64,000 nt of DNA from an uncultured Gemmatimonadales bacterium (GTDB lineage Bacteria; Gemmatimonadota; Gemmatimonadetes; JACCXV01; JAHWKZ01): the NCBI GenBank assembly GCA_947259315.1, contig CAMYLR010000023.1, positions 18,437 to 82,436 on the forward strand, written 5' to 3'. The position numbers and the translations under genes were made by a program. The notes beneath the pieces are model-generated. The model was not told where the DNA came from and searched no databases. It saw only the letters and a program-made list of their open reading frames with translations. Below are positions 1 through 64,000 of this stretch, one piece after another. How positions within the stretch are numbered: the first letter of the stretch is position 1; every line of letters starts with the position of its first letter.

Positions 1-1063
1 GGCCGTCTTCGTCGCCCCAGCCGAGCGCCTTGATGACGTGTGACGTGCTGGCCGTGTCCGATTTGCACGCCGAGCCGCTGGAGACGGCGACGTCATCCAA
101 TGAAAGCAGTAACGCTTCCCCGTCGATGTGAGGAATCGTGACGCTCAGGTTGTTGGGTAGCCGGTGCTCCCGATCGCCGTTGACGACGAGACCCTCGATC
201 TCTTCCATGAGCCGGCTCTCCAATCGATCGCGAAGCGCTGACACGCGCTGACTCTCTTCCTCGCGCTCCTGAACCGCCAACTCGAGTGCGGCCGCCATGC
301 CGACGATACCGGGCACGTTGTGTGTCCCCGACCGGACCCCGCGCTCGTGCCCGCCACCGATGATACACGGCTTGAGCTTGATGCGTCGCGGGCTCTCGCG
401 CTGGTAGAGTGCACCAATGCCCTTGGGGCCGTAGAACTTGTGCGCCGACAGCGAAAGCATGTCGACATCCAGCTCGTTAACGTCGACCGGGACTTTTCCG
501 ATCGCTTGCGTCGCATCGGTGTGCACCCAAGCGCCGATCTCGTGCGCGCGGCGCGCGATCTCGCCGATCGGATGGATGTTCCCGATCTCGTTGCTGGCCA
601 GCATCAGTGAAACCAGAACTGTATTCTCGGTGAGCGCCGCCGATAGCGCGTCGATATCGATCCGGCCGCGCTCGTCCACCGACAGCATCGTGACGTCGAA
701 GCCCTCTTCGTCCAACCGTTCCATAGGGCAAATCACGGACTTGTGCTCGGTTACGCAGCTCACGACGTGATTACCGTCGCCCGCCTCTCGTCTTGCGCAC
801 GCCGCGCCGGTTACCGCCAGGTTGTTCGATTCGGTCGAGCCACCGGTAAAGACGATCTCGGAAGCCTTGGCACCCAGCAGCTCGGCTATTCTGCGACGCG
901 AATCCTCGACCAACTCCTCAGCCGCTCGTCCAAAGACGTGACCCCGGCTCGACGAGTTGCCAAAGTTCTCGGTAAAACAGGGTAGCATCGCCTTTACGAC
1001 CCGCGGATCGCACGGCGTAGTGGAGTGGTAATCGAGGTAAACAGGACGCCTCACGCTACTCAT
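1..1063 (-). CDS. iscS: Cysteine desulfurase (IscS/NifS family), C-terminus cut by window edge
   Basis: PLP-dependent desulfurase that takes sulfur from cysteine for Fe-S clusters and tRNA thiolation. I read 354 codons from ATG at 1063 to the window edge. Family signatures seen: LDYHSTTPCDPRV near the N-terminus, FTGGSTESNN, HTDATQ, the PLP lysine in LSAHKFYGPKG, and the catalytic cysteine loop SSGSACKSDT near residue 330. Full-length family members have about 380-400 residues, so a few dozen C-terminal residues lie outside the window. The start overlaps the rnhB stop by 8 bases (ATGAGTAG), which suggests translational coupling. The loop placement resembles NifS/IscS rather than SufS. Which member it is, and whether it serves clusters or tRNA modification, cannot be told from this window. 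Confidence 0.93.
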   Translation of the reverse strand, partial: MSSVRRPVYLDYHSTTPCDPRVVKAMLPCFTENFGNSSSRGHVFGRAAEELVEDSRRRIAELLGAKASEIVFTGGSTESNNLAVTGAACARREAGDGNHVVSCVTEHKSVICPMERLDEEGFDVTMLSVDERGRIDIDALSAALTENTVLVSLMLASNEIGNIHPIGEIARRAHEIGAWVHTDATQAIGKVPVDVNELDVDMLSLSAHKFYGPKGIGALYQRESPRRIKLKPCIIGGGHERGVRSGTHNVPGIVGMAAALELAVQEREEESQRVSALRDRLESRLMEEIEGLVVNGDREHRLPNNLSVTIPHIDGEALLLSLDDVAVSSGSACKSDTASTSHVIKALGWGDEDG

Positions 1064-1976
1064 TCCCTTGCAAGAAAAGGACCTTCTCTCGTCGTGATTC
1101 GAGCAGCCTCTGAAGAAGCCGTTCCTCCGAGGCGTGAAGCGATGCGCGGGCGGCGTCCAGCGCAAACTCGGCGGCTTCTAGAGTCGAGGTCGTATCGGCT
1201 TTCGCCAGCTGTGCTTCGATGTCGCGGTACAGTGGACCCATGGCGTCGGCCTCGGCCCAGACCCGTGGAAAAGATAACCGATGGATCGGCGTGACGCCGT
1301 GTTCTCTAAGCGCCCGAATGTGCTCCGGGGTCATGTACCCCTTGTGGCGCGCGAACCCGTACTCGGGCCAGCGCCGATCGGCCTCGATTAGCAACCGATC
1401 GCGGGCCACCTTGGCGATGATCGACGCCGCGGCGATCGACCGCACGCGGCCATCGCCACCCACGATCGCCCGATGCGGCACCGGAAACGCCCGCGGGGGC
1501 CGTCCGTCCAGAAGTGCCAGGTCGACTTGACGATCGAGCTGCTCGAGCGCCAACCGCATCGCCATCAAGCTCGCTTGGTAGATGTTGATCCGATCGATCA
1601 TCCGCTCGCTGACTGCGCCCACGCCCACCGCGGTCGCGTCCGCGCGGATCGCGCGGTCGAGACGCTCCCGTTGACCCGGGTCGAGACGCTTGGAATCATC
1701 GAGCCCGTCGACGATCCAGTCCTCCGGTAGCACCACCGCAGCGGCCACCACCGGCCCCGCGATCGGCGAGACGCCGGCCTCATCGACCCCGGCAACCACG
1801 CTCCGGTCGCCAGCGAGCTCGCGTTCGGTCTCGACCAGCTTGGTGAGCCGGTGGCGCTCACGCTCACGGGCCCGGATGACCGCCAGGTACCGCCGCCCGA
1901 GCGCTTGCACGCCTGCGCGGGGGTCATCGAGCAGATAGCGAACCGTGCACCGTCCAACCGCACGCCGGCGGGACAA
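1056..1976 (-). CDS. rnhB: Ribonuclease HII with altered GRG motif
   Basis: Removes ribonucleotides misincorporated in DNA and cleaves RNA-DNA hybrids. The catalytic acidic residues are recognisable: GVDEAG, DDSK, LLDG and the Asp in VGGDGRVRSIAAASI. The conserved HKGY and HRLSF segments are also present. At 306 residues it is longer than the usual 200-250. An N-terminal part (RYLLDDPRAGVQALGRRY) recalls the extension of Bacillus-type RnhB, and about 45 charged C-terminal residues form a likely helix. The glycine-rich GRG that follows DEA in nearly all RNase HII proteins reads GVS here (DEAGVSPIAGP). Family work assigns GRG to recognition of the ribonucleotide 2'-OH. The start is TTG at 1976 with no better in-frame start seen. 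It follows rplS by 76 bases. Confidence 0.9.
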   Translation of the reverse strand: MSRRRAVGRCTVRYLLDDPRAGVQALGRRYLAVIRARERERHRLTKLVETERELAGDRSVVAGVDEAGVSPIAGPVVAAAVVLPEDWIVDGLDDSKRLDPGQRERLDRAIRADATAVGVGAVSERMIDRINIYQASLMAMRLALEQLDRQVDLALLDGRPPRAFPVPHRAIVGGDGRVRSIAAASIIAKVARDRLLIEADRRWPEYGFARHKGYMTPEHIRALREHGVTPIHRLSFPRVWAEADAMGPLYRDIEAQLAKADTTSTLEAAEFALDAARASLHASEERLLQRLLESRREKVLFLQGNE

Positions 1977-2052
1977 TGTGTCAGAGATTTCAGTTACGGA
2001 GAGTTGAGAGAGCCGGTCCTCGAGGCGGGTCAGGGTCGGAGCCGGCTGTACG

Positions 2053-2397
2053 CTAGCGTCGTCGCCGTTCGCGGATGCGAGCGGCCTTGCCGGACAGCTC
2101 GCGCAAATAGTAGAGCTTGGCTCGGCGGACGCGCCCTTCGCGAATGACGTTGATCTCGGTCACGACAGGTGAGTTGAGTGGAAAAATGCGCTCGACACCG
2201 ACTCCGTTCGAGACCTTGCGAACGGTAAAGGTCTCGCTCGGACCATCGCCCTTACGACGAATCACTACGCCTTCGAACGCTTGGAGGCGCTCTTTCTGAC
2301 CCTCAACCACGCGCACATTTACGCGCACCGTGTCGCCGGGTCGAAAGTCGGGAATGTCCTCCCGCTTTGGCTCTAATCCGAGGTCGAGATTCATCAT
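2053..2397 (-). CDS. rplS: 50S ribosomal protein L19
   Basis: Large-subunit protein near the intersubunit bridge. The 114-residue reading has L19 hallmarks: [34 protein letters not shown] and [18 protein letters not shown]. The start is one of two adjacent ATGs (2397 or 2394); a longer in-frame extension upstream to 2760 lacks L19 homology and overlaps trmD, so I reject it. It ends the conserved rpsP-rimM-trmD-rplS set. A promoter-like sequence sits directly upstream with almost no room for a 5' leader (see the promoter entry), so rplS may be transcribed separately from trmD as well as with it. Confidence 0.96.
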
Positions 2398-2403
2398 CCT
2401 TAT

Positions 2404-2432
2404 AGTATACTGCTCACCACTTTGACCGTCAC
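2404..2432 (-). promoter_or_regulatory. Putative rplS promoter, possibly leaderless
   Basis: On the minus strand there is a -35-like GTGACG (2432-2427), a 17-base spacer and a near-consensus -10 TATACT (2409-2404). Only six bases separate the -10 from the first rplS ATG, so a normal transcription start would fall at or next to that start codon. The -35 overlaps the trmD stop codon. Promoter motif matches this short can be chance; the ideal spacing and the AT-rich -10 in GC-rich DNA favour the call. Confidence 0.45.
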
Positions 2433-3145
2433 TCACTTTTTGCTTGTTCGGCCGTGTCACTATCCTCTTCACCACTTGTCCGCCGCACCAGATCGGGGCG
2501 TCGCTCGCGCGTAATCCGCTCAGCGGCCTCACGTCGCCATCGGGCCACCGCGGCGTGGTCGCCCGAGCGCAATACCTCGGGCACATCGAGCCCGCGAAAC
2601 GTTGCCGGCCGAGTATACGATGGCGGTCCCAGCGCCCAGTCGTCGTGAAACGAGTCGCCCTGCGCACTGTCGAAGTCGCCCAACACGCCGGGCAACAGCC
2701 GGACCACGGAGTCGATAACCGCCAGCGCCGCGATCTCGCCACCCGACAACACGAAGTCACCGAGTGAGATCTCGTCGGTCACCAGCGTTTCACGAACCCG
2801 CTCGTCGACATCCTTGTAGTGCCCACACAGAAACGTCAGCTCCGGTGCGACCGCCAGCTTGACCGCCACCTGATGCGTGAACGGCCGGCCGCGAGCCGAC
2901 AGCAGAATGAACGGATCCGGCTCTTCGAGCGCTTCGTACGCGTGGAAAACCGGCTCCGGCTTGAGCACCATGCCGCCGCCGCCGCCGTACGGGTAATCAT
3001 CGACCTGCTCACCTTCGGGCACGAACTCCCGCAGATCGATCACCTCGTACGAGAACGACCCCTTCGAGCGCGCCCGACCCGTGATCGACTGCTTGAGCGG
3101 CTGGGTGAAGTAGTCCGGAAACAGGGTCACGATGTTGACGTGCAC
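2429..3145 (-). CDS. trmD: tRNA (guanine-N1)-methyltransferase TrmD
   Basis: Methylates G37 of tRNAs that read codons starting with C or other selected bases, which prevents +1 frameshifting. The SPOUT/knot features are present: N-terminal [58 protein letters not shown] and a C-terminal domain with [22 protein letters not shown] prefer the GTG at 3145 over the longer start at 3163, because it gives the canonical N-terminus and has GGAGGAG eight bases upstream. That start is separated from the rimM stop by only two bases, so the pair is probably coupled. Length is 238 residues, usual for the family. Confidence 0.95.
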
Positions 3146-3147
3146 GA

Positions 3148-3651
3148 TTACAGCTCCTCCCACCCTTCGGGCGGGCTCACGACGATCGTCGTCGCATCGA
3201 CGTGACGAACGAAGGCCTCTACAAACGGCAAGAACCGACGCTGACCGCCGGGCTCGCCGATCTCCAACAACACCGGTCCCTCGGACTCGATCACCGATAT
3301 CACATCGCCAAACGAGCGACCGGTTTCATCCTTCACCTCGCACCCCACCAACGCGTGCAGAAAAAACTCGTCCTCGGCTTGCGCCTGGACCGCTTCGTCG
3401 TGCGGTATCAGCAGGTAATAACCGCTCCGCTGCTCGGCGTGCGTGCGGTCATCGATCCGATCGAGCTTGAGTAACCAGCGTTGCTTGTGACGCCGGCTGG
3501 CCACGATCGACACCGACACGCCGTCCGCATCCGCGTCGGGCGCCAGTACGAGGGTGCGCCCGACGGCGAACCGCTCTTCGTGCTCGGTCATCGGTTCGAC
3601 CTGGACCTCGCCCTTGATCCCGTGGGCTTTCACGATCCGGCCCACCACCAC
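3148..3651 (-). CDS. rimM: Ribosome maturation factor RimM
   Basis: Helps 30S head assembly by binding S19/16S rRNA. The 167-residue product has the RimM N-terminal barrel (VVGRIVKAHGIKGEVQVEP) and a C-terminal PRC-barrel (FFLHALVGCEVKDE, VLLEIGEPGGQRRFLPFVEAFV). It lies between rpsP (22-base gap) and trmD, as in many bacteria. The start is one of several consecutive GTG codons near 3651, with a GGAG six bases upstream; a shift of one or two codons is possible. Confidence 0.93.
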   Translation of the reverse strand: MVVGRIVKAHGIKGEVQVEPMTEHEERFAVGRTLVLAPDADADGVSVSIVASRRHKQRWLLKLDRIDDRTHAEQRSGYYLLIPHDEAVQAQAEDEFFLHALVGCEVKDETGRSFGDVISVIESEGPVLLEIGEPGGQRRFLPFVEAFVRHVDATTIVVSPPEGWEEL

Positions 3652-3673
3652 CAGCGTCTCCGGCGTCGTCAGG

Positions 3674-4117
3674 CTACCCCTCCGTTGTCTGCTCTGCGTC
3701 GTCCGCGATCTCGGTAGCCGGCTCGACGACGGGTTCGGGTGCTGGCGCCGGTTCGGGTGCTGGTACCGGTTCGGATGGGGGTTCGGGTTCGAGCGTTGGC
3801 GCGGGCTCAGGCGCCGGCGCCGCTACAGGCTCTGGCCGCGGCGCTTCCACCGGCCACTCGCCGGTTTTGAATCGCTGCCAAACGCCGACCTGGGCGAGCA
3901 GCGAGCGAGCGCTGTCGCTCGGCTTGGCGCCCATCTCCAACCACTCCAGCGCTTTGTCGCGGTCGATGTTGATATCGGCCGGGTCAACGCGCGGATTGTA
4001 CGTCCCGATCGTGTCCAGGAACCGACCGTCACGGGGGCTCCTGGAATCCGCCACCACGAGGCGATAATGAGGTTGCTTCTTGGCGCCCATGCGCCGCAAT
4101 CGAATGCGTACTGCCAC
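3674..4117 (-). CDS. rpsP: 30S ribosomal protein S16 with long Pro/Glu-rich tail
   Basis: Small-subunit assembly protein. Residues 1 to about 85 are a normal S16 ([52 protein letters not shown]). The family is usually 80-90 residues, but this one reaches 147. The extra 60 residues are low-complexity Pro-Glu-Ala built on repeats of PEPAPAPEP type, ending in an acidic stretch. The tail is in frame and meets rimM after 22 bases, so it is not an obvious frameshift. Such a tail would be disordered, solvent-exposed and acidic. Its role is unknown. Confidence 0.94.
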
Positions 4118-4120
4118 CCG

Positions 4121-5434
4121 TTACCTCCTTTGACGCTGAGATCCCAGCGTCGTCTTGAGTGTCTTCATCATCTTGTTCATCTCGCCAAACTGCTTCATGA
4201 GCTGGTTGACCTCTTGAACCGAAGTGCCGCTGCCGTTCGCGATCCGCTTCCGACGGCTGCCATCGAGCAGCTTCGGGTTGCGCCGCTCAGCCGGTGTCAT
4301 CGACAGGATGATCGCCTCGATGCGCTTTAGTCGGCTCGGGTCGACATCGACATCCCGCAGCTGCTTACCGACGCCGGGGATCATCCCGATCAACCCCTGC
4401 AGGGGTCCCATCCGCTCCAACTGCCGCAACGCGGTGAGGAAGTCTTCCAGATCGAGTTTTCCGCGGCCGACCTTTTTCTCGAGTTGGCTAGCGTCCTCGA
4501 CATCGATCGCTTCCTGGGCTTTCTCGACCAGCGATACGACGTCGCCACGATCGAGGATCCGCCCTGCCATGCGGTCGGGATGAAACGGTTCCAGGCCGTC
4601 GGTTCGCTCCCCGACGCCGATGAACTTGATCGGCAAACCGGTCACCGCATGGATCGATAGCGCCGCACCGCCACGCGCATCGCCGTCGAGCTTGGTCAGA
4701 ATCACGCCCGTCAGCGGCAGCCTGGCGCCAAACGTTTCGGCGATCTGCACTGCGTCGTGACCGGTCATCCCGTCGGCGACCAGGAGCAGCTCGTGAGGCG
4801 TGACCATCTGGACGACACGATCGAGCTCATCCATCATCGCGTCGTCGATGTGCAGCCGACCTGCGGTATCGACGATGACGACGTTGCGCTTGTCGGCCCG
4901 CGCTCGCTCGACGCCCGCCTGGGCCAAGCGCTCAACCTGAGTCTCGTTGCGATCCGATACCACCGGCAAATCGAGCTGGCGCGCCAACGTCTCGAGCTGA
5001 TCGATCGCCGCCGGTCGGTAGACATCGGCCGCCACCAGTAGCGGTCGCCGCCCGCGCTTCGCCATGCGGTGGGCGAGCTTGGCCGCGGTCGTCGTCTTGC
5101 CGGATCCTTGCAACCCGACCAGGGCGATCACCGTGGGCGGTTGCCGTGACTCTTCGAGCGGCGCGTTGGCGCCGCCCAATAGATCGACCAACTCGTCGTG
5201 CACGATCTTGATGACTTGCTGTGCCGGAGTGACCGACCGGGTGATCTCTTTTCCGCGGGCGCGCTCGGCTACCCGGGCGCAGAAATCCTTAGCCACCCGG
5301 TAGTGGACATCGGCCTCGAGGAGCGCGCGTCGGACCTCGCGCATCCCCTCGGTGATGACCTCTTCGTCGAGAACTCCGCGGCTCCGAAAGCGCGCCAGCG
5401 CGCCATCGAGTTTGGCACTCAGCTCGTCGAACAT
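4121..5434 (-). CDS. ffh: Signal recognition particle protein Ffh
   Basis: SRP GTPase that binds signal peptides and 4.5S RNA and targets ribosomes to FtsY and SecYEG. The 437 residues comprise an N domain (1-90), a G domain with P-loop GLQGSGKTTTAAKLA, DTAGRL and TKLDGDARGG, and an M domain from about 300 with GMIPGVGKQL, the RNA-binding SRRKRIANGSG segment and QFGEMNKMMKTL. It stops soon after the M domain, without a long Met-rich tail. It is three bases from rpsP and so probably starts a transcript covering rpsP-rimM-trmD. No 4.5S RNA gene was recognised nearby. Confidence 0.96.
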   Translation of the reverse strand: MFDELSAKLDGALARFRSRGVLDEEVITEGMREVRRALLEADVHYRVAKDFCARVAERARGKEITRSVTPAQQVIKIVHDELVDLLGGANAPLEESRQPPTVIALVGLQGSGKTTTAAKLAHRMAKRGRRPLLVAADVYRPAAIDQLETLARQLDLPVVSDRNETQVERLAQAGVERARADKRNVVIVDTAGRLHIDDAMMDELDRVVQMVTPHELLLVADGMTGHDAVQIAETFGARLPLTGVILTKLDGDARGGAALSIHAVTGLPIKFIGVGERTDGLEPFHPDRMAGRILDRGDVVSLVEKAQEAIDVEDASQLEKKVGRGKLDLEDFLTALRQLERMGPLQGLIGMIPGVGKQLRDVDVDPSRLKRIEAIILSMTPAERRNPKLLDGSRRKRIANGSGTSVQEVNQLMKQFGEMNKMMKTLKTTLGSQRQRR

Positions 5435-5545
5435 CGTTTCCCGTGATAAAACGGTCGCGGATCGTGCGCCGGCGTTCGGCGCCGCCCTCGTAGTCCGGGC
5501 CGTCCCGGAGAACGAAGGAAAGCGAATAGGCGAACCAATCTAGCC
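5435..5545. other. Intergenic spacer upstream of ffh
   Basis: This 111-base gap separates nhaC from ffh. It contains two short inverted repeats, GCGCCG-GCGTT-CGGCGC and CCGGG-CCGT-CCCGG, which can form small hairpins after the nhaC stop on the minus strand. Neither is followed by a T tract, so factor-independent termination is doubtful. The ffh promoter presumably also lies here, with an AT-rich TTTTAT on the minus strand about 18 bases before the start. Confidence 0.35.
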
Positions 5546-7084
5546 CTAGATCAGAATCGCAGCCACCAGAATGTAGAGCAGGCCGCCGAGCGTCGCGGCG
5601 GCTATCGCCAGCGGGAGTTGGGTCAAGACGTGATCCATCAAATCACAACCGGTGGCCAGCGACGACAGGATGGTGGTATCCGAGATCGGCGAGCATTGGT
5701 CGCCGAACACGCTCCCACCGGTGACCGCGCCAAAGCAGAGCGCCAGGTAGGTGGGGTCCGGTTGTACCGCCCACGCTAGCGGTATCGCGACCGGGAAGAT
5801 GACCGCGTAGGTCCCCCACGACGTTCCGGTCGAGAACGCGACGACCATGCAGAGAAAGAGCAACGCCGCGGGCAAGATGACCGGCGGAACCGCGCCAAAC
5901 GTCTCGACGATGTAGGGTGCCGTACCGACCGCATCGGCGACCGACTTGAGCGTTACCGCGAGCGCCAGCACCACCGCCCCGATCGTGACGCCGCGCCAAC
6001 CCGATAGCAGTCCTTCGATCACGGCGTGAAGCCGCATCCCCTTGATGAGCGCTACCGCCACGCCGACCAGAACCGCCAACACGAACGCCTCGGCGATCGG
6101 CAACGACAGCGCCGACGACTCTCGCTGGCCGAGCACGAAGTAGCTGATTACAAACGGGCCGATCGCCACGCCGAGCAGTGTCCCGATCGGCGCGAAGAAG
6201 TCGATCAGTCCGGGGTGGTAGTCGTAGGGCGGATCGATGCGCGTCAAATCGTCGGCCGCCATCGGAGTGGCACCGGGTCGATCGAGCACCCCCGTCTCGC
6301 GCGCTCGCTGGCGCGCGGTTGCCATTCGACGCCCGGTAAGCCGGCCCATTTTGTCACCCGCGAACAGCAGGGTGAACAAGATCGCGAAGATCGCATAGAA
6401 GTTGAACGGCAGCGCACGGAAGAAGAACGCGATCGCATCAGACTGAGTGGCCAGCACCGGGACGCTACCGGCGACCAGCCCGCCGACGTAGATCGGCCAC
6501 ACGTTGAACGGGATCAGCGTCGCCGCCGGCGACGCCGTCGAGTCGACGACATAAGCCAGCTCCTCGTGGGCCACCCGGTGCCGGTCGGAGACCGGGCGCA
6601 CGGTCGTCCCGGTCAACACCGTGCTGATCGTGCCACCTTGATGGAAGACGAGTCCCATGACCCAGGCAAAAAGCTTGGCCGACCGCGGTCCAGTCGCGAC
6701 CCGCTTGCCAGCCCATGATGCGAACCGCTGAGCGCCACCGGTTTTGGTCCACAACCCGATCAGCCCGCCCAACGACCACAGATACACGAGCAGAATGAGC
6801 GCGTAGTTCTCCGATCCGACCGATGGGATGAGGAACCCTTGGACGATGTTGAGCTCGCCGCTGATGACGCCGCCCAGCACGATGCCGACAAACAAGGCCG
6901 TAATGACCTCGCGCAACGCGAAGGCGAGCACCAGCGTGACCAGCGGGGGGACGACCGACCACGCGCCGTAGTGCACTCCATTGGTGGGAAACCGACCGGT
7001 GAGAGTGACACCGATCGCGACGAGCGCGACCCCAAGCAGTAAGACCCGCCACCGAAACCCACGGCCGGACCGTTTATCCGTCAC
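5546..7084 (-). CDS. NhaC-family Na+/H+ antiporter
   Basis: Inner-membrane cation/proton exchanger of 512 residues with about a dozen hydrophobic segments. The NhaC-type pattern includes LLVYLWSLGGLIGLWTKTGG, a conserved GLVFHQGGTISTVLTGTT loop, DSTASPAATLIPFNVWP, and near the C-terminus FSTGTSWGTYAVIFPVAIPL and GSVFGDQCSPISDTTILSS. The start is GTG at 7084. It follows rpe by ten bases, so it could be transcribed with the housekeeping operon although it has no clear functional link to it. Substrate ion is inferred from the family; lactate/malate-linked NhaC relatives exist. Confidence 0.85.
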   Translation of the reverse strand: MTDKRSGRGFRWRVLLLGVALVAIGVTLTGRFPTNGVHYGAWSVVPPLVTLVLAFALREVITALFVGIVLGGVISGELNIVQGFLIPSVGSENYALILLVYLWSLGGLIGLWTKTGGAQRFASWAGKRVATGPRSAKLFAWVMGLVFHQGGTISTVLTGTTVRPVSDRHRVAHEELAYVVDSTASPAATLIPFNVWPIYVGGLVAGSVPVLATQSDAIAFFFRALPFNFYAIFAILFTLLFAGDKMGRLTGRRMATARQRARETGVLDRPGATPMAADDLTRIDPPYDYHPGLIDFFAPIGTLLGVAIGPFVISYFVLGQRESSALSLPIAEAFVLAVLVGVAVALIKGMRLHAVIEGLLSGWRGVTIGAVVLALAVTLKSVADAVGTAPYIVETFGAVPPVILPAALLFLCMVVAFSTGTSWGTYAVIFPVAIPLAWAVQPDPTYLALCFGAVTGGSVFGDQCSPISDTTILSSLATGCDLMDHVLTQLPLAIAAATLGGLLYILVAAILI

Positions 7085-7094
7085 GCCGGGGGCG

Positions 7095-7763
7095 TCAATC
7101 GACTGTCGCTTGACGTAGCGCGCGCGTACGCGCCGCCGGGTCGTCGCCGCCGTAAACGCCAGAGCCGCTGACGAGCACGTCGGCTCCCGCTCGCACGACG
7201 TCGGCCGCGTTGTCGGCGGTTATGCCGCCATCGACCTCGAGCCACGGGCGGCTGTCCTCGGGCAACCGATCGATCCGCTGGCGAGCGATCCGCAGCCGGT
7301 CCAACGACTCGGAGATGAACCGCTGTCCTGACCAACCGGGATTGACGCTCATGACGAGCAACAAGTCGAACGCTCCCCACACCGCGTCGACCGCGCTCAG
7401 CGGCGTACCCGGGTTGATCGCCACACCCGCTTTGACACCCAACTCGCGAACGCGTTGAAGCTGGCGGTGGAGGTGGGTCGTGGCCTCGGCGTGAACGGTC
7501 AAGATGTCGGCACCGGCGTCGACATATTCGTCGAAGTACTGCTCCGGTCGTTCAACCATCAGGTGAACATCGATCGGGACGTCGACCGTCCGTTCGGCGG
7601 TCTTTATCATCGCCGCGCCGAACGTCAAGTTGGGGACGAAGTGGCCGTCCATGACATCGACGTGGATCCAATCGGCCCCGCCCTCGACGACGGCGACGAT
7701 CTCATCCGCCAACCGATCAAAGTCCGCAGCCAGCACGGACGGTGCGATCATGACCCCGCTCAC
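7095..7763 (-). CDS. rpe: Ribulose-phosphate 3-epimerase
   Basis: Interconverts ribulose-5-phosphate and xylulose-5-phosphate in the pentose phosphate pathway. A 222-residue TIM barrel with APSVLAADFDRLADEI, the metal-binding HVDVMDGHFVPNLTFG, DVHLMVERPEQY, LVMSVNPGWSGQRFI and EVDGGITADNA. All expected metal ligands (His, Asp, His, Asp) are visible. The GTG at 7763 overlaps the stop of the PASTA gene as GTGA; an internal ATG four codons later is an alternative. rsmB-PASTA-rpe is a recurring order next to fmt. Confidence 0.95.
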   Translation of the reverse strand: MSGVMIAPSVLAADFDRLADEIVAVVEGGADWIHVDVMDGHFVPNLTFGAAMIKTAERTVDVPIDVHLMVERPEQYFDEYVDAGADILTVHAEATTHLHRQLQRVRELGVKAGVAINPGTPLSAVDAVWGAFDLLLVMSVNPGWSGQRFISESLDRLRIARQRIDRLPEDSRPWLEVDGGITADNAADVVRAGADVLVSGSGVYGGDDPAARTRALRQATVD

Positions 7764-8524
7764 GGATCCACCCGACCGAGCTCGAGCCGCGCCGCCGAGC
7801 CGGTGTGGACGTGTTGGCCCGGCCGCGGCTGTTGACCGGTTACGACGGTCGGTCCCGCGACACCCTGTTGGTCGGGACTCGATGAGCCCACTTGGCCGAC
7901 CGTGATCCCGTAGGCGAGCAGCGTGTCACGAGCGGCCCTCAACCCCAGACCGCGGACGTCGGGCATCTCGACCAGCGTGCCACCCTGGCTTATGACCATC
8001 GTGACCTCGACGCCGGGTTCGATTTCAGTACCCGCCGGTGGCACCGTCTCGACGATCGTCCCCCACGGGTGCAACTCGCTCGGTCTTTGTCGAGTGGGTG
8101 TGATCGCGAGACCGAGTCGGGACAAGATCTCCTCCCCCAGCTCGGGCTCGACGCCGGCCAGATCGGGCAGCACGGTTGGCTCAGTGCCGCGACTGACGAG
8201 CACCCACACCGTATCACCGCGGGGACGATAGAAACCCGGCGGCGGCAGCTGGTAGAGCACCCGACCTGCTTCGACATCAGCGCTCCGGCGCTCGCCACCC
8301 GGTGTGACGACGTACCCCTCGGCCTCGGCTTTGTCACGCGCCCGATCGAGCTCCATTTGACCCAGGTTCGGCACCCGGTTGATGCGACCCTGAACCAGAG
8401 TGTCAGGCAAAAAGAAGAGTTGCGCCGCGATGTAACCGACCAATAGTGCGCCGATCACGGTCGCCACGATCGCCAGCGGGATCTGCCAGGTTGCGCTCCC
8501 GACGCGGGGTGGCAGCGCGCTCAC
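7760..8524 (-). CDS. PASTA-domain membrane protein
   Basis: One transmembrane helix near residues 15-38 is followed by about three PASTA repeats (roughly 48-112, 113-180 and 181-250; for example PNLGQMELDRARDKAEAEG, LPDLAGVEPELGEEILSRLG, MPDVRGLGLRAARDTLLAYG). PASTA domains bind peptidoglycan or muropeptides in kinases and penicillin-binding proteins. Here there is no kinase or transpeptidase domain, so it is a stand-alone anchored sensor or scaffold. It overlaps rsmB and rpe by four bases each (GTGA type). Function is unknown; envelope location is inferred. Confidence 0.85.
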   Translation of the reverse strand: MSALPPRVGSATWQIPLAIVATVIGALLVGYIAAQLFFLPDTLVQGRINRVPNLGQMELDRARDKAEAEGYVVTPGGERRSADVEAGRVLYQLPPPGFYRPRGDTVWVLVSRGTEPTVLPDLAGVEPELGEEILSRLGLAITPTRQRPSELHPWGTIVETVPPAGTEIEPGVEVTMVISQGGTLVEMPDVRGLGLRAARDTLLAYGITVGQVGSSSPDQQGVAGPTVVTGQQPRPGQHVHTGSAARLELGRVDP

Positions 8525-9861
8525 GCCGCCTCGCGCACCAGTCGAGCAGCGAAGAAGCCATCCAGGTCGCCGCTCCAGGGTCGGGTAATCATATAGTTGC
8601 CGTCGCGATAGTGAGCGGGCACAGCCCCGCCCACCGGAACGCTTCGGAACTCTTGGCGATCGGAGAGAAACGTGGTTACCACTCGATCGTTCTCCTCGGG
8701 TTCGAGCGAGCAGGTAGCGTAAACGAGCGTGCCGCCAGGCGCGACTCGATCAGCGAGCTGCGACAAGAGCTCGCGTTGAAACGCTGCAAACGTCGTCACG
8801 TCTTCGGGCGAGCGCCGCCATCGCGCGTCCACCCGCCGACGCAACACGCCGGTACCGCTGCACGGAACGTCGGCGATCACCAGTGAAAACTGCGCCTCGG
8901 TCGGCACCGAGCGCGCGTCGGCGGCCACGAGCCACGGCTCGGTCAGCCCTAGACGGTGAACGTTCTCGCGAACCCGCCGCAACCTCGCGACATCGATGTC
9001 GATCGCCAACGCGCGAACCGTCGGTGCTTTGGCCAACAGTCCGCACAGCTTGGTCCCGGGTGCTGCACACGCGTCGAGCACGCGGTCGTGGGGCCCCGCA
9101 TCGACCATATCCGTGACCCACTGCGAACCCGCGTCCTGGATCCAGAACCACCCATCGACCCAACCCGGCAAGGCGGTCGGCGGCGTGCCGCGACCGACGA
9201 CCAGGGCGTCCGGTTTGTCGGGGTGCGGGTGGGCCTCGATACCGGCTTCGATCAACCGCTCGAGGACCGTCCCGGTCGTTGCCCGCCGCACGTTTACCGC
9301 CAAGTGCAGATTCGGTGGCCGATTGTTGCTCTCGAGCAGCGCCTCGGCCGTCTCCGCACCGTACGCTTCGATCCACCGAGCCACCATCCATTTGGGATGA
9401 CTGTATTTGACCGCCAAATAGAAGACTCGGTCGTTCGGGTCCGGCAGCGGCAGTTCCTGACGTTGCCGATCGACGTTTCTAAGAACCGCGTTGACGAGCC
9501 CCGACGCCCACCGCGCTCCACCGTTCGGGAGCGCGTGGTTCACCAGCTCGACGCTCTCGTCGACCGCCGACCAGACCGGCACGCGATCCAGAAACACGAT
9601 CTGGTAGGCTCCCAACTCGAGGATCGATACGACGTCGGGCGGGAGCGTGTCGATCCCGCGCTTCAGCAACGCATCCAGATGGTAGTCGAGCCGGTCGCGC
9701 CATCGGATCGCGCCGTACGCCAGCTCCATCGTGAACGCCCGCTGACGATCGTCAAGCCCGGCAGCGCGTCGCTCGAAACTCTCGTCTGCGCGTTTCCCGT
9801 TTCGCACATCGCGTAGGATCTCGAGCGCCCGCCGCCGCTCAACGCTGGGGCGCGCACCCAT
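8521..9861 (-). CDS. rsmB: 16S rRNA (cytosine-967-C5)-methyltransferase RsmB
   Basis: SAM-dependent m5C methyltransferase of 446 residues. The N-terminal NusB-like RNA-binding domain (about 1-150, with ALEILRDVRNGKRADESFE) is followed by a Rossmann catalytic domain with DACAAPGTKLCGLL, ADVPCSGTGVLRRR and the catalytic YATCSLEPEEN. Both cysteines used by the RNA m5C family (PCSGTG and TCS) are present. It starts directly against the thiG stop. The order fmt-rsmB is common; here three thiazole genes separate them. Confidence 0.93.
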   Translation of the reverse strand: MGARPSVERRRALEILRDVRNGKRADESFERRAAGLDDRQRAFTMELAYGAIRWRDRLDYHLDALLKRGIDTLPPDVVSILELGAYQIVFLDRVPVWSAVDESVELVNHALPNGGARWASGLVNAVLRNVDRQRQELPLPDPNDRVFYLAVKYSHPKWMVARWIEAYGAETAEALLESNNRPPNLHLAVNVRRATTGTVLERLIEAGIEAHPHPDKPDALVVGRGTPPTALPGWVDGWFWIQDAGSQWVTDMVDAGPHDRVLDACAAPGTKLCGLLAKAPTVRALAIDIDVARLRRVRENVHRLGLTEPWLVAADARSVPTEAQFSLVIADVPCSGTGVLRRRVDARWRRSPEDVTTFAAFQRELLSQLADRVAPGGTLVYATCSLEPEENDRVVTTFLSDRQEFRSVPVGGAVPAHYRDGNYMITRPWSGDLDGFFAARLVREAA

Positions 9862-10689
9862 TCAGTCGCCGACCCGGCCCTCCGTCGGACTCGACGCGCT
9901 GGCCCACTGGCGACGGGGCATCCGACCGGCTTCGAATGCCAACCGCCCGGCTTCGACCGCGTGCCGCATCGCGGTGGCCATCAACACCGGATCGTCGGCC
10001 GTGGCGATAGCCGTATTCATGAGGATGCCGTCGACGCCGAGCTCCATCGCGACCGCCGCGTCCGACGCCGTCCCAACACCGGCATCGACGATGACCGGAA
10101 CCGAAACCGCTTCCAGTATGAACTGGATGTTGAGCGGATTGGTCACCCCGAGACCGGAACCGATCGGCGAGGCGAGCGGCATGACCGCCGCCGCGCCCGC
10201 TTCTTCGAGGCGCCGCGCGATCACGACGTCATCGTTTGTGTACGGCAACACGGTGAACCCCTCGTCGACGAGGGTTCGAGTCGCCGCCACGAGCCCTTCG
10301 ACGTCGGGGTACAACGTCCGCTCGTCCCCGATGACCTCGAGCTTGATAAAATCGCTCAGCCCCGCGGCCCGACCGAGGCGAGCGACACGTATGGCGTCGT
10401 CCGCTGAGTAGCAGCCAGCGGTATTCGGAAGGATCAGGACCTTGTCTGGATCGAGATAGTGGAGCAGGCTGGCTTCGTCCGACGCGTCGAGCTTGACGCG
10501 TCGCACCGCAACCGTAATGACCTCGGCGCCCGACGCCTCGAGACACCGAACCATCGTTTCGGGAGAGTCGTACTTGCCGCTGCCGATGATGAGCCGGGAA
10601 CGGAACGTTCGTCCACCCAGCTGCCACCCGGTCGGCAGATCTGCCACCGCGTCGCTCGGCATCGATTGTGTCGTGGTCGCCTCGGTCAT
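9862..10689 (-). CDS. thiG: Thiazole synthase ThiG
   Basis: Forms the thiazole phosphate of thiamine from DXP, dehydroglycine and ThiS thiocarboxylate. The 275-residue TIM barrel has the ThiG core: [37 protein letters not shown], the Schiff-base lysine in [49 protein letters not shown] and [16 protein letters not shown] clear GGAGGGTGAT precedes the ATG. It directly follows thiS. ThiO/ThiH, ThiF and ThiC are not in this window and must be elsewhere if the pathway is complete. Confidence 0.95.
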
Positions 10690-10704
10690 ATCACCCTCCT
10701 TTGC

Positions 10705-10935
10705 TCAGCCACCGCCCACGAAGTGAACGACCTCGAGCGTGTCACCTGCCGATAGCGCTGTCACGCCAAACCGATCTCGGGGCAAGATGACACCGTTGGC
10801 TTCGACCACGACGGTATCGGGATCGATCTCATGAGCGGTAAGAAACATCTCAACGGTCGCCCCGTCGGCGACGAGCCGCGGTTCGCCGTTGACGACGATC
10901 TCGACCGTGTTGTTGGCGACAGTCGGGTTTGACAC
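10705..10935 (-). CDS. thiS: Sulfur carrier protein ThiS
   Basis: Ubiquitin-like carrier whose C-terminal glycine becomes a thiocarboxylate and donates sulfur to ThiG. The 76-residue reading from GTG at 10935 contains EIVVNGEPRLVADGATVEMF and ends in VHFVGGG, the same triple-glycine ending seen in Bacillus ThiS. A longer frame reaching 11076 overlaps the upstream gene and lacks homology, so GTG 10935 is chosen; it lies four bases after the upstream stop. Lies 15 bases before thiG. Confidence 0.9.
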   Translation of the reverse strand: MSNPTVANNTVEIVVNGEPRLVADGATVEMFLTAHEIDPDTVVVEANGVILPRDRFGVTALSAGDTLEVVHFVGGG

Positions 10936-10939
10936 GTGG

Positions 10940-11605
10940 CTAATGTAACGTCTCGGTGGGGTTCTGACCGATGGCAGCGAGGAATTCTCGCACCGCCCGA
11001 CCAGGATCGGAGGCTGCCCAAAGGGCCCGGATCGCGACGACCCCGGACGCGCCGGCGACGGCGACTTCGGACGCACGGTTAGGGGTTATCCCGCCGACCG
11101 CGAGCCGTGGCAGTGGCACCAGACTCTCGGCTTCGAGTGTCGACTGGATCTCTTCGAGCAGTTCGACGCCCACCGGCTCCGCGTCGGGGTGACTCCGGGT
11201 CGCGTAGATCGCACCCACGACCAGATGGTCGGCGCCGTCTCGGGCAGCGGTGATCGCCGCCTCCGCCGAGTGCACCGATCGGCCGACACGGGTTGTCGGG
11301 TCAACGACCCGGCGCGCGCCGGCGATCGACAGGCCGCACTCGGGCAACTGCACACCGTCGGCGTGGAATGCGCGCGTCAAATCGGCCCGGTCACCGATCC
11401 AGAGCTCGGCCCCGCGACGATCGGTGCGCTCACGAACCTCCGCGATTAGCTCCGAGAACGCGCGGTCGTCGAGCGCTCGCGATCGCAGCCAGACAGCCGG
11501 CAGTCCGGCTTCGAGCATCGTCTCGAGCGTGGTTGCGAAATCGGGTCGCTCCAGTCGTCGATCGTCGGTCGCGGCGACCAACGCGGGGAGCGGGTCTTCA
11601 CGCAT
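10940..11605 (-). CDS. tenI: ThiE/TenI-superfamily protein, more like TenI (thiazole tautomerase)
   Basis: A 221-residue TIM barrel of the thiamine phosphate synthase/thiazole tautomerase superfamily. Seen: IGDRADLTRAFHADGVQLPE, VGRSVHSAEAAITAARDGADHLVVG, RLAVGGITPNRASEVAVAGASG. The GRSVHS string and the change of the ThiE LREK motif to LRSR point to TenI, which aromatises the ThiG product, rather than ThiE. Genomic position beside thiS-thiG supports this. It starts at ATG 11605, overlapping the fmt stop by eight bases; longer upstream readings run into fmt. ThiE activity cannot be excluded by inspection. Confidence 0.75.
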   Translation of the reverse strand: MREDPLPALVAATDDRRLERPDFATTLETMLEAGLPAVWLRSRALDDRAFSELIAEVRERTDRRGAELWIGDRADLTRAFHADGVQLPECGLSIAGARRVVDPTTRVGRSVHSAEAAITAARDGADHLVVGAIYATRSHPDAEPVGVELLEEIQSTLEAESLVPLPRLAVGGITPNRASEVAVAGASGVVAIRALWAASDPGRAVREFLAAIGQNPTETLH

Positions 11606-12533
11606 CCTCACCCAGCCGCTCACCGGCGGCCAGCATCCGGCCCCGAGCCCAGTCCGCGCCAGACATCCGTTCTCTACCCGCCGGTTGCACGACATCGAGC
11701 ACGACCAGTCCGTCACCCGCGACAACGACCGGCTCGGGGTCGACACCCACCACCGCGCCCGACGGCGCACTCTCAGCCCCGGCGATCGGTCGCAGCCGGA
11801 ACACCTTGAGTCGCTCGCCACGCCACGTCGTCCACGCGCCCGGCCAAGGGTCGTAGGCCCGTACCGCGCGCTCGAGCGACGTGACGCCGGCGGACCAATC
11901 GAGGTGCGCCTCCTCGGCCGCGACTTTGATGGCGTACGAGGCCAGCGTGTCGTCCTGCGGCGTTTCCGTCAGGGTATCGGACTCGAGGCGACCCAGCGCG
12001 TCGATCATCAGCGTCGCGCCGAGGGTTGCCAAACGCTCGGTGACCGAACCCGCCGAGTCGTCGGCGTGAATCGGCTCCTCGGCCTGAAGACAGATCGGGC
12101 CGGTGTCGAGCCCGGCCTCCATGCGCATGATCGTGATGCCGGTCGAATCGCAGCCGTCGAGTATGGCGCGAGTAACCGGGGCCGCGCCGCGATAGGCGGG
12201 TAAGAGCGACGCGTGCACGTTGAACGCCCCGCGAGCCGGCAGCGCAAGCACCTCGGGGCGCAAGATCTCGCCGTACGCGGCTACCACGAACACGTCTGGC
12301 TCGGCATCGGTCAAGCGAGCGACAAAACTCTCGCCGCGTGGTTTGTCAGGCTTGAGCAGCGGGATGTCGGCGGTCGCGGCGACTTGTGCGACTGGGGTGG
12401 GCGACGTGCTTCCACCGCGGCCGCGACGACGGTCGGGTTGCGTCACGACCGCCGCCACCGAGTGAGGGCTGTCGATCAACGCTTTCAACGTGGGTACCGC
12501 GAATCGGGGGCTGCCCCAGAAGACGACCTGCAC
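11598..12533 (-). CDS. fmt: Methionyl-tRNA formyltransferase
   Basis: Formylates initiator Met-tRNA using 10-formyl-THF. The 311 residues have an N-terminal formyltransferase fold (VVFWGSPRFAVPTLKAL, VTQPDRRRGRG, VVAAYGEILRPEVL, FNVHASLLPAYRGAAPV with catalytic Asn and His, MEAGLDTGPI) and a C-terminal OB-fold-like domain (RAVRAYDPWPGAWTTW). It follows def by 11 bases, the usual def-fmt pair that controls N-formylmethionine. Confidence 0.95.
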   Translation of the reverse strand: MQVVFWGSPRFAVPTLKALIDSPHSVAAVVTQPDRRRGRGGSTSPTPVAQVAATADIPLLKPDKPRGESFVARLTDAEPDVFVVAAYGEILRPEVLALPARGAFNVHASLLPAYRGAAPVTRAILDGCDSTGITIMRMEAGLDTGPICLQAEEPIHADDSAGSVTERLATLGATLMIDALGRLESDTLTETPQDDTLASYAIKVAAEEAHLDWSAGVTSLERAVRAYDPWPGAWTTWRGERLKVFRLRPIAGAESAPSGAVVGVDPEPVVVAGDGLVVLDVVQPAGRERMSGADWARGRMLAAGERLGEDA

Positions 12534-12544
12534 GAACTCGCCCG

Positions 12545-13072
12545 CTACCCCGGGCCGACCGGAAGGCCCTTTTCCGCCATCGCGCTCTTGAACTCACGCA
12601 CCGCGAGGTCACGACGGAGCGTGCCCAGGTGATCGATGAACAGGATCCCATCCAGGTGATCGAGCTCGTGTTGGAGAACGCGCGACAAGAGATCGACACC
12701 AAAGACTCTGTGTGGCTCGCCGTGACGGTCCTGGTACTCGACCTCAATCTCGGCTGATCTCTCGATCGTCTCGACGACGCCTGGGATCGACAAACACCCC
12801 TCTTCGCTGTCGACCGTCCCGGACTTCGATACGACGACCGGGTTGACCAGCTCGAGGACCTCGGTTCCGTCGCGCGCCTCGCTCACGTCGACGACCGTGG
12901 CGCGCCGTGTGTCACCAACCTGAGGTGCTGCGAGCCCAACCCCGGCATTTTCGTACATCGTCTCCACGAGGTCGTCGAGCAACGTTCCGAGCCCGGCGTC
13001 GAACCGCTCCACGGGCTCGGTTCTCTGCCGCAACACACCATCTCCGAGATAACGGAGCTCGCAAACCGCCAT
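12545..13072 (-). CDS. def: Peptide deformylase
   Basis: Metal hydrolase that removes the formyl group from nascent chains. The three motifs are intact: GVGLAAPQVG, EEGCLSIPG with the metal cysteine, and QHELDHLDG with two His and Glu. Length is 175 residues. The ATG overlaps the yajC stop by one base (TAATG). It is the partner of downstream fmt. Confidence 0.96.
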   Translation of the reverse strand: MAVCELRYLGDGVLRQRTEPVERFDAGLGTLLDDLVETMYENAGVGLAAPQVGDTRRATVVDVSEARDGTEVLELVNPVVVSKSGTVDSEEGCLSIPGVVETIERSAEIEVEYQDRHGEPHRVFGVDLLSRVLQHELDHLDGILFIDHLGTLRRDLAVREFKSAMAEKGLPVGPG

Positions 13073-13407
13073 TACGACGTTTCCGGTTCGGCCGGCTTAC
13101 TTAGCACGCGCACGACTTTGCTGCGTTCAACGTCGACCTTGACTCCATCGGTGACCTTTAGCGAGACCTTTTCTTCGTTGAGCGACATGATGCGGCCGTA
13201 GAGACCACCCACCGTAACCACTTCGTCGCCCTTTTTCAGGCCTTTTACGAGCGCGCCGTGTCGCTGCTGCTCCTTCTGTTGCGGGCGGATGAGCAGGAAC
13301 CACAGAATCGCGACCATCGCCGCGATCGGCAACAGCGAAACGAAGAACCCCTCGGCTCCGCCCTGGCCGCCGGGCGATCCCATGAGCACGGGTATCACAT
13401 AATGCAT
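13072..13407 (-). CDS. yajC: Preprotein translocase accessory subunit YajC
   Basis: Small single-pass membrane protein (111 residues) that joins SecDF in the Sec holotranslocon. A Gly-rich N-terminus is followed by a transmembrane helix about 21-40 and by LIRPQQKEQQRH, KGLKKGDEVVTVGGLYGRI and a KV-rich end. The ATG at 13407 has GGAGG a few bases upstream, inside the end of tgt, and the two genes overlap by 13 bases. tgt-yajC adjacency is classic, but secD-secF do not follow here; def does. Confidence 0.9.
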   Translation of the reverse strand: MHYVIPVLMGSPGGQGGAEGFFVSLLPIAAMVAILWFLLIRPQQKEQQRHGALVKGLKKGDEVVTVGGLYGRIMSLNEEKVSLKVTDGVKVDVERSKVVRVLSKPAEPETS

Positions 13408-14543
13408 TGCGCCTCCATTGCTGATGCGAGCAAGTATCGATCGCTCCACGCACTCGACCACTGTTCAAAATCTCCGGCTTCGATCGCACGCCGGGCCTGC
13501 TCCACGAGATCGATCAGGAACGCCACGTTGTGGTATGAAAGAAGCCGCGGACCCAGCATCTCGTCGGATCGAAATAGGTGTCGGATATAGCCCCGGCTCC
13601 ACGTCGTGCAAACCGTGCAATCGCAAGCTTCGTCGAGCGGGCGATCGTCGGCGGCAAAACGCGCGTTCTCGATATTGATCCGGCCGTCGCGTGTGTACGC
13701 CGCGCCGGTGCGTCCGTGACGCGTGGGAGCGACACAATCGAACAGGTCGACGCCGCGACCGATCGCCGTTACAACATCCTCCGGGAAACCGACTCCCATC
13801 AAGTACCTCGGCTTGTCCGCCGGTAACTCGGGCACGGTTACGTCGAGCATCTCGTACATGAGCGGTTTTGACTCGCCAACCGACAGCCCGCCGATCGCGA
13901 ACCCATCGAAATCGAGTGACGTCATCGCGCGTGCGTTCTGGCGCCGCAGCCCACCGTCTACCGACCCCTGCACGATGCCGTACAGGAACCGGCGGTGCAC
14001 CCACGGCTCACCCTCCAGCGCGCGGTGAGCGGTCAAGCACCGCTCCGCCCAGCGCAGCGTCCGCTCGGCCGCGACCTGCGCTTCGTTGGGCTCGCACGGA
14101 TACGGTGCGCACTCGTCGAACGCCATCACGATGTCGGCGCCGAGCTTGGCTTCGAGCTCCATCACACTCTCGGGTGTAAAGCGGTGAGTGGTACCGTCGA
14201 GGTGTGAGCGGAACGTGACCCCGTCGTCGTCGATCTGTCTGAGGGCCGCCAGGCTGAACACCTGATACCCGCCGCTATCGGTCAGAATCGGCCCGTCCCA
14301 CCCCATGAACCCGTGCAGCCCGCCCAGCTCGACAACGATATCTGCTCCCGGTCGCAGATGAAGGTGGTACGCGTTGGCGAGCACGATCTCGACCCCGAGC
14401 TCCCTGAGATCGCTGGGCGTGAGCGCCTTGACGGTGGCCAGCGTCCCGACCGGCATAAAGGCCGGCGTGCGGACGACGCCGTGATCGGTGTGAAGCACCC
14501 CCGTACGCGCACGACCGTCGAGAGCGCCCGCTTTCCAGTGCAT
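13395..14543 (-). CDS. tgt: tRNA-guanine transglycosylase (queuine/preQ1)
   Basis: Exchanges G34 for preQ1 in GUN tRNAs. A 382-residue TIM barrel with TPAFMPVGTLATVKALTP, LANAYHL, LTDSGGYQVFSLA with the active Asp, FDECAPYP, AIGGLSVGE, LMGVGFPEDVV, DLFDCVAPTRHGRTG and the zinc site CDCTVC followed by a distal His. A longer in-frame start at 14726 would overlap the upstream MBL gene; ATG 14543 gives the standard N-terminus. Works with QueA, two genes upstream. Confidence 0.95.
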   Translation of the reverse strand: MHWKAGALDGRARTGVLHTDHGVVRTPAFMPVGTLATVKALTPSDLRELGVEIVLANAYHLHLRPGADIVVELGGLHGFMGWDGPILTDSGGYQVFSLAALRQIDDDGVTFRSHLDGTTHRFTPESVMELEAKLGADIVMAFDECAPYPCEPNEAQVAAERTLRWAERCLTAHRALEGEPWVHRRFLYGIVQGSVDGGLRRQNARAMTSLDFDGFAIGGLSVGESKPLMYEMLDVTVPELPADKPRYLMGVGFPEDVVTAIGRGVDLFDCVAPTRHGRTGAAYTRDGRINIENARFAADDRPLDEACDCTVCTTWSRGYIRHLFRSDEMLGPRLLSYHNVAFLIDLVEQARRAIEAGDFEQWSSAWSDRYLLASAMEAQCIM

Positions 14544-14559
14544 GACCTGAAGATACCCG

Positions 14560-15897
14560 CTACTCGGCGGCCCGTCCGTTGGACTCGAGGTCGACGCGAT
14601 CCCCTGGATCGGGCACCGACGCGCGCCAGCCCAGCTCGTCGCCGAGACGGGTGACCAGCGCCGCCGCTGCGTCGGGTTCGCCGTGCACGGCGTAAGCGGC
14701 CTGGGGCGGCCGGGTCGTTGTGCCAAGCCACTGCATCAGCTCGTTGCCTCCGGCGTGCGCCGACATGCCGTGCAACGTCTCGACGGTCGCGCGCACCGGA
14801 ACCTCGTCATGGAAGATGTAGACAGTACGATCGCCGGAAGCGAGCTGATGGCCGCGCGTCCCGTGCGCCTGGTAGCCGACCATGAGCACCGTCGTCCGCG
14901 GATCCGGCAACCGCTTTCGCATGTGGTGCAGCACGCGACCACCGGTCACCATGCCGCTGGCCGAGATGATGATGATCGGCTCGTCGATCTCATTGATCGC
15001 CTTCGATTGCTTGCGGCTGCGAGCAAGGCGAAAGTCCGTGCAGCGCAGCGGTGTGTCCTCGGCGATCACGCGCTCCCATGTCTTGTCATCGAACTCCTCG
15101 CGGTGACGGCTGTAGATATCCACTGCGTCGAGCGCCATCGGGCTGTCGACGAACGTCGGCAAGCAAGGGATCCGATTGGCGCGCTCGAGCTCGTTCAGCT
15201 GAACCATCAGCGCCTGGGTGCGGCCGATGGCAAACGCCGGCACGATCAGCGCTCCCCCGCGCTCTACCGCCGCCAGCACGACGCGTTCGAGTTGGTCGGC
15301 GACCGGCTCGTGATCGTGGACGCGATCGCCATAGGTCGATTCCGTGACCACGTAGTCGGCGTCACCGATCGGATCCGGATCGGGGAGGATCGGCACCCCG
15401 AACCGCCCGATGTCACCCGAGAAGACGATCCTCGACCGGTCACCGTTCTCCTCGATGTCGAAGGCGACGAATGCAGCCCCAATGATGTGGCCGGCGCGAT
15501 GGTACGTCGCGGTCAGGCCGTCACCGAGATCGATCGGCTCACCGTGCATGATCGACGTAGCGCGTTTGGCGGCGGCACGGCCCTCGTCAGCCGTGTACAG
15601 CGGCAGCGCCGGCTTGTGCGACGTGATTCCCTTGCGATTGCGGTAGCGCGCCTCCTCCTCCTGCAGCCCGCCCGAGTCTTCGAGCAGCACGCGGAGCAGA
15701 TCGACGGTCGCCGGGGTCGCGTCGCCGAGCTGCATATCGACGCCCCGACGGGCCGCTACTGGATCGTTTCGCTGACGCAGTTTCTTCGACCCCTGAAAGA
15801 GACCGCAGTCGATCAGGATCCGACGTCCAGCGGCCTCCAACAAGTGCTTGGAGCCGGTCACGACCTTGGCCGCACCGATAAACTCGATCGTCGCCAT
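14560..15897 (-). CDS. MBL-fold CPSF/Ysh1-like protein lacking the HxHxDH motif
   Basis: A 445-residue relative of the bacterial MBL-fold RNA exonuclease (Ysh1/CPSF73) family. Conserved parts are IEFIGAAKVVTGSKHLLE, LIDCGLFQGSKKLRQRN, EDSGGLQEEEARYRNRKG, HRAGHIIGAAF, IVFSGDIGRFG, VTESTYGDR, a beta-CASP core with VPAFAIGRTQALM and ISASGMVTGGRVLHH, HGMSAHAGG and VHGEPDAA. Between LRQRN and ATPATVDLLRVLLEDSG only about a dozen residues remain where relatives have about 40-50. The segment with the zinc ligands HxHxDH is therefore missing, in frame. Catalysis is doubtful; a regulatory or RNA-binding role, or recent loss, are alternatives. Start ATG 15897 was chosen because upstream residues overlap queA and lack homology. 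It lies between queA and tgt. Confidence 0.8.
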   Translation of the reverse strand: MATIEFIGAAKVVTGSKHLLEAAGRRILIDCGLFQGSKKLRQRNDPVAARRGVDMQLGDATPATVDLLRVLLEDSGGLQEEEARYRNRKGITSHKPALPLYTADEGRAAAKRATSIMHGEPIDLGDGLTATYHRAGHIIGAAFVAFDIEENGDRSRIVFSGDIGRFGVPILPDPDPIGDADYVVTESTYGDRVHDHEPVADQLERVVLAAVERGGALIVPAFAIGRTQALMVQLNELERANRIPCLPTFVDSPMALDAVDIYSRHREEFDDKTWERVIAEDTPLRCTDFRLARSRKQSKAINEIDEPIIIISASGMVTGGRVLHHMRKRLPDPRTTVLMVGYQAHGTRGHQLASGDRTVYIFHDEVPVRATVETLHGMSAHAGGNELMQWLGTTTRPPQAAYAVHGEPDAAAALVTRLGDELGWRASVPDPGDRVDLESNGRAAE

Positions 15898-15908
15898 GGA
15901 CGCGGAAA

Positions 15909-16976
15909 CTATACGATCAGCATCGCGTCGCCGTAGGAGTAAAACCGGTAACCGGATTCGACGGCGTGACGGTAGGCGTCGAGGATGAGCTCGGTGCCGG
16001 CGAACGCGGCTACCAAGAGCAGCAACGTCGACCGCGGCAGGTGAAAGTTGGTGACCAGCGCGTCGACGGATCGAAACTCGTGGCCGGGCCGGATGTAGAG
16101 GTCGGTCCAACCTTGATGGGTCGCCGATTCGAGCGCTCGGACGGTGGTCGTCCCGACCGCCACCACGCGGTTGCCGCGTTGGCGAGCTCGCGCCACAGCG
16201 TCAGCGGTCGCTTGGGGCACAGCGACCCACTCGGAATCCATCGTGTGATCCTCCGCGCGTTCGGCGGTCACCGGTCGAAACGTGCCCGGCCCGACGTGAA
16301 GCGTGAGCGTCGCGCGTTCGATGCCGCGCTCCTCGAGCCGAGCCAGCAACTCGGGGGTGAAGTGGAGCCCGGCGGTCGGCGCGGCGATCGCACCGCGGCG
16401 GGCCGCGTAAACGGTCTGATACCGTTCGCGATCACTCGACTCGTCATCGCGATCGATGTATGGTGGCAACGGCACGTGCCCGTGCGCGAGAATCCACTCC
16501 CAAGGTGGCCCGGGGAGATCGAGCTCGAGCTCGCGCGCGCCAGACTCCTCACGGGTGCCGGTGATCTCAACCACCGCATCGGGTGCCGGAGTGCCATCGT
16601 GCGACAAAAGCGTCAACCGCTCGCCGGGCCGAGCCTTTTTCGCCGGTCTTGCGAGCGCCTCCCACACTTGGCCCGACGCTCGCTCGGGATCCCCGTCATC
16701 CAGCGGCCGGGCTAACAGCAGTTCGACCACAGCGCCCGAGCTTCGGCGTGCGAACAACCGCGCCGGAAAGACGCGCGTGTCGTTGACGACCAATACGTCA
16801 CCCGGAGCAAGCGCCTCGACCAAGTCCGGGAATTCGGCGTCACGCCAGCTCCCGGTTTGTCGATCGACGATCAACAACCGGCTTTGTTCGCGACGTTGTG
16901 TTGGGTACTGCGCGATTCGGTCGGCCGGCAACTCGTAGTCGAAGGCGTCCATTGACACTGCACCGCCCTCAGACAT
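15909..16976 (-). CDS. queA: S-adenosylmethionine:tRNA ribosyltransferase-isomerase QueA
   Basis: Makes epoxyqueuosine by adding the ribosyl part of SAM to preQ1-tRNA. The 355-residue product has FDYELPADRIAQYPTQRRE, DVLVVNDTRVFPARL, VPLPPYIDRDDE, the conserved GAIAAPTAGLHFTPELL, TLHVGPGTFRPV, VGTTTVRALES and LVTNFHLPRSTLLLLVAAFAG. Start is M1 at 16976 or the ATG eight codons later. Together with tgt it gives two queuosine steps; queG and the preQ1 genes are not in the window. Confidence 0.95.
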   Translation of the reverse strand: MSEGGAVSMDAFDYELPADRIAQYPTQRREQSRLLIVDRQTGSWRDAEFPDLVEALAPGDVLVVNDTRVFPARLFARRSSGAVVELLLARPLDDGDPERASGQVWEALARPAKKARPGERLTLLSHDGTPAPDAVVEITGTREESGARELELDLPGPPWEWILAHGHVPLPPYIDRDDESSDRERYQTVYAARRGAIAAPTAGLHFTPELLARLEERGIERATLTLHVGPGTFRPVTAERAEDHTMDSEWVAVPQATADAVARARQRGNRVVAVGTTTVRALESATHQGWTDLYIRPGHEFRSVDALVTNFHLPRSTLLLLVAAFAGTELILDAYRHAVESGYRFYSYGDAMLIV

Positions 16977-16991
16977 CGACGCGACCGTTTG

Positions 16992-17204
16992 CTAACGCAC
17001 CAGGAAGTTGATCAACAACGTGAGGACGATCGAAACGACGAGCGATGTGGCGAGCGGGATGTAGATCGTTGTTTCTTCGCGCCGGATCAGGATGTCGCCG
17101 GGGAGCTTTCCCGCTCCGGGGATCTTGGGTCCCAGCAGAAACAGGACCCCAAGAACGATACATACCAGGCCGAACAGGATCAGGAGTCGTGCGAGCTCGC
17201 CCAC
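16992..17204 (-). CDS. DUF2905 family small membrane protein
   Basis: A 70-residue protein with two predicted membrane helices (about 6-26 and 49-68) around the DUF2905 core GPKIPGAGKLPGDILIRREE. Family function is not established. It overlaps the upstream small gene by 25 bases and precedes queA by 15 bases; DUF2905 genes often sit next to queA or ruvB, so the position fits the ancestral ruv-queA order. Confidence 0.85.
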   Translation of the reverse strand: MGELARLLILFGLVCIVLGVLFLLGPKIPGAGKLPGDILIRREETTIYIPLATSLVVSIVLTLLINFLVR

Positions 17205-17551
17205 TCCGGATCTCCCTCGGCCAATCGACCGATCTGGCGTACACGATCAACCGACACGACGAGATCGCGACGGCCACTGTCCAGTTCGCGCCATCGCGCG
17301 ACGTACTCCATGACCTGCCGCTGAACATCCGGCGTCGGACCGCGCTCGGTCTCGAGAAACTTTTGGCACACCGCCCCCAGATCGATCTCGAACCGTCGCT
17401 CGAGGCGGCGTATCGTGCGACAAAGTCTGAGCTTCGCGATGTCACCGATGATCTCTAGTTGCTGCGCCATCCGGGCCGGTGAGTTGTCGTGGACACGGTA
17501 CCGTTCGGCCGCTGTCTCGGCTTGATCGGAGGTCAGAACGATGAAGTGCAT
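17180..17551 (-). CDS. Small protein of unknown function
   Basis: I do not recognise this family. From ATG 17551 (IVLTSDQAETAAERYRVHD) it is 123 residues, mainly charged and predicted helical, with no signal peptide or membrane segment; an upstream start at 17593 would overlap the ArsR promoter region. Features are a run of Arg/Glu and CRTIRRLERRFEIDLGAVC, perhaps DNA- or RNA-binding. It overlaps DUF2905 by 25 bases and so is probably the first gene of the queA transcript. Confidence 0.55.
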   Translation of the reverse strand: MHFIVLTSDQAETAAERYRVHDNSPARMAQQLEIIGDIAKLRLCRTIRRLERRFEIDLGAVCQKFLETERGPTPDVQRQVMEYVARWRELDSGRRDLVVSVDRVRQIGRLAEGDPEWASSHDS

Positions 17552-17610
17552 AGGTCGGTCGGCAATATACCGCTGAAAAAAGAATGTCCTCACCGGAGGT
17601 GGACTTGTTT

Positions 17611-17630
17611 GGTTATTTGGCTAAAATACC
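17611..17630 (+). promoter_or_regulatory. Putative ArsR operator overlapping the arsR -10
   Basis: An AT-rich imperfect inverted repeat, GGTTATTTGGCTAAAATACC, contains a perfect TATTT/AAATA pair and includes a -10-like TAAAAT (17622-17627). It lies five bases before the ATG at 17635. Autorepression by ArsR binding over its own promoter is the known mode for the family. The -35 is unclear. Suggestive only. Confidence 0.4.
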
Positions 17631-17634
17631 ACGC

Positions 17635-17967
17635 ATGCGAAGGCTCGAAGGGAACACCAAACGCAGGCTGGAGGCGCAGGCCCGAGTGATCAAGGCGTTG
17701 GCCCACCCGACGCGCCTGTTTCTCGTCGAGGAGCTCTGCCGGGAGGAACGCTGTGTCTGCGAACTGGCTGAGATGGTCGGCGCGGACGTTTCGACAGTTT
17801 CCAAACACCTGGCCGTCCTCCGCGAAGCTGGGATCGTGCGGGACGAAAAGCGAGGCAAACAGGTCTTCTACCGTCTGCGCATGGACTGCGCGCTCGATTT
17901 CGCTTCTTGTGCAAGCGTGATCCTCAAAGAGACGTCTCGCCGTCAGCTGGAGGCGATAACGAATTGA
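17635..17967 (+). CDS. arsR: ArsR/SmtB-family transcriptional repressor
   Basis: Winged-helix metalloregulator that releases DNA on binding As(III)/Sb(III). From ATG 17635 it has 110 residues: ALAHPTRLFLVEELCREERCVCELAEMVG, recognition helix DVSTVSKHLAVLREAGIV and wing GKQVFYRLR. The cysteine cluster CREERCVCEL corresponds to the classic ArsR ELCVCDL metal site. A start at 17584 is possible and would add 17 residues, but it lies upstream of the putative -10. It is nine bases before acr3, forming an arsenic-responsive operon on the opposite strand to its surroundings. Confidence 0.88.
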   Translation: MRRLEGNTKRRLEAQARVIKALAHPTRLFLVEELCREERCVCELAEMVGADVSTVSKHLAVLREAGIVRDEKRGKQVFYRLRMDCALDFASCASVILKETSRRQLEAITN

Positions 17968-17976
17968 GGTCGTGTC

Positions 17977-19083
17977 ATGAGTGAAGGCGTCGCACGCCGG
18001 CTCTCGTTGTTGGATCGCTACCTGACGGTCTGGATCTTCCTGGCGATAGCGGTGGGGGTCGGCCTCGGGTATTTGATCCCGGAAGTCGAGTCCTTCATCG
18101 ACCGCTTTCAGGTCGGCACCACCAACATCCCCATCGCGGTCGGCCTGATCCTGATGATGTATCCGCCGCTCGCCAAGGTCCGCTACGAGGCGCTGGGGAA
18201 TGTTTTCCGGCACAAGCGGGTGTTGGCCCTGTCGCTCTTTCAGAACTGGGTCGTCGGACCGATCGTGATGTTCGCGCTGGCGATGATGTTCCTGGCCGAC
18301 CTGCCAGAGTACGCGGTGGGGTTGATCCTCGTAGGTCTCGCCCGCTGCATCGCCATGGTTCTCGTTTGGAACGACCTGGCGCGTGGTGATCGCGACCTCG
18401 TCGGCGGCCTGGTCGCGCTCAACGCCATCTTCCAAGTGCTCTTCTACGGCTTTTACGCCTACGTCTTCATCACTCTCTTGCCGCCGTTGTTTGGTATGGA
18501 AGGGAGGATCGTCGACGTCACGATCGGAGAGATCGCGCAGAGCGTCCTCATCTATCTGGGGATTCCCTTTCTCGCTGGGGTGTTGACCCGGCTGATGCTC
18601 GTCAAGCGGAAGGGACGCGAGTGGTACGAGCGGGTCTTTATTCCGAGAATCAGCCCGGTAACGCTGGTGGCGCTGCTGTTCACGATCGTGGTGATGTTCT
18701 CGCTCAAGGGCAATTTCATCGTCCAGCTGCCGCTCGATGCGGTGCGGATAGCGATTCCGCTCGCTATCTACTTTGTATTCATGTTTCTGGTCACTTTCTT
18801 TGCGGGTCGGAGCCGCCGCATCCGGGCCGGCTACGCGGAGAACGCTACCATCTCGCTCACCGCTGCGAGCAACGACTTCGAGTTGGCGATCGCGGTCGCG
18901 GTGGCGGTCTTTGGTGTCGGGTCGGGCGTTGCTTTCGCTACCGTGATCGGGCCGCTGGTCGAGGTCCCGGTTCTGATCGGGTTGGTGAACGTCGCGCTCT
19001 ACTTCGAGCGCCGTTACTACGGTGTGGCACCCGAGCCAGCTCCGGAACTGGCTCGCGACCTAACCGACGCTTCCCGGATCTGA
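17977..19083 (+). CDS. acr3: Acr3-family arsenite efflux permease
   Basis: Inner-membrane As(III)/H+ antiporter, 368 residues with ten hydrophobic segments. Family signs: [32 protein letters not shown], the essential cysteine in [19 protein letters not shown], and [20 protein letters not shown]. arsR upstream supports the substrate. No arsC or arsA is seen. The 3' end overlaps the 3' end of the convergent cyclase gene by 24 bases. Confidence 0.92.
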
Positions 19084-21711
19084 GAGCGCGAGCTGGCTGG
19101 CGGCTTCGAGGTCCATCGCGAGTCCTTCCGTCCACGCGGCGTCGAACGGCTGGTTGCCGAGCGCGCTCTTCGTGGCTGCCACATGGCGGTCAAACAGATC
19201 ACGATCGACGTCGTCGAGGACCGCGCCCATCGGCTTTCGCAAAGCCTCCGCGGCCCCAAATAGACGCGCGGCGCGCAGGTGGTCGTTTTCCGTGGAAGCG
19301 ACCTGAGCGAGGCCGACCAATCCGTACATCTTCGTCAGCCGGTTATCGAACCGAAGCGCCAGAGTTAGTCCCTCGCTGTAATGCTCGCGTGCCCGACCCG
19401 TATTGCCCAATTCGAGCTCAGCCTGGCCCAAGTTGAAATGCAACACATCCTCGGCGGTGACGTTGCCCTGCGCACGCGAGACCTCGAGTCCCTCGAGGTA
19501 GAGCGACCGGGCGTGCTCGAAATCGCCCTGCGCCCGGTAGGCTTCGGCCAAGTTCCCGAGCAACAGCGATACCGCACGGTGGGCCCATGCAGCGTCAAAA
19601 TCGCGGGCGATCGCGAGAGCGCGCTCGTGCCGCTCGATCGCTGCATCGAGCGTGTCCTCAGTGACGTCGATCCGTCCTTGGGCAGCCAACGCGCGGACCA
19701 TGATCACCGGATCGTTCTCGGCCTCGCCAAGCGCTAGCGCCTGGTCCGCGACCTTTCGCGAGCGCTCCAGTGAACCATGAAAAAACAGCAGCGAGCTCAG
19801 TCCGTACAACGCCTTTCCGCGGTCGCGCGCATCCGTTTGAGCCTCGGCGTTGACCGCTCGCGTAGCCCATTCGATCCCTTCGGTCAGCGCCCCGGCGCGA
19901 CGCCAATAGCGCCAAAGCGTGCTCACCATCCGCAGCGCCGACGCCGACTCTTCCCCTCGGAGACTCCACTCGAGTGCGGCGCGCAGATTGTCGTTGTCCG
20001 CTCGCAGGCGATCCATCCAATCCGCCGAGTCGGGACCACTCAACCCATCCTCGGCGCGTTCGGTGAGCTCTTCGAACCAACTCAGGTGACGATCGTGAAC
20101 CGCGTTCGCATCGCCCGTTTCCGCCAGTCGTTGCGCAGCGTAGTCGCGGGTCGTCTCGAGCATCCGGTAACGCGACTCTCCAGCCGGTTCTCGCTCGACG
20201 AGCACCAGCGACTTGTCGACCAGCGCACCCAGTGAATCGATCACGTTGGCCGCCGGCCCGCAGACACTCTCGGCGGCGCGCAAGGTCCAACCACTGGCAA
20301 ACACGGACAGGCTGCGAAACAGCGCTTGCTCGTCCGGTTCCAAGAGCTCGTAGCTCCACTCTATCGTCGCCTCCAACGTGTCGTGTCTGGCGCCTTTCGC
20401 TCTCGAGCCGCTCCGCAAGAGCCGAAACCGATCGTCGAGACGATCCGCGATCTCATCGACCGATAGCACAGCGATGCGGGCGGCCGCGAGCTCGATCGCC
20501 AGCGGGATCCCATCCAACCCGTGGCACAGCCTGGCTACGGTAGCCGCGTTTTGTTCGTTGATCGTGAAGTCGCTGCGTGCCAACCGCGCGCGATCGACAA
20601 ACAGCTGTACAGCATCGAACGCGTGAGCGGCCTCAGCGACGGCGGTCGACGGCAGCTGATCCGGATTCGGGGTGTCGAGCACCGGCACCTGCCATACTTG
20701 CTCGCCTTCGAGTCCCAGGCTCTCACGACTGGTAGCCAGAATTCGAACACCCGGGCTGGAGTGAAGCAACAACGCAGCCAGCTCCGCGCATGCATCCCGG
20801 GCGTGCTCACAGTTGTCGAGAAGCAACAACACGTGCTTCGATCGCAGCCCGTCAGTCAGCGTATCGAGCAGCGGTCGCCCACCGGCCTCCCGGATTCCGA
20901 CCGCTGAAGCGACCGCTTGTGGAACTCGCGCCGGGTCGGTTACCGCACCCAGCTCAACCAACCAAACGCCGTCCTCGAACTGATCCAACAGCCCGCGTGC
21001 CACTCGAGTTGCGAGTCGCGTCTTACCGGTACCGCCAAGCCCGGTGAGCGTCACCATGCGATGCCGTTCGAGCAGCGCGTTGACCGTCTCGATCGCACGT
21101 TCGCGATCGACAAAGCGTGTCAGCCGATGGGGCAGATTGTGCCGGGGCTGGTCGGATGACTCGAGCGGGGGAAAGTCGCCCTGCAGGCTGGCGTGCAGGA
21201 GCTGGAACACACGCTCCTGTCGCTCAACATCGCGCAGCTGGTGCTCACCGAGATCGAGGAACCCGGCCCCCTCGGGCGCGTGCTCCCCGATCAAATCGCG
21301 GGTGGGTCCGGAAACCAAGACCTGGCCGCCGTGTCCGATCGAGACCAGCCGGGCGATCCGGTTCAAATCGCGACCGAAGTAGTCTCCATCGCGGTGTTCG
21401 GGTTGACCGGTGTGGAGCGCCATCCGCACGCGGAGCTCGCTACCCGCCTGAACGGAGGTTTCGAGTCCCCGCTGAGCCTCGAGCGCGGCGGCCAATGCGT
21501 CAGACGGTGTCGAGAACGCGGTGCAAAAAGCGTCGCCGATCGTCTTGAAGATGTGCCCGGAATGGGTTTCGATCGCACGTCGCAACAAAGCATCGTGATC
21601 GGCGAGCGCCTTCTCCATGCCGACAGGGTCTTGCTCCCAAAGCCGGGTGCTGCCCTCGATGTCGGTAAAGAGGAAGGTGACGGTTCCGGTCGGCGGAGAC
21701 GTGTGCACCAT
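19060..21711 (-). CDS. Class III cyclase domain fused to NB-ARC-like ATPase and TPR repeats
   Basis: A large (883-residue) signalling protein. Residues about 1-170 are a class III nucleotide cyclase: [16 protein letters not shown] with a metal Asp, FKTIGDAF with the second Asp and purine-specifying Lys, DLNRIARL with transition-state Asn and Arg, and [10 protein letters not shown]. Residues 215-480 are a STAND/LuxR-type ATPase with Walker [34 protein letters not shown] and [13 protein letters not shown]. From about 560 come tandem TPR-like helices. No DNA-binding domain is seen. All cyclase residues look intact, so cAMP synthesis is plausible. The input signal is unknown. It lies between ruvB and arsR-acr3, probably inserted into the ruv-queA order. 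Confidence 0.87.
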
Positions 21712-21739
21712 CGATTTGAGTCAGACTCGGGTTGGCTGC

Positions 21740-22813
21740 TCAGCTATCGAACAGGTGTTCCTGCGGGTTGTCGGCGCTGGGTGGCGAACCCGCGATCCCG
21801 AGGTGTGTGTAGGCGCGGGCGGTCGCCACTCGACCCCGCGGCGTGCGATGCAAGAACCCACTCTGGATCAAGAACGGCTCGTGCACTTCCTCGAGCGTGT
21901 CGGCGTCCTCGCCGACGGCTACCGCCAGCGAGTTCACGCCCACCGGACCGCCGCCAAACTTGTCGATCAGTGCGGTCAAGATCCGGGTGTCCATCTCGTC
22001 GAGGCCGACGTCGTCGACATCGAGCGCCTCCAGCGCGGCACCCGCGATCTCGCCGGTAATCCGACCATCACCCTTTACGAGTGCAAAGTCACGGCTCCAC
22101 TTGAGCAGACGATTGGCGACCCGCGCCGTACCCCTCGAGCGCTCAGCGATGACGCCGATGCCGTCCGCATCGATCGCGACGTCGAGGATTCGGCCCGATC
22201 GCTCGACGATCTGCGCCAACTCGTCCGAGGTGTAGAAATCGAGTCGCGCGGCGTGTTCGAACCGGGAACGTAGCGGACCGGTCAACAGTCCACGTTTGGT
22301 AGTCGCGCCGACCAGCGTGAAGTGCTCGAGCGGCAGCGATACCGATCGCGCCGCCGGTCCGGAATCGATCAAGATGTCAAGTTGAAACTCTTCCATGGCC
22401 GGGTACAAGTACTCCTCGACGACCGTTCGCAGACGATGGATCTCGTCGATGAACAAGACGTCGCCGCGCTCGAGACCGGTCAACAATCCGGCCAGATCGC
22501 CCGGTTTCTCGAGCACCGGGCCGCTAGTGACGCGGATCTTGCCGCCCAGCTCGTGGGCCAGGATATGGGCCAGCGTCGTCTTGCCGAGCCCCGGCGGACC
22601 GGAGAACAAGCAGTGACCGAGCGGTTCCCCGCGTTGCTTGGCGGCTTCGATCGAGATCGCCAGGTTTTGTTTGAGCTTCTCCTGTCCCGCGAACTCGGCC
22701 AACGTGCGCGGGCGGAGCGTCTGCTCGAACACTTCCTCCTCGGGCGCCGCCGGCTCGGGGCGCGTGGCGCTCCCCGTCAGGTACGATCGAAACGGCTTGT
22801 CGGTTTCTGTCAT
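21740..22813 (-). CDS. ruvB: Holliday junction helicase motor RuvB
   Basis: Hexameric AAA+ motor for branch migration. The 357 residues have the family N-terminus ([19 protein letters not shown]), Walker [16 protein letters not shown], Walker [10 protein letters not shown], sensor 1 [17 protein letters not shown] and the C-terminal winged helix with [16 protein letters not shown]. It sits four bases downstream of ruvA. Confidence 0.97.
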
Positions 22814-22816
22814 CGG

Positions 22817-23410
22817 CTACTCGTTTATCGTGGTCAACGCGTGACGGGTGATCTCGGGTGCCTCCGCATCGGGGTGATCGTTGAGCGTGTGCTGCACCGC
22901 TCGCTCGGCAGCTGAGCGCCGAATCCCGAGTGCGATCAACGCCTTGACCGCATCTTCACCCTCGGTCGTCAGCTCGATCGGCTCCTCGTCCACCTCCGAC
23001 TCGGCCAGATCGGCGACCTTGTCCTTGAGCTCGAGCACCATTCGCTCGGCGGTTTTCTTTCCCACACCACTGATGCCGGTCAGCGTCGCCAGGTCCTGGC
23101 GCCGAACGGCGGTCACGAACCGCTCCGGGGTCAGCCGGGACAGCACGTGGAGCGCGAGCCGCGGACCGATGCCGCTAACGGTGATCAGCGTCTCGAAGAG
23201 GCGCCGCTCGCGCGTGGTGGCAAAACCGTACAGTGTTAGCTCCTCGGCGCGCACGTGCAGATAGGTGACGACGCGCGCTGTTTCGCCCTCGGCGGGCATA
23301 GCTTCGTACGTCGACAACGGGATCGCCACCCGGTACCCGACTCCACCGACATCGACGATCAACTCGTCGATCGCCTTGCTCACGAGCTCCCCGTTCAACG
23401 ATCCGATCAT
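22817..23410 (-). CDS. ruvA: Holliday junction branch-migration protein RuvA
   Basis: Tetrameric junction-binding protein, 197 residues: domain I MIGSLNGELV and VGGVGYRVAIPLSTYEAM, domain II with the helix-hairpin-helix segments VSGIGPRLALHVLSR and ISGVGKKTAERMVLELKDK, and a C-terminal RuvB-binding domain. ATG 23410 overlaps the ruvC stop by four bases (ATGA); the longer frame to 23452 is inside ruvC. Confidence 0.96.
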   Translation of the reverse strand: MIGSLNGELVSKAIDELIVDVGGVGYRVAIPLSTYEAMPAEGETARVVTYLHVRAEELTLYGFATTRERRLFETLITVSGIGPRLALHVLSRLTPERFVTAVRRQDLATLTGISGVGKKTAERMVLELKDKVADLAESEVDEEPIELTTEGEDAVKALIALGIRRSAAERAVQHTLNDHPDAEAPEITRHALTTINE

Positions 23411-23895
23411 GTCGACTTCACCGCTGGGACGGCGTCCCGATGAAGGTGGCACAGTGCCACCGCCAGACTATCGGTGGCGTCGGGCGGCAGCTCCGCCTCG
23501 CCCAACCCTAACAATGAGCACACCATGTACGCGACCTGACTCTTGCTGGCACCGCCATTGCCGACAACCGATCGCTTGACCTGACGCGGCGCATACTCGT
23601 GGATTGGCAGGTTCGCGCGCCTAGCGGCCAGCAGCAACACACCGCGCGTCTGACTCATAACCGCCAACGCCTTGACGTTTTGACCCAGGAACGCGTTTTC
23701 GATCGCGATCGCGGCCGGCGAGAACTCTTCGACCAACGCTCGAAAACCGTCGTCGATCGCGACCAATCGGTCGGGGAGCGATCCCTTACCGCCGCGGATC
23801 GTACCGCAGTCGATGCAGACCGTGGATCCGGATCGCTGCTCGATCACGCCGTAACCGGTTACCGTGCTGCCCGGGTCGATGCCCAGAACGCGCAC
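23407..23895 (-). CDS. ruvC: Crossover junction endodeoxyribonuclease RuvC
   Basis: Resolves Holliday junctions. The 162-residue product has catalytic acidic residues in VLGIDPGSTVTGYG, IAIENAFLGQN and PPDATDSLAVALCH. The start is GTG 23895 after a GGAGG-like sequence; longer frames extend into yebC. It follows yebC by 13 bases, the common yebC-ruvC-ruvA-ruvB order. Confidence 0.96.
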   Translation of the reverse strand: MRVLGIDPGSTVTGYGVIEQRSGSTVCIDCGTIRGGKGSLPDRLVAIDDGFRALVEEFSPAAIAIENAFLGQNVKALAVMSQTRGVLLLAARRANLPIHEYAPRQVKRSVVGNGGASKSQVAYMVCSLLGLGEAELPPDATDSLAVALCHLHRDAVPAVKST

Positions 23896-23908
23896 TGCCT
23901 GCCTCCCC

Positions 23909-24655
23909 TCAACTGGCGCGGGCCAGAATCTCCTCGTCGATGTCGAAGTTGGCCGCCACGCGCTGGATATCGTCGTCGTCCTCGAGAGCGTCGAGGAGCT
24001 TGAGAAGCCTCTCGGCGTCACCGCCCTCGACGGCGACGGCGCTCTTGGCGATCATCGTCAGCTCGGCTTCCTCGCTCTCGACCCCGGCGTCGCGCAAAGC
24101 CTCCTGCACCGCGTGCAGATCACTAAACGAGGTCATCACGCGGTAGTAGTCGCCATCGGAGATAACGTCTTCGGCGCCGGCTTCGATCGCCGGCAGGAAG
24201 ACCGACTCTTCGTCGAACTTGGACGCATCGATCAAGATCTGGCCCTTCTGATCGAACATCCACGCCACCGAACCATCCTTCCCGAGGTTGCCCCCGTACT
24301 TGGTCAGTATGTGACGCACCGAGGCAACGGTCCGTTTTTCGTTATCAGTCAGAGCCTCGATAAAGATCGCCACCCCGCCAGGCCCGTAAGCCTCGTAGGT
24401 GACGGGCACGTAGTTGACGCCGGGAAGCTCACCTGTGCCACGTTTGATCGCCCGATCGATGTTGTCGGCGGGCATGTTCTGCGCCTTGGCGTTCTCGACC
24501 GCAGTGCGCAGGCGAGGGTTCATGCCGGTATCACCCCCGCCATCCCGTGCCGCGACGGTGATTTCCTTGATCAGCCTGGAAAAGATCTTGCCGCGCTTGG
24601 CGTCGGCGGCGGCCTTCTTGCGCTTGATCGTCGACCATTTCGAGTGACCGGACAT
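23909..24655 (-). CDS. yebC: YebC/PmpR family protein
   Basis: Members are TACO1-type translation factors that relieve ribosome stalling, and some have been reported as transcription regulators. The 248 residues start MSGHSKWSTIKRKKAAADAK and include NPRLRTAVENAKAQNMP, YEAYGPGGVAIFIEALTDN and an acidic end. ATG 24655 gives the canonical N-terminus. It is the first gene of the minus-strand ruv set and is divergent from the secreted protein at 24746. Confidence 0.93.
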   Translation of the reverse strand: MSGHSKWSTIKRKKAAADAKRGKIFSRLIKEITVAARDGGGDTGMNPRLRTAVENAKAQNMPADNIDRAIKRGTGELPGVNYVPVTYEAYGPGGVAIFIEALTDNEKRTVASVRHILTKYGGNLGKDGSVAWMFDQKGQILIDASKFDEESVFLPAIEAGAEDVISDGDYYRVMTSFSDLHAVQEALRDAGVESEEAELTMIAKSAVAVEGGDAERLLKLLDALEDDDDIQRVAANFDIDEEILARAS

Positions 24656-24745
24656 GATCATCAATATACGGAGGAATCCCGGGTTGTCGCCGGTGGGATC
24701 ACCCCAACCATTGCGGCAGAACACCATCGGACGAAAGATTCCGGT

Positions 24746-25345
24746 ATGCGATCGACTCTCCTGGCACTCATCGCACTCTCCCCGACCACGCCGCTCATCG
24801 CCCAAGAAGCAGACTCCCTCGTCGCCCGCCCGGTGGCCCCGGTCGTTCGCAAGAACGTCTGCCCGTTCGAATGCTGCGTGTACCGAGAGTGGACGGCGAT
24901 CGGTGAGATACCGGTGTACGCAACGGAAGGCGACACGACTGCGGTCGCGTTCACGATCGTGGATGGCGAGCCGTTCACCGCGATCGAGGGCAACGTGCAC
25001 CTCGATCGATTGGGGCTCGTGGCGGTACATCGAGCAGTAACCGACACCATCTATGACACCTACCACTACGAATCGGGAGACACGCTCGTCGTGCTCGACT
25101 ACCTGGGTGAAGGGTTTTTCACCGCCTGGCTGAGTGGGCGGATGGCGGAAGTCGAGGCGTTTTGGATGTTCGAAGACCCCGACGAACATGGGACCGTTGA
25201 CGATCCTGGAGCCGACGGTCCGGCATGGACCGTTGTCGCCGAACCCGATCCCCATTGGTGGGTTCGCGTTCAGACTATGGACGATCGTAACGGCTGGATC
25301 TACATGAACGCGTCTCGGGTGACGAACGCCGACGCGTGCGGCTAG
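24746..25345 (+). CDS. Secreted protein of unknown function, SH3-like features
   Basis: The 199-residue product has a signal peptide ending near LIAQ (residues 1-20). The mature part has a cysteine cluster CPFECCVYREW and repeated short beta-rich stretches; GEIPVYATEGDTTAVAF and WWVRVQTMDDRNGWIYM look like bacterial SH3 or SH3-like ligand domains. A lone cysteine lies two residues before the C-terminus. It is divergent from yebC and 48 bases before the GcvT-like gene on the same strand, so co-transcription is possible but not shown. Confidence 0.65.
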   Translation: MRSTLLALIALSPTTPLIAQEADSLVARPVAPVVRKNVCPFECCVYREWTAIGEIPVYATEGDTTAVAFTIVDGEPFTAIEGNVHLDRLGLVAVHRAVTDTIYDTYHYESGDTLVVLDYLGEGFFTAWLSGRMAEVEAFWMFEDPDEHGTVDDPGADGPAWTVVAEPDPHWWVRVQTMDDRNGWIYMNASRVTNADACG

Positions 25346-25393
25346 AGTCTATCAAGCGATAGGAACGAGCCCTCGCCAACCAGCGGGTCACGG

Positions 25394-26581
25394 ATGCTCA
25401 GAACGACGCCCTTCCACCCCCGCACGGGTCCGTTGTGCCAAGCGAAGAATTGGCGCCGCTGGGCCGGCTACGTGGCTGCCAGCTCGTATGAGCTCACCCA
25501 CGAACGTGAATACCACGCGATCCGCAGCGCGGCGGCCCTGATCGATGTGTCCCCCCTCTACAAATATTCGGTGCGCGGACCGGATGCCGGGCGGCTGCTA
25601 AACCGCGTCGTTACACGCGACGTCGACAAGTGTGCGGTCAATCAGGTGATGTACACCCCGTGGTGTGACGAGGACGGAAAGGTGATCGACGACGGCACGT
25701 TGTCGCGACTGGGCGAAGAGACGTTTCGACTGACCGCCGCCGAGCCGAACTTGCGCTGGCTCCGCGACAACGCGCTCGGCCTAAACGTGACGATCGACGA
25801 CGTCACCGACTCGATCGCGGCCGTGGCGTTGCAGGGGCCCAACTCACGCGAGATCCTCAAGCACGCTTCGGATGCCGAACTGGACGACCTTCGGTTCTTC
25901 CGATTGACACCGGCGCGAGTTCAAGAGGTTCCGGTGACGATCTCACGCACCGGATACACCGGCGATCTGGGCTACGAGGTCTGGGTCGACGCGGAGCGGG
26001 CGGTGTCACTCTGGGACGCGCTCATGGCGGCCGGTGAACCGTACGGAATCACCCCTGCCGGTATGCTGGCGCTCGACGTCTCGAGAATCGAAGCTGGCCT
26101 GCTGTTGAATCAAGTCGATTACATCCCGGCCAATAAGGCGCTTCTCGAGACGCGCAAGTCGTCGCCGTTCGAACTCAGCCTGGGGTGGACGGTCGCACTC
26201 GGCAAGGATCAATTCGTCGGCCGAGCATCGCTGGTCGAGGAACAGCGCCGAGGTCCGGCGTCGCACCTGAGGGGGCTAGAAATCGAGTGGGAGTCGCTGG
26301 AGGAGATATACGCCGAGTTTGGCCTCCCGCCCGAGCTTCCGACGATCGCCTGGCGAACGAGCGTGCCGGTGTACTCGAACAGCAAGCAGATCGGCTACGC
26401 AACCAGCGGAGCCTGGTCGCCGACGCTCAAGAGGTACATCGCGCTGGCACACTTGCGTGCCCAACACGCGGAACTGGGCACCAAGCTGGCGATGGAGGTT
26501 ACCGCCGAGCATCAGCGCAAATCGGCGCTAGCAAGGGTCGTAACGACGCCGTTCTTCGACCCCGAACGGAAGCGCGCCTGA
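25394..26581 (+). CDS. GcvT-like folate-dependent aminomethyltransferase/demethylase
   Basis: A 395-residue protein of the GcvT/DmdA/YgfZ fold that usually transfers one-carbon units to tetrahydrofolate. Seen: HEREYHAIRSAAALIDVSPLYKY, RVVTRDVDKCAVNQVMYTPWCDEDGKVIDDG, VALQGPNSREIL, ISRTGYTGDLGYEVWV, ALDVSRIEAGLLLNQVDYI and GYATSGAWSPTLKRYIALAHL. The canonical glycine-cleavage YTGEDG reads YTGDLG, as in demethylase-like paralogs. No gcvH or gcvP is adjacent, so glycine cleavage is unlikely to be its job. Its stop overlaps the next FAD gene (TGATG), which argues for a shared pathway. Confidence 0.82.
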   Translation: MLRTTPFHPRTGPLCQAKNWRRWAGYVAASSYELTHEREYHAIRSAAALIDVSPLYKYSVRGPDAGRLLNRVVTRDVDKCAVNQVMYTPWCDEDGKVIDDGTLSRLGEETFRLTAAEPNLRWLRDNALGLNVTIDDVTDSIAAVALQGPNSREILKHASDAELDDLRFFRLTPARVQEVPVTISRTGYTGDLGYEVWVDAERAVSLWDALMAAGEPYGITPAGMLALDVSRIEAGLLLNQVDYIPANKALLETRKSSPFELSLGWTVALGKDQFVGRASLVEEQRRGPASHLRGLEIEWESLEEIYAEFGLPPELPTIAWRTSVPVYSNSKQIGYATSGAWSPTLKRYIALAHLRAQHAELGTKLAMEVTAEHQRKSALARVVTTPFFDPERKRA

Positions 26582-28161
26582 TGGCTGCGAATCGTTACGA
26601 CGCAGTGGTAATCGGCGGTGGCCACAATGGCCTGGTCGCAGCGGCCTACCTCGCCCGGGCCGGGAAGAAAGTGCTGGTTCTCGAGCGGCGTCACCTGGTC
26701 GGCGGCTCCGCCGTCACCGAAGAGATCTACCCAGGCTTCAAGTACTCGGTCTGCTCTTACGTGGTGAGCCTGCTCCGTCCCGAGATCATCCGCGAGCTGG
26801 ACCTCTCCGCACACGGGCTCGACCTCCTCCCGCTCGAGAGCACCGTTACGCCGCTGCCAAACGGCGACTACTTAGCCCGATGGGCGGATCACGATCAGAC
26901 CCGTCGCGAGCTCTACCGCCACTCACCCAGAGACGCCGAAGCGTACGATGAGTTTGGCACGCTGATGTACCACCTCGCGTTTGCGGTCAAGCCGATCCTT
27001 TCGATGGTGCCGCCCGATCCCACGTCGTTGAGCCCTGCTGATCTGCGATCGCTGCTGAAACTCGCCAATCACTTTCGCGGGCTCGGCGAAGAGAAGCTGT
27101 ACCCGCTAATCAAGCTCATGACGATGAGCTCGGCCGATTATCTCGATGAGTGGTTCGAAACCGAAGCACTGAAAGCGACGATGTCCGCCAGCGGCGTCAT
27201 CGGCACTTTCCTCGGACCACGCTCACCGGGAACCGCATACGTGCTGCTGCACCACTACATGGGCGAGATCGATGGCGCTTTTCGGGCGTGGGGTTTCGCG
27301 AAGGGCGGGACCGGCAGCGTGAGCGAGGCGATCGCCAGTGCGGCGCGAGGGTTGGGTGCCGAGATTCGCACCGAGGCGTCGGTTGCGCGGGTCATCATCG
27401 AGAACGGTCGAGCGGCCGGTGTCGCGCTCGAATCGGGCGAGGAGATCCGGGCCAACGTCGTCGTATCCGGAGTCGACCCCAGGCTCACGTTTCTCGGCCT
27501 GATCGAACCCGACGAGCTGCCGAGCGAGTTTGTCCAGGCGATCAAACGATTCAGGATTCGCGGATCGTCGGGCAAGGTGAACCTCGCGTTGGACGCGCTC
27601 CCGAACCTGGCTTGCCTCCCCGGCGTCGGGCCCCACCTGCGCGGCGCGGTCTCGATCAGCCCCAGCATCGAGTACCTGGAACGAGCCTATGACGACGCCA
27701 AGTACGGAAGCTTCTCACGCCATCCCTACATGGACATCGTCCTCCCATCGATGATCGATCCCGACATGGCGCCACCGGGCAAGCACGTGATGTCGATCTT
27801 TGTCCAGTACGCGCCATACGAGTTGAATGGCGGTTGGAACGACGCGCAGCGCGAAGAGTTTGGCGATGCCGTGATCGACACGCTGTCGGAGTACATGCCG
27901 AACCTGAAAGAGATCATCCTCCATCGCCAAGTTCTGACGCCGTGGGACATGGAACGCGATTTTGGCTTGACCGAGGGCAACATCTTCCACGGCGAGCTCT
28001 CGCTGCACCAGCTGTTCTTCATGCGGCCGGCAGCGCCGTGGACGGATTACCACACTCCGATCAAGGATTTCTATCAGTGTGGATCGGGCACCCATCCCGG
28101 TGGCGGGATATCGGGAGCCTCGGGGCGGCTGGCCGCACTGACGATGCTCGAGGATATGTGA
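26581..28161 (+). CDS. PYROXD2/CrtI-like FAD oxidoreductase, copy 1
   Basis: A 526-residue flavoprotein of the phytoene desaturase/PYROXD2 superfamily. The N-terminal dinucleotide motif is VVIGGGHNGLVAAAYLARAGK with an acidic end in VLVLERRHLVGG. Other parts are YPGFKYSVCSYVVSLLRPEI, KVNLALDALPNL, ERAYDDAKYGSFS, DFGLTEGNIFHGELSLHQ and the C-terminal FAD motif GSGTHPGGGISGASG. Carotenoid genes are absent nearby, so carotenoid desaturation is unlikely. It shares a stop/start overlap with the GcvT-like gene and ends one base before the paralog. Confidence 0.85.
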   Translation: MAANRYDAVVIGGGHNGLVAAAYLARAGKKVLVLERRHLVGGSAVTEEIYPGFKYSVCSYVVSLLRPEIIRELDLSAHGLDLLPLESTVTPLPNGDYLARWADHDQTRRELYRHSPRDAEAYDEFGTLMYHLAFAVKPILSMVPPDPTSLSPADLRSLLKLANHFRGLGEEKLYPLIKLMTMSSADYLDEWFETEALKATMSASGVIGTFLGPRSPGTAYVLLHHYMGEIDGAFRAWGFAKGGTGSVSEAIASAARGLGAEIRTEASVARVIIENGRAAGVALESGEEIRANVVVSGVDPRLTFLGLIEPDELPSEFVQAIKRFRIRGSSGKVNLALDALPNLACLPGVGPHLRGAVSISPSIEYLERAYDDAKYGSFSRHPYMDIVLPSMIDPDMAPPGKHVMSIFVQYAPYELNGGWNDAQREEFGDAVIDTLSEYMPNLKEIILHRQVLTPWDMERDFGLTEGNIFHGELSLHQLFFMRPAAPWTDYHTPIKDFYQCGSGTHPGGGISGASGRLAALTMLEDM

Positions 28162-28162
28162 C

Positions 28163-29752
28163 GTGAGCCGACCCTACGACGCGATCGTCATCGGTGCCGG
28201 GCACAATGGGCTCACGACCGCGGCGCGCCTAGCCAAGGCGGGCTTACGCGTACTGGCGCTGGAGGGACGGGACACGGTCGGCGGCGCTCTGGTGACTGAG
28301 GAGATCCACCCCGGCTTCAAGGTCGATGCCGCATGCCACCAGATCGGGGCTTTACACCCCGGCGTGGTCGGCGATCTCGATCAAGCGCTCGGGGTCACAC
28401 CCGACATCGTGCGTTCTGACCCGGTCGTATTCGCGCCGCTCATCGATGGTCATCCGCTGCTCCTGTGGCGTGACCCGATAGCCACCGCCGAGGCGATCGC
28501 GACGTTCTCGAAGCGTGACGCCGAGAGCTGGAGTGCGTTTGTCGAGTTGATCAGCAAGGCTGCCGGTTTGCTCGAGGCGGCCTACGAAAGGACCCCACCC
28601 GATCTCTTATCGGTTGATGCGAGTGATCTGTGGTCGCTGGTGCGCCTCGGAGGTCGGGCCCGCCGGCTCGGGAAGCGCGACATGATGGAGGTGGCTCGGC
28701 TCCTCACCATGACCGCCGTCGAGTTGCTCGACGAGTGGTTCGAGAACGATCTGCTCAAAGGAACGCTCGGTGCCACTGGTGTCACGGGCATGTTTCAGGG
28801 CCCGATGGCGGCCGGGACGGCGTACATGCTGCTCCACAATCACGTCGGGACGGAGAACGGTACCGTCCGGTCGGCGGACCGAGTGCGAGGCGGGGTTGGT
28901 GTTCTGTCACACGCATTGCGCGATCTGGCACGGTCGTGTGGCGTGGAGATCAGGACCAACGCACGCGTCACTCGGATCACCGTCAAGGACGGTCGAGCGA
29001 TTGGTGTGGTGCTCGCGAACGGCGACGAGTTGGAAGCCGAGCGCGTCATCTCGAACGCTGACCCGCGACGCACGTTTCTGGATCTCGTCGACCCGCTCGA
29101 TCTCGCCCCGCGATTCGTCCGTCAGGTTCAGAACATCAAGTACCGGGGCGCCTGTGCCAAAGTGAACTTGGCACTCGATACGCTTCCGAGCTTCGCCGTT
29201 AGCGATCCGGCCCTCCTCGGCGGTGTCGTGTCGATCAGCCCAAGCCTCGACTATCTGGAGCGCGCCTACGACGACGCCAAGTACGGAGACATCTCCCGTG
29301 AGCCGTATCTGGAGGCGGTCATCCCCTCGCTGGCCGACCCATCATTGGCTCCTGACGGAAAACACGTCATGTCGATCCTCGTCCAGTACGCGCCCTATCA
29401 TCTCAACGATGGCACGTGGGATGAGTCGAGAACCTCCGAGCTCGGCGATCGGGTAGTGAAAACATTGGCTCAGTACGCGCCCAACCTCGAACAGATCGTG
29501 CTCGCTCGGCACGTCTTGAGCCCGCGCGACCTCGAAACGGATTTCGGCTTGACCGAGGGGAACATCTATCACGGCGAGATGACGCTCGATCAGCTCTTCT
29601 TCATGCGTCCGGTCCCAGGCTGGGCCCGCTACCGCACGCCGATCGAGAATCTCTATTTGTGTGGCGCCGGAACGCACCCGGGTGGTGGCGTCACCGGCCG
29701 GCCCGGCTACAACGCCGCCCGCGAAATCTTAAAGGATGTAAAACGCGGCTAG
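28163..29752 (+). CDS. PYROXD2/CrtI-like FAD oxidoreductase, copy 2
   Basis: A 529-residue paralog of the preceding gene, starting with GTG. It shares most signature strings: VIGAGHNGLTTAARLAKAG, HPGFKVDAACHQIGALHPGV, KVNLALDTLPSF, SISPSLDYLERAYDDAKYG, DFGLTEGNIYHGEMTLDQ and GAGTHPGGGVTG. The region after HPGFK differs clearly between copies (VCSYVVSLLRPE versus AACHQIGALHPG), so substrate recognition may have diverged. Tandem duplicates of equal length could form a heteromer or catalyse consecutive steps. A strong palindrome follows the stop. Confidence 0.85.
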   Translation: MSRPYDAIVIGAGHNGLTTAARLAKAGLRVLALEGRDTVGGALVTEEIHPGFKVDAACHQIGALHPGVVGDLDQALGVTPDIVRSDPVVFAPLIDGHPLLLWRDPIATAEAIATFSKRDAESWSAFVELISKAAGLLEAAYERTPPDLLSVDASDLWSLVRLGGRARRLGKRDMMEVARLLTMTAVELLDEWFENDLLKGTLGATGVTGMFQGPMAAGTAYMLLHNHVGTENGTVRSADRVRGGVGVLSHALRDLARSCGVEIRTNARVTRITVKDGRAIGVVLANGDELEAERVISNADPRRTFLDLVDPLDLAPRFVRQVQNIKYRGACAKVNLALDTLPSFAVSDPALLGGVVSISPSLDYLERAYDDAKYGDISREPYLEAVIPSLADPSLAPDGKHVMSILVQYAPYHLNDGTWDESRTSELGDRVVKTLAQYAPNLEQIVLARHVLSPRDLETDFGLTEGNIYHGEMTLDQLFFMRPVPGWARYRTPIENLYLCGAGTHPGGGVTGRPGYNAAREILKDVKRG

Positions 29753-29768
29753 GGATTGGTGGCGAACT

Positions 29769-29808
29769 TGCCGGAGGGATCCGTCCTCAGCGGCGAATCC
29801 CTCCGGCA
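29769..29808. terminator. Perfect 12-bp inverted repeat between convergent genes
   Basis: TGCCGGAGGGAT at 29769-29780 pairs perfectly with ATCCCTCCGGCA at 29797-29808 across a 16-base loop. It fills the 60-base space between the ends of the FAD oxidoreductase (+) and the EF-G-like gene (-). This position and symmetry fit a bidirectional terminator, although no T tract follows. Confidence 0.65.
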
Positions 29809-29812
29809 GACC

Positions 29813-31915
29813 TTAGTGCCTAATCCCTGCCCCCTCGCGCTCCTTCTCCGCCTCCGCGATCACCTTCTGCGCGATATCGTGCGGCACCTCTTCGTACCCG
29901 TGGAAGGCACGCGCGTGATCTCCCCGACCCTGGGTGATCGATCTCAGACTCGTCGAGTAGCGGTACAGCTCGGCTTGCGGAACGTGAGCGCTGATCTTCT
30001 GTTTTCCGTTCCCGCTCGGTTCCATTCCCAGCACCCGCCCGCGGCGCTGATTCAGATCGCCGATCACGTCACCCAGGTACTCGTCCGGCGTCACAACCGT
30101 CACTTCCATGATCGGCTCGAGCAAGACAGCGTCGCAGTGTCCGATTGCGTTCTGGAACGCCATCGAGCCGGCGACCTTGAACGCCATCTCGCTTGAATCA
30201 ACCGAGTGGTGTGAGCCATCGATCAACTCGACCTGGAGGTCGACCACCGGGTAGCCGGCTAGCACGCCCTTGCTCATCGTCTCTTGGATCCCCTTGTTCA
30301 CCGCCGGGATGAACTTGTTGGGAATGACGCCGCCAGTTATCTGATCCACGAACTCGTACCCCTCGCCGCGGCCCTTCGGGATCAGCCGCACCTTGCAGTC
30401 GCCGAACTGACCCCGGCCGCCGGTCTGCTTCTTGTAACGTCCCTGCGCCTCGCCTCGCCGCTTGATCGTTTCACGGTAGGCGATCTTTGGCTGCAGCATC
30501 TTCGCTTCGACGTGGAATTTGCGCTTCATGCGTTCGAGCACGACCTGCAGGTGCAGCTCACCCATCCCGCGGATGATCGTCTGACCGAGCTCCGGATTGT
30601 AGGCGTGGATGAACGTCGGATCTTCCTCGTGGAGCTTCGACAGCGCGCTCCCGATCTTCTCCTCCTCGCCTTCATGCATCGGTTCGATCGCCACGGATAT
30701 GACCGGTTTCGGAAAATCGATGCCGCGAAGAAGAACCTGGTCGTTGCGGCTGCAGAACGAGTCCCCGGTGTGTGAATCCTTGAGCTTGGGAACGACTCCG
30801 ATGTCGCCGCTGTTGATACTTTTGACCTCGGTTCGATCACGGCCTTGCATGACACCGACGTGCGCCAATCGCTCGTCGTGTTGTTGCGTCGAGTTGTAGA
30901 CGTCCTGACCGCTCTTGACCTGGCCGCTGAAGACGCGGAAGTAGGACAGCTCGCCGACATGCGGCTCGGTCGTAGTCTTGAAGACGAGCGCCGACAACGG
31001 CGCACTGTTCTCGCGGGCCACGAACACCTTCTCGCTGTCGCCCGGACGCGTGGCCCGAATCTCCGGACGCTCGGCCGGGCTCGGGCATAGCTCCACGACC
31101 TCTTTGAGCAGCGAACGTACGCCCTTGAGCTGCTCGGGCGCGCCGCAGAAAACCGGGAACAGCTCCCCTCTCGCCATCCCCGCTTTCATCGCTCCTATTA
31201 CCTCGTCACGATTGAACTCCTCGCCTTCCAGATAGCGCTCGATCAACGTGTCGTCGGTCTCGGCAACCGTCTCGACCAATTCCCGTCGGTAGCGATCGTA
31301 GTCGGCGCGCACTTCATCCGGGATCTCCCCGACTTTTCGCTTCCCGGTCGCGCCATCCTCGTAGAGGTGCGCGTTTTCGTTGAACAAATTGCAGATGCCA
31401 TGAAAATCGGTGCCCTGTCCGATCGGGATCTCGACCGGAATAGCACGTGGGGACAACCCATCGCGAATCTGTCGATAGACCTTCTCGAAATCGGCGTGCT
31501 CTTTGTCCATCATGTTGATGAAGATCAACCGCGGCAGCTTCTCGGCTTCGGCGTACTCCCACACGCGCTCGGTACCGACCTCAACGCCAGCGACCGCGTT
31601 GACCACCAGGCACGCGCTATCGGCCACTCGCAAACCGGACACGACCTCACCGGCGAAATCGAGATAACCGGGCGTGTCGATCAGGTTGACCTTGGTATCC
31701 ATGAACTCGGCGTAAGCCATCGCCAGGCTGACCGATATCTGATGCTCCGTCTCGTCGGGCGTGAAATCGGTCAGCGAAGTGCCATCCTCGACCGAACCCA
31801 TGCGAGAGCACGAGCCGGCCAACCACGCCATCGCGTTTACCAGCGTGGTTTTGCCCGACGCGCCGTGTCCAATCACGGCGAGATTCCTTATGTGAGCGCT
31901 ATCGTAGACGTCCAC
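29813..31915 (-). CDS. EF-G-like translational GTPase (EF-G2 type)
   Basis: A 700-residue protein with all EF-G domains. The P-loop is GHGASGKTTLVNAM, where ordinary EF-G has GHIDAGKTT. G3 reads DTPGYLDF, so the catalytic His of DTPGH is Tyr. G4 reads NMMD instead of NKxD. Domain II and III-V blocks follow (MGELHLQVVLERMKRKF, YKKQTGGRGQFGDCKV, PIMEVTVVTPDEYLGDVIGDLNQRRG, RSITQGRGDHARAF). These changes are typical of the second, divergent EF-G-like family, whose role (ribosome recycling, stress or regulation) is not settled. GTG start with AAAGGAG. It is not in an operon with str genes. Confidence 0.88.
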   Translation of the reverse strand: MDVYDSAHIRNLAVIGHGASGKTTLVNAMAWLAGSCSRMGSVEDGTSLTDFTPDETEHQISVSLAMAYAEFMDTKVNLIDTPGYLDFAGEVVSGLRVADSACLVVNAVAGVEVGTERVWEYAEAEKLPRLIFINMMDKEHADFEKVYRQIRDGLSPRAIPVEIPIGQGTDFHGICNLFNENAHLYEDGATGKRKVGEIPDEVRADYDRYRRELVETVAETDDTLIERYLEGEEFNRDEVIGAMKAGMARGELFPVFCGAPEQLKGVRSLLKEVVELCPSPAERPEIRATRPGDSEKVFVARENSAPLSALVFKTTTEPHVGELSYFRVFSGQVKSGQDVYNSTQQHDERLAHVGVMQGRDRTEVKSINSGDIGVVPKLKDSHTGDSFCSRNDQVLLRGIDFPKPVISVAIEPMHEGEEEKIGSALSKLHEEDPTFIHAYNPELGQTIIRGMGELHLQVVLERMKRKFHVEAKMLQPKIAYRETIKRRGEAQGRYKKQTGGRGQFGDCKVRLIPKGRGEGYEFVDQITGGVIPNKFIPAVNKGIQETMSKGVLAGYPVVDLQVELIDGSHHSVDSSEMAFKVAGSMAFQNAIGHCDAVLLEPIMEVTVVTPDEYLGDVIGDLNQRRGRVLGMEPSGNGKQKISAHVPQAELYRYSTSLRSITQGRGDHARAFHGYEEVPHDIAQKVIAEAEKEREGAGIRH

Positions 31916-31945
31916 AACATCTCCTTTCTCTATGTTATCGCGTGC

Positions 31946-33982
31946 CTACATCTCCTCGGCTCGCCGAAGATCCTCTGTCACCTCGCCACCGGAATGCGCG
32001 CGTTCGGCGACATACCAGAGCAACCCCGCCAACCCACCAAACACGATCAACGAGACGGCCGTGCCGGCGCCCTCGGTGACACCGGTAACCGCGGTCTGGA
32101 AGGCGCTGATCAGCGCCGATTGCTCACCGAAGAACACCAGGCCGGCGATGATGACGCCGACGAGAGCGGCCCCGGCGATCAACCCCGACGCGAACAGCAC
32201 CCCGTTTTCCCGCTTCTCCCGCAAGACATCGATCCGGGCGGCGTGACGCTTCTCGATCGCCAATCGGACGATCCCACCGACCAAGATCGGCGACATGAGC
32301 GAGAGCGGCAGGTAGAGACCTACCGCCACCACCAGCGACGGCAACCCAACCATCTCGAACATCGCCGCCAAAAATATCCCCGCCACGACGAGCGCCCACG
32401 GCAAGTCGGCGTTGACCACGCCGTCGATCACCAGCGCCATCAGCGTCGCCTGTGGGGCGGGCAGCTCTTCCGAGCCGATCCCGATCCCGCCATGCAGCAC
32501 CATCAAGACTGAACCCATTACGGTGGCCGCCGTCAGCACGCCGATCATCTCGCCGATCTGCTGACGCCGCGGCGTCGCCCCGATCAGGAAGCCGGTCTTG
32601 AGGTCCTGTGACGTGTCACCGGCGATCGCCGCACTGATCGCGATGATCGCACCGACGAGCAGGATCGCCATGCGTGGATCAACGACCGTGTTCTCGGTCC
32701 GGCCCAGCGCGACAAAGAGCAACGCAGTCAGCAGCAACGTGGCGATCGTCATGCCGCTGACCGGATTGGACGAGGTGCCGACCAGTCCGACGATGCGCGA
32801 CGAGACGGTGACAAAGAAGAACGAGAAGATGACCATCAGGATCGCCCCGAGCGCTCCGGCGGGCGCGAACGAAGCCGGCAGAAGAGCCAGGATCAGGGCG
32901 ATCCCAAGCGCTCCGGCGATTACGGTCGTGAACGGGAGGTCCCTCTCGGTGCGCTTAATCGAACCCTGGTCGGTGCTCTCACGGATCCCGCGCATGCCCA
33001 TGCGGAAAGAGCCGACGATCGTCGGCAACGCCCGTACGAGCGTGATGATGCCGCCAAACGCGACCGCGCCCGCACCGACGTACCGGATGTAGCGGTTCCA
33101 AATTTCGCCCGGTTCCATGTCGCGAATCAACGCTTCGGTCTCGGGATAGAGCGGTGCGCCGGCGGACGCCCCGAAAGTCGCAATCAGTGGAATCAGGACG
33201 AGCCACGAAACGGCGCTGCCCATGAACAGGATCGCGGAGATCCGTGGTCCGATGATGTAACCGACTCCGAGTAGCTCGGGGGTGGCGTCGATGCCGAACT
33301 CGGCTTTGGGATAGCCACGGATCCGAAACGCCGGGTCACCGCGCCAAAGCGAGAGCGCGTTGTTGTTCACGAAATACTGATAGATCGCCCCCACACCGAG
33401 GCCGGCAAACAGAAGCCGCGCCTTGGCGCCACCGGTGTCGCCGGCGGCCAGCACCTCGGCGCACGCCGTCCCCTCCGGGTAGGGCAGCCTGCCGTGCTCG
33501 TCGCGGATCAAGTAACGGCGCAGCGGGATCATGAACAGAACGCCCAGTAACCCGCCGAGCGCAGCCAGCGTAAAGATCAGCAATTGGCTGGGTGACAATC
33601 CGAAGATGAAAAGCGCGGGCAGCGTGAAGATCACTCCAGCCGCCAGCGACTCCCCCGCCGAACCGACGGTCTGGACCATGTTGCCCTCGAGGATCGTACC
33701 GCCCTTGAGCGCGCGGAAGAACGCCACGCCCATGACCGCCGCCGGGATCGACGCGCTCACGGTCAGACCGACCTTGAGACCCAGATACGCGTTGGCGGCG
33801 CCAAACACGACGCCGACGCCGATGCCGATGATCACCGCGCGCAGCGTGAACTCGCGCAGTGTGGCTTCGGCCGGCACATACGGTCGGTAATCGCTGCCGG
33901 GGATCTCCTCGTAAGCCTCGGGCGGCAAGCCCTTGCCTTGACGGGTCGTTGATTCCGGCTTCGTGACGACGTCTTCGCTCAT
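31946..33982 (-). CDS. OPT-family oligopeptide transporter
   Basis: A 678-residue inner-membrane protein with about 14-16 hydrophobic segments. Seen: GVVFGAANAYLGLKVGLTVSASIPAAVMG, a classic OPT start; VQTVGSAGESLAAGVIFTLPALF; LPYPEGTACAEVLAAGD; and FFFVTVSSRIVGLVGTSSNPVSGMTIATLL, which is highly conserved. Bacterial OPTs take up peptides or metal chelates; substrate is not predictable here. Its ATG overlaps the upstream lipoprotein gene stop (ATGA). Confidence 0.92.
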   Translation of the reverse strand: MSEDVVTKPESTTRQGKGLPPEAYEEIPGSDYRPYVPAEATLREFTLRAVIIGIGVGVVFGAANAYLGLKVGLTVSASIPAAVMGVAFFRALKGGTILEGNMVQTVGSAGESLAAGVIFTLPALFIFGLSPSQLLIFTLAALGGLLGVLFMIPLRRYLIRDEHGRLPYPEGTACAEVLAAGDTGGAKARLLFAGLGVGAIYQYFVNNNALSLWRGDPAFRIRGYPKAEFGIDATPELLGVGYIIGPRISAILFMGSAVSWLVLIPLIATFGASAGAPLYPETEALIRDMEPGEIWNRYIRYVGAGAVAFGGIITLVRALPTIVGSFRMGMRGIRESTDQGSIKRTERDLPFTTVIAGALGIALILALLPASFAPAGALGAILMVIFSFFFVTVSSRIVGLVGTSSNPVSGMTIATLLLTALLFVALGRTENTVVDPRMAILLVGAIIAISAAIAGDTSQDLKTGFLIGATPRRQQIGEMIGVLTAATVMGSVLMVLHGGIGIGSEELPAPQATLMALVIDGVVNADLPWALVVAGIFLAAMFEMVGLPSLVVAVGLYLPLSLMSPILVGGIVRLAIEKRHAARIDVLREKRENGVLFASGLIAGAALVGVIIAGLVFFGEQSALISAFQTAVTGVTEGAGTAVSLIVFGGLAGLLWYVAERAHSGGEVTEDLRRAEEM

Positions 33983-35169
33983 CGAGCCTCCCCGGATTGG
34001 GGTCTGTTGGAGCTGGAGCGGATGGTTGCCGCTCGCTTCCGAAGATGATCCACCTGGACGAGGATGTCGTCGATCGGCGGCGGCGCAGCGTTAGCGCCGG
34101 CCCAACGGTACCGAATCCGGCCGGACTCGTCCACGACCAGGATCTGGGGCGTACCGCCACCCCCAAAGTCGGCGCGGGCTTGATCCCTGTCAGGGGGGAC
34201 GAGGATCGCGAACGACTGTGGCGGGCCGGCGGCGGCGGGATCACCCCCCAACCACACCCCGACTAGCGCCCCATCGCGGCGCCGCATCGCGGTCGCCAGT
34301 TCTCCGAGCCGGGTGGCGTAGCCCGGGCAACCGGTGCACGCCGCGTCCCAAAGCGCAAGCACCAGCGGGCGACCGATCAGAGCTCCGGTCGCAAGCGGCG
34401 GGCCGGTACGCCGCGGGTAAGCGATATCGGGCAGCGGGTCGCGGAGCGGTCGAGCCACCAGCAGTTGCTGGCGCTCGTCTTCGATCCGGGCACGCTCTGC
34501 CGCGCGCAGATCGTCGAGCCCCCGCAGCGAGCCGTGACGCCTCCGATACACCGTCTCGAGCGGCAGCGTGGCGCGCTCTCCAACACCGCGAACCTCGGCA
34601 TCGAGGAACGCGTCGATCGCGTCATTCCACAGCCGGCGGGCGGCGTACACGCGTCCGAGGTGTAAGAAGTGCTCGGCGTAGCCGGTCGTCGTGCCACGGC
34701 TGTTGATCTCGGCAACCGCCGACACGAGGGCGGCCTCCGCCTGCCTCAGGTCCTGCTGACGGAAAGCGACCCATCCGAGCGAGTCCAACAGCCGTCCGCG
34801 GTAGGCGCGAAAATACCGGCCGGATGTCTCACCCTCTGGCAATAACTCTCGGTCCTCGAATTCGAGTCGGGCCAACCATTGCTGTATTTGTGTTTCGAGC
34901 GCGGGTAGCTCGCTTGATGGCAATGAATCAGCGGCGGCGGCGAAAACGTTCGACAAGCTGTCGAGATCGGGTGGCAAACGAACCGGTTCGGCGGGAACGA
35001 CTTCAGGCTCGGGCTGGGGCCGGACACCAAAACACCCCACGCCGATCGCCATGCAGACAATCCCCAACGCGATCCACCCCCTCACAAGCCCGCTTGTCGG
35101 TCCACGTGGAGTCAGCAAGCTTTGGCGGTCATGCACACGGCGACGTCCATAGTCAGATCGCGATTTCAT
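33979..35169 (-). CDS. Lipoprotein with TPR-like helices and a C-terminal thioredoxin-like domain
   Basis: From ATG 35169 this is 396 residues. A membrane segment ending in MAIGVGC gives a plausible lipobox at about residue 48, after an unusually long basic N-region. Residues 100-200 are alpha-helical, TPR-like (DSLGWVAFRQQDLRQAEAAL, HFLHLGRVYAARRLWNDAI). The C-terminal third looks like a redoxin: RPLVLALWDAACTGCPGYA contains CTGC at the thioredoxin active-site position, then GTPQILVVDESGRIRYRW as in TlpA-type proteins. A periplasmic thiol role is inferred. It overlaps the OPT gene and is divergent from the hydrolase. Confidence 0.75.
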   Translation of the reverse strand: MKSRSDYGRRRVHDRQSLLTPRGPTSGLVRGWIALGIVCMAIGVGCFGVRPQPEPEVVPAEPVRLPPDLDSLSNVFAAAADSLPSSELPALETQIQQWLARLEFEDRELLPEGETSGRYFRAYRGRLLDSLGWVAFRQQDLRQAEAALVSAVAEINSRGTTTGYAEHFLHLGRVYAARRLWNDAIDAFLDAEVRGVGERATLPLETVYRRRHGSLRGLDDLRAAERARIEDERQQLLVARPLRDPLPDIAYPRRTGPPLATGALIGRPLVLALWDAACTGCPGYATRLGELATAMRRRDGALVGVWLGGDPAAAGPPQSFAILVPPDRDQARADFGGGGTPQILVVDESGRIRYRWAGANAAPPPIDDILVQVDHLRKRAATIRSSSNRPQSGEAR

Positions 35170-35213
35170 CGAGGGACGGTGACGATAGCCGAGCCCACCG
35201 CCGGCGGCCAAAC

Positions 35214-36137
35214 GTGAGACGCAAGACGACACTAATCCTGCTCGCGGCGCTGCTCGTGCTGGTGGTCGCGCTCTGGCGCTATAGCACCCGCGATTATCGA
35301 CCTGTGTTCAGTCGCGCCGCTGGGGAGCTCATTCAGGTCCGCGATTCGACCGGCTTCGGCCGCGCCGAAGACGGCAAGCAGTTGACCGAGGTTACGTTGG
35401 TCAGCGACACCGGTCTCGAGGTGCGGGTACGTGTTCGCGCTACCGGCGAACGCACCGGTACGCGCTACCCGGCTGCGCTGATGGTTGGTGGGATGAGGAC
35501 CGGTCGCGAGACGGTCGATGTCCCCCTCGAGACTGAGAACTTGGTCCTGGCCAGCGTTGACTACCCATACGACGGCCCGATTTGGCCTGAGGGATGGCAG
35601 TGGGTGCGGTATCTCATTCCGCTTCGGCGCGGGTTTCTGGAGACGCCCCCGGCGTTGCTTCTGGCGGCGCAATACCTGTACACCCGAGATGACGTCGACC
35701 CCGAGCGGGTGTCGATTATCGGTGTCAGCCTTGGGGTCCCGTTCGCGGCCGCTACGGCAGCGACCGACCGCCGGCTAGCAGGTGCCGCGCTGCTGCACGG
35801 CGGTGCCGACATTCGCCGCATGGCGTACTACGCCTATGCCGATGAAGGACCCGCCTGGGTGATGAACGGTTTGGCGCTCGTGACGGCGTGGATGGTGGCG
35901 CCGCTCGAGCCCACCAAGTACGCCGGTGAAATCGCGCCGCGCCCGACGTTGGTCGTGAACGCCACCGACGACAAGCGCGTCGACCCGCAGAGCGGCGATC
36001 GGCTACAACAGGCGGTGCGCCAGCCAAAACGGGTCATCTGGCACGAAAGCGGTCATGTTCACCGCACTCAAACGGAGATCGTGGTCGAGCTCATGGAGAT
36101 GACGCTCGACTGGATGGACGCCAACGGGCTGAGATGA
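35214..36137 (+). CDS. Membrane-anchored alpha/beta hydrolase (dienelactone hydrolase-like)
   Basis: Starting at GTG 35214 the 307-residue product has an N-terminal hydrophobic anchor (LILLAALLVLVVALW). It has an alpha/beta hydrolase fold with nucleophile elbow GVSLGVP, acid in VVNATDDKRVDP and His in HESGHVHR. A separate beta-rich region precedes the hydrolase core (EVTLVSDTGLEVRVRVR). The longer open frame to 34824 overlaps the divergent gene and is rejected. It is a probable extracytoplasmic esterase; substrate unknown. Confidence 0.78.
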   Translation: MRRKTTLILLAALLVLVVALWRYSTRDYRPVFSRAAGELIQVRDSTGFGRAEDGKQLTEVTLVSDTGLEVRVRVRATGERTGTRYPAALMVGGMRTGRETVDVPLETENLVLASVDYPYDGPIWPEGWQWVRYLIPLRRGFLETPPALLLAAQYLYTRDDVDPERVSIIGVSLGVPFAAATAATDRRLAGAALLHGGADIRRMAYYAYADEGPAWVMNGLALVTAWMVAPLEPTKYAGEIAPRPTLVVNATDDKRVDPQSGDRLQQAVRQPKRVIWHESGHVHRTQTEIVVELMEMTLDWMDANGLR

Positions 36138-36276
36138 GGCCCATTTGACGCAGGTTGACGCCAGACCGGGTAGACGGCGACATTCATTACCCGTTCAGGC
36201 GCCCCCCCTGTGTGTTCCTGGACGACCGGCTCGACGACGACTCTTTTTTCGAACCCGGACCCCGGAGGTCTCCCGC

Positions 36277-36612
36277 ATGCGGTTTTTGAAGCTCTTTCCC
36301 GTTTTTGCGTTTGTTGCGCTGTTAACGGTCGGCGCCTGTCAGCAGGCTCAGGACGCAGCCGACAGCGCCACCGACGCCATGGACGACGCGGCCGCTGAGG
36401 TCGAAGGCATGGCCGATGAGGGCATGGACGAGATGGAAGGCATGGCGGACGAAGCCATGGACGAGATGGAAGGCATGGCGGACGAAGCCATGGACGAGAT
36501 GGAAGGCATGGCCGACGACGCCATGGACGCGGCCAATCCGTGCAATCCGTGCGCGGGCAATCCGTGCAGCCCGGACGCGACTAACCCCTGTGCGGGCGAC
36601 GACTCGCCCTAA
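36277..36612 (+). CDS. Acidic Met/Asp/Glu-repeat lipoprotein with Cys-rich tail
   Basis: A 111-residue protein. Signal peptide with lipobox LLTVGAC (Cys about 21), then QQAQDAADSATDAMDDAA, then four copies of an 11-residue unit of type EGMADEAMDEM, and a tail with five cysteines in NPC/CAG turns. GGAGGT lies seven bases upstream of the ATG and a strong terminator follows, so it is a real monocistronic gene. The helix is amphipathic, very acidic and Met-rich, comparable to entericidin-like or metal-binding small lipoproteins. A metal or redox role is only a guess. Confidence 0.8.
   Translation: MRFLKLFPVFAFVALLTVGACQQAQDAADSATDAMDDAAAEVEGMADEGMDEMEGMADEAMDEMEGMADEAMDEMEGMADDAMDAANPCNPCAGNPCSPDATNPCAGDDSP
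36403..36534 (+). repeat. 33-bp tandem repeat, four units, inside a lipoprotein gene
   Basis: Units begin at 36403, 36436, 36469 and 36502, each with GAAGGCATGG. Units 2 and 3 are identical; units 1 and 4 differ at a few positions. The period is a multiple of three, so copy-number change keeps the frame. Identical neighbours suggest recent duplication. Confidence 0.92.
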
Positions 36613-36644
36613 CGCGGAGGCGCGCGATTATCGCGTAACGTTCG

Positions 36645-36679
36645 AGCGGCCGTCCTTTTCGGGACGGCCGCTTTTTTTT
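36645..36679 (+). terminator. Rho-independent terminator
   Basis: AGCGGCCGTCC pairs with GGACGGCCGCT across a short loop and is followed by eight T residues. It lies 32 bases after the repeat lipoprotein stop and before acs. This is the clearest intrinsic terminator in the window. Confidence 0.92.
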
Positions 36680-36705
36680 GGTAGCTCAAAACGAGATCGA
36701 GGGCA

Positions 36706-38654
<1,949 letters not shown>

Positions 38655-38658
<4 letters not shown>

Positions 38659-39710
38659 CCGCCGCGGCGCGAAGCCAACACTTCGAGCGCCGCGTCGATC
38701 ACCGCTGCGGGCTCCGGGTCGGTGAAGGGATCGAGACCGGCCCGGGTCCGCCGCGGCCAATGGCGAGCCTCGGCGCCAGCGACGGCCACTCCCGGCAGGT
38801 GTTCCGCCGGGCCGTGAACAGCGGCGCTCGAGCGTCCAAAGACCGCTACCACGGGTGTTCCGACCAACCCCGCGAGGTGCATCGGGCCGGTATCCATCCC
38901 GATGAACAAGTCACACCGGGAGAGCAGGTATGTGAGCTCCCGAATCGTCGTCGGCGGGATCAGGTGCGCGTCGCCGAGTGCGTCGGCGAGCGCCTGGGCC
39001 TCTTGTTCTTCCGCTGGGCCCCAGCCGATCAGCAACGTGCCGCCGGAGCGCTGTTTGATTTCGCGCAGCGCCGCTTCCAGCCGAGCCGGGTCCCACCGCT
39101 TGTGGCTGCCACTGACGCTCGACCCGGGATACGCCAACAACCAGGGTCGCGTTCGGTCACGGATCGTCTCGAGGAACTCATCAATGCGCGACCTCTCCTC
39201 GGAATCAAACTCAGGGCGGGCGGCGACGACATCCGGCACGTCGAGCCACTCCACCAGCGAGCGGTGTCGAAGATGGCGGTTGACGTCTTTCGCCGCCGGG
39301 TAGCGCAGACCGTGATACCAAAGCCAGGCGAGGTTACGCGCGTGACCGGGACCCCAACCGACGCGCACCCCTCGGCCACCCGCCGCGACCGCCCACACCG
39401 CCCCCTTCAACATCCCCTGGAAGTCGAGCACGAGATCGTAACCCCGCGCGCGCATACGCGACCGTAATTGCCACGGATCACGCGACAGTATCTCTCGCCA
39501 GCGTCTGAACGGGACGACAAAGAGCTCGTCGATCTGGGGGTGACCGCGGAGCACATCGGCGGCCTTCGACTGCACCACCCAGTCGATCTCGGCGTCGGGA
39601 AACTTCTGCCGCAGGCCGTTCAGCATCGGCAGCACGCGCGCCACGTCACCGATCGAGCCCAGCCGGACGATCAGGATGCGGCGCGGATCCGCGGGTAGCG
39701 CACGAAGCAT
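38655..39710 (-). CDS. Glycosyltransferase family 9 (heptosyltransferase-like)
   Basis: ADP-heptose:LPS heptosyltransferase superfamily. From ATG 39710 the 351 residues show [76 protein letters not shown], and the nucleotide-sugar site [25 protein letters not shown]. It probably works at the inner membrane on lipid A-core or another glycan. It is solitary, with no other LPS gene in the window. Upstream frame extension to 40025 overlaps pdxS and is rejected. Confidence 0.9.
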
Positions 39711-39768
39711 GGCGGGAAGGTACTTGGCACTCTGAAGGACGTGTATCTTTGTGGCCAGGAGGCACTGC

Positions 39769-40659
39769 ATGAACCAGCGCGAAACGGGAACGATCGAGGT
39801 CAAACGCGGTCTCGCCCAGATGCTCAAGGGCGGAGTCATCATGGACGTGACCACGGTCGACATGGCGAAGGTCGCCGAGCAGGCCGGCGCGGTCGCGGTG
39901 ATGGCGCTCGAGCGTGTCCCGTCGGACATCCGCGCCGGCGGTGGCGTGGCTCGAATGGCCCCAGTCAGCAAGATCAAGGAGATCGTTGCCGGGGTGTCGA
40001 TCCCGGTCATGGCCAAGTGCCGCATCGGTCATTTTGTCGAAGCGCAGATCGAGGAAGCGTTGGGCGTCGACTACCTCGACGAATCCGAGGTGCTAACGCC
40101 CGCCGACGAGGCGCACCACATCGACAAGCACGAGTTCACGATCCCGTTCGTGTGTGGGGCGCGCGACCTGGGTGAGGCGTTGCGCCGGATCGGTGAAGGC
40201 GCGGCGATGATCCGCACCAAGGGCGAGCCCGGCACTGGCAACATCGTCGAAGCGGTGCGGCACCTGCGGATGATCCGGGCGCAGATCAGAGACCTTGCGA
40301 CGCGTCCGGCCGAGGAGCTGCTGGTAGCCGCCAAGGAACTGCGCGCACCACTCGATCTGGTGGAGGAGACCGCGCGGACCGAGCGGTTGCCGGTGGTCAA
40401 CTTCGCCGCCGGCGGGGTCGCCATCCCTGCTGACGCCGCGCTCATGATGCAACTCGGCGCCGACGGAGTATTCGTTGGCTCGGGCATCTTCAAGTCCGAG
40501 AACCCAGCTGCTTTCGCGCGCGCGATCGTGCTCGCGACCACGCACTACGATGATCCCGACATCCTGGCCCGCGTCTCCGAAGAGCTGGGCACCGACGCGG
40601 CGATGGTGGGGCTCGAGCGACTGACCGAAGAAGAGCTCATGCAGATCCGCTCGACTTGA
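39769..40659 (+). CDS. pdxS: Pyridoxal 5'-phosphate synthase subunit PdxS
   Basis: Synthase subunit of DXP-independent PLP synthesis from ribose-5-P, glyceraldehyde-3-P and ammonia. The 296-residue barrel has [88 protein letters not shown] and [20 protein letters not shown] lies seven bases before ATG 39769, so I prefer it over the earlier in-frame GTG. Coupled to pdxT. Confidence 0.97.
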
Positions 40660-41252
40660 GCGCCCGCCCCACGATCGGCGTGCTCGGCGTGCAGGGCGAC
40701 GTTTCCGAGCACATGGCGGCGGTCGAGCGAGCCGGTGGTACCGCACGCAAGGTCAAGCGTCCCGATGAATTAACTGACGTCGCCGGCCTCATACTCCCTG
40801 GCGGCGAGTCGACGACCCACCGTCGATTGCTCGACTACGAAGATCTGCTATCGGCGATCACCGATCGTTACCGCGACGGGATGGCGGTCTTTGGCACGTG
40901 CGCTGGGGCGATCCTGTTGGCGACCGAGGTTCTCGGCGCGCCGACGCCCCACCTCTCGCTGGTCGACATCACCGTACGGCGAAACGCGTTCGGCCGTCAG
41001 CGCGAATCGTTCGTCACCGATCTCGACGTCGCCGGGTTGGACGGCGGGCCGCTGAGAGCGGTGTTCATCCGCGCACCGATCATCGAGCGGGTCGGTCCCG
41101 GGATCGACGTGCTGGCGACCGTCGATGGCGAGATCGTCCTGGCCGAGAGCGACCGCGCGTTGGTCGCCGCCTTCCACCCCGAGCTCACCGCCGACGATCG
41201 ATTGCACAAGCGCTTCCTGGAGAAGACGGCCACGGCCGAGGTGGCACGCTAG
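40656..41252 (+). CDS. pdxT: Pyridoxal 5'-phosphate synthase glutaminase PdxT
   Basis: Class I glutaminase that feeds ammonia to PdxS. It has 198 residues with [31 protein letters not shown], nucleophile Cys in [10 protein letters not shown], and HPEL with His and Glu of the triad. TTG start overlapping the pdxS stop (TTGA). The pair covers de novo vitamin B6 synthesis. Confidence 0.95.
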
Positions 41253-41460
41253 CGGCTCCGGCTGAGGGGCCACTACCTACCGTCCCAGGGGCTTCTTCCC
41301 CACAGACAGCTGACAGTCAGCCGGTTACGATTAGACACGAGTGGGTCGAACCGATTCCGGGCGCTTGGAACCCTCGTGGTCACCCTGGCGAGACCACACC
41401 CCGGCCGGTCTCTCAGCCAATTACGACGCCGCACTCGACACCATGTGCCCCACCGTGGGG
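41253..41460. other. Intergenic region with three small inverted repeats
   Basis: The 208 bases after pdxT contain GGGG-CTTCTT-CCCC (41288-41301), GCTGAC-A-GTCAGC (41309-41321) and CCCCAC-C-GTGGGG (41448-41460). The last abuts the ATG at 41461 and could hide the ribosome site of the next gene. None has a T tract. I see no RNA gene or recombinase site here. Confidence 0.4.
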
Positions 41461-42018
41461 ATGCGAATTATGCTGACTTACTTGCTCGCTTTGACGCTGC
41501 CAGTTGCAGCAACTGCGCTGCTATATGCCCGATACGAGTATCGCAAGCGAGGCAAATTGACGTTTCTTGGGCTGGCGCTGCTTTGTGCGATGTTATTCGT
41601 CCCGAATCTGGTGATTGAATTCGCGACTACGTATGCGATGCCAACCACATTGCTGGACGGCATGGGTGTCATGGTTGGTATTGTCGGTATCGTCTTGTGC
41701 CTGCGTGGCGTCATCGCGTTTCGCTCGCTGCCCAAGGTTCTCTGTTTAGATCCAGGCGAGCTTGCGGAGGCCGGACCATACCGTTGGAGCAGGAACCCGC
41801 AATACGTCGGCTGGTTTCTGTTCCTACTGGGTTTCGCTCTCAATGACTGGTCGATATGGTGTCTTGGAGCGTTGCTCGTTGTTCTGATCAGCTTGCACTT
41901 TCTTGTATTGATAGAAGAAGAGCATCTGCGCCGTATTTTTGGCTCACAATACGTCGAGTTCTGCCGTCGAACGCCACGCTATCTGGGTTGGGGGCCTTTA
42001 AGGTTGACGAGCTCATGA
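41461..42018 (+). CDS. ICMT/PEMT-like membrane methyltransferase
   Basis: About 185 residues with four or five membrane segments and a C-terminal catalytic signature of the isoprenylcysteine carboxyl methyltransferase/NnrU family: GPYRWSRNPQYVGWFLFL, EEEHLRRIFGSQYVEFCRRT and PRYLGW. Members methylate lipids or small molecules with SAM; substrate unknown. ATG 41461 or the ATG at 41470 are possible starts; the earlier in-frame start at 41341 adds an implausible hydrophilic segment. Base composition is clearly lower in GC than neighbours (the 60 bases from 41881 contain 24 G+C), which suggests transfer. Its stop overlaps the next ATG (ATGA). Confidence 0.75.
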   Translation: MRIMLTYLLALTLPVAATALLYARYEYRKRGKLTFLGLALLCAMLFVPNLVIEFATTYAMPTTLLDGMGVMVGIVGIVLCLRGVIAFRSLPKVLCLDPGELAEAGPYRWSRNPQYVGWFLFLLGFALNDWSIWCLGALLVVLISLHFLVLIEEEHLRRIFGSQYVEFCRRTPRYLGWGPLRLTSS

Positions 42019-42318
42019 ACGTTTTCTTCTATGGTCTTTTCATGGATGAAAACCTGCTCGCCGAGAAAGGAATTACTGCAAGCAATCCGGTCGTCGGATT
42101 CGTCTGTATGCGGACAGTAGTGTCGCGGACTTGTACCAGAATCGGTCACCATCGAATTCGCGGACGGAAGTAACGCCGAAGCCAGTTGCTACAACCTACC
42201 CGACAACAAGGTCACCGGGACCAATAAGATTTATGCAGATTCGTTACTCAAACTGGCAACCCGATTGAATTTGCCTGCGCCGTACCTAGACCAAATCAGG
42301 CAGGCGGGACGGCCGTAG
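42015..42318 (+). pseudogene. Decayed gamma-glutamylcyclotransferase-like gene
   Basis: The start (MNVFFYGLFMDENLLAEKG, then NPVVGFV) is that of an AIG2/GGCT-like protein. Right after VGFV the frame breaks. The expected middle of the protein (roughly 35 residues by comparison with relatives) is missing. A second frame carries LYADSSVADL, then a third carries VPESVTIEFADGSNAE, CYNLPDNKVTGTNKIYAD and YLDQIRQAGRP before TAG at 42316. This is best explained by one internal deletion with a junction near 42105 and a one-base deletion near 42133. Only a 52-residue stub is translated. It shares low GC content and an ATGA overlap with the upstream methyltransferase, so both were probably one acquired unit. 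Confidence 0.8.
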
Positions 42319-42347
42319 CAACAAATTCGAACCCTTCAGCGTTCACC

Positions 42348-42377
42348 CCGCCCCCCCGGGAGCAAACCGGGGGGCGG
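42348..42377. terminator. GC-rich hairpin between convergent genes
   Basis: CCGCCCCCC at 42348-42356 pairs perfectly with GGGGGGCGG at 42369-42377 across 12 bases. It lies between the end of the pseudogene and the end of the convergent lipoprotein gene. Probably a bidirectional terminator; no T tract. Confidence 0.55.
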
Positions 42378-42395
42378 ATCCTCATCACTCAAGCT

Positions 42396-43442
42396 TCAGC
42401 AGACCTCGCCAGCCAGGAACCAGCATCGCGTCTGCGCGCTTGTCTTAAGGAACTCGAGCAGCATCGCGCCGACCTTTTGCTCACCTAGTGGCGAGGGATG
42501 TGTACCGTCGCCGACAAAGTCGTCGCGCACCCAGATCAAGCCGTCGGAGCGCGGGTTCTCGCCGTCAGCCCACAGATACGGCCCCCACGCCAACCACGGC
42601 GCACCGAAGTCGAGGCTCAGATCGCCAGCCTCGGAATCGATGACCCCGGTTCGCGATTGCATGATCTGGGCTTCGATGAGCCACTTGACCGAAAAGCCGG
42701 TCTCAAACGCGTACGGCTCGGGGTTGAGCGTGGTGGTGGCGTAGCCAGCGTACGTGCGGCTCGAGACAAAAACTTGTTGCAGGTTGGGATAGTGAGCCAT
42801 GAGCGCACGGATGATGTCGCCCAAGCTCGCTTCGAGCTGCAACGCATCCGCATCGGCGGCCGGTAAAGAAACCGTCGGCCGCGGGTTGGCCTGCTTGATC
42901 CACGCGATTTGAACCTGAGCTTCGGTTAGCCCCAATGGCGCCAGCCGCTGATCGCGTACGCGATCGTAGACCGGGTCGTCGGGCGAGTCCCACTCGGTGG
43001 CGGGGTGGCCGCCGACCGCGCCGTCGACCAACACCAGGTGCTCGTGCTCGACCGTCGGGTCGGCCATCGCTTGCCCGACAAAGCTCCACGGCGCACAGTC
43101 GGTAACGCGTCCCCTGCAAAACTCACGGGTCGTGTTCGACATGCCGACTGACAGCAATGCGTACACGCCATCGGGGTCGGGATCACCATCCTCGCCCAGT
43201 GGTTGGATCTGCGCGGCTCGGTTCTTCCCCACCGCGGCGTGGTCGCTCGGTATCGTGTTCGCGCCACCCGGATAGAGCCCACCGAGAAACCCTTGGTACG
43301 TCGCCCCTGTTAGCTCGGTCAGCGGTGCGACAACATCAACGTCGGGTAGATCACCCGGCGACGGCGCGTCCGACACCTCCGGCGTCGTGACACCGTTGCA
43401 CGCAAACACCAAGACGATTCCGAAGACCACGAGAACGCGCAT
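42396..43442 (-). CDS. SGNH-hydrolase-like lipoprotein
   Basis: A 348-residue protein with a lipobox-type leader (VLVVFGIVLVFAC). Conserved-looking parts are YQGFLGGLYPGGANTIP, SVGMSNTTREFC, DGAVGGHPATEWD and, near the C-terminus, DDFVGDGTHPSPLGEQKVG, which resembles the DxxH block of SGNH/GDSL esterases. The catalytic Ser is probably the one in SVGMSN. A surface or periplasmic esterase is inferred. Two Cys pairs could form disulfides. It is single, 62 bases downstream of the MBL gene on the same strand. Confidence 0.6.
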   Translation of the reverse strand: MRVLVVFGIVLVFACNGVTTPEVSDAPSPGDLPDVDVVAPLTELTGATYQGFLGGLYPGGANTIPSDHAAVGKNRAAQIQPLGEDGDPDPDGVYALLSVGMSNTTREFCRGRVTDCAPWSFVGQAMADPTVEHEHLVLVDGAVGGHPATEWDSPDDPVYDRVRDQRLAPLGLTEAQVQIAWIKQANPRPTVSLPAADADALQLEASLGDIIRALMAHYPNLQQVFVSSRTYAGYATTTLNPEPYAFETGFSVKWLIEAQIMQSRTGVIDSEAGDLSLDFGAPWLAWGPYLWADGENPRSDGLIWVRDDFVGDGTHPSPLGEQKVGAMLLEFLKTSAQTRCWFLAGEVC

Positions 43443-43504
43443 CCCACCTCCGACACGAAGAAGTCACGTCGCTTGTGGTTGGGACGCGCGCCGGCGGTCC
43501 GGCG

Positions 43505-44413
43505 TTAAGCGTCCTCGCGGGTCAGGCTGGCGTGGATCATGGCGCTCCACTGCGGCGCGGTGATGAAGACGTCGCCCCATCCGGGGTAGTCGTCGAAAGT
43601 CTCCTCGGCCTGGATCTCTTCGAGGCTCTTTCCGGTCTCGATGTGAGCGCGCACGATCGCCGTCGTCTCGGTCAGCATGGTGTGGAAGCGACGCAAGTCC
43701 TCGATGTCTCCGACCGGTCCATGCCCGGGGATGATGCGGACGTTCTCCGGGATCCGATCGAGCACCGCGCTCACGTTCCCGGTGAACTGCAGGACGTCGC
43801 CACCGCTGCCGAGATCGATAAACGGGAACATGCCGTTGAAGAAGAGATCCCCCATGTGGACGACGTTCGACTGCGAGAACCACACCACGATGTCGCCATC
43901 GGTGTGACCTCCCGGTAGGTGGATCGCACGGATCTCCTCGCCGTTGAAGTGGATCGACAGCGAGTCGGTAAACGTCACCACCGGCAACCCCTCGGCGGGC
44001 AGCGGGCCGTAGGTCATGCCGAGGACTTCCTGCTGCGTGGAGAGCCGATGACGAACGTTGTGATGCGCCACGATCGGCGCCGAACCGCCCCAATCCTGGT
44101 TGGCCCCGGTGTGATCCGGATGCCAATGAGTATTGAGCAGAAACTTCACCTTGCCCTCGCCTAGCTCGCCCAACGCCCCACGTACGCGTTCGGTCAACGG
44201 TGCCATCAGGTCATCGACGATCAGCATGCCGTCGTCGCCCACCGACACACCGATGTTTCCACCGGGACCGAACAACGCGTAGACGTTGCCTGCGACCTCG
44301 CGGGTCTCGATCACCGCGCTCGCCATGTCCTGGCCAAGCAAGGTCTGGACTCCAACGAGAGATGAGAGTACAAGCAGCACCGTTCCAACCGACAAACGCG
44401 AAGAACTCATCAT
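43505..44413 (-). CDS. Exported metallo-beta-lactamase-fold hydrolase
   Basis: It has 302 residues with a signal peptide (LSVGTVLLVLSSLVGVQTLLGQ). Zinc motifs are complete: NTHWHPDHTGAN, the third His in LPGGHTDGDIVVWF, Asp in VVHMGDLFFN and the last His in IIPGHGP. The layout matches the broad subclass B-like/SoxH or quinoprotein-relay group rather than a true beta-lactamase. It overlaps the SDR stop by four bases (ATGA), so SDR and MBL are co-translated. Substrate unknown. Confidence 0.85.
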   Translation of the reverse strand: MMSSSRLSVGTVLLVLSSLVGVQTLLGQDMASAVIETREVAGNVYALFGPGGNIGVSVGDDGMLIVDDLMAPLTERVRGALGELGEGKVKFLLNTHWHPDHTGANQDWGGSAPIVAHHNVRHRLSTQQEVLGMTYGPLPAEGLPVVTFTDSLSIHFNGEEIRAIHLPGGHTDGDIVVWFSQSNVVHMGDLFFNGMFPFIDLGSGGDVLQFTGNVSAVLDRIPENVRIIPGHGPVGDIEDLRRFHTMLTETTAIVRAHIETGKSLEEIQAEETFDDYPGWGDVFITAPQWSAMIHASLTREDA

Positions 44414-45282
44414 GCCTCCCCTTCAGGTTTGGTCCCAGTTTCGCCCTCGATGCCCATCTGGCGTCGATAGTACTCGGGGAACCGCAACATCTTGGCGATC
44501 AACTTTGGCGACAAGGCGTCCGCCCATGGCACGAGCCGCGCCGCCCGGTACGGATACACCTCGAACCGTGGGCGCTCCAAACAATCGACGATCGCGTGCG
44601 CGACCTGGTCGGCGGTCTGGCGCGGTCCACTCGGAAGCGCCGAGCCGAGCTTCCTCTCGCGGTCCGGGCTCTTGCGGATCGACTCGAAAAACTCTGTATC
44701 GGTGCCGACGGGATACACGACCGAGACATCGATCCCGACCGTCTCAGCCTCCACGCGAAGTCCATCAGCCATCACCGATTGAGCCGCCTTTGTCGCGCTG
44801 TACAGCGAGTTGGCCGGCAACCCGTGCTGTGCCAACACCGACGAGACGATGATGATGTGTCCCTGTCGCTGGACCTCGAACACTGGCCACGCCGCCTGGA
44901 TCGCCCACACCGTGCCCAACACGTTGACGTCAAAGATCTCGCGTGCCTGCTCGGGAGGTGTGGTGGCGACCGGCGCAACGATGCCAAAACCGGCGTTGGC
45001 GATGATCGCGTCGAGGCTCCCCCAGCGGCGCGTAACCGCGGTCACGAGCCCGGCCACCGCGTCGCGATCGCGGACATCGCCGACGACCGTCTCGACCTCC
45101 CCACCTTGCTCGCGAATCTCTTTGGCGAGCTTCTCGAGCCGCACCTCACGACGAGCGAAGAGCCCCACCCGCATCCCTCTACGGGCGCACGCCACGGCGG
45201 TCGCCGCACCGATGCCGCTCGACGCGCCGGTGATCGCAACTACCCGATCGGCGAGATCTCTGCCCAAGAGCACCCCACTCAA
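44410..45282 (-). CDS. Short-chain dehydrogenase/reductase
   Basis: A classical SDR of 290 residues: cofactor motif VVAITGASSGIGAATAVACARRG, IIANAGFG, catalytic Ser in IIIVSSVLAQHGLPANSLYSATKAA with YSATK supplying Tyr and Lys, and a basic residue at the end of beta-2 (LFARREVRL) suggesting NADP. The C-terminus RLVPWADALSPKLIAKMLRF is typical of DltE/YdfG-like oxidoreductases. Substrate unknown. First gene of the SDR-MBL pair, divergent from the dehydrogenase at 45439. Confidence 0.88.
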   Translation of the reverse strand: MSGVLLGRDLADRVVAITGASSGIGAATAVACARRGMRVGLFARREVRLEKLAKEIREQGGEVETVVGDVRDRDAVAGLVTAVTRRWGSLDAIIANAGFGIVAPVATTPPEQAREIFDVNVLGTVWAIQAAWPVFEVQRQGHIIIVSSVLAQHGLPANSLYSATKAAQSVMADGLRVEAETVGIDVSVVYPVGTDTEFFESIRKSPDRERKLGSALPSGPRQTADQVAHAIVDCLERPRFEVYPYRAARLVPWADALSPKLIAKMLRFPEYYRRQMGIEGETGTKPEGEA

Positions 45283-45438
45283 GGTTTTTCACGCGAAAAA
45301 GATGGATCGGAACGTAGCGCCCGGCGGGTCGCCAGGCACCCGTCCGGTTGACGGCTTCGGCCCGTTCGCGGAGCTTTTGGGGCATCCACATCGCGCATGC
45401 CGTGATTTTCTTGATTCCCGACCGTGAGGACGAAACCG

Positions 45439-47046
45439 ATGGCAAATCCCACGATGACCGCCGACCCGGCGGCACCGTCGACGCTGGCCGAGCGGCTGGC
45501 GGATTTCCAGCCCGAGACGTACTACGATTTCAACGATCCGGATGCCGCGGCGCAGATGCGGGCGGCGCTCGAGCAAGTCGAAAGCGAGCTCGGTCGCACC
45601 TATCCCAACCGGATCGGCGGCAAAGACGTCACGATGGATGAGACGTACGCGTCGACCAATCCTGCCAACCCAAAGCAGGTGATCGGCCACTTTCCGCGTG
45701 GTGACGAGGCCGTGGGCGAGCGCGCTGTCGAAGCGGCCAGCAAGGCGTTCGAGGATTGGAAGCGGGTATCGCCGGCCGAGCGTGCGGATTACGTGTTCAA
45801 GGCGGCTGACGTCATGCGGCGGCGCCGGCTCGAGCTTGCCGCCTGGATGGTTTACGAGGTCGGCAAGAGCTGGGGCGAGGCCGACGGCGACGTTGCGGAA
45901 GCGATCGACTTCTGCGACTACTACGCCCGGCTCATGCTCCACTACGGCTACGATGAGTACCCACTCGCCGAGCACGAACCCGAAGACAACCAAGTCGTGT
46001 ACTTACCACTTGGTGTCGGAGCCATCATCCCGCCGTGGAACTTCCCACTGGCGATCCTGGCCGGGATGGCGTCGGCTGCGATCGTGAGCGGCAACACGGT
46101 GATCATCAAGCCGGCCAGCGAATCGATGGCGATCGCCTGGAAGTTCGTCGAGGTGATGGACGAAGCGGGGCTGCCGCCTGGAGTGTTGAACCTCACGTTT
46201 GGTTCCGGGAGTGTGATCGGCCGTCGACTCGTGGATCACCCCAAGACGCGTTTCGTAGCATTCACCGGATCGAAGGAAGTCGGCATCGAGATCAACGAGC
46301 GCGCCTCCGAGGTCCGACCTGGCCAGATCTGGCTCAAGCGGATCGTCGCCGAGATGGGCGGCAAGGATGCGATCGTTGTCGCCGCTGACGCCGATCTGGA
46401 CGCCGCCGCCGAGGGGGTCGTGACATCCGCCTTTGGCTATCAGGGCCAGAAGTGCTCGGCGTGCTCGCGCGCCATCGTGGTCGAGGATGTCTACGACGAT
46501 TTCGTCGGCCGGGTCGTCGAGCGCACGAGCAAGATTGACCCTGGCTCGGTCGTCGACGGTGCGTGGATGGGCCCGGTGGTTAGCGCCAGCCAGTTCCGCA
46601 CCGTGAGTGAGTACATCGAGGTCGGAAAGAGCGAAGGCCGGCTCGTGCTGGGCGGCGAGCCCGACGACTCGACCGGCTTTTTCATTCCGCCGACGATCTT
46701 CGCTGACATCGAGCCCAACGCGCGGCTCTCGAAGGAGGAGATCTTCGGCCCGGTGCTGGCGATTACCAAGGCCCGTGACTACGACCATGCGTTGGAAATC
46801 GCCAACGACACCGACTTTGGGCTGACCGGCGCTGTGTACACTACCGACGAGCAGAAAATCGCCCAGGCGGAAGAGGAGTTTCACGTCGGTAACCTGTACA
46901 TCAATCGCAAGTGCACCGGCGCCTTGGTCGGTGTGCACCCGTTCGGCGGGTTCAACATGTCGGGCACGGATTCCAAAGCCGGTGGCCGCGACTACTTGTT
47001 GCTGTTCCTCCAGCCCAAGACGATCGCGCGGCAGAAGACCGCCTAG
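45439..47046 (+). CDS. L-glutamate gamma-semialdehyde dehydrogenase (PruA/RocA type)
   Basis: NAD-dependent oxidation of glutamate semialdehyde/P5C, the second step of proline degradation. The 535 residues match the RocA/PruA length; YPNRIGGKDV, IPPWNFPLAILAGM, FTGSKEVGIEINERA, IVAEMGGKDAIVV, catalytic Cys in FGYQGQKCSACSRAI and EEIFGPVLAI. Start ATG 45439 has GAGGA upstream; an earlier GTG is possible. No proline dehydrogenase gene follows, so it works with a distant partner or on another aldehyde. Confidence 0.88.
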   Translation: MANPTMTADPAAPSTLAERLADFQPETYYDFNDPDAAAQMRAALEQVESELGRTYPNRIGGKDVTMDETYASTNPANPKQVIGHFPRGDEAVGERAVEAASKAFEDWKRVSPAERADYVFKAADVMRRRRLELAAWMVYEVGKSWGEADGDVAEAIDFCDYYARLMLHYGYDEYPLAEHEPEDNQVVYLPLGVGAIIPPWNFPLAILAGMASAAIVSGNTVIIKPASESMAIAWKFVEVMDEAGLPPGVLNLTFGSGSVIGRRLVDHPKTRFVAFTGSKEVGIEINERASEVRPGQIWLKRIVAEMGGKDAIVVAADADLDAAAEGVVTSAFGYQGQKCSACSRAIVVEDVYDDFVGRVVERTSKIDPGSVVDGAWMGPVVSASQFRTVSEYIEVGKSEGRLVLGGEPDDSTGFFIPPTIFADIEPNARLSKEEIFGPVLAITKARDYDHALEIANDTDFGLTGAVYTTDEQKIAQAEEEFHVGNLYINRKCTGALVGVHPFGGFNMSGTDSKAGGRDYLLLFLQPKTIARQKTA

Positions 47047-47110
47047 GGCGACGCAGCCAGACCCGCATCCGCCGCTAGAACTCCGCGAGCTGGGCCTACT
47101 GCTCGGCTCG

Positions 47111-48244
47111 ATGGTGGGGTTCTTCGTATCGATCGGCCTGCTGATACCGACGTTGCCGCTCTACGTCCGCGATCTGGGCGGCTCGCCGGTCGACGTCGGG
47201 TTGATCGTCGGTGTCTTCTCGTTTGGCGTGTTGGTCGTGCGCCCGGTGGTCGGGCGGCTGCTCGACACGCGCGGCCGGCGCGTGGTGCTGATCATCGGGG
47301 GCGCGCTGGCGGCAGCGATGGCGCCGCTCTACTTGTGGCTCACTGCGGTTGCACTGTTGGTCGCGGTGCGTGTCATCCATGGCGTCGGTCTCTCAGCCTT
47401 TACCGGTGGTTGGGTAACGCTGGCGACCGACCTAGCACCGCCCGAGCGACGGACCGAGTTCATGGGGTATCTCTCGGCCGCGACCACACTCGCTTTTGCC
47501 ATCGGCGCGCCGGTCGGTATCGAGATCGCGAACCGGTTCGGGTACGCAGCGCTTTTCTGGACGGTCGCTGGAACGGCGGTGGCGTCGGCCGTGCTCGCCG
47601 CCGCGCTGCGAGAACCGGAGCGGTCATCGACGATGCCTCAACCCGGGCACTACCGCGCTGCGATCTCGCGTCGTCAAGTCGTGGTGCCTACCGCGACGCT
47701 GCTGCTCACAACGCTGACCGTCGGTGCGGTATTCGCGTTCTTGCCGATCTTGCTGGAACAACGACGTCCCGGCGATTTCAGCCTTTTTTTCATCGTTCAC
47801 GCGATCACTTCGGTCGTCGTGCGGGTAGTCATCGCGCGCGTAGCGCGATCGGTTGGCGACCGGCCGATGGTATGGGGTGGGCTGATGATCCACGCATTAG
47901 GAATCGCGTCATTGCCGCCTATCCAGGGACGGGCTTCGATGCTCGGTGCGGCGGTGCTCTTCGGGATGGGGTTCGCGATCCTCTGGCCGGCGCTCTACGG
48001 GCTGGTTGCCAACGATGTCTCAGAGGCCGCACGCGGCATGGTGCTCAACTTCTTTCTGGCGGCATTCGATCTCGGGATGGGGCTCGGCGGGCTCGTGTCG
48101 GGCCCGATCGTGGCCTGGGCCAGCATACCGGCGCTCATGAACGGAATGGCGGTGGTCCCATTCGTCGCGATCGCACTGTTTCTGGCCGGGCTCGGCTGGC
48201 GGTCGCAGACACCAGTACCGCAACAGGCGGCAGTTCGATCATGA
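47111..48244 (+). CDS. MFS transporter
   Basis: About 12 membrane segments in 377 residues. The loop 2-3 motif is RPVVGRLLDTRGRRVVL; also FTGGWVTLATDLAPPERRTEFMG and ALYGLVANDVSEAARGMVLNFF. ATG 47111 is inside the first helix, so the true start may be a non-ATG codon further up (for example CTG near 47090); no good alternative was seen. Substrate unknown. Its stop overlaps the next ATG. Confidence 0.78.
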   Translation: MVGFFVSIGLLIPTLPLYVRDLGGSPVDVGLIVGVFSFGVLVVRPVVGRLLDTRGRRVVLIIGGALAAAMAPLYLWLTAVALLVAVRVIHGVGLSAFTGGWVTLATDLAPPERRTEFMGYLSAATTLAFAIGAPVGIEIANRFGYAALFWTVAGTAVASAVLAAALREPERSSTMPQPGHYRAAISRRQVVVPTATLLLTTLTVGAVFAFLPILLEQRRPGDFSLFFIVHAITSVVVRVVIARVARSVGDRPMVWGGLMIHALGIASLPPIQGRASMLGAAVLFGMGFAILWPALYGLVANDVSEAARGMVLNFFLAAFDLGMGLGGLVSGPIVAWASIPALMNGMAVVPFVAIALFLAGLGWRSQTPVPQQAAVRS

Positions 48245-48882
48245 GATGGCGATGGGTGCTCGCGGTGGCGTCGATTCCTCTTACGTCGACGCCAGTCACA
48301 GCTCAAGACCAGCCCGAGGGGCTGCACACGATTCCGTTCGAGATTCGTTATGCCGCCGCCGCCGTGGACTCAATTCTCACTTCACCGAATGGTGGGGTCC
48401 GACTCGAGGCGTTTGCGAACGACACGATCACCGGCGTGTACATCACCGGAGAACTGAGCGGACAGCCCAGGTCGATCGGGTTTGGAGTCGATCCCGGTGA
48501 TCGCCGCTACCTGTGGTTCTCGATTCGCCACGCATACAACATGGAGTACGTGGCGATGCTGTTCGACATTGACGCCGACCTGACCCCGGAGTTCCTGCTC
48601 TTCCGAACGATCGACACCAAGCGCAGAACAGAGTACGCGATCGACTACCGGGCGCCGCACGCGATCGACGAGATCTTCGACATCACGTTTCAGCCGGCGT
48701 GTGTGGAGCCGGCCTGTGACCCGAGCTCGTGGACCGTCCGCCCGCGGCAGATGGTGGCTGTGCCGGCAACGTGGTTCGGGATCTGGCGCCCGTTGTTCGG
48801 TCTCGCCGCGGCCCGTGGCGAGATGTGGATCGGTCGCCCGGTGGCCGCTCTCCGCCCGGTGCCTCCCAGCAATCAACAATGA
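48241..48882 (+). CDS. Secreted protein of unknown function
   Basis: It has 213 residues, starting MRWRWVLAVASIPLTSTPVTAQ, a clear signal peptide. The mature part is beta-rich, with IGFGVDPGDRRYLWFSIRH, a long run resembling immunoglobulin-like or DOMON-type sheets, and one cysteine pair CVEPAC. I do not recognise a family. It overlaps the MFS stop and the next start by four bases each, so it belongs to that operon. Confidence 0.65.
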   Translation: MRWRWVLAVASIPLTSTPVTAQDQPEGLHTIPFEIRYAAAAVDSILTSPNGGVRLEAFANDTITGVYITGELSGQPRSIGFGVDPGDRRYLWFSIRHAYNMEYVAMLFDIDADLTPEFLLFRTIDTKRRTEYAIDYRAPHAIDEIFDITFQPACVEPACDPSSWTVRPRQMVAVPATWFGIWRPLFGLAAARGEMWIGRPVAALRPVPPSNQQ

Positions 48883-49613
48883 AAGGTTGGGTTTTGGGCC
48901 GGCGCGGTGAAGAAGCGGTCGAGCTGTTGGATGACGGCCACGGATCAGAAGAGGAGATCGTCGAGTGCTATCACGAGTTGGGATTGGTCAACCGCTGGTT
49001 AGGCGGGTTCCGAGCGACGTTCGAGCCACTCGACCGTTGGACCGACAGATCCGGCCCAACAACGATCCTCGACGTCGCCGGCGGTGACGGGGATTACGCC
49101 GAGCAGTTTCTCGATTGGGCCGGATCGCGTGGCACCCAATCCCACGTCTACATGCTCGACTACCACCCGGTCACGGTGCGGTTGGCACGAAACCGTCGGC
49201 TGGACGCTCTGATCTCGATCCGAGGTGATGCACTCGCGTTGCCGTTTCAGGATCGGAGCTTCGATCTCGTGCACTCAGCGGCGTTTTTCCACCACCTGTC
49301 GATCGGCCGAGCGTGCGATCTGTTGGCCGAGATGTGTCGCGTCAGCCGGCGGTTGGTGATCGTCAACGACCTCGTTCGCTCGCGCCTGGCCCAGGCTTCG
49401 ATCTGGGCGCTGACCCGCGGGCTCAGCACGAACCGACTGATCCGTCATGACGGGCCGCTGTCGGTTTCCAAGTCGTTCGTTCCACGTGAGCTGGAAGCGA
49501 TCGCCCGCACCATGGAGCAGAGGGGGCACACCGACCTCCGGTGGCAGATAACGCGCACGTTTCCGTATCGGATGACGTTGGTTGGTGCGCGTCTATCGGG
49601 GACTGATCGATGA
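48879..49613 (+). CDS. SAM-dependent methyltransferase
   Basis: A class I methyltransferase, 244 residues. Motif I is ILDVAGGDGDYAEQFL, followed by YMLDYHPVTVRLARNRR, RGDALALPFQDRSFDLVHSA and FFHHL. The N-terminus has an extra 60 residues with EECYHELGL-like acidic helix. C-terminal ITRTFPYRMTLVGARL closes the fold. Coupled by ATGA overlaps to both neighbours. In many bacteria this type plus the next FAD protein is found beside a type III polyketide synthase; none is seen here. Substrate unknown. Confidence 0.83.
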   Translation: MKGWVLGRRGEEAVELLDDGHGSEEEIVECYHELGLVNRWLGGFRATFEPLDRWTDRSGPTTILDVAGGDGDYAEQFLDWAGSRGTQSHVYMLDYHPVTVRLARNRRLDALISIRGDALALPFQDRSFDLVHSAAFFHHLSIGRACDLLAEMCRVSRRLVIVNDLVRSRLAQASIWALTRGLSTNRLIRHDGPLSVSKSFVPRELEAIARTMEQRGHTDLRWQITRTFPYRMTLVGARLSGTDR

Positions 49614-50812
49614 ACCGCGATATCGTCATCGTCGGTGGCGGACCAGCCGGAGCGGCGACGGCGATCCACCTGGCGCGCGCGGGGCTCGATGTCTGCGTGC
49701 TCGATCGGGCGCGGTTCCCGCGCGACAAAGCGTGTGGCGAGTTTCTGAGCCCTGCGGCGACGCCGCTGCTAGAGGACCTCGGCGTGCGTGACGCGATCGA
49801 CGCGGCGGGGGCGAAGCGGCTCGACCAGGTAACCATCTTTGGTGACGATCAGCGGCTCGACCTGGTGTTCCCCAACGACAGGGGAGCCCCTCCGTGGGGG
49901 TACGCGCTCTCACGCCGAACGCTCGACGCGATCCTACTGGACGGTGCCAGATCGGCCGGAGCCGAAGTCCGAGAGGGCACCAGCGTCGACGACCTCGTTT
50001 TCGACCGAGGTCGGGTCATCGGTGTGACCACTCGCGGCCAGGACGGAGAGCGCGGTTCGATCCGGGCCCGGCTCGTGGTCGGCGCCGGGGGTCGCAACTG
50101 CCCGGTCGCCCGCGGGTTGGGACTTCAGCGCCGGTCGCGTCGCCGCCGGATCGATCTGTTGGCCCATTGGACCACCAACGGCGACCCGGCTGATTCGCAA
50201 TGTGAGCTCCACGTCGGTCGATCGGGTTACGTCGCCGCCGCTCCGGTCGAGGGCACGCGCCTCAACGTCAACTGCGTCGTGTCCCAAGCCGCCCTCCAGC
50301 GCTCCCCCGACCCGACGCTCGTCTACGACGACATGTTGCGGCGCAGCCCAGCGCTCGCTCGCTGGACCACCGGTCAACGAGCCGAGCCCGTCGTGGCGAC
50401 CGATATCACGTCACTCACGACCACATCCGCCACGACAGATGGTGCGTTGCTGGTCGGGGATAGCGCGCTGTTTCTGGATCCATTCACCGGCCAGGGTATC
50501 TACCTGGCGTTGGCGAGTGGACGCCTCGCCGCGGGCGTCGTCGCACGCGCGTTTTCAACCGGCATCGTCGACCACACAGCGCTGGCCGAGTATGACCGGT
50601 TGCGAGCCCGTGATTTCGCCGCCAAAGAACGCATGAGCGTCGCGATCCAGGGCATCATCAACCGTCCCTGGCTCAGCCGGCGTGTCATCCGCGGGCTGCG
50701 CCGTAACCGCGAGCTCGCCACCACGCTGGCCGCCGTCACCGGAGATCTCACACCCGCCAATCATGCCTGGCGACTCGGTTTTGGCTATCAGCTGGCTCGG
50801 GCCGCGATCTAA
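49610..50812 (+). CDS. FAD-dependent oxidoreductase, geranylgeranyl reductase-like
   Basis: A 400-residue protein of the GGR/PHBH fold. It has IVIVGGGPAGAATAIHLARAG, VLDRARFPRDKACGEFLSP, a conserved feature of this subfamily, LVVGAGGRN and the second FAD motif GDSALFLDPFTGQGIYLALASG. Members reduce isoprenoid tails or hydroxylate aromatic rings. Overlap with the methyltransferase gene makes a modification pair for a lipid, quinone or polyketide likely. Confidence 0.87.
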   Translation: MNRDIVIVGGGPAGAATAIHLARAGLDVCVLDRARFPRDKACGEFLSPAATPLLEDLGVRDAIDAAGAKRLDQVTIFGDDQRLDLVFPNDRGAPPWGYALSRRTLDAILLDGARSAGAEVREGTSVDDLVFDRGRVIGVTTRGQDGERGSIRARLVVGAGGRNCPVARGLGLQRRSRRRRIDLLAHWTTNGDPADSQCELHVGRSGYVAAAPVEGTRLNVNCVVSQAALQRSPDPTLVYDDMLRRSPALARWTTGQRAEPVVATDITSLTTTSATTDGALLVGDSALFLDPFTGQGIYLALASGRLAAGVVARAFSTGIVDHTALAEYDRLRARDFAAKERMSVAIQGIINRPWLSRRVIRGLRRNRELATTLAAVTGDLTPANHAWRLGFGYQLARAAI

Positions 50813-50819
50813 AAACAAC

Positions 50820-50848
50820 GAGCCCCGCCGCGAAATGCGACGGGGCTC
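50820..50848 (-). terminator. Terminator of the TonB-dependent receptor gene
   Basis: GAGCCCCG...CGGGGCTC forms an 8-bp stem, plus three pairs after a mismatch, around GAAAT. On the minus strand it is followed by a T-rich stretch (TTGTTTTTAG). It starts 28 bases after the receptor stop. On the plus strand no T tract follows, though the hairpin could also limit transcription from the other side. Confidence 0.75.
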
Positions 50849-50876
50849 GCTAACTACGCAGAACGTTGAAGGTTAC

Positions 50877-53800
50877 CTAGTACAACAGTTTCGCTCCCAG
50901 CTGGACACGGCGTGGGTCACCGAGACCGCTCTGGAACGTTCCGTCGAAGTTGAACAGCAGCGATCCGATCGAAGGATCCTGGAAGTTGTCGGTGTCCAAC
51001 AGGTTGAACACCTCGAAGATCAACTCCATGCCGGCTCCACCCTGGAACGGCACGATCTTGGACAGGCGGATGTCCCAAGAGAAGAACTCGTTGTCCTTCC
51101 TGAGGGTGTTCCGCTCGAGGATCGAACCGTCTGGGCAGATCCGATCGGACGGTGCGGCGGCTCGTTCGCCGGTTCCCCGGTTGTTCGACCCACAGCTCTC
51201 CGAGATCGGCTGTGCCGACTGCGCCCGGAAGACGTTGTTCCAGTAGAGGTCGTACGGGAGCTTGACCAACGCGTAGGCGTTGAACCGGTGACGCTGGTCG
51301 CGATCGCTGTACCCCCACTCGGCGTCGAGGTCGTCAGCGCGCGCGTGCCGGAACGTGAACGGATCGCGCTCATTATCATCGTCCGACTTGTCCCACGACA
51401 ACGTGTAGTTCGCCGCCATGTTGAGCCAGTCGCTGACCCCACCCTTCATACCGAAGGTGAGCCCGTTGTAGATCGAATGAGCATCGCTCCTGAGCACCGT
51501 CAGGTCGATAATCCCATTCAGCGTGTCCGCGGGTCCGGCCGACTGGCCGCGGACCGCCGGCAGTCCGGTGCCCCATGGGCTCCCAAACACCCCGTCGTTC
51601 GCGTTCTGGAAACGGAACATGTTTTCGGTGCGTGAGAACGCGTACTCGAAATACGCCGCGAGCCCGGGAGCAACTTCCTGCTCGTACTCGATCGACGTCG
51701 AGAACGTCCGTGGGAGCTCGAGATCCTCCTCCGGCACCTGGATGCTCGGCAGGAACGGCTCGACACCAACAGTATTGATCAGCTCCCCGTACGCTGGGGG
51801 CGTGGCGCCAAAACCGTTGAACGTGCTATTAAAGAAGATCGTCTGTCCAACCGCGCCACTCGACGACCGGTGCTGGGCGAAGACGAGCATCGGGATCCGC
51901 GCGTAGTAGAGGCCCGCGTTGCCGCGCACGACTCGGCGGCCCTCGCCACCGACGTCGTACGTGAAACCGAACCGCGGCTGGAAGTTGTTCAGGTCGTCGG
52001 CAGCCGACTCGCCGTCCGCCGGGAACCTCTGGCCCAGCTTCGTCTCGCCGATGAACGGCTCGTAGAAGAGCTGGTCCCTGGGCGGGACGTTCTCCGGGTG
52101 CCACGTCCCCTCCCACCGGAGGCCGTAGTTGAGCGTCAGGTTCGGGCTGGCGTTCCATGAGTCCTGCACGTAGAACGCGACCTCGTTGATCGTGAAGTCT
52201 TGCGTGCCCGCCTCTTCCGCAGTTGTGAGCGGCGGCACAGGAGCGAACTGCAAGAACAGCTGCAGCGGCCCGGTGATGTCCGTACCCGCTGGGCACGTTC
52301 CAACGTTGCTGGTCGAACCGTCGGAGCACTCGACGAACATCGGTCCCTGCTCGACGTAATTGATGAACCCGTCGACGCTCCCGAAGATGTACCTCCCCGA
52401 GGCGAACCCGATGAACGTCTGCTCGACCTTCGTTCGGTTCCACTCAGCACCGAACTTGTAGAGGTGATTCCCCCGAGAGAGCGTCATGTTCTCGTTGATC
52501 TGAAACCGCGTGTCGAACGCGGGCTCGATCGGGAGGAAGAACGGCAACCCGATCCGGAAGCCATCTACGAAGTCGGCCCCCGTGTCCGGGAACGGCTGGC
52601 CGGGGTTGATCTCCGGTCCGGCGTAAGGCCGGTCCCGATCCTCGCGCGCCCACTGGAACCGGAACTCGTTCGATAGCGTCGGTGACACCTGGCTGTGGAG
52701 CGCCAGGTTCACCGCATGGCTCTCGTCGGTCTCGACCCCGTTCGCGCTGCGCCCCCACGCATCGGCATCGAACGTGCCGTTGAGCTGTTCGGACTCGGTG
52801 TAGTTGTACTTCACCTCGAAGTTGTTGTTCTCGTTCAGGAGCACGTCGAGCTTGCCAAAGAACGCCTTGGCGTCGTCGGTCCGATCGATCGGGCCGAACT
52901 CATCAACGAGCTGCGGGAAGCGGTTCTGCAGGAAATTGTCCAGCTTCGCGAGCTCGCTCGGGCTATTCACCTGGCTCGCGCGGTTTGTCTGTTTCGTCTG
53001 CTCGAACTCCTGCTGATCGTACGACAGGAAGAAGAACGCCTTGTCGCGCTGGATCGGGCCACCGAGCGTGAACCCGAACTGGTGCTGACTGAAATCGGGA
53101 TTGCCTCCCCCACGCGCGAAGTCCGACGATAGCGCATCGGATTGGCCAAAGTAGTGAACCGACCCCTCTACTTCGTTGGTGCCTGACTTGGTCAGCACGT
53201 TGACGAACCCGCCGGCTGAACGGCCAAACTCGGCCGGAGCGCCCGAGCTCACGACGACGATCTCCTCGACCGCGTCCTGGTTGAACGTGAACGCCGGCCG
53301 CTGGCCGCCCCGTTGCTCACCAAAGAACGGGTTGTTGAAGTCGGCGCCATCCACCGAGACGTTGTTGAAGATCCCCCGTTGTCCATTGAACGAGAGCTCT
53401 TCGCCGTCAGGACCCTGAACGACCGCCGCCCCCGGCGTCAACAGCGTGAAGTCGATGAAGTTTCGACCGTTGTTCGGAAGCCCCTCGACCACGTCTTCAT
53501 CGAACCGTTGAGATGAGCTGATGTCTGACGGGTCGATGACGGGGGCCTCCAAGACGGCAACGATCTCCTGCACTTGAAGGGCTTGGAATCGGAGATCGAG
53601 GTTTACCGCCTCTCCGAGTCGAACCGCGATGTTCTCGGCTGCAACGTCGCCGATCACTGACGGCGACTGGACGAGGACGTCGTAACGCCCCGTTGGCAGC
53701 TGCGGCGCCGCAAATGTGCCGATGTCGTTCGTCTGGACCGTTCTGGTGAACCCGGTCCCACGGTTCGTGATCACGATCCTGGCATCGGTCACGAGCGACC

Positions 53801-53921
53801 CGTCGGGATCGTAGACCGTGCCTCGGATGATGCCCGTTGTCGCCTGCGCCTGCGCGAACAGCGATACAGGTGCAGCGATCAGGGCAAAGAAAAAGGCGCA
53901 CGACAATACTGTGCGCCACAT
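50877..53921 (-). CDS. TonB-dependent receptor, CarboxypepD_reg/Oar type
   Basis: A 1014-residue outer-membrane protein. A signal peptide (CAFFFALIAAPVSLFAQA) is followed by an N-terminal carboxypeptidase-regulatory-like domain (GIIRGTVYDPDGSLVTDARIV), the plug (FIDFTLLTPGAAVV, SVDGADFNNPFF) and a long beta-barrel ending in RVQLGAKLLY with the terminal aromatic. It resembles Oar proteins of myxobacteria and related outer-membrane transporters. GGGAGGT with five bases spacing favours ATG 53921 over the one at 53936. Substrate unknown; no TonB-ExbBD in the window. A CATAAT -10-like site lies upstream on the minus strand. Confidence 0.93.
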   Translation of the reverse strand: MWRTVLSCAFFFALIAAPVSLFAQAQATTGIIRGTVYDPDGSLVTDARIVITNRGTGFTRTVQTNDIGTFAAPQLPTGRYDVLVQSPSVIGDVAAENIAVRLGEAVNLDLRFQALQVQEIVAVLEAPVIDPSDISSSQRFDEDVVEGLPNNGRNFIDFTLLTPGAAVVQGPDGEELSFNGQRGIFNNVSVDGADFNNPFFGEQRGGQRPAFTFNQDAVEEIVVVSSGAPAEFGRSAGGFVNVLTKSGTNEVEGSVHYFGQSDALSSDFARGGGNPDFSQHQFGFTLGGPIQRDKAFFFLSYDQQEFEQTKQTNRASQVNSPSELAKLDNFLQNRFPQLVDEFGPIDRTDDAKAFFGKLDVLLNENNNFEVKYNYTESEQLNGTFDADAWGRSANGVETDESHAVNLALHSQVSPTLSNEFRFQWAREDRDRPYAGPEINPGQPFPDTGADFVDGFRIGLPFFLPIEPAFDTRFQINENMTLSRGNHLYKFGAEWNRTKVEQTFIGFASGRYIFGSVDGFINYVEQGPMFVECSDGSTSNVGTCPAGTDITGPLQLFLQFAPVPPLTTAEEAGTQDFTINEVAFYVQDSWNASPNLTLNYGLRWEGTWHPENVPPRDQLFYEPFIGETKLGQRFPADGESAADDLNNFQPRFGFTYDVGGEGRRVVRGNAGLYYARIPMLVFAQHRSSSGAVGQTIFFNSTFNGFGATPPAYGELINTVGVEPFLPSIQVPEEDLELPRTFSTSIEYEQEVAPGLAAYFEYAFSRTENMFRFQNANDGVFGSPWGTGLPAVRGQSAGPADTLNGIIDLTVLRSDAHSIYNGLTFGMKGGVSDWLNMAANYTLSWDKSDDDNERDPFTFRHARADDLDAEWGYSDRDQRHRFNAYALVKLPYDLYWNNVFRAQSAQPISESCGSNNRGTGERAAAPSDRICPDGSILERNTLRKDNEFFSWDIRLSKIVPFQGGAGMELIFEVFNLLDTDNFQDPSIGSLLFNFDGTFQSGLGDPRRVQLGAKLLY

Positions 53922-54062
53922 ACGGACCTCCCTCATGCGAGAACCTCCTCGACCAAAGATCGATTATGCTTCGCTTGCCTGATCCGAAGGATGATGCTTT
54001 ACGTCACTCTACAACCCGGCCCGGCGGGGGGCAACATCGTGCACCGATCGGTCGCTGCCGAC

Positions 54063-54091
54063 TTGCCCGGCTCCCCCGGACCCTGCATAAT
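54063..54091 (+). promoter_or_regulatory. Putative promoter of the lipoprotein at 54132
   Basis: TTGCCC (54063-54068), a 17-base spacer and CATAAT (54086-54091) on the plus strand. The element lies 40 bases before the ATG, in the divergent space shared with the TonB receptor. AAAGGAG precedes the start codon. Confidence 0.45.
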
Positions 54092-54131
54092 CTCGCCCCT
54101 TCAGGCCCCCTTCAAATCAAAGGAGACCAGC

Positions 54132-54695
54132 ATGCCGGGTTTACTCCGTCGAGCCCCGTTTGTCCCCCTGGTGGCCATTCTCGTGCTCGCAGCTTGCGAG
54201 TCGTCCACCGGGTTGCAGGCACCGTCTTCCATTGATGGATCTACGGTCGGAATCACGGTCAGCAGCAACGACAAAGTCACAGGAGGCGGTCACTACGTCG
54301 ACGATGTCCAAGGAACCCAGGATGGTTGGCGGAACTTTGCGTTTAACGCGCGAGTGAAGCCAGACGGTTCAGTCGATGGGCAGATCCAGCTCAAGAACCG
54401 GTCGCTGGACACACTGATCCATGGCGTCGTGACGTGCTTGGCCATCGTGGGTAATCAAGCCTGGATCGGAGGCACCTTCACCAACACTTCGTCACCCTTT
54501 GGCGACTTCGATGGGGTCGATTTCGGCTTCTTCGCAATCGACAACGGGTCGGGCTCGAACAGTCTTCCGGATGTCTTGAGCAACACATTGCCGCTGCAGG
54601 GCGGCGCGACCGCGGCGGACTACTGCGAAGCGATGCTACCAAACGTGCCTGGGCTTTTCTTCGATCTCGAGTCGGGGAACATCAAGATCCACTAA
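54132..54695 (+). CDS. Lipoprotein of unknown function
   Basis: A 187-residue protein. Signal peptide with lipobox VLAAC (Cys about 22). The mature part contains GGGHYVDDVQGTQDGWRNFAF and GQIQLKNRSLDTLIHG, resembling a beta-sandwich found in secreted proteins with a post-Cys domain. One cysteine pair is likely (VVTCLAI with DYCEAM). I do not know its function. Its 3' end overlaps the convergent hydrolase by 14 bases. Confidence 0.68.
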   Translation: MPGLLRRAPFVPLVAILVLAACESSTGLQAPSSIDGSTVGITVSSNDKVTGGGHYVDDVQGTQDGWRNFAFNARVKPDGSVDGQIQLKNRSLDTLIHGVVTCLAIVGNQAWIGGTFTNTSSPFGDFDGVDFGFFAIDNGSGSNSLPDVLSNTLPLQGGATAADYCEAMLPNVPGLFFDLESGNIKIH

Positions 54696-55686
54696 GCGGA
54701 CCGGCCAGAAACTCGACCGCTTGCTCTTCGGCCCAACACCGCGGAGCCCAGGGTGGGCCGGTGACGAACCCGGTGTGGCCACCCTTGGTCGTAAACCGAC
54801 ATTCGACGCGCGGGGCGGCGCGGTTCTCGACCCGGGGCAACACCTCGGGCGGCAAGAATGGGTCGTCGACAGCACTCAGAAGCAGCGTCGGCACGCCGAT
54901 CCGGTCGACGAAGTCGATCGAGGAACAGTGGGCGTAGTAGTCGGCGGCGTTCTTGAAGCCGTGAACCGGCGCCACCGCGGCGTCGTCATACGCCCAGAAC
55001 GTCTTGGCGGCGCGGACACCGGCGACGTCGACTTTGTCGGGATGACGCTCGGCGAACGCCAGCGCCTTGGGCTTCAGGCTGTCGAGAAAGTACCGGACGT
55101 AGTAGGGTCCAAAACCTGACTCGAGGTGGCGTGACGCGGCCGCCAGGTCGTACGGCACCGAGATCGTGGCTGCGGCTCGCACAGCTTGGGGAGCGTCGTC
55201 ACCGCGCTCCCCAAGCCACTTGAGTAGCACGTTGCCGCCCAATGAAACACCGACAAGCCCCAGCCCCACCCCAGATTGCCTTCGTTCCAACTCGCCGACC
55301 ACCCAATCGAGATCACTCGTCTCGCCGGAGTGGTACATCCGATCGCCGTGATTCAGAATGGGCTCGCCGTCAGGGTCACCGAGTGGCTTGGCACACGATC
55401 GGAAGTTGAGCGCCAGCCCACGCCACCCTCTGCGGCGGGCGCCGTCCAGGAGGCCGTGGACGTAGAGCGAGTTCGAGCTGCCCTCGAGACCGTGCAACAC
55501 GACCACCAGGGGCGCCCCGTCCGGACCGTCGACCCAATCGAGCAATAGCTCGTCGCCGTCGGGCGTGGTCCACGGTTCGCGACGCATCGGGACCTTGGGG
55601 CCACGACGGAGCACGCGTCCCCACATCGTCTGCAGGTGCCCACCAGGCAGCCATCGCGCCGGCCGGAATCCGTTTTCGCGGCTCAT
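54682..55686 (-). CDS. Alpha/beta hydrolase, YheT/ABHD1-3-like
   Basis: A 334-residue protein with the YheT family start FRPARWLPGGHLQTMWG. It has the hydrolase core: VVVLHGLEGSSNSLYVHGLL, NFRSCAKPLGD, nucleophile elbow VGVSLGGNVLLKWLGE, acid in LSAVDDPFLPP and His in TTKGGHTGFV. Family members are putative esterases or lipases. Longer upstream frames to 56052 overlap ubiA and are rejected. Coupled to the UbiA-like gene by a four-base overlap. Confidence 0.87.
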   Translation of the reverse strand: MSRENGFRPARWLPGGHLQTMWGRVLRRGPKVPMRREPWTTPDGDELLLDWVDGPDGAPLVVVLHGLEGSSNSLYVHGLLDGARRRGWRGLALNFRSCAKPLGDPDGEPILNHGDRMYHSGETSDLDWVVGELERRQSGVGLGLVGVSLGGNVLLKWLGERGDDAPQAVRAAATISVPYDLAAASRHLESGFGPYYVRYFLDSLKPKALAFAERHPDKVDVAGVRAAKTFWAYDDAAVAPVHGFKNAADYYAHCSSIDFVDRIGVPTLLLSAVDDPFLPPEVLPRVENRAAPRVECRFTTKGGHTGFVTGPPWAPRCWAEEQAVEFLAGPLSGS

Positions 55687-56501
55687 CCCCACGTCGCGAT
55701 CATGAACAGCAACAGAAACGTCGCGTTCATGTACGCCACGGTCATCACCCACCGATGGGACGGGATCCAACCCCCGGGACGATCGACGCCGACCACGGCT
55801 GCACCGAGCGCCACCGCCAATCCGTAGACCGTCAGGCCGTGGTGACCGATAAACCAGCCGGCGGCTGCCAGGACCAAGAATCCGGCACCGCCCCACACGA
55901 GCGTGCCACGCACGCCGAGCCGCGCGGCCAAAGTGCGCTCGCCGCGAGCGGCATCGGCTTCGAGCTGATACACCTGGGTCAGCGGGTACATCGCCGCCAC
56001 GACCGCGACCGCCGCGCCAAGCGACCAGTGACCAGCCACATCGAGCGGCCAACTACCGCCGGCGGCGCTCCAACCGAGCGTCCAACCGAGACCTCCCTGG
56101 CCGATCGCGATCGCAATCAGTGCGACGACGTGCGATCGCTTCCATCGGACCCTGGGATGGGAATAAGCGGTAAAGACGAGCCACAACCCGACATACGCGA
56201 ACGCAAACGTCCAGCCGACTAGCGGCGCCAATGCCGCACCCACGGCCTGGAGCATGGTGCTCCACCGCGCCATGCCGACCGGGACCTCAGGCGGATTCGC
56301 CAACCCGCCGATCGGCCCCTCGTCGCGATCGTAAGCCGAGTTGAACGCGTTTGCGCCCGGGTACAAGAGCAGATGAACGAGTGCAAACCCGAGCGTGGTG
56401 CGTCCCATCCACGGGCCGGGCGCTGAGTACGCTCCCCACACGTAGATCGGCGACAGCACGTAGACGAACGGAAACCGGAGGTGCAGGATCGCGTTCCGCA
56501 A
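55683..56501 (-). CDS. UbiA-family prenyltransferase
   Basis: An integral membrane protein of 272 residues with about eight helices. First Asp motif NSAYDRDEGPIGG near the start; the second, YQLEADAARGERT, is less complete than the usual DxxxD. Members transfer prenyl groups to aromatic rings (MenA, UbiA, MqnP). Given mqnD and mqnC 4-6 kb away, a quinone role is possible but not shown. It overlaps the hydrolase downstream and is 9 bases after the TPR gene. Confidence 0.82.
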   Translation of the reverse strand: MRNAILHLRFPFVYVLSPIYVWGAYSAPGPWMGRTTLGFALVHLLLYPGANAFNSAYDRDEGPIGGLANPPEVPVGMARWSTMLQAVGAALAPLVGWTFAFAYVGLWLVFTAYSHPRVRWKRSHVVALIAIAIGQGGLGWTLGWSAAGGSWPLDVAGHWSLGAAVAVVAAMYPLTQVYQLEADAARGERTLAARLGVRGTLVWGGAGFLVLAAAGWFIGHHGLTVYGLAVALGAAVVGVDRPGGWIPSHRWVMTVAYMNATFLLLFMIATWG

Positions 56502-56510
56502 ATCCCCTCC

Positions 56511-57314
56511 CTACTCCAGCTCGCGCTCGAGCTCTTCGATCAGCTCGCGTGCGTCCTCTTGCTCGAGGCGTTCGTATCCGCTCCGAGGATCGAACTCGAC
56601 CGCCATCCGAAGCTCTTCGAGCGCCACGTCGATGTCGTCCATCGCCAAGTAGGTGAGAGCCAGCTGCATCCGGACCGTCACCCGGTCCGGGGCCAGTTCG
56701 ACGGCGCGGTTGAGAAACCGTTCGCTCTCCTCCAACGACACATCCGGATACCCGCCGAGAAAGAGCCGCGCAACCGCCTTGGCCGCCGGATGAACGATCG
56801 TCAGCTCGCGGTGCCACACGCCCAAAATCGTGTGCGGAGCAAAGTCGTAGGGGTCCAGCACGACAGCGTACTCGACCGCCGCCTTGGCCTGCTTGGCGAG
56901 ATCGATCACCTGCCGGGCACGCCTTATCCGATGGACGTGCGCGAGATGTTGGCCGTAACGACCGACAGCGATCGAGAGCGCCGTGTAAGCGCGCGACAGA
57001 TCCGGATCGCTCCGAACCGCCGCGCTGGCGACGTTCACAGCCTCGACCAGGACCTCCTCGTCGCCCTCGCGCCCCGGCGTTTCCTGGGCCCAACTGGCGA
57101 GTGCGATCGAGAGCTTCGAGAGGAGGACCGCGTCGTCGGGGTGCTGCTCGAGACCTGCGCGATAGGCTTCGATCGCGTCTACCGTCATACCGGCCGTCAT
57201 GAGGCTGTCACCCAGGACGACCGAAACCTGTCTGCCGCTCGTTTGCGCATCCGCGAACGTCGAAGCGACGAGCTGCAAACCCACCGCGAGTATGAGAATC
57301 CTGGGAGTCACCAT
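56511..57314 (-). CDS. Secreted TPR-repeat protein
   Basis: 267 residues with a signal peptide (LILAVGLQLVASTFADA) and several TPR-like helical pairs, for example AIEAYRAGLEQHPDDAVLLSKL, YDFAPHTILGVWHREL and FLNRAVELAPDRVTVRMQLA. The internal part around FAPHTILGVWHREL resembles regulator-of-microtubule-dynamics-like TPR proteins. Probably a periplasmic scaffold. First gene of a set with UbiA and the hydrolase. Confidence 0.75.
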   Translation of the reverse strand: MVTPRILILAVGLQLVASTFADAQTSGRQVSVVLGDSLMTAGMTVDAIEAYRAGLEQHPDDAVLLSKLSIALASWAQETPGREGDEEVLVEAVNVASAAVRSDPDLSRAYTALSIAVGRYGQHLAHVHRIRRARQVIDLAKQAKAAVEYAVVLDPYDFAPHTILGVWHRELTIVHPAAKAVARLFLGGYPDVSLEESERFLNRAVELAPDRVTVRMQLALTYLAMDDIDVALEELRMAVEFDPRSGYERLEQEDARELIEELERELE

Positions 57315-57459
57315 GGATGATCAAGTTCCACCCGATCCTGGTGTCGTCAAGCCACGATCCATCGTTGGCTGACCGTCCTCGCGCGAATAGTTTTCCCTCA
57401 CCCGTGTTATCGCTACCATGATCAAAGTCAGCGATCCTGACCCCACCAGGGAGAGGCAG

Positions 57460-58707
57460 ATGCGCAACTTCAAGTTGACCGTTGTGTTCCTTATCGCGGT
57501 CGTCGTTACGATCGCCGCGCCATCGCGAGCCGAAGCTCAGGTCGACGTCGGCCGGGCGATCAAGAACCAGGCAGAGTATGAGGTGAGACGCAAGGCCCGA
57601 CAGGAGACGAGCAAGGCGATCCGATGTGCGTTTGGCGATATCCAGTGCATCGAGAAAGCGAAGCAAGACGACCAAGAAGTCGTGCTCGTCGATCAGGACG
57701 GCAATGTCATCACCGATGACGACGGAAACCCGATCACTGACCCCGACGAAGCGCAAAAAAAGGTCGCCGTCAAGCGCAATCCCGACTTCACCCGTGGCGA
57801 GAAGATCCTGTTCGAGAGCGATTTCTCAGACGAACCGATCGGTCGGTTCCCGGCCAGCCAGCTCGTTTACGAGAAGGGCAACGCGCAGACCGTTGAAAAG
57901 GACGGTAAGAAGATCTTGGAAGCCTCGGCTAACACCACCTTCCGGGTCCAACTGCCAGAGCCGCTCCCCGACGACTTCACGGTCGAGTTCGACCTCCAGA
58001 TCGGGGCCCCGAACATGATCGCTCGGGTGTTGTTCACACCGCTCGAAACCTCGTACAGCCGGTACGAGAGCGACTACTTACAGCTCTACCGTTCACGAGC
58101 CGGGATCTATCGGAAAGCCGAAGCGATCTCGTTTGGCGGCGTCGACGAGATCACCACCGAGATGGTTCACTTCGCGCTCCAGGTCGACGGCGAGTACGCG
58201 ATCCTCTACGCCGGACCGAACCGGATCGCCAACATGCCTGTCACCAACTTCATGACCGGTGACATGATCGAGTTCCAGCTGAGCGCCAACCCCAGATTCT
58301 TCGCCTACATCAGCAACATCATGGTCGCGGGCGGTGTCGAGGACATGTACGGCACGATCATGGAGACGGGCGAGTTCACCACCTACGGCATCAACTTCGA
58401 GACCGCCAGCGCTGACATCACCGACGACTCGGCCGACGTCCTGGAGCAGATGTTGGAGATGCTCACCACGCATCCTGATCTCGCCGTAGAGATCGTCGGT
58501 CACACCGATGCCGAGGGCGGTGATGAGTACAACCAGGACTTGTCCGAGCGGCGAGCGCAGGCGGTGGTCGGGTGGCTGGTGGATCGCGGCGTGCCCGGCG
58601 AGCAAATGTCGGCAACGGGCATGGGGGAGTCTGAGCCAGTCGCGGACAACGCCACCCCTGAAGGGCGTGCTCAGAATCGGCGAGTGGTGATCAAGCGAAA
58701 AGCGTAG
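57460..58707 (+). CDS. OmpA-family outer-membrane protein
   Basis: From ATG 57460 (GGGAGAGG upstream) 415 residues. Signal peptide ends near SRAEAQ. A short helical region precedes an acidic stretch (DQDGNVITDDDGNPITDPDE). Next is a jelly-roll-like domain with FESDFSDEPIGRFPASQ, and last the OmpA/MotB domain with GINFETASADITDDSADVL, EIVGHTDAEGG and LSERRAQAVVGWLV, ending in AQNRRVVI. The family binds peptidoglycan and tethers the outer membrane. Confidence 0.88.
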   Translation: MRNFKLTVVFLIAVVVTIAAPSRAEAQVDVGRAIKNQAEYEVRRKARQETSKAIRCAFGDIQCIEKAKQDDQEVVLVDQDGNVITDDDGNPITDPDEAQKKVAVKRNPDFTRGEKILFESDFSDEPIGRFPASQLVYEKGNAQTVEKDGKKILEASANTTFRVQLPEPLPDDFTVEFDLQIGAPNMIARVLFTPLETSYSRYESDYLQLYRSRAGIYRKAEAISFGGVDEITTEMVHFALQVDGEYAILYAGPNRIANMPVTNFMTGDMIEFQLSANPRFFAYISNIMVAGGVEDMYGTIMETGEFTTYGINFETASADITDDSADVLEQMLEMLTTHPDLAVEIVGHTDAEGGDEYNQDLSERRAQAVVGWLVDRGVPGEQMSATGMGESEPVADNATPEGRAQNRRVVIKRKA

Positions 58708-59346
58708 CTAGATCGGCAGTGCGTACCCACGGGTCGCTTCGAGCTTGCGTTGGACCCGGTCGGCGACTTTTATCAGCTCGGCTTCCTCGTCGACCAGGTT
58801 CCGGGCGTCGGTCTCAACGATCAGTACCGGGGATAGATCGTACCGCGCGATCCAATCCTCGTAGTGGCCGTCGAGTTGCTCCAGGTACGCGGTGGGAATC
58901 GTCTGCTCGTAATCGCGGCCCCGCGTGCGGATGCGGTCCTCGAGCACTGGGACGGAGGTCCGCAAGTAGATGAGCAGATCGGGTGGCTCGAGAAACTGCG
59001 TCATGATGCCAAACAACTCGCAGTAGTTCTCGAAGTCACGGTCATCGAGGTAACCGTTCTCATGCAGGTTGCGGGCGAAGATCTCTGCGTCTTCATAGAT
59101 CGTGCGATCCTGGATCACCGATTCGGGAATCGCCATGATCTCCTGATGGTGCTGGAACCGCTTTGAAAGGAAGTAGATCTGGAGATGAAACGACCAGCGG
59201 TCCATCCGGGCGTAGAAATCCGCCAGGTACGGATTCCCATCGACGTGCTCGTAGTACGGCCGCCAAGCGAGACGGTCGGCCAACAGACGGGTAAGGGTCG
59301 ACTTCCCCGAACCGATGTTGCCGGCAACCGCGCAGAACGTCTTCAT
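58708..59346 (-). CDS. Deoxynucleoside kinase, copy 1
   Basis: A 212-residue dNK-family enzyme that salvages deoxynucleosides. P-loop GNIGSGKSTLTRLLADRL, NPYLADFYARMDRWSFHLQI, VIQDRTIYEDAEIFARNL with the family DRS/DRT motif, LIYLRTSVPVLEDRIRTRGRDYE lid. Its ATG overlaps the stop of the second kinase gene (ATGA). Paired dNKs of this type usually prefer purine or cytidine substrates; which this prefers is unknown. Confidence 0.9.
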   Translation of the reverse strand: MKTFCAVAGNIGSGKSTLTRLLADRLAWRPYYEHVDGNPYLADFYARMDRWSFHLQIYFLSKRFQHHQEIMAIPESVIQDRTIYEDAEIFARNLHENGYLDDRDFENYCELFGIMTQFLEPPDLLIYLRTSVPVLEDRIRTRGRDYEQTIPTAYLEQLDGHYEDWIARYDLSPVLIVETDARNLVDEEAELIKVADRVQRKLEATRGYALPI

Positions 59347-60008
59347 CGGCCCGCCGTTCCGGTCACAAGCTCGAGCTCTTGCTGGCCGGCCTCGATCGCT
59401 CCGACCCGGTAGTCGATGAGCGCACGCACCGCCGCATAGTCGGCATCACTCCGCACGAAGTCGAGCCGCGTCACGTCGATCGTCAGCAAGTCGTGTGAAT
59501 AAGCGTCGAAGTATCGTTCGTAGGCGTCGTTGAGACGCGACAAGTAGTCACGCGACAGGTCGCGCTCAAAAGGCCGGTTGCGCTGCCGTATCCGTTCCAT
59601 CACCGCATCGGTGTCAGCGCGCAAGTAGACCACTAGATCGGGCGTCACGATCTCGTCCGTTAGCGTTTCGAAAAGGCGACGCCAGATCTGGAAATCGTCG
59701 CCCGACAGCGTGAGCTCGGCGAAAATGCGGTTCTTTTGGAAGACGTAGTCGGAGTGGATAGGCTCGTCGGTCTCGCGGACGACCCGCGCTACTTCGCGCT
59801 GCTGACGAAATCGGGCCAGCAGAAAAAACATCTCGGTGTTGAACGCGTACCGTTCCATGTCCTGGTAGAAGCCGCCGACCAGGAATGGGTTCTCCTCGAC
59901 CAGCTCGAGCACCCGCAGCCCGCCCATGTCGGAATGGAGGCGGTGGACGAGTGACGTCTTCCCGACCCCGATGATGCCCTCGACGGCCAGGTAGCGGACG
60001 GTTCTCAA
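59343..60008 (-). CDS. Deoxynucleoside kinase, copy 2
   Basis: A 221-residue paralog with VEGIIGVGKTSLVHRL, NPFLVGGFYQDMERYAFNTEM, a SDYVFQKNRIFAELTL segment replacing the DRT region of copy 1, and LVVYLRADTDAVMERIRQRNRPFE. A similar adjacent pair (dgk/dck) is known in bacilli. It probably leads the transcript. Confidence 0.9.
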   Translation of the reverse strand: MRTVRYLAVEGIIGVGKTSLVHRLHSDMGGLRVLELVEENPFLVGGFYQDMERYAFNTEMFFLLARFRQQREVARVVRETDEPIHSDYVFQKNRIFAELTLSGDDFQIWRRLFETLTDEIVTPDLVVYLRADTDAVMERIRQRNRPFERDLSRDYLSRLNDAYERYFDAYSHDLLTIDVTRLDFVRSDADYAAVRALIDYRVGAIEAGQQELELVTGTAGR

Positions 60009-60181
60009 CGCGGCGGGACCCTACCGATTGGGGTTCGACTCAAGACGACGACGAGATATCGTAGACCGGCATCGATCGCCTGTCAACGCAGGCCTGGACC
60101 GAATATATACCGAAAACGGATCGCAACCATAGCTCGGTCGCATTGCTCATCGCACCGTAGGCCGGGTAGGTTCGCCGAGCC
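60009..60181. other. Divergent intergenic region between dNK and mqnD
   Basis: 173 bases with promoters expected for both sides. An AT-rich AATATATA at 60102-60109 is the only clear -10-like element; on the minus strand it reads TATATT and would serve the kinases. GGTTCGACTC at 60032-60041 looks like a tRNA T-loop but no cloverleaf surrounds it. Confidence 0.35.
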
Positions 60182-61042
60182 ATGAAACACTCCTCGACAG
60201 AGACCCCGTCGCGCGTTCTCAAGTTCGGTCACAGCCCCGACCCGGACGACGCCTTCATGTTCTTCGGGCTCGCCATGGGTGCCGTCAAGATCCGCGACTT
60301 TGGAGTCGAGCACGTGCTCGAGGACATCCAGACCTTGAACGAGATGGCGATCGCAAACGAGATCGAGATCACCGCGATCAGCGCACACGCGTTCCCAGCG
60401 GTACAGGACAACTACTGGATCATGCACTGCGGTGCGTCGATGGGAAGGGGGTACGGACCGATCATCGTCGCGTTACCCGACGGTCCGGAGTCGCTAAACG
60501 CACTGGGTGGGCGCCGGGTCGCGATCCCTGGCCCGCTGACAACAGCGTACTTGGTGGCCCAACTCTACCTCCCCGACTTCGAAGCGGTTGTCTACCCGTT
60601 TGACCAGATCCCAGCGGCCGTTGCGGACGGCCAAGTCGATGCGGGCCTGGTGATCCATGAGGGCCAGATCACATACAGTGACCAGGGTCTCGTCAAGCTC
60701 GGCGATCTCGGTGCGCTGTGGCTCGACGATACGGGATTGCCGCTGCCGTTGGGACTCGATGTCGTCAGCAAGAACCTGGGGCCTGAGCTGGCCGGGGAGG
60801 TCGCGCGCGGCTTGTCGGACTCGATCGGTTACGCGTTTGACCACGAAGACGACGCGGTGGCCTACGCGCTCGACTTCGGTCGCGGGCTCGACACCGAGCA
60901 AGCGAGAACCTTCGTCAAGATGTACGTCAATGACTACACCCGCGATATGGGCGACGAGGGGTGCCGTGCGCTCCGCACTTTGTTCGATCGCGGTGTGGAA
61001 CGAGGGTTGATTGAGCCGGTGGGCTCGATCGAACTGATTTGA
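60182..61042 (+). CDS. mqnD: 1,4-dihydroxy-6-naphthoate synthase MqnD
   Basis: A futalosine-pathway menaquinone enzyme that converts cyclic de-hypoxanthine futalosine to 1,4-dihydroxy-6-naphthoate. 286 residues with a periplasmic-binding-protein-like fold but no signal: FGHSPDPDDAFMFFGL, ISAHAFPAVQDNY, MGRGYGPIIVAL, AGLVIHEGQITYSDQGL and LPLPLGLDVVSKNLG. The product MqnC makes is its substrate; mqnC is 1 kb away on the other strand. Its stop overlaps the next start. Confidence 0.94.
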   Translation: MKHSSTETPSRVLKFGHSPDPDDAFMFFGLAMGAVKIRDFGVEHVLEDIQTLNEMAIANEIEITAISAHAFPAVQDNYWIMHCGASMGRGYGPIIVALPDGPESLNALGGRRVAIPGPLTTAYLVAQLYLPDFEAVVYPFDQIPAAVADGQVDAGLVIHEGQITYSDQGLVKLGDLGALWLDDTGLPLPLGLDVVSKNLGPELAGEVARGLSDSIGYAFDHEDDAVAYALDFGRGLDTEQARTFVKMYVNDYTRDMGDEGCRALRTLFDRGVERGLIEPVGSIELI

Positions 61043-61557
61043 TGCGCTCGCTGCTTCTCGTGCTCGCGGTGGCTTTGTTTGTGACGACCGCCTGTGCCAG
61101 AGCGCAGACACCGACCGACGGCGCCCCACCTCAAACCGTCCCCGAGGGAGCGACCGAACTGACCGTAGAAGCCGTCGAGGAAATTGCGAACCGTTTCTAC
61201 TCGGGCATCCAGGATCAACGTCGAGTAGTGATCCGTAACCCGGAAGATTGGCGCGCGTTTTGGACGGAGTTCACCGTTCTCCAACAACCGCCACAGGATG
61301 CCCCGATCATCGACTTCGACCGTCAGATGGTCATCGTCGCCACGATGGGCCGGCAAACGACCGGCGGGCACCTGGTAACGATTCCCGCTGTGTACGAGCA
61401 CGAAGGCAAGCTCTTCGTCGAGGTGGTGGAGGTGTCGCCTGGGGCCGGCTGTATGACGACTCAGGCGCTGACCGCACCTGCCACCGCGATCAAGGTCGAG
61501 GCCAAGGACGATCCGGTGACGTTCGTCGAGCGAAGCGAGCAGCAGAGTTGTCAGTAA
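61042..61557 (+). CDS. PrcB-like secreted/lipoprotein
   Basis: 171 residues; leader LVLAVALFVTTAC with a lipobox-like end. The C-terminal part, NPEDWRAFWTEF, MVIVATMGRQTTGGHLVTI and EVSPGAGCMTTQALTAP, matches the PrcB_C domain named after the protease complex subunit PrcB of Treponema denticola. It overlaps mqnD (TGATG) but has no obvious link to menaquinone. Confidence 0.75.
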   Translation: MRSLLLVLAVALFVTTACARAQTPTDGAPPQTVPEGATELTVEAVEEIANRFYSGIQDQRRVVIRNPEDWRAFWTEFTVLQQPPQDAPIIDFDRQMVIVATMGRQTTGGHLVTIPAVYEHEGKLFVEVVEVSPGAGCMTTQALTAPATAIKVEAKDDPVTFVERSEQQSCQ

Positions 61558-61568
61558 GACCCAATACC

Positions 61569-62051
61569 GTGACGACCCATCGAGCCGGGTTCAGGGAGTC
61601 CCGGGCCCTCGGCAATGATGAGATCAAGCGGTTTCTCGATCGGAACTGGTGGGGCGTGCTGTCGACCCTCGAAGAACACTTCCCGTACGCGGTCCCCGTT
61701 GTTTACGGATACGATGGCGACCACTTCTACATCGCGAACAAGATCGGCCGCAAGACGTCAAACATCGAGGCTCACTCGGGGGTCTGTTTGTGCGTCACCG
61801 AGGTCGAGCGAACCAACGCGGAGTGGAGCTCGGTCGTCGTCACGGGCGATGCAGAGTTCGTCGACGACAGCGACGGACAGCTCGATGCCCTGCGCGCGTT
61901 ACGCGGTCAAACTGGGCTCGACGTCAAAGTGGGACCGCAAGACATCTCGCGTCTTGCAGCCGCCCTCGTAGTCCGCATTGTCCCGCGCGAGATTACGGGG
62001 CGCACCATCGTTGGCGAGACTTCAGAGAACCGCTCACTTGACGATCGGTAG
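61569..62051 (+). CDS. Pyridoxamine 5'-phosphate oxidase-fold flavoprotein
   Basis: 160 residues: LDRNWWGVLSTLEEHFPYAVPVVYGYDGDHFYIAN, KTSNIEAHSGVCLCVTEVE and WSSVVVTGDAEFVDD. This layout is the small split-barrel NimA/HugZ-like FMN-binding family, not PdxH. GTG 61569 is chosen; a TTG at 61548 overlapping the previous gene is possible. The 3' end overlaps mqnC by 18 bases on the opposite strand. Confidence 0.78.
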   Translation: MTTHRAGFRESRALGNDEIKRFLDRNWWGVLSTLEEHFPYAVPVVYGYDGDHFYIANKIGRKTSNIEAHSGVCLCVTEVERTNAEWSSVVVTGDAEFVDDSDGQLDALRALRGQTGLDVKVGPQDISRLAAALVVRIVPREITGRTIVGETSENRSLDDR

Positions 62052-63218
62052 CGCGCTCGAGTCGCCGCGCGCCACGCGACGGGGGGTGTGTTGGGTGATC
62101 GCTTCGAGTGGGGTTTCTGGCAACCGCTCGTAGAGCGTTGTTCGCTGAACCGGTGCGAAACCGGCTTCCTCGATGAGCTCACGGATCTCGGCAACGGTCA
62201 CGGTGTTCACAAAATCGGCTTCGGCGTGGACCGACTCTTCGAACAGCGTGCCGCCAAAGTCGTCGGCACCCCAGTGGAGTGCGACCTGACCCGTTTTCTT
62301 GCCTTCTGAAAACCACGACGCCTGAATGTGGTCAACGTTGTCCAGGTACAAGCGGCTGCTCGCGAGCACCCGCAGATAAGTCGCTGGCCCCTCCGGTATC
62401 GGCCGAATCTTCTCCAGCGGTGTGTTCCCGGGCTTGAACGACCACGGGATGAACGCCGTAAACGCGCCGGGCAGGTCGGCTCGGGTCGCTTCTTCCAGTG
62501 CCAGCGACTGGTCCTGTAGCGCACGCACTCGATCGAGGTGCTCGACGATCTCACCCGGCGTCTCGATCGAGCCGTACATCATGGTGGCGGTGGTCCAGAA
62601 CCCCACCTGGTGCGCCGTAGCGTGAACATCCAGCCACGCCTCGGGGCCGCCCTTCTTGATCCCGAGTTTCTTCCGCACTCGGGGCGCGAGGATCTCGGCG
62701 CCACCGCCTGGGATCGTCCGCTGCCCGGCGTCCCACAACGCTTCCAGCACGTCACGAATTGAACGACCGGAGACGTTGGCCATCCCCTCGATCTCGACCG
62801 CGCTCCAAAAGTGGGGCGTCAACGCGGGAAAGCGGGCCACGGTCTCGCGCACGACGTCGAGGTAGTACTCGAACGGGAGCGCCGGGTTTACGCCGCCCTG
62901 CAATAGCGCCGTCGTGGCACCCTGCTCCACCGCCCACCCGATCTGCTCGAGCACTTCGTCGACCGCATGCGTATACGCGCCCGGCTCGTCCTCGTGTCGG
63001 TAGAAGGCGCAAAACACGCAATCGACGTTGCAGACATTGGTGTAGTTGGGGTTGGAGTCGATGACGTACGTCACCTCGCGCGATGGGTAGCGGCGAAACC
63101 GCTCGCTGTTTGCCAGCGCGCCGAGCTCGGTCAGCCCCATCGTCGTGAGCATCGCCTCCCCGTCGCTCGGGGCCAGTCGCTCGCCCGCCGCGATCTTGGC
63201 TCGTAACGTCTCCAGCAT
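62034..63218 (-). CDS. mqnC: Cyclic dehypoxanthinyl futalosine synthase MqnC
   Basis: A radical SAM enzyme of the futalosine menaquinone route. 394 residues: VTYVIDSNPNYTNVCNVDC, with the cluster CNVDCVFCAFYR, GGVNPALPFEYYLDVV, IPGGGAEILAPRVRKKL and FWTTATMMYGSIETP. The FIPWSFKPGNTPLEKI segment is typical of MqnC/MqnE. CAFYR and length favour MqnC, which closes the ring, over MqnE. ATG 63218 gives the normal N-terminus. Confidence 0.9.
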   Translation of the reverse strand: MLETLRAKIAAGERLAPSDGEAMLTTMGLTELGALANSERFRRYPSREVTYVIDSNPNYTNVCNVDCVFCAFYRHEDEPGAYTHAVDEVLEQIGWAVEQGATTALLQGGVNPALPFEYYLDVVRETVARFPALTPHFWSAVEIEGMANVSGRSIRDVLEALWDAGQRTIPGGGAEILAPRVRKKLGIKKGGPEAWLDVHATAHQVGFWTTATMMYGSIETPGEIVEHLDRVRALQDQSLALEEATRADLPGAFTAFIPWSFKPGNTPLEKIRPIPEGPATYLRVLASSRLYLDNVDHIQASWFSEGKKTGQVALHWGADDFGGTLFEESVHAEADFVNTVTVAEIRELIEEAGFAPVQRTTLYERLPETPLEAITQHTPRRVARGDSSALPIVK

Positions 63219-63277
63219 GGGACGAAATCTCGTCGCGGTCGCTCCGCAGGGCCACCGATCCAAAGCGAGGTGTTGAT

Positions 63278-64000
63278 TTGCAACTAATTGACGCTGGCAT
63301 GATCGCCTTCGCTGCCTGGCACGCGCTCAAGGGACGTGTCGAGTGGCCACTCACTTTCCAGGTGCCACGCATGTTGCGCAAGGCTATCAACGACGTGGAG
63401 GGCCCGTACGCGTTGTTCTGGAATGCGGAGCGACTGTGGAAGTGCGAGCGCTGGCCCGCCTATCGAGATCGCCCCGAGATCTGGGATCACGCCGGACGCG
63501 ACGACTTCGAGTCGATGTTGGCGGTGCTGTCGGGGTTGGGCGCCGTCCAGTACCGGTCCGACGGACGTGAGGCGGATGAGCTGCTGGCGGCGGTCTGCCA
63601 CTCTTTCGAGGGCACCGAACCGATCGTCATCCGCTCCGACGACAAGGATTTCATGCAGCTCCTATCCGGCTCGACACGCATGCAAGGGCGCGTACGCGGA
63701 ACGGTCCGCTTCTCCGACGTCAAGCCGATCCTCGGCGTTACGCCGGCCTACGTGGTCGATTTTCTGGCGTTGTCGGGCGACGATGCCGACGGCATCCCGC
63801 GAATCGTCACCCCATCGATGGCACGCAAACTGATCGCTTCGCGCGGTCACGTTCGCGACTGGATCGATCGCGATCTGCGAGTCGGGGTTGAGATACGAGT
63901 CCTGCCCGGTGGCGAACTCGGTGCGGGTGAGGCCGATGCCGAGCACGATGGTCACACCGACGATCGCCGCAATGACGATCTTCCAGTGCTTGCCGAGCTG
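63278..64000 (+). CDS. 5'-3' exonuclease/FEN-like protein, end uncertain
   Basis: Related to the DNA polymerase I 5' nuclease or ExoIX. From TTG 63278 (GCGAGGTG upstream) it reads QLIDAGMIAF, DGREADELLAAVCH, IRSDDKDFMQLLSG and LALSGDDADGIP, which carry the usual metal-binding acidic residues, then a helix-hairpin-like RIVTPSMARKLIASRGHVRD. No stop is met before the window end, but after about 63885 the frame loses coding character and the opposite strand gains it (next feature). The true C-terminus is therefore unknown; about 200 residues are credible. Confidence 0.7.
   Translation, partial: MQLIDAGMIAFAAWHALKGRVEWPLTFQVPRMLRKAINDVEGPYALFWNAERLWKCERWPAYRDRPEIWDHAGRDDFESMLAVLSGLGAVQYRSDGREADELLAAVCHSFEGTEPIVIRSDDKDFMQLLSGSTRMQGRVRGTVRFSDVKPILGVTPAYVVDFLALSGDDADGIPRIVTPSMARKLIASRGHVRDWIDRDLRVGVEIRVLPGGELGAGEADAEHDGHTDDRRNDDLPVLAEL
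63885..64000 (-). CDS. Partial membrane-protein N-terminal region on the minus strand
   Basis: From the window edge the minus strand reads GKHWKIVIAAIVGVTIVLG, then LTRTEFATGQDSYLNPDSQI, a cytoplasmic positive end, a membrane helix and a hydrophilic start of an exported domain. Almost every codon ends in G or C, unlike the plus-strand frame over the same bases. I do not recognise the family with confidence. The frame continues to a stop at 63662, but below about 63880 it is antisense to the exonuclease and loses this character. Confidence 0.5.

Follow-up and report, generated by a model that had tools for sequence, protein, structure and literature searches.

Several described enzyme systems couple the removal of methyl groups to folate. 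In dimethylglycine oxidase (DMGO), DMGDH and heterotetrameric sarcosine oxidase, an N-methyl group is oxidized by a flavin with a GcvT-like folate domain at hand, which is a mechanistic parallel to the locus described here. In DMGO and sarcosine oxidase, as in trimethylamine N-oxide (TMAO) demethylase (Tdm), a GcvT-like domain captures the one-carbon unit as methylene-THF. In the glycine betaine pathway (GbcAB, dimethylglycine, sarcosine) a quaternary-amine Rieske oxygenase acts first and is followed by flavin/folate demethylation.

Here we describe three adjoining genes, A, B and C, in a window of 64,000 nucleotides, the whole stretch analyzed, from an uncultured Gemmatimonadales bacterium. 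A encodes a GcvT-like protein, and B and C encode two flavoproteins of the CrtI/PYROXD2 type. We propose that they act together in catabolism, as a module that demethylates amines oxidatively at nitrogen and passes the methyl carbon to tetrahydrofolate, a reading to which we give a probability of about 0.68. No paper joining the three families was found in the open literature, which was the scope of the search; the preliminary description, made without searches, likewise knew of no described pathway of this composition.

The three genes and their protein families

The three genes lie on one strand (Table 1). The stop codon of A (TGA, 26579-26581) shares one base with the ATG of B, and a single base, 28162, separates the stop of B from the GTG of C, so that the tight joining first noticed in the sequence is found in the open reading frames. 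On the minus strand, genes resembling RuvB, RuvA, RuvC and YebC are read upstream of A, and genes resembling EF-G and an OPT-type transporter downstream of C. No co-directional transporter is found 3' of C in the window, and neither a Rieske gene nor a transporter abuts the cassette in the window genome or in its genus mate. The open reading frame at 19060-21711, adjoining the ruvB-like gene (21740-22813), looks by eye like an adenylate-cyclase/predicted-ATPase fusion of a regulatory type.

Table 1. Positions of the cassette genes, their key residues and motifs, and a second GcvT-like gene in related loci
Feature	Position	Strand	Description or basis
Gene A	25394..26581	+	395 aa, stand-alone GcvT-like putative folate-binding protein
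Gene B	26581..28161	+	526 aa including Met, ATG 26581, stop 28159-28161, FAD oxidoreductase
Gene C	28163..29752	+	529 aa, GTG start, second FAD oxidoreductase
Asp100 codon, gene A	25691..25693	+	alignment to 1woo
GGGHNG FAD dinucleotide-binding motif, B	26614..26631	+	sequence; (near-)invariant in B orthologue alignment
GAGHNG FAD dinucleotide-binding motif, C	28193..28210	+	sequence and C orthologue alignment
Second GcvT-like gene	L055 12553-13560	cassette orientation	
Second GcvT-like gene	L063 12210-13193	cassette orientation	
Second GcvT-like gene	L064 10907-12097	cassette orientation	
Second GcvT-like gene	L086 9835-11088	cassette orientation	

The product of A belongs to the GCV_T family (Pfam GCV_T 221 bits, cut-off 25.6; GCV_T_C 55 bits). 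Its best match in the PDB is residues 407-784 of Tdm (9q59), which align over the whole length of A with a profile E-value of 9e-79 (9q59/9q5a). Next come GcvT proteins, DMGO, sarcosine oxidase and DMGDH, of which the last three are N-demethylases, as is Tdm. Asp100 of A aligns with Asp96 of Thermotoga maritima GcvT (1woo; ..IIDDLVV.. / ..VIDDGTL..), which we take to be the catalytic residue of that enzyme. It is kept in 16 of the 17 aligned A orthologues, and the remaining one has Glu.

None of the named families tested accommodates A. As a GcvT it scores 177.6 bits on TIGR00528 (cut-off 235.85) and lacks a gcvH/gcvP context, GcvP being encoded elsewhere. As a Tdm it reaches 321 of the 1100 bits set for NF053776, and only profile positions 386-761 are matched. 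As a DmdA it reaches 152.5 of 410 bits (NF009133). By profile score the GcvT-like proteins LigM, DesA and DmdA are weaker relatives of A; as a counterpoint to an N-methyl reading, the family that A resembles includes O- and S-demethylases too. The preliminary description had given A the GcvT fold with divergence from the glycine-cleavage enzyme, and the 221 bits for GCV_T together with a score below the TIGR00528 cut-off agree with this. It had also placed no glycine-cleavage gene nearby. Indeed, the best GcvT match of the window genome is on contig 19 and GcvP on contig 3, away from the cassette. Judged by sequence, A is a paralogue of this separate housekeeping GcvT.

B and C match the Pfam family Amino_oxidase with 77 and 88 bits and also give N-terminal FAD Rossmann matches. 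The Amino_oxidase profile covers their full length, and the DAO profile covers the N-terminal Rossmann segment only. With no DAO-family partner or fusion present, B and C are not assigned to the DMGO/DMGDH/sarcosine oxidase family. Their best NCBIfam match is CrtO (NF045689; 322 and 332 bits, cut-off 1000), and CrtI_fam (TIGR02734) gives 127 and 136 bits against a cut-off of 238. All carotenoid cut-offs are missed, and B and C were rejected as CrtI or CrtO carotenoid enzymes. The cut-offs and the gene context rule out a carotenoid or a glycine-cleavage operon. The AlphaFold model of B (pLDDT 87) has the carotenoid desaturase CrtD (4rep) as its best structural match, with Z 34. Other desaturase-like oxidoreductases, renalase and amine oxidases follow at Z about 20-28, the amine oxidases at about 20-24. 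As modeled, the fold of B would be compatible with a lipid or an amine substrate and does not decide between them. The model of C has a pLDDT of 89. The profile matches, the FAD motifs and the fold match of B to 4rep bear out the earlier assignment of tandem FAD oxidoreductases of the CrtI type. We take both to be members of the family of human PYROXD2.

B and C share 48% identity. B evolves slowly (61-73% identity to most orthologues in other phyla) and C faster (36-60% to its orthologues). In a quick maximum-likelihood tree that includes the alphaproteobacterial copies, B and C split with 100% support, which indicates two distinct paralogues retained together. One may speculate that the conserved A and B are a constant demethylation core and the diverging C a variable partner for specificity.

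Distribution and neighbors of the cassette

In a sample of 119 genomes of the class, an A orthologue (identity of about 50% or more) is present in about 53, and 55 have a B orthologue at 62% or more. The class score list for B has a gap under 62%, and C-type and single paralogues follow at about 50%. An A accompanies 54 of the 55 B orthologues, and the lone exception starts at a contig end. Wherever contigs permit, A and B are adjacent at every class locus examined. Since orthologues that are 50-90% identical stand side by side in dozens of genomes, this adjacency is not due to chance.

A scan of a collection of 84,980 species extends the range. The best 80 matches to A carry labels of at least eight bacterial phyla, namely Gemmatimonadota, Chloroflexota, Neomarinimicrobiota, Acidobacteriota, alpha-, beta-, gamma- and deltaproteobacteria, Eisenbacteria, Zixibacteria, Melainabacteria and Rhodothermaeota, besides two archaea-labelled MAGs; these labels are the depositors' and some are plainly wrong. 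B lies near A in 74 of 76 informative loci (the exceptions are L097 and L130), and two or more FAD genes are found in 63 of the 76. The co-occurrence of the three families, put forward earlier as a check, is therefore observed. Had the genes of relatives been found solo, or next to carotenoid or glycine-cleavage genes, this would have spoken against a joint function; A and B were instead together at these 74 loci and at every class locus examined. A curiosity of a single genome is ruled out by this recurrence.

The commonest arrangement is A-B-C on one strand. In 21-23 loci, of which many carry an Acidobacteria label, A and B-C are divergently oriented, and the order B-C-A is found on three alphaproteobacterial plasmids. 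The linkage outlasts these changes in gene order, an argument for a functional tie and against mere frozen synteny. The cultured Shinella zoogloeoides ATCC 19623, Fuscovulum ytuae and Parasedimentitalea marina carry the module, and it can therefore be tested in these hosts. In Shinella zoogloeoides ATCC 19623 the B-C-A genes span 277735-282126 of NZ_CP086611.1 (L156 4767-9158).

Several variants were observed. Three distant class members (L060-L062; G106, G061, G094) have A-B pairs without C, about 37% and 46% identical, possibly an ancestral or reduced form. In Anaerolineae-labelled loci (L098, L100, L103, L111) the cassette is interrupted by insertions (DUF3800 and others), and a small cupin gene is often upstream. 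A MAG titled Klebsiella pneumoniae (L118), a label that is probably wrong, carries, upstream of the cassette, an Lrp/AsnC regulator and a gene that matches the C-terminal domain of lysine-2,3-aminomutase. In several Gemmatimonadota genomes a second GcvT-like gene lies 3' of C (Table 1); it is about 32% identical to A and DmdA-like by eye. The homologue on pSymA of Sinorhizobium meliloti 1021 (L154 8001-9185, 41% to A) was not counted, as B and C are absent beside it. It neighbors genes for SHMT, a class-V aminotransferase, a hydroxyacid dehydrogenase and a VanA-type oxygenase, and forms, in a laboratory strain, another candidate folate-linked cluster. Plasmid matches at about 36% in Rhizobium hidalgonense and Aquabacterium olei were set aside as large fusions, apparently Tdm.

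Among 102 genes flanking the cassette, the top family is Rieske plus Ring_hydroxyl_A with 13 members; the runner-up has 3. In 31 loci a Rieske oxygenase gene is found no more than about 310 bp from the cassette, on one side or the other and on either strand; these loci represent 26 of the 71 informative non-redundant clusters (90% identity in A). Two close relatives from the window's own family (L054, L065) have it adjacent. In the remaining non-redundant loci (about 63%) no neighboring Rieske gene is found. The sole Rieske match in the window genome is partial and unlinked (L149; G000 contig 17:2288-2848), with Glu at the bridging position (DGGLESYH). The main subtype of the linked oxygenase matches best the structures 3n0q, stachydrine demethylase Stc2 (3vca, 4qup) and carnitine monooxygenase (6y8j). 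Its best NCBIfam profile is GbcA, with 239 bits against a cut-off of 670. Quaternary-amine oxygenases of group V are marked by a bridging Glu with an aromatic residue two positions earlier, which is Tyr in group Va (PMC7948474). Every complete match of the main subtype has the motif (Q/E)NY(x)E, as in QNYCECYHC, that is the bridging Glu with Tyr two residues ahead; this gene, which lies outside the window, thereby bears the quaternary-ammonium mark of group V. Stc2 has Asn at the position of the group Va Tyr, as in Vb. A scan for NY(x)E in the L119-like Rieske subtype, which accompanies mainly Acidobacteria-labelled cassettes, did not return the motif.

Other recurrent neighbors are APC amino-acid permeases (12 loci), a dimethylargininase-like (DDAH-like) hydrolase (9), homocysteine S-methyltransferases (5), an M20 deacylase of ArgE/DapE type (4) and a class III aminotransferase (4). 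In Neomarinimicrobiota-labelled L093-L095 (about 2000-10900) the APC permease, M20 deacylase, dimethylargininase-like hydrolase and A-B-C form one run, followed in L093 by a Rieske oxygenase; such a run would fit a methylated arginine or an acylated methyl-amino acid as substrate. Rieske genes or ABC transporters for amines/polyamines adjoin the alphaproteobacterial B-C-A clusters. The linked transporter that the preliminary description had proposed to look for is thus found in relatives, as APC permeases in 12 loci and as amine/polyamine-type ABC transporters in alphaproteobacteria; none abuts the window copy. The DDAH-like gene scores under the dimethylargininase cut-off and is found in few lineages. 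With 9 loci only and no match in the window genome it was rejected as a general partner. The cupin, FAA hydrolase, S9/M28 peptidase and homocysteine methyltransferase were likewise rejected as module parts, being lineage-restricted. No carotenoid gene is prominent among the recurrent neighbors, in keeping with what was claimed for the window; Rieske genes are prominent instead.

Proposed mechanism and alternatives

The linked quaternary-ammonium Rieske oxygenase, the amino-acid and amine transporters and the dimethylargininase-like hydrolase point to N-methylated substrates, and A-B-C probably removes methyl groups from nitrogen compounds into folate metabolism. Where a Rieske gene is linked, the group-V oxygenase would act first, converting a trimethylammonium compound to a tertiary amine or freeing trimethylamine from it. 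B, C or both would then oxidize the N-methyl group of a tertiary or secondary amine to an iminium via FAD. A would bind THF and take the one-carbon unit, yielding 5,10-methylene-THF. With this capture on THF, formaldehyde would not be released. The activity of A-B-C, the order of its steps, the formation of a complex and the substrate are all what we infer. The leading substrate candidates are methylated amino acids of the basic kind (methyl-lysines and amines derived from methyl-arginine) and small methylamines. Since about two thirds of the non-redundant loci are without a neighboring Rieske gene and the linked oxygenases are of more than one type, the substrate may vary by lineage.

The human genetics of PYROXD2 fits the N-demethylation reading, the association being a genetic one and the kinship of B and C to PYROXD2 our assumption. 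Among known genetic determinants of N6-methyl- and dimethyl-lysine, PYROXD2 variants are the strongest, with p of about 1e-146 for N6-methyllysine, and the missense variant rs2147896 accounts for about half of the plasma variance of N6-methyllysine and dimethyllysine and is associated with N-methylpipecolate as well (PMC8109053, PMC9730628). TMA and DMA levels also associate with PYROXD2 variants (PMC3169529). A bolder combined proposal is that A-B-C, with or without the Rieske oxygenase, is a widespread system for the full demethylation of tri- and dimethyl-amino acids with the C1 units passed onto folate, and that PYROXD2 is itself an N-methyl-amine (methyllysine) oxidase passing C1 to folate; we consider this conjunction unlikely. 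Trimethyllysine to lysine, or the products of methylarginine, may be examples of such a full demethylation.

Of the alternatives, a different order of events is conceivable, if tentative, and survives best. C-N cleavage would come first: the group-V Rieske oxygenase or the dimethylargininase-like hydrolase would split carnitine-like, choline-like or methylarginine compounds to free TMA or DMA, which A-B-C would then demethylate with folate capture. The linked Rieske oxygenase has the Tyr of group Va (CntA-type, which yields TMA from carnitine) where Vb has Asn, Tdm as the nearest relative of A works on TMAO, and TMA and DMA are altered with PYROXD2 variants (PMC3169529). The DDAH-like gene abuts A-B-C in nine loci, but its low score and few lineages weaken the argument. 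Furthermore, CrtI-like pockets are large for TMA and DMA.

It is very unlikely that B and C are CrtI/CrtO-like desaturases or oxidases of a lipid or isoprenoid and that A, though co-transcribed with them, is a C1 protein of different function. The top fold match to CrtD and the top NCBIfam matches to CrtO and CrtI_fam would suit such enzymes, but the carotenoid cut-offs are missed widely, the recurrent neighbor is a quaternary-amine Rieske oxygenase with no carotenoid gene prominent, and the A-B linkage persists through rearrangement of gene order. Least probable of all is a DMSP- or vanillate-like S- or O-demethylation with A as a methyl-transferring demethylase and the flavoproteins handling the remaining molecule: DmdA, LigM and DesA are weaker relatives of A, a DmdA-like paralogue lies 3' of C in a few loci and the Fuscovulum cluster contains a DMSP-lyase-family gene, but DmdA (152 bits against a cut-off of 410) is more distant from A than Tdm, GcvT and DMGO are, to our knowledge DmdA requires no flavoprotein, and the linked oxygenases are of the quaternary-amine type.

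The scheme originally suggested, oxidation of an N- or S-methylated compound with capture of the C1 unit by the folate protein, is supported and sharpened. Its N-methyl half is favored in view of the Rieske oxygenases, transporters and hydrolase, and its S-methyl half (DMSP) is not.

Comparison with known systems

If the N-demethylation reading is true, the CrtI/PYROXD2 type would be a third flavoprotein lineage in folate-coupled oxidative demethylation. Tandem 'phytoene dehydrogenase-like' genes, vaguely annotated or unannotated in environmental phyla, would obtain a function, methylated nitrogen compounds would be recognized as supplying C1 units in soil and sea, and a testable bacterial model for human PYROXD2 would be at hand.

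By analogy, A-B-C would work like the folate-coupled oxidative demethylases, yet it falls outside every named family tested. The C-terminal THF-binding GcvT-like domain of Tdm aligns across all of A, the DDGT motif included. In Tdm, however, this domain is fused to an N-terminal catalytic domain in a chain of about 790 aa, while A is separate and has CrtI-type flavoproteins alongside. GcvT of glycine cleavage has the fold and the catalytic Asp in common with A, but A is under the equivalog cut-off and the window genome holds a separate GcvT and GcvP. CrtO, CrtI and CrtD have the fold and the FAD motifs in common with B and C; the scores of B and C are far under the cut-offs, and the linked genes are C1/amine genes, with carotenoid genes absent nearby. 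In the glycine betaine pathway the order of steps is the same as proposed here. The linked Rieske oxygenase, however, is under the GbcA cut-off and has Tyr in place of the group Vb Asn, and the flavoprotein family differs too. Finally, DMGO, DMGDH and sarcosine oxidase use a DAO-family flavoprotein, fused to the folate domain in DMGO and DMGDH, while B and C are of the CrtI/Amino_oxidase type and A is a separate chain.
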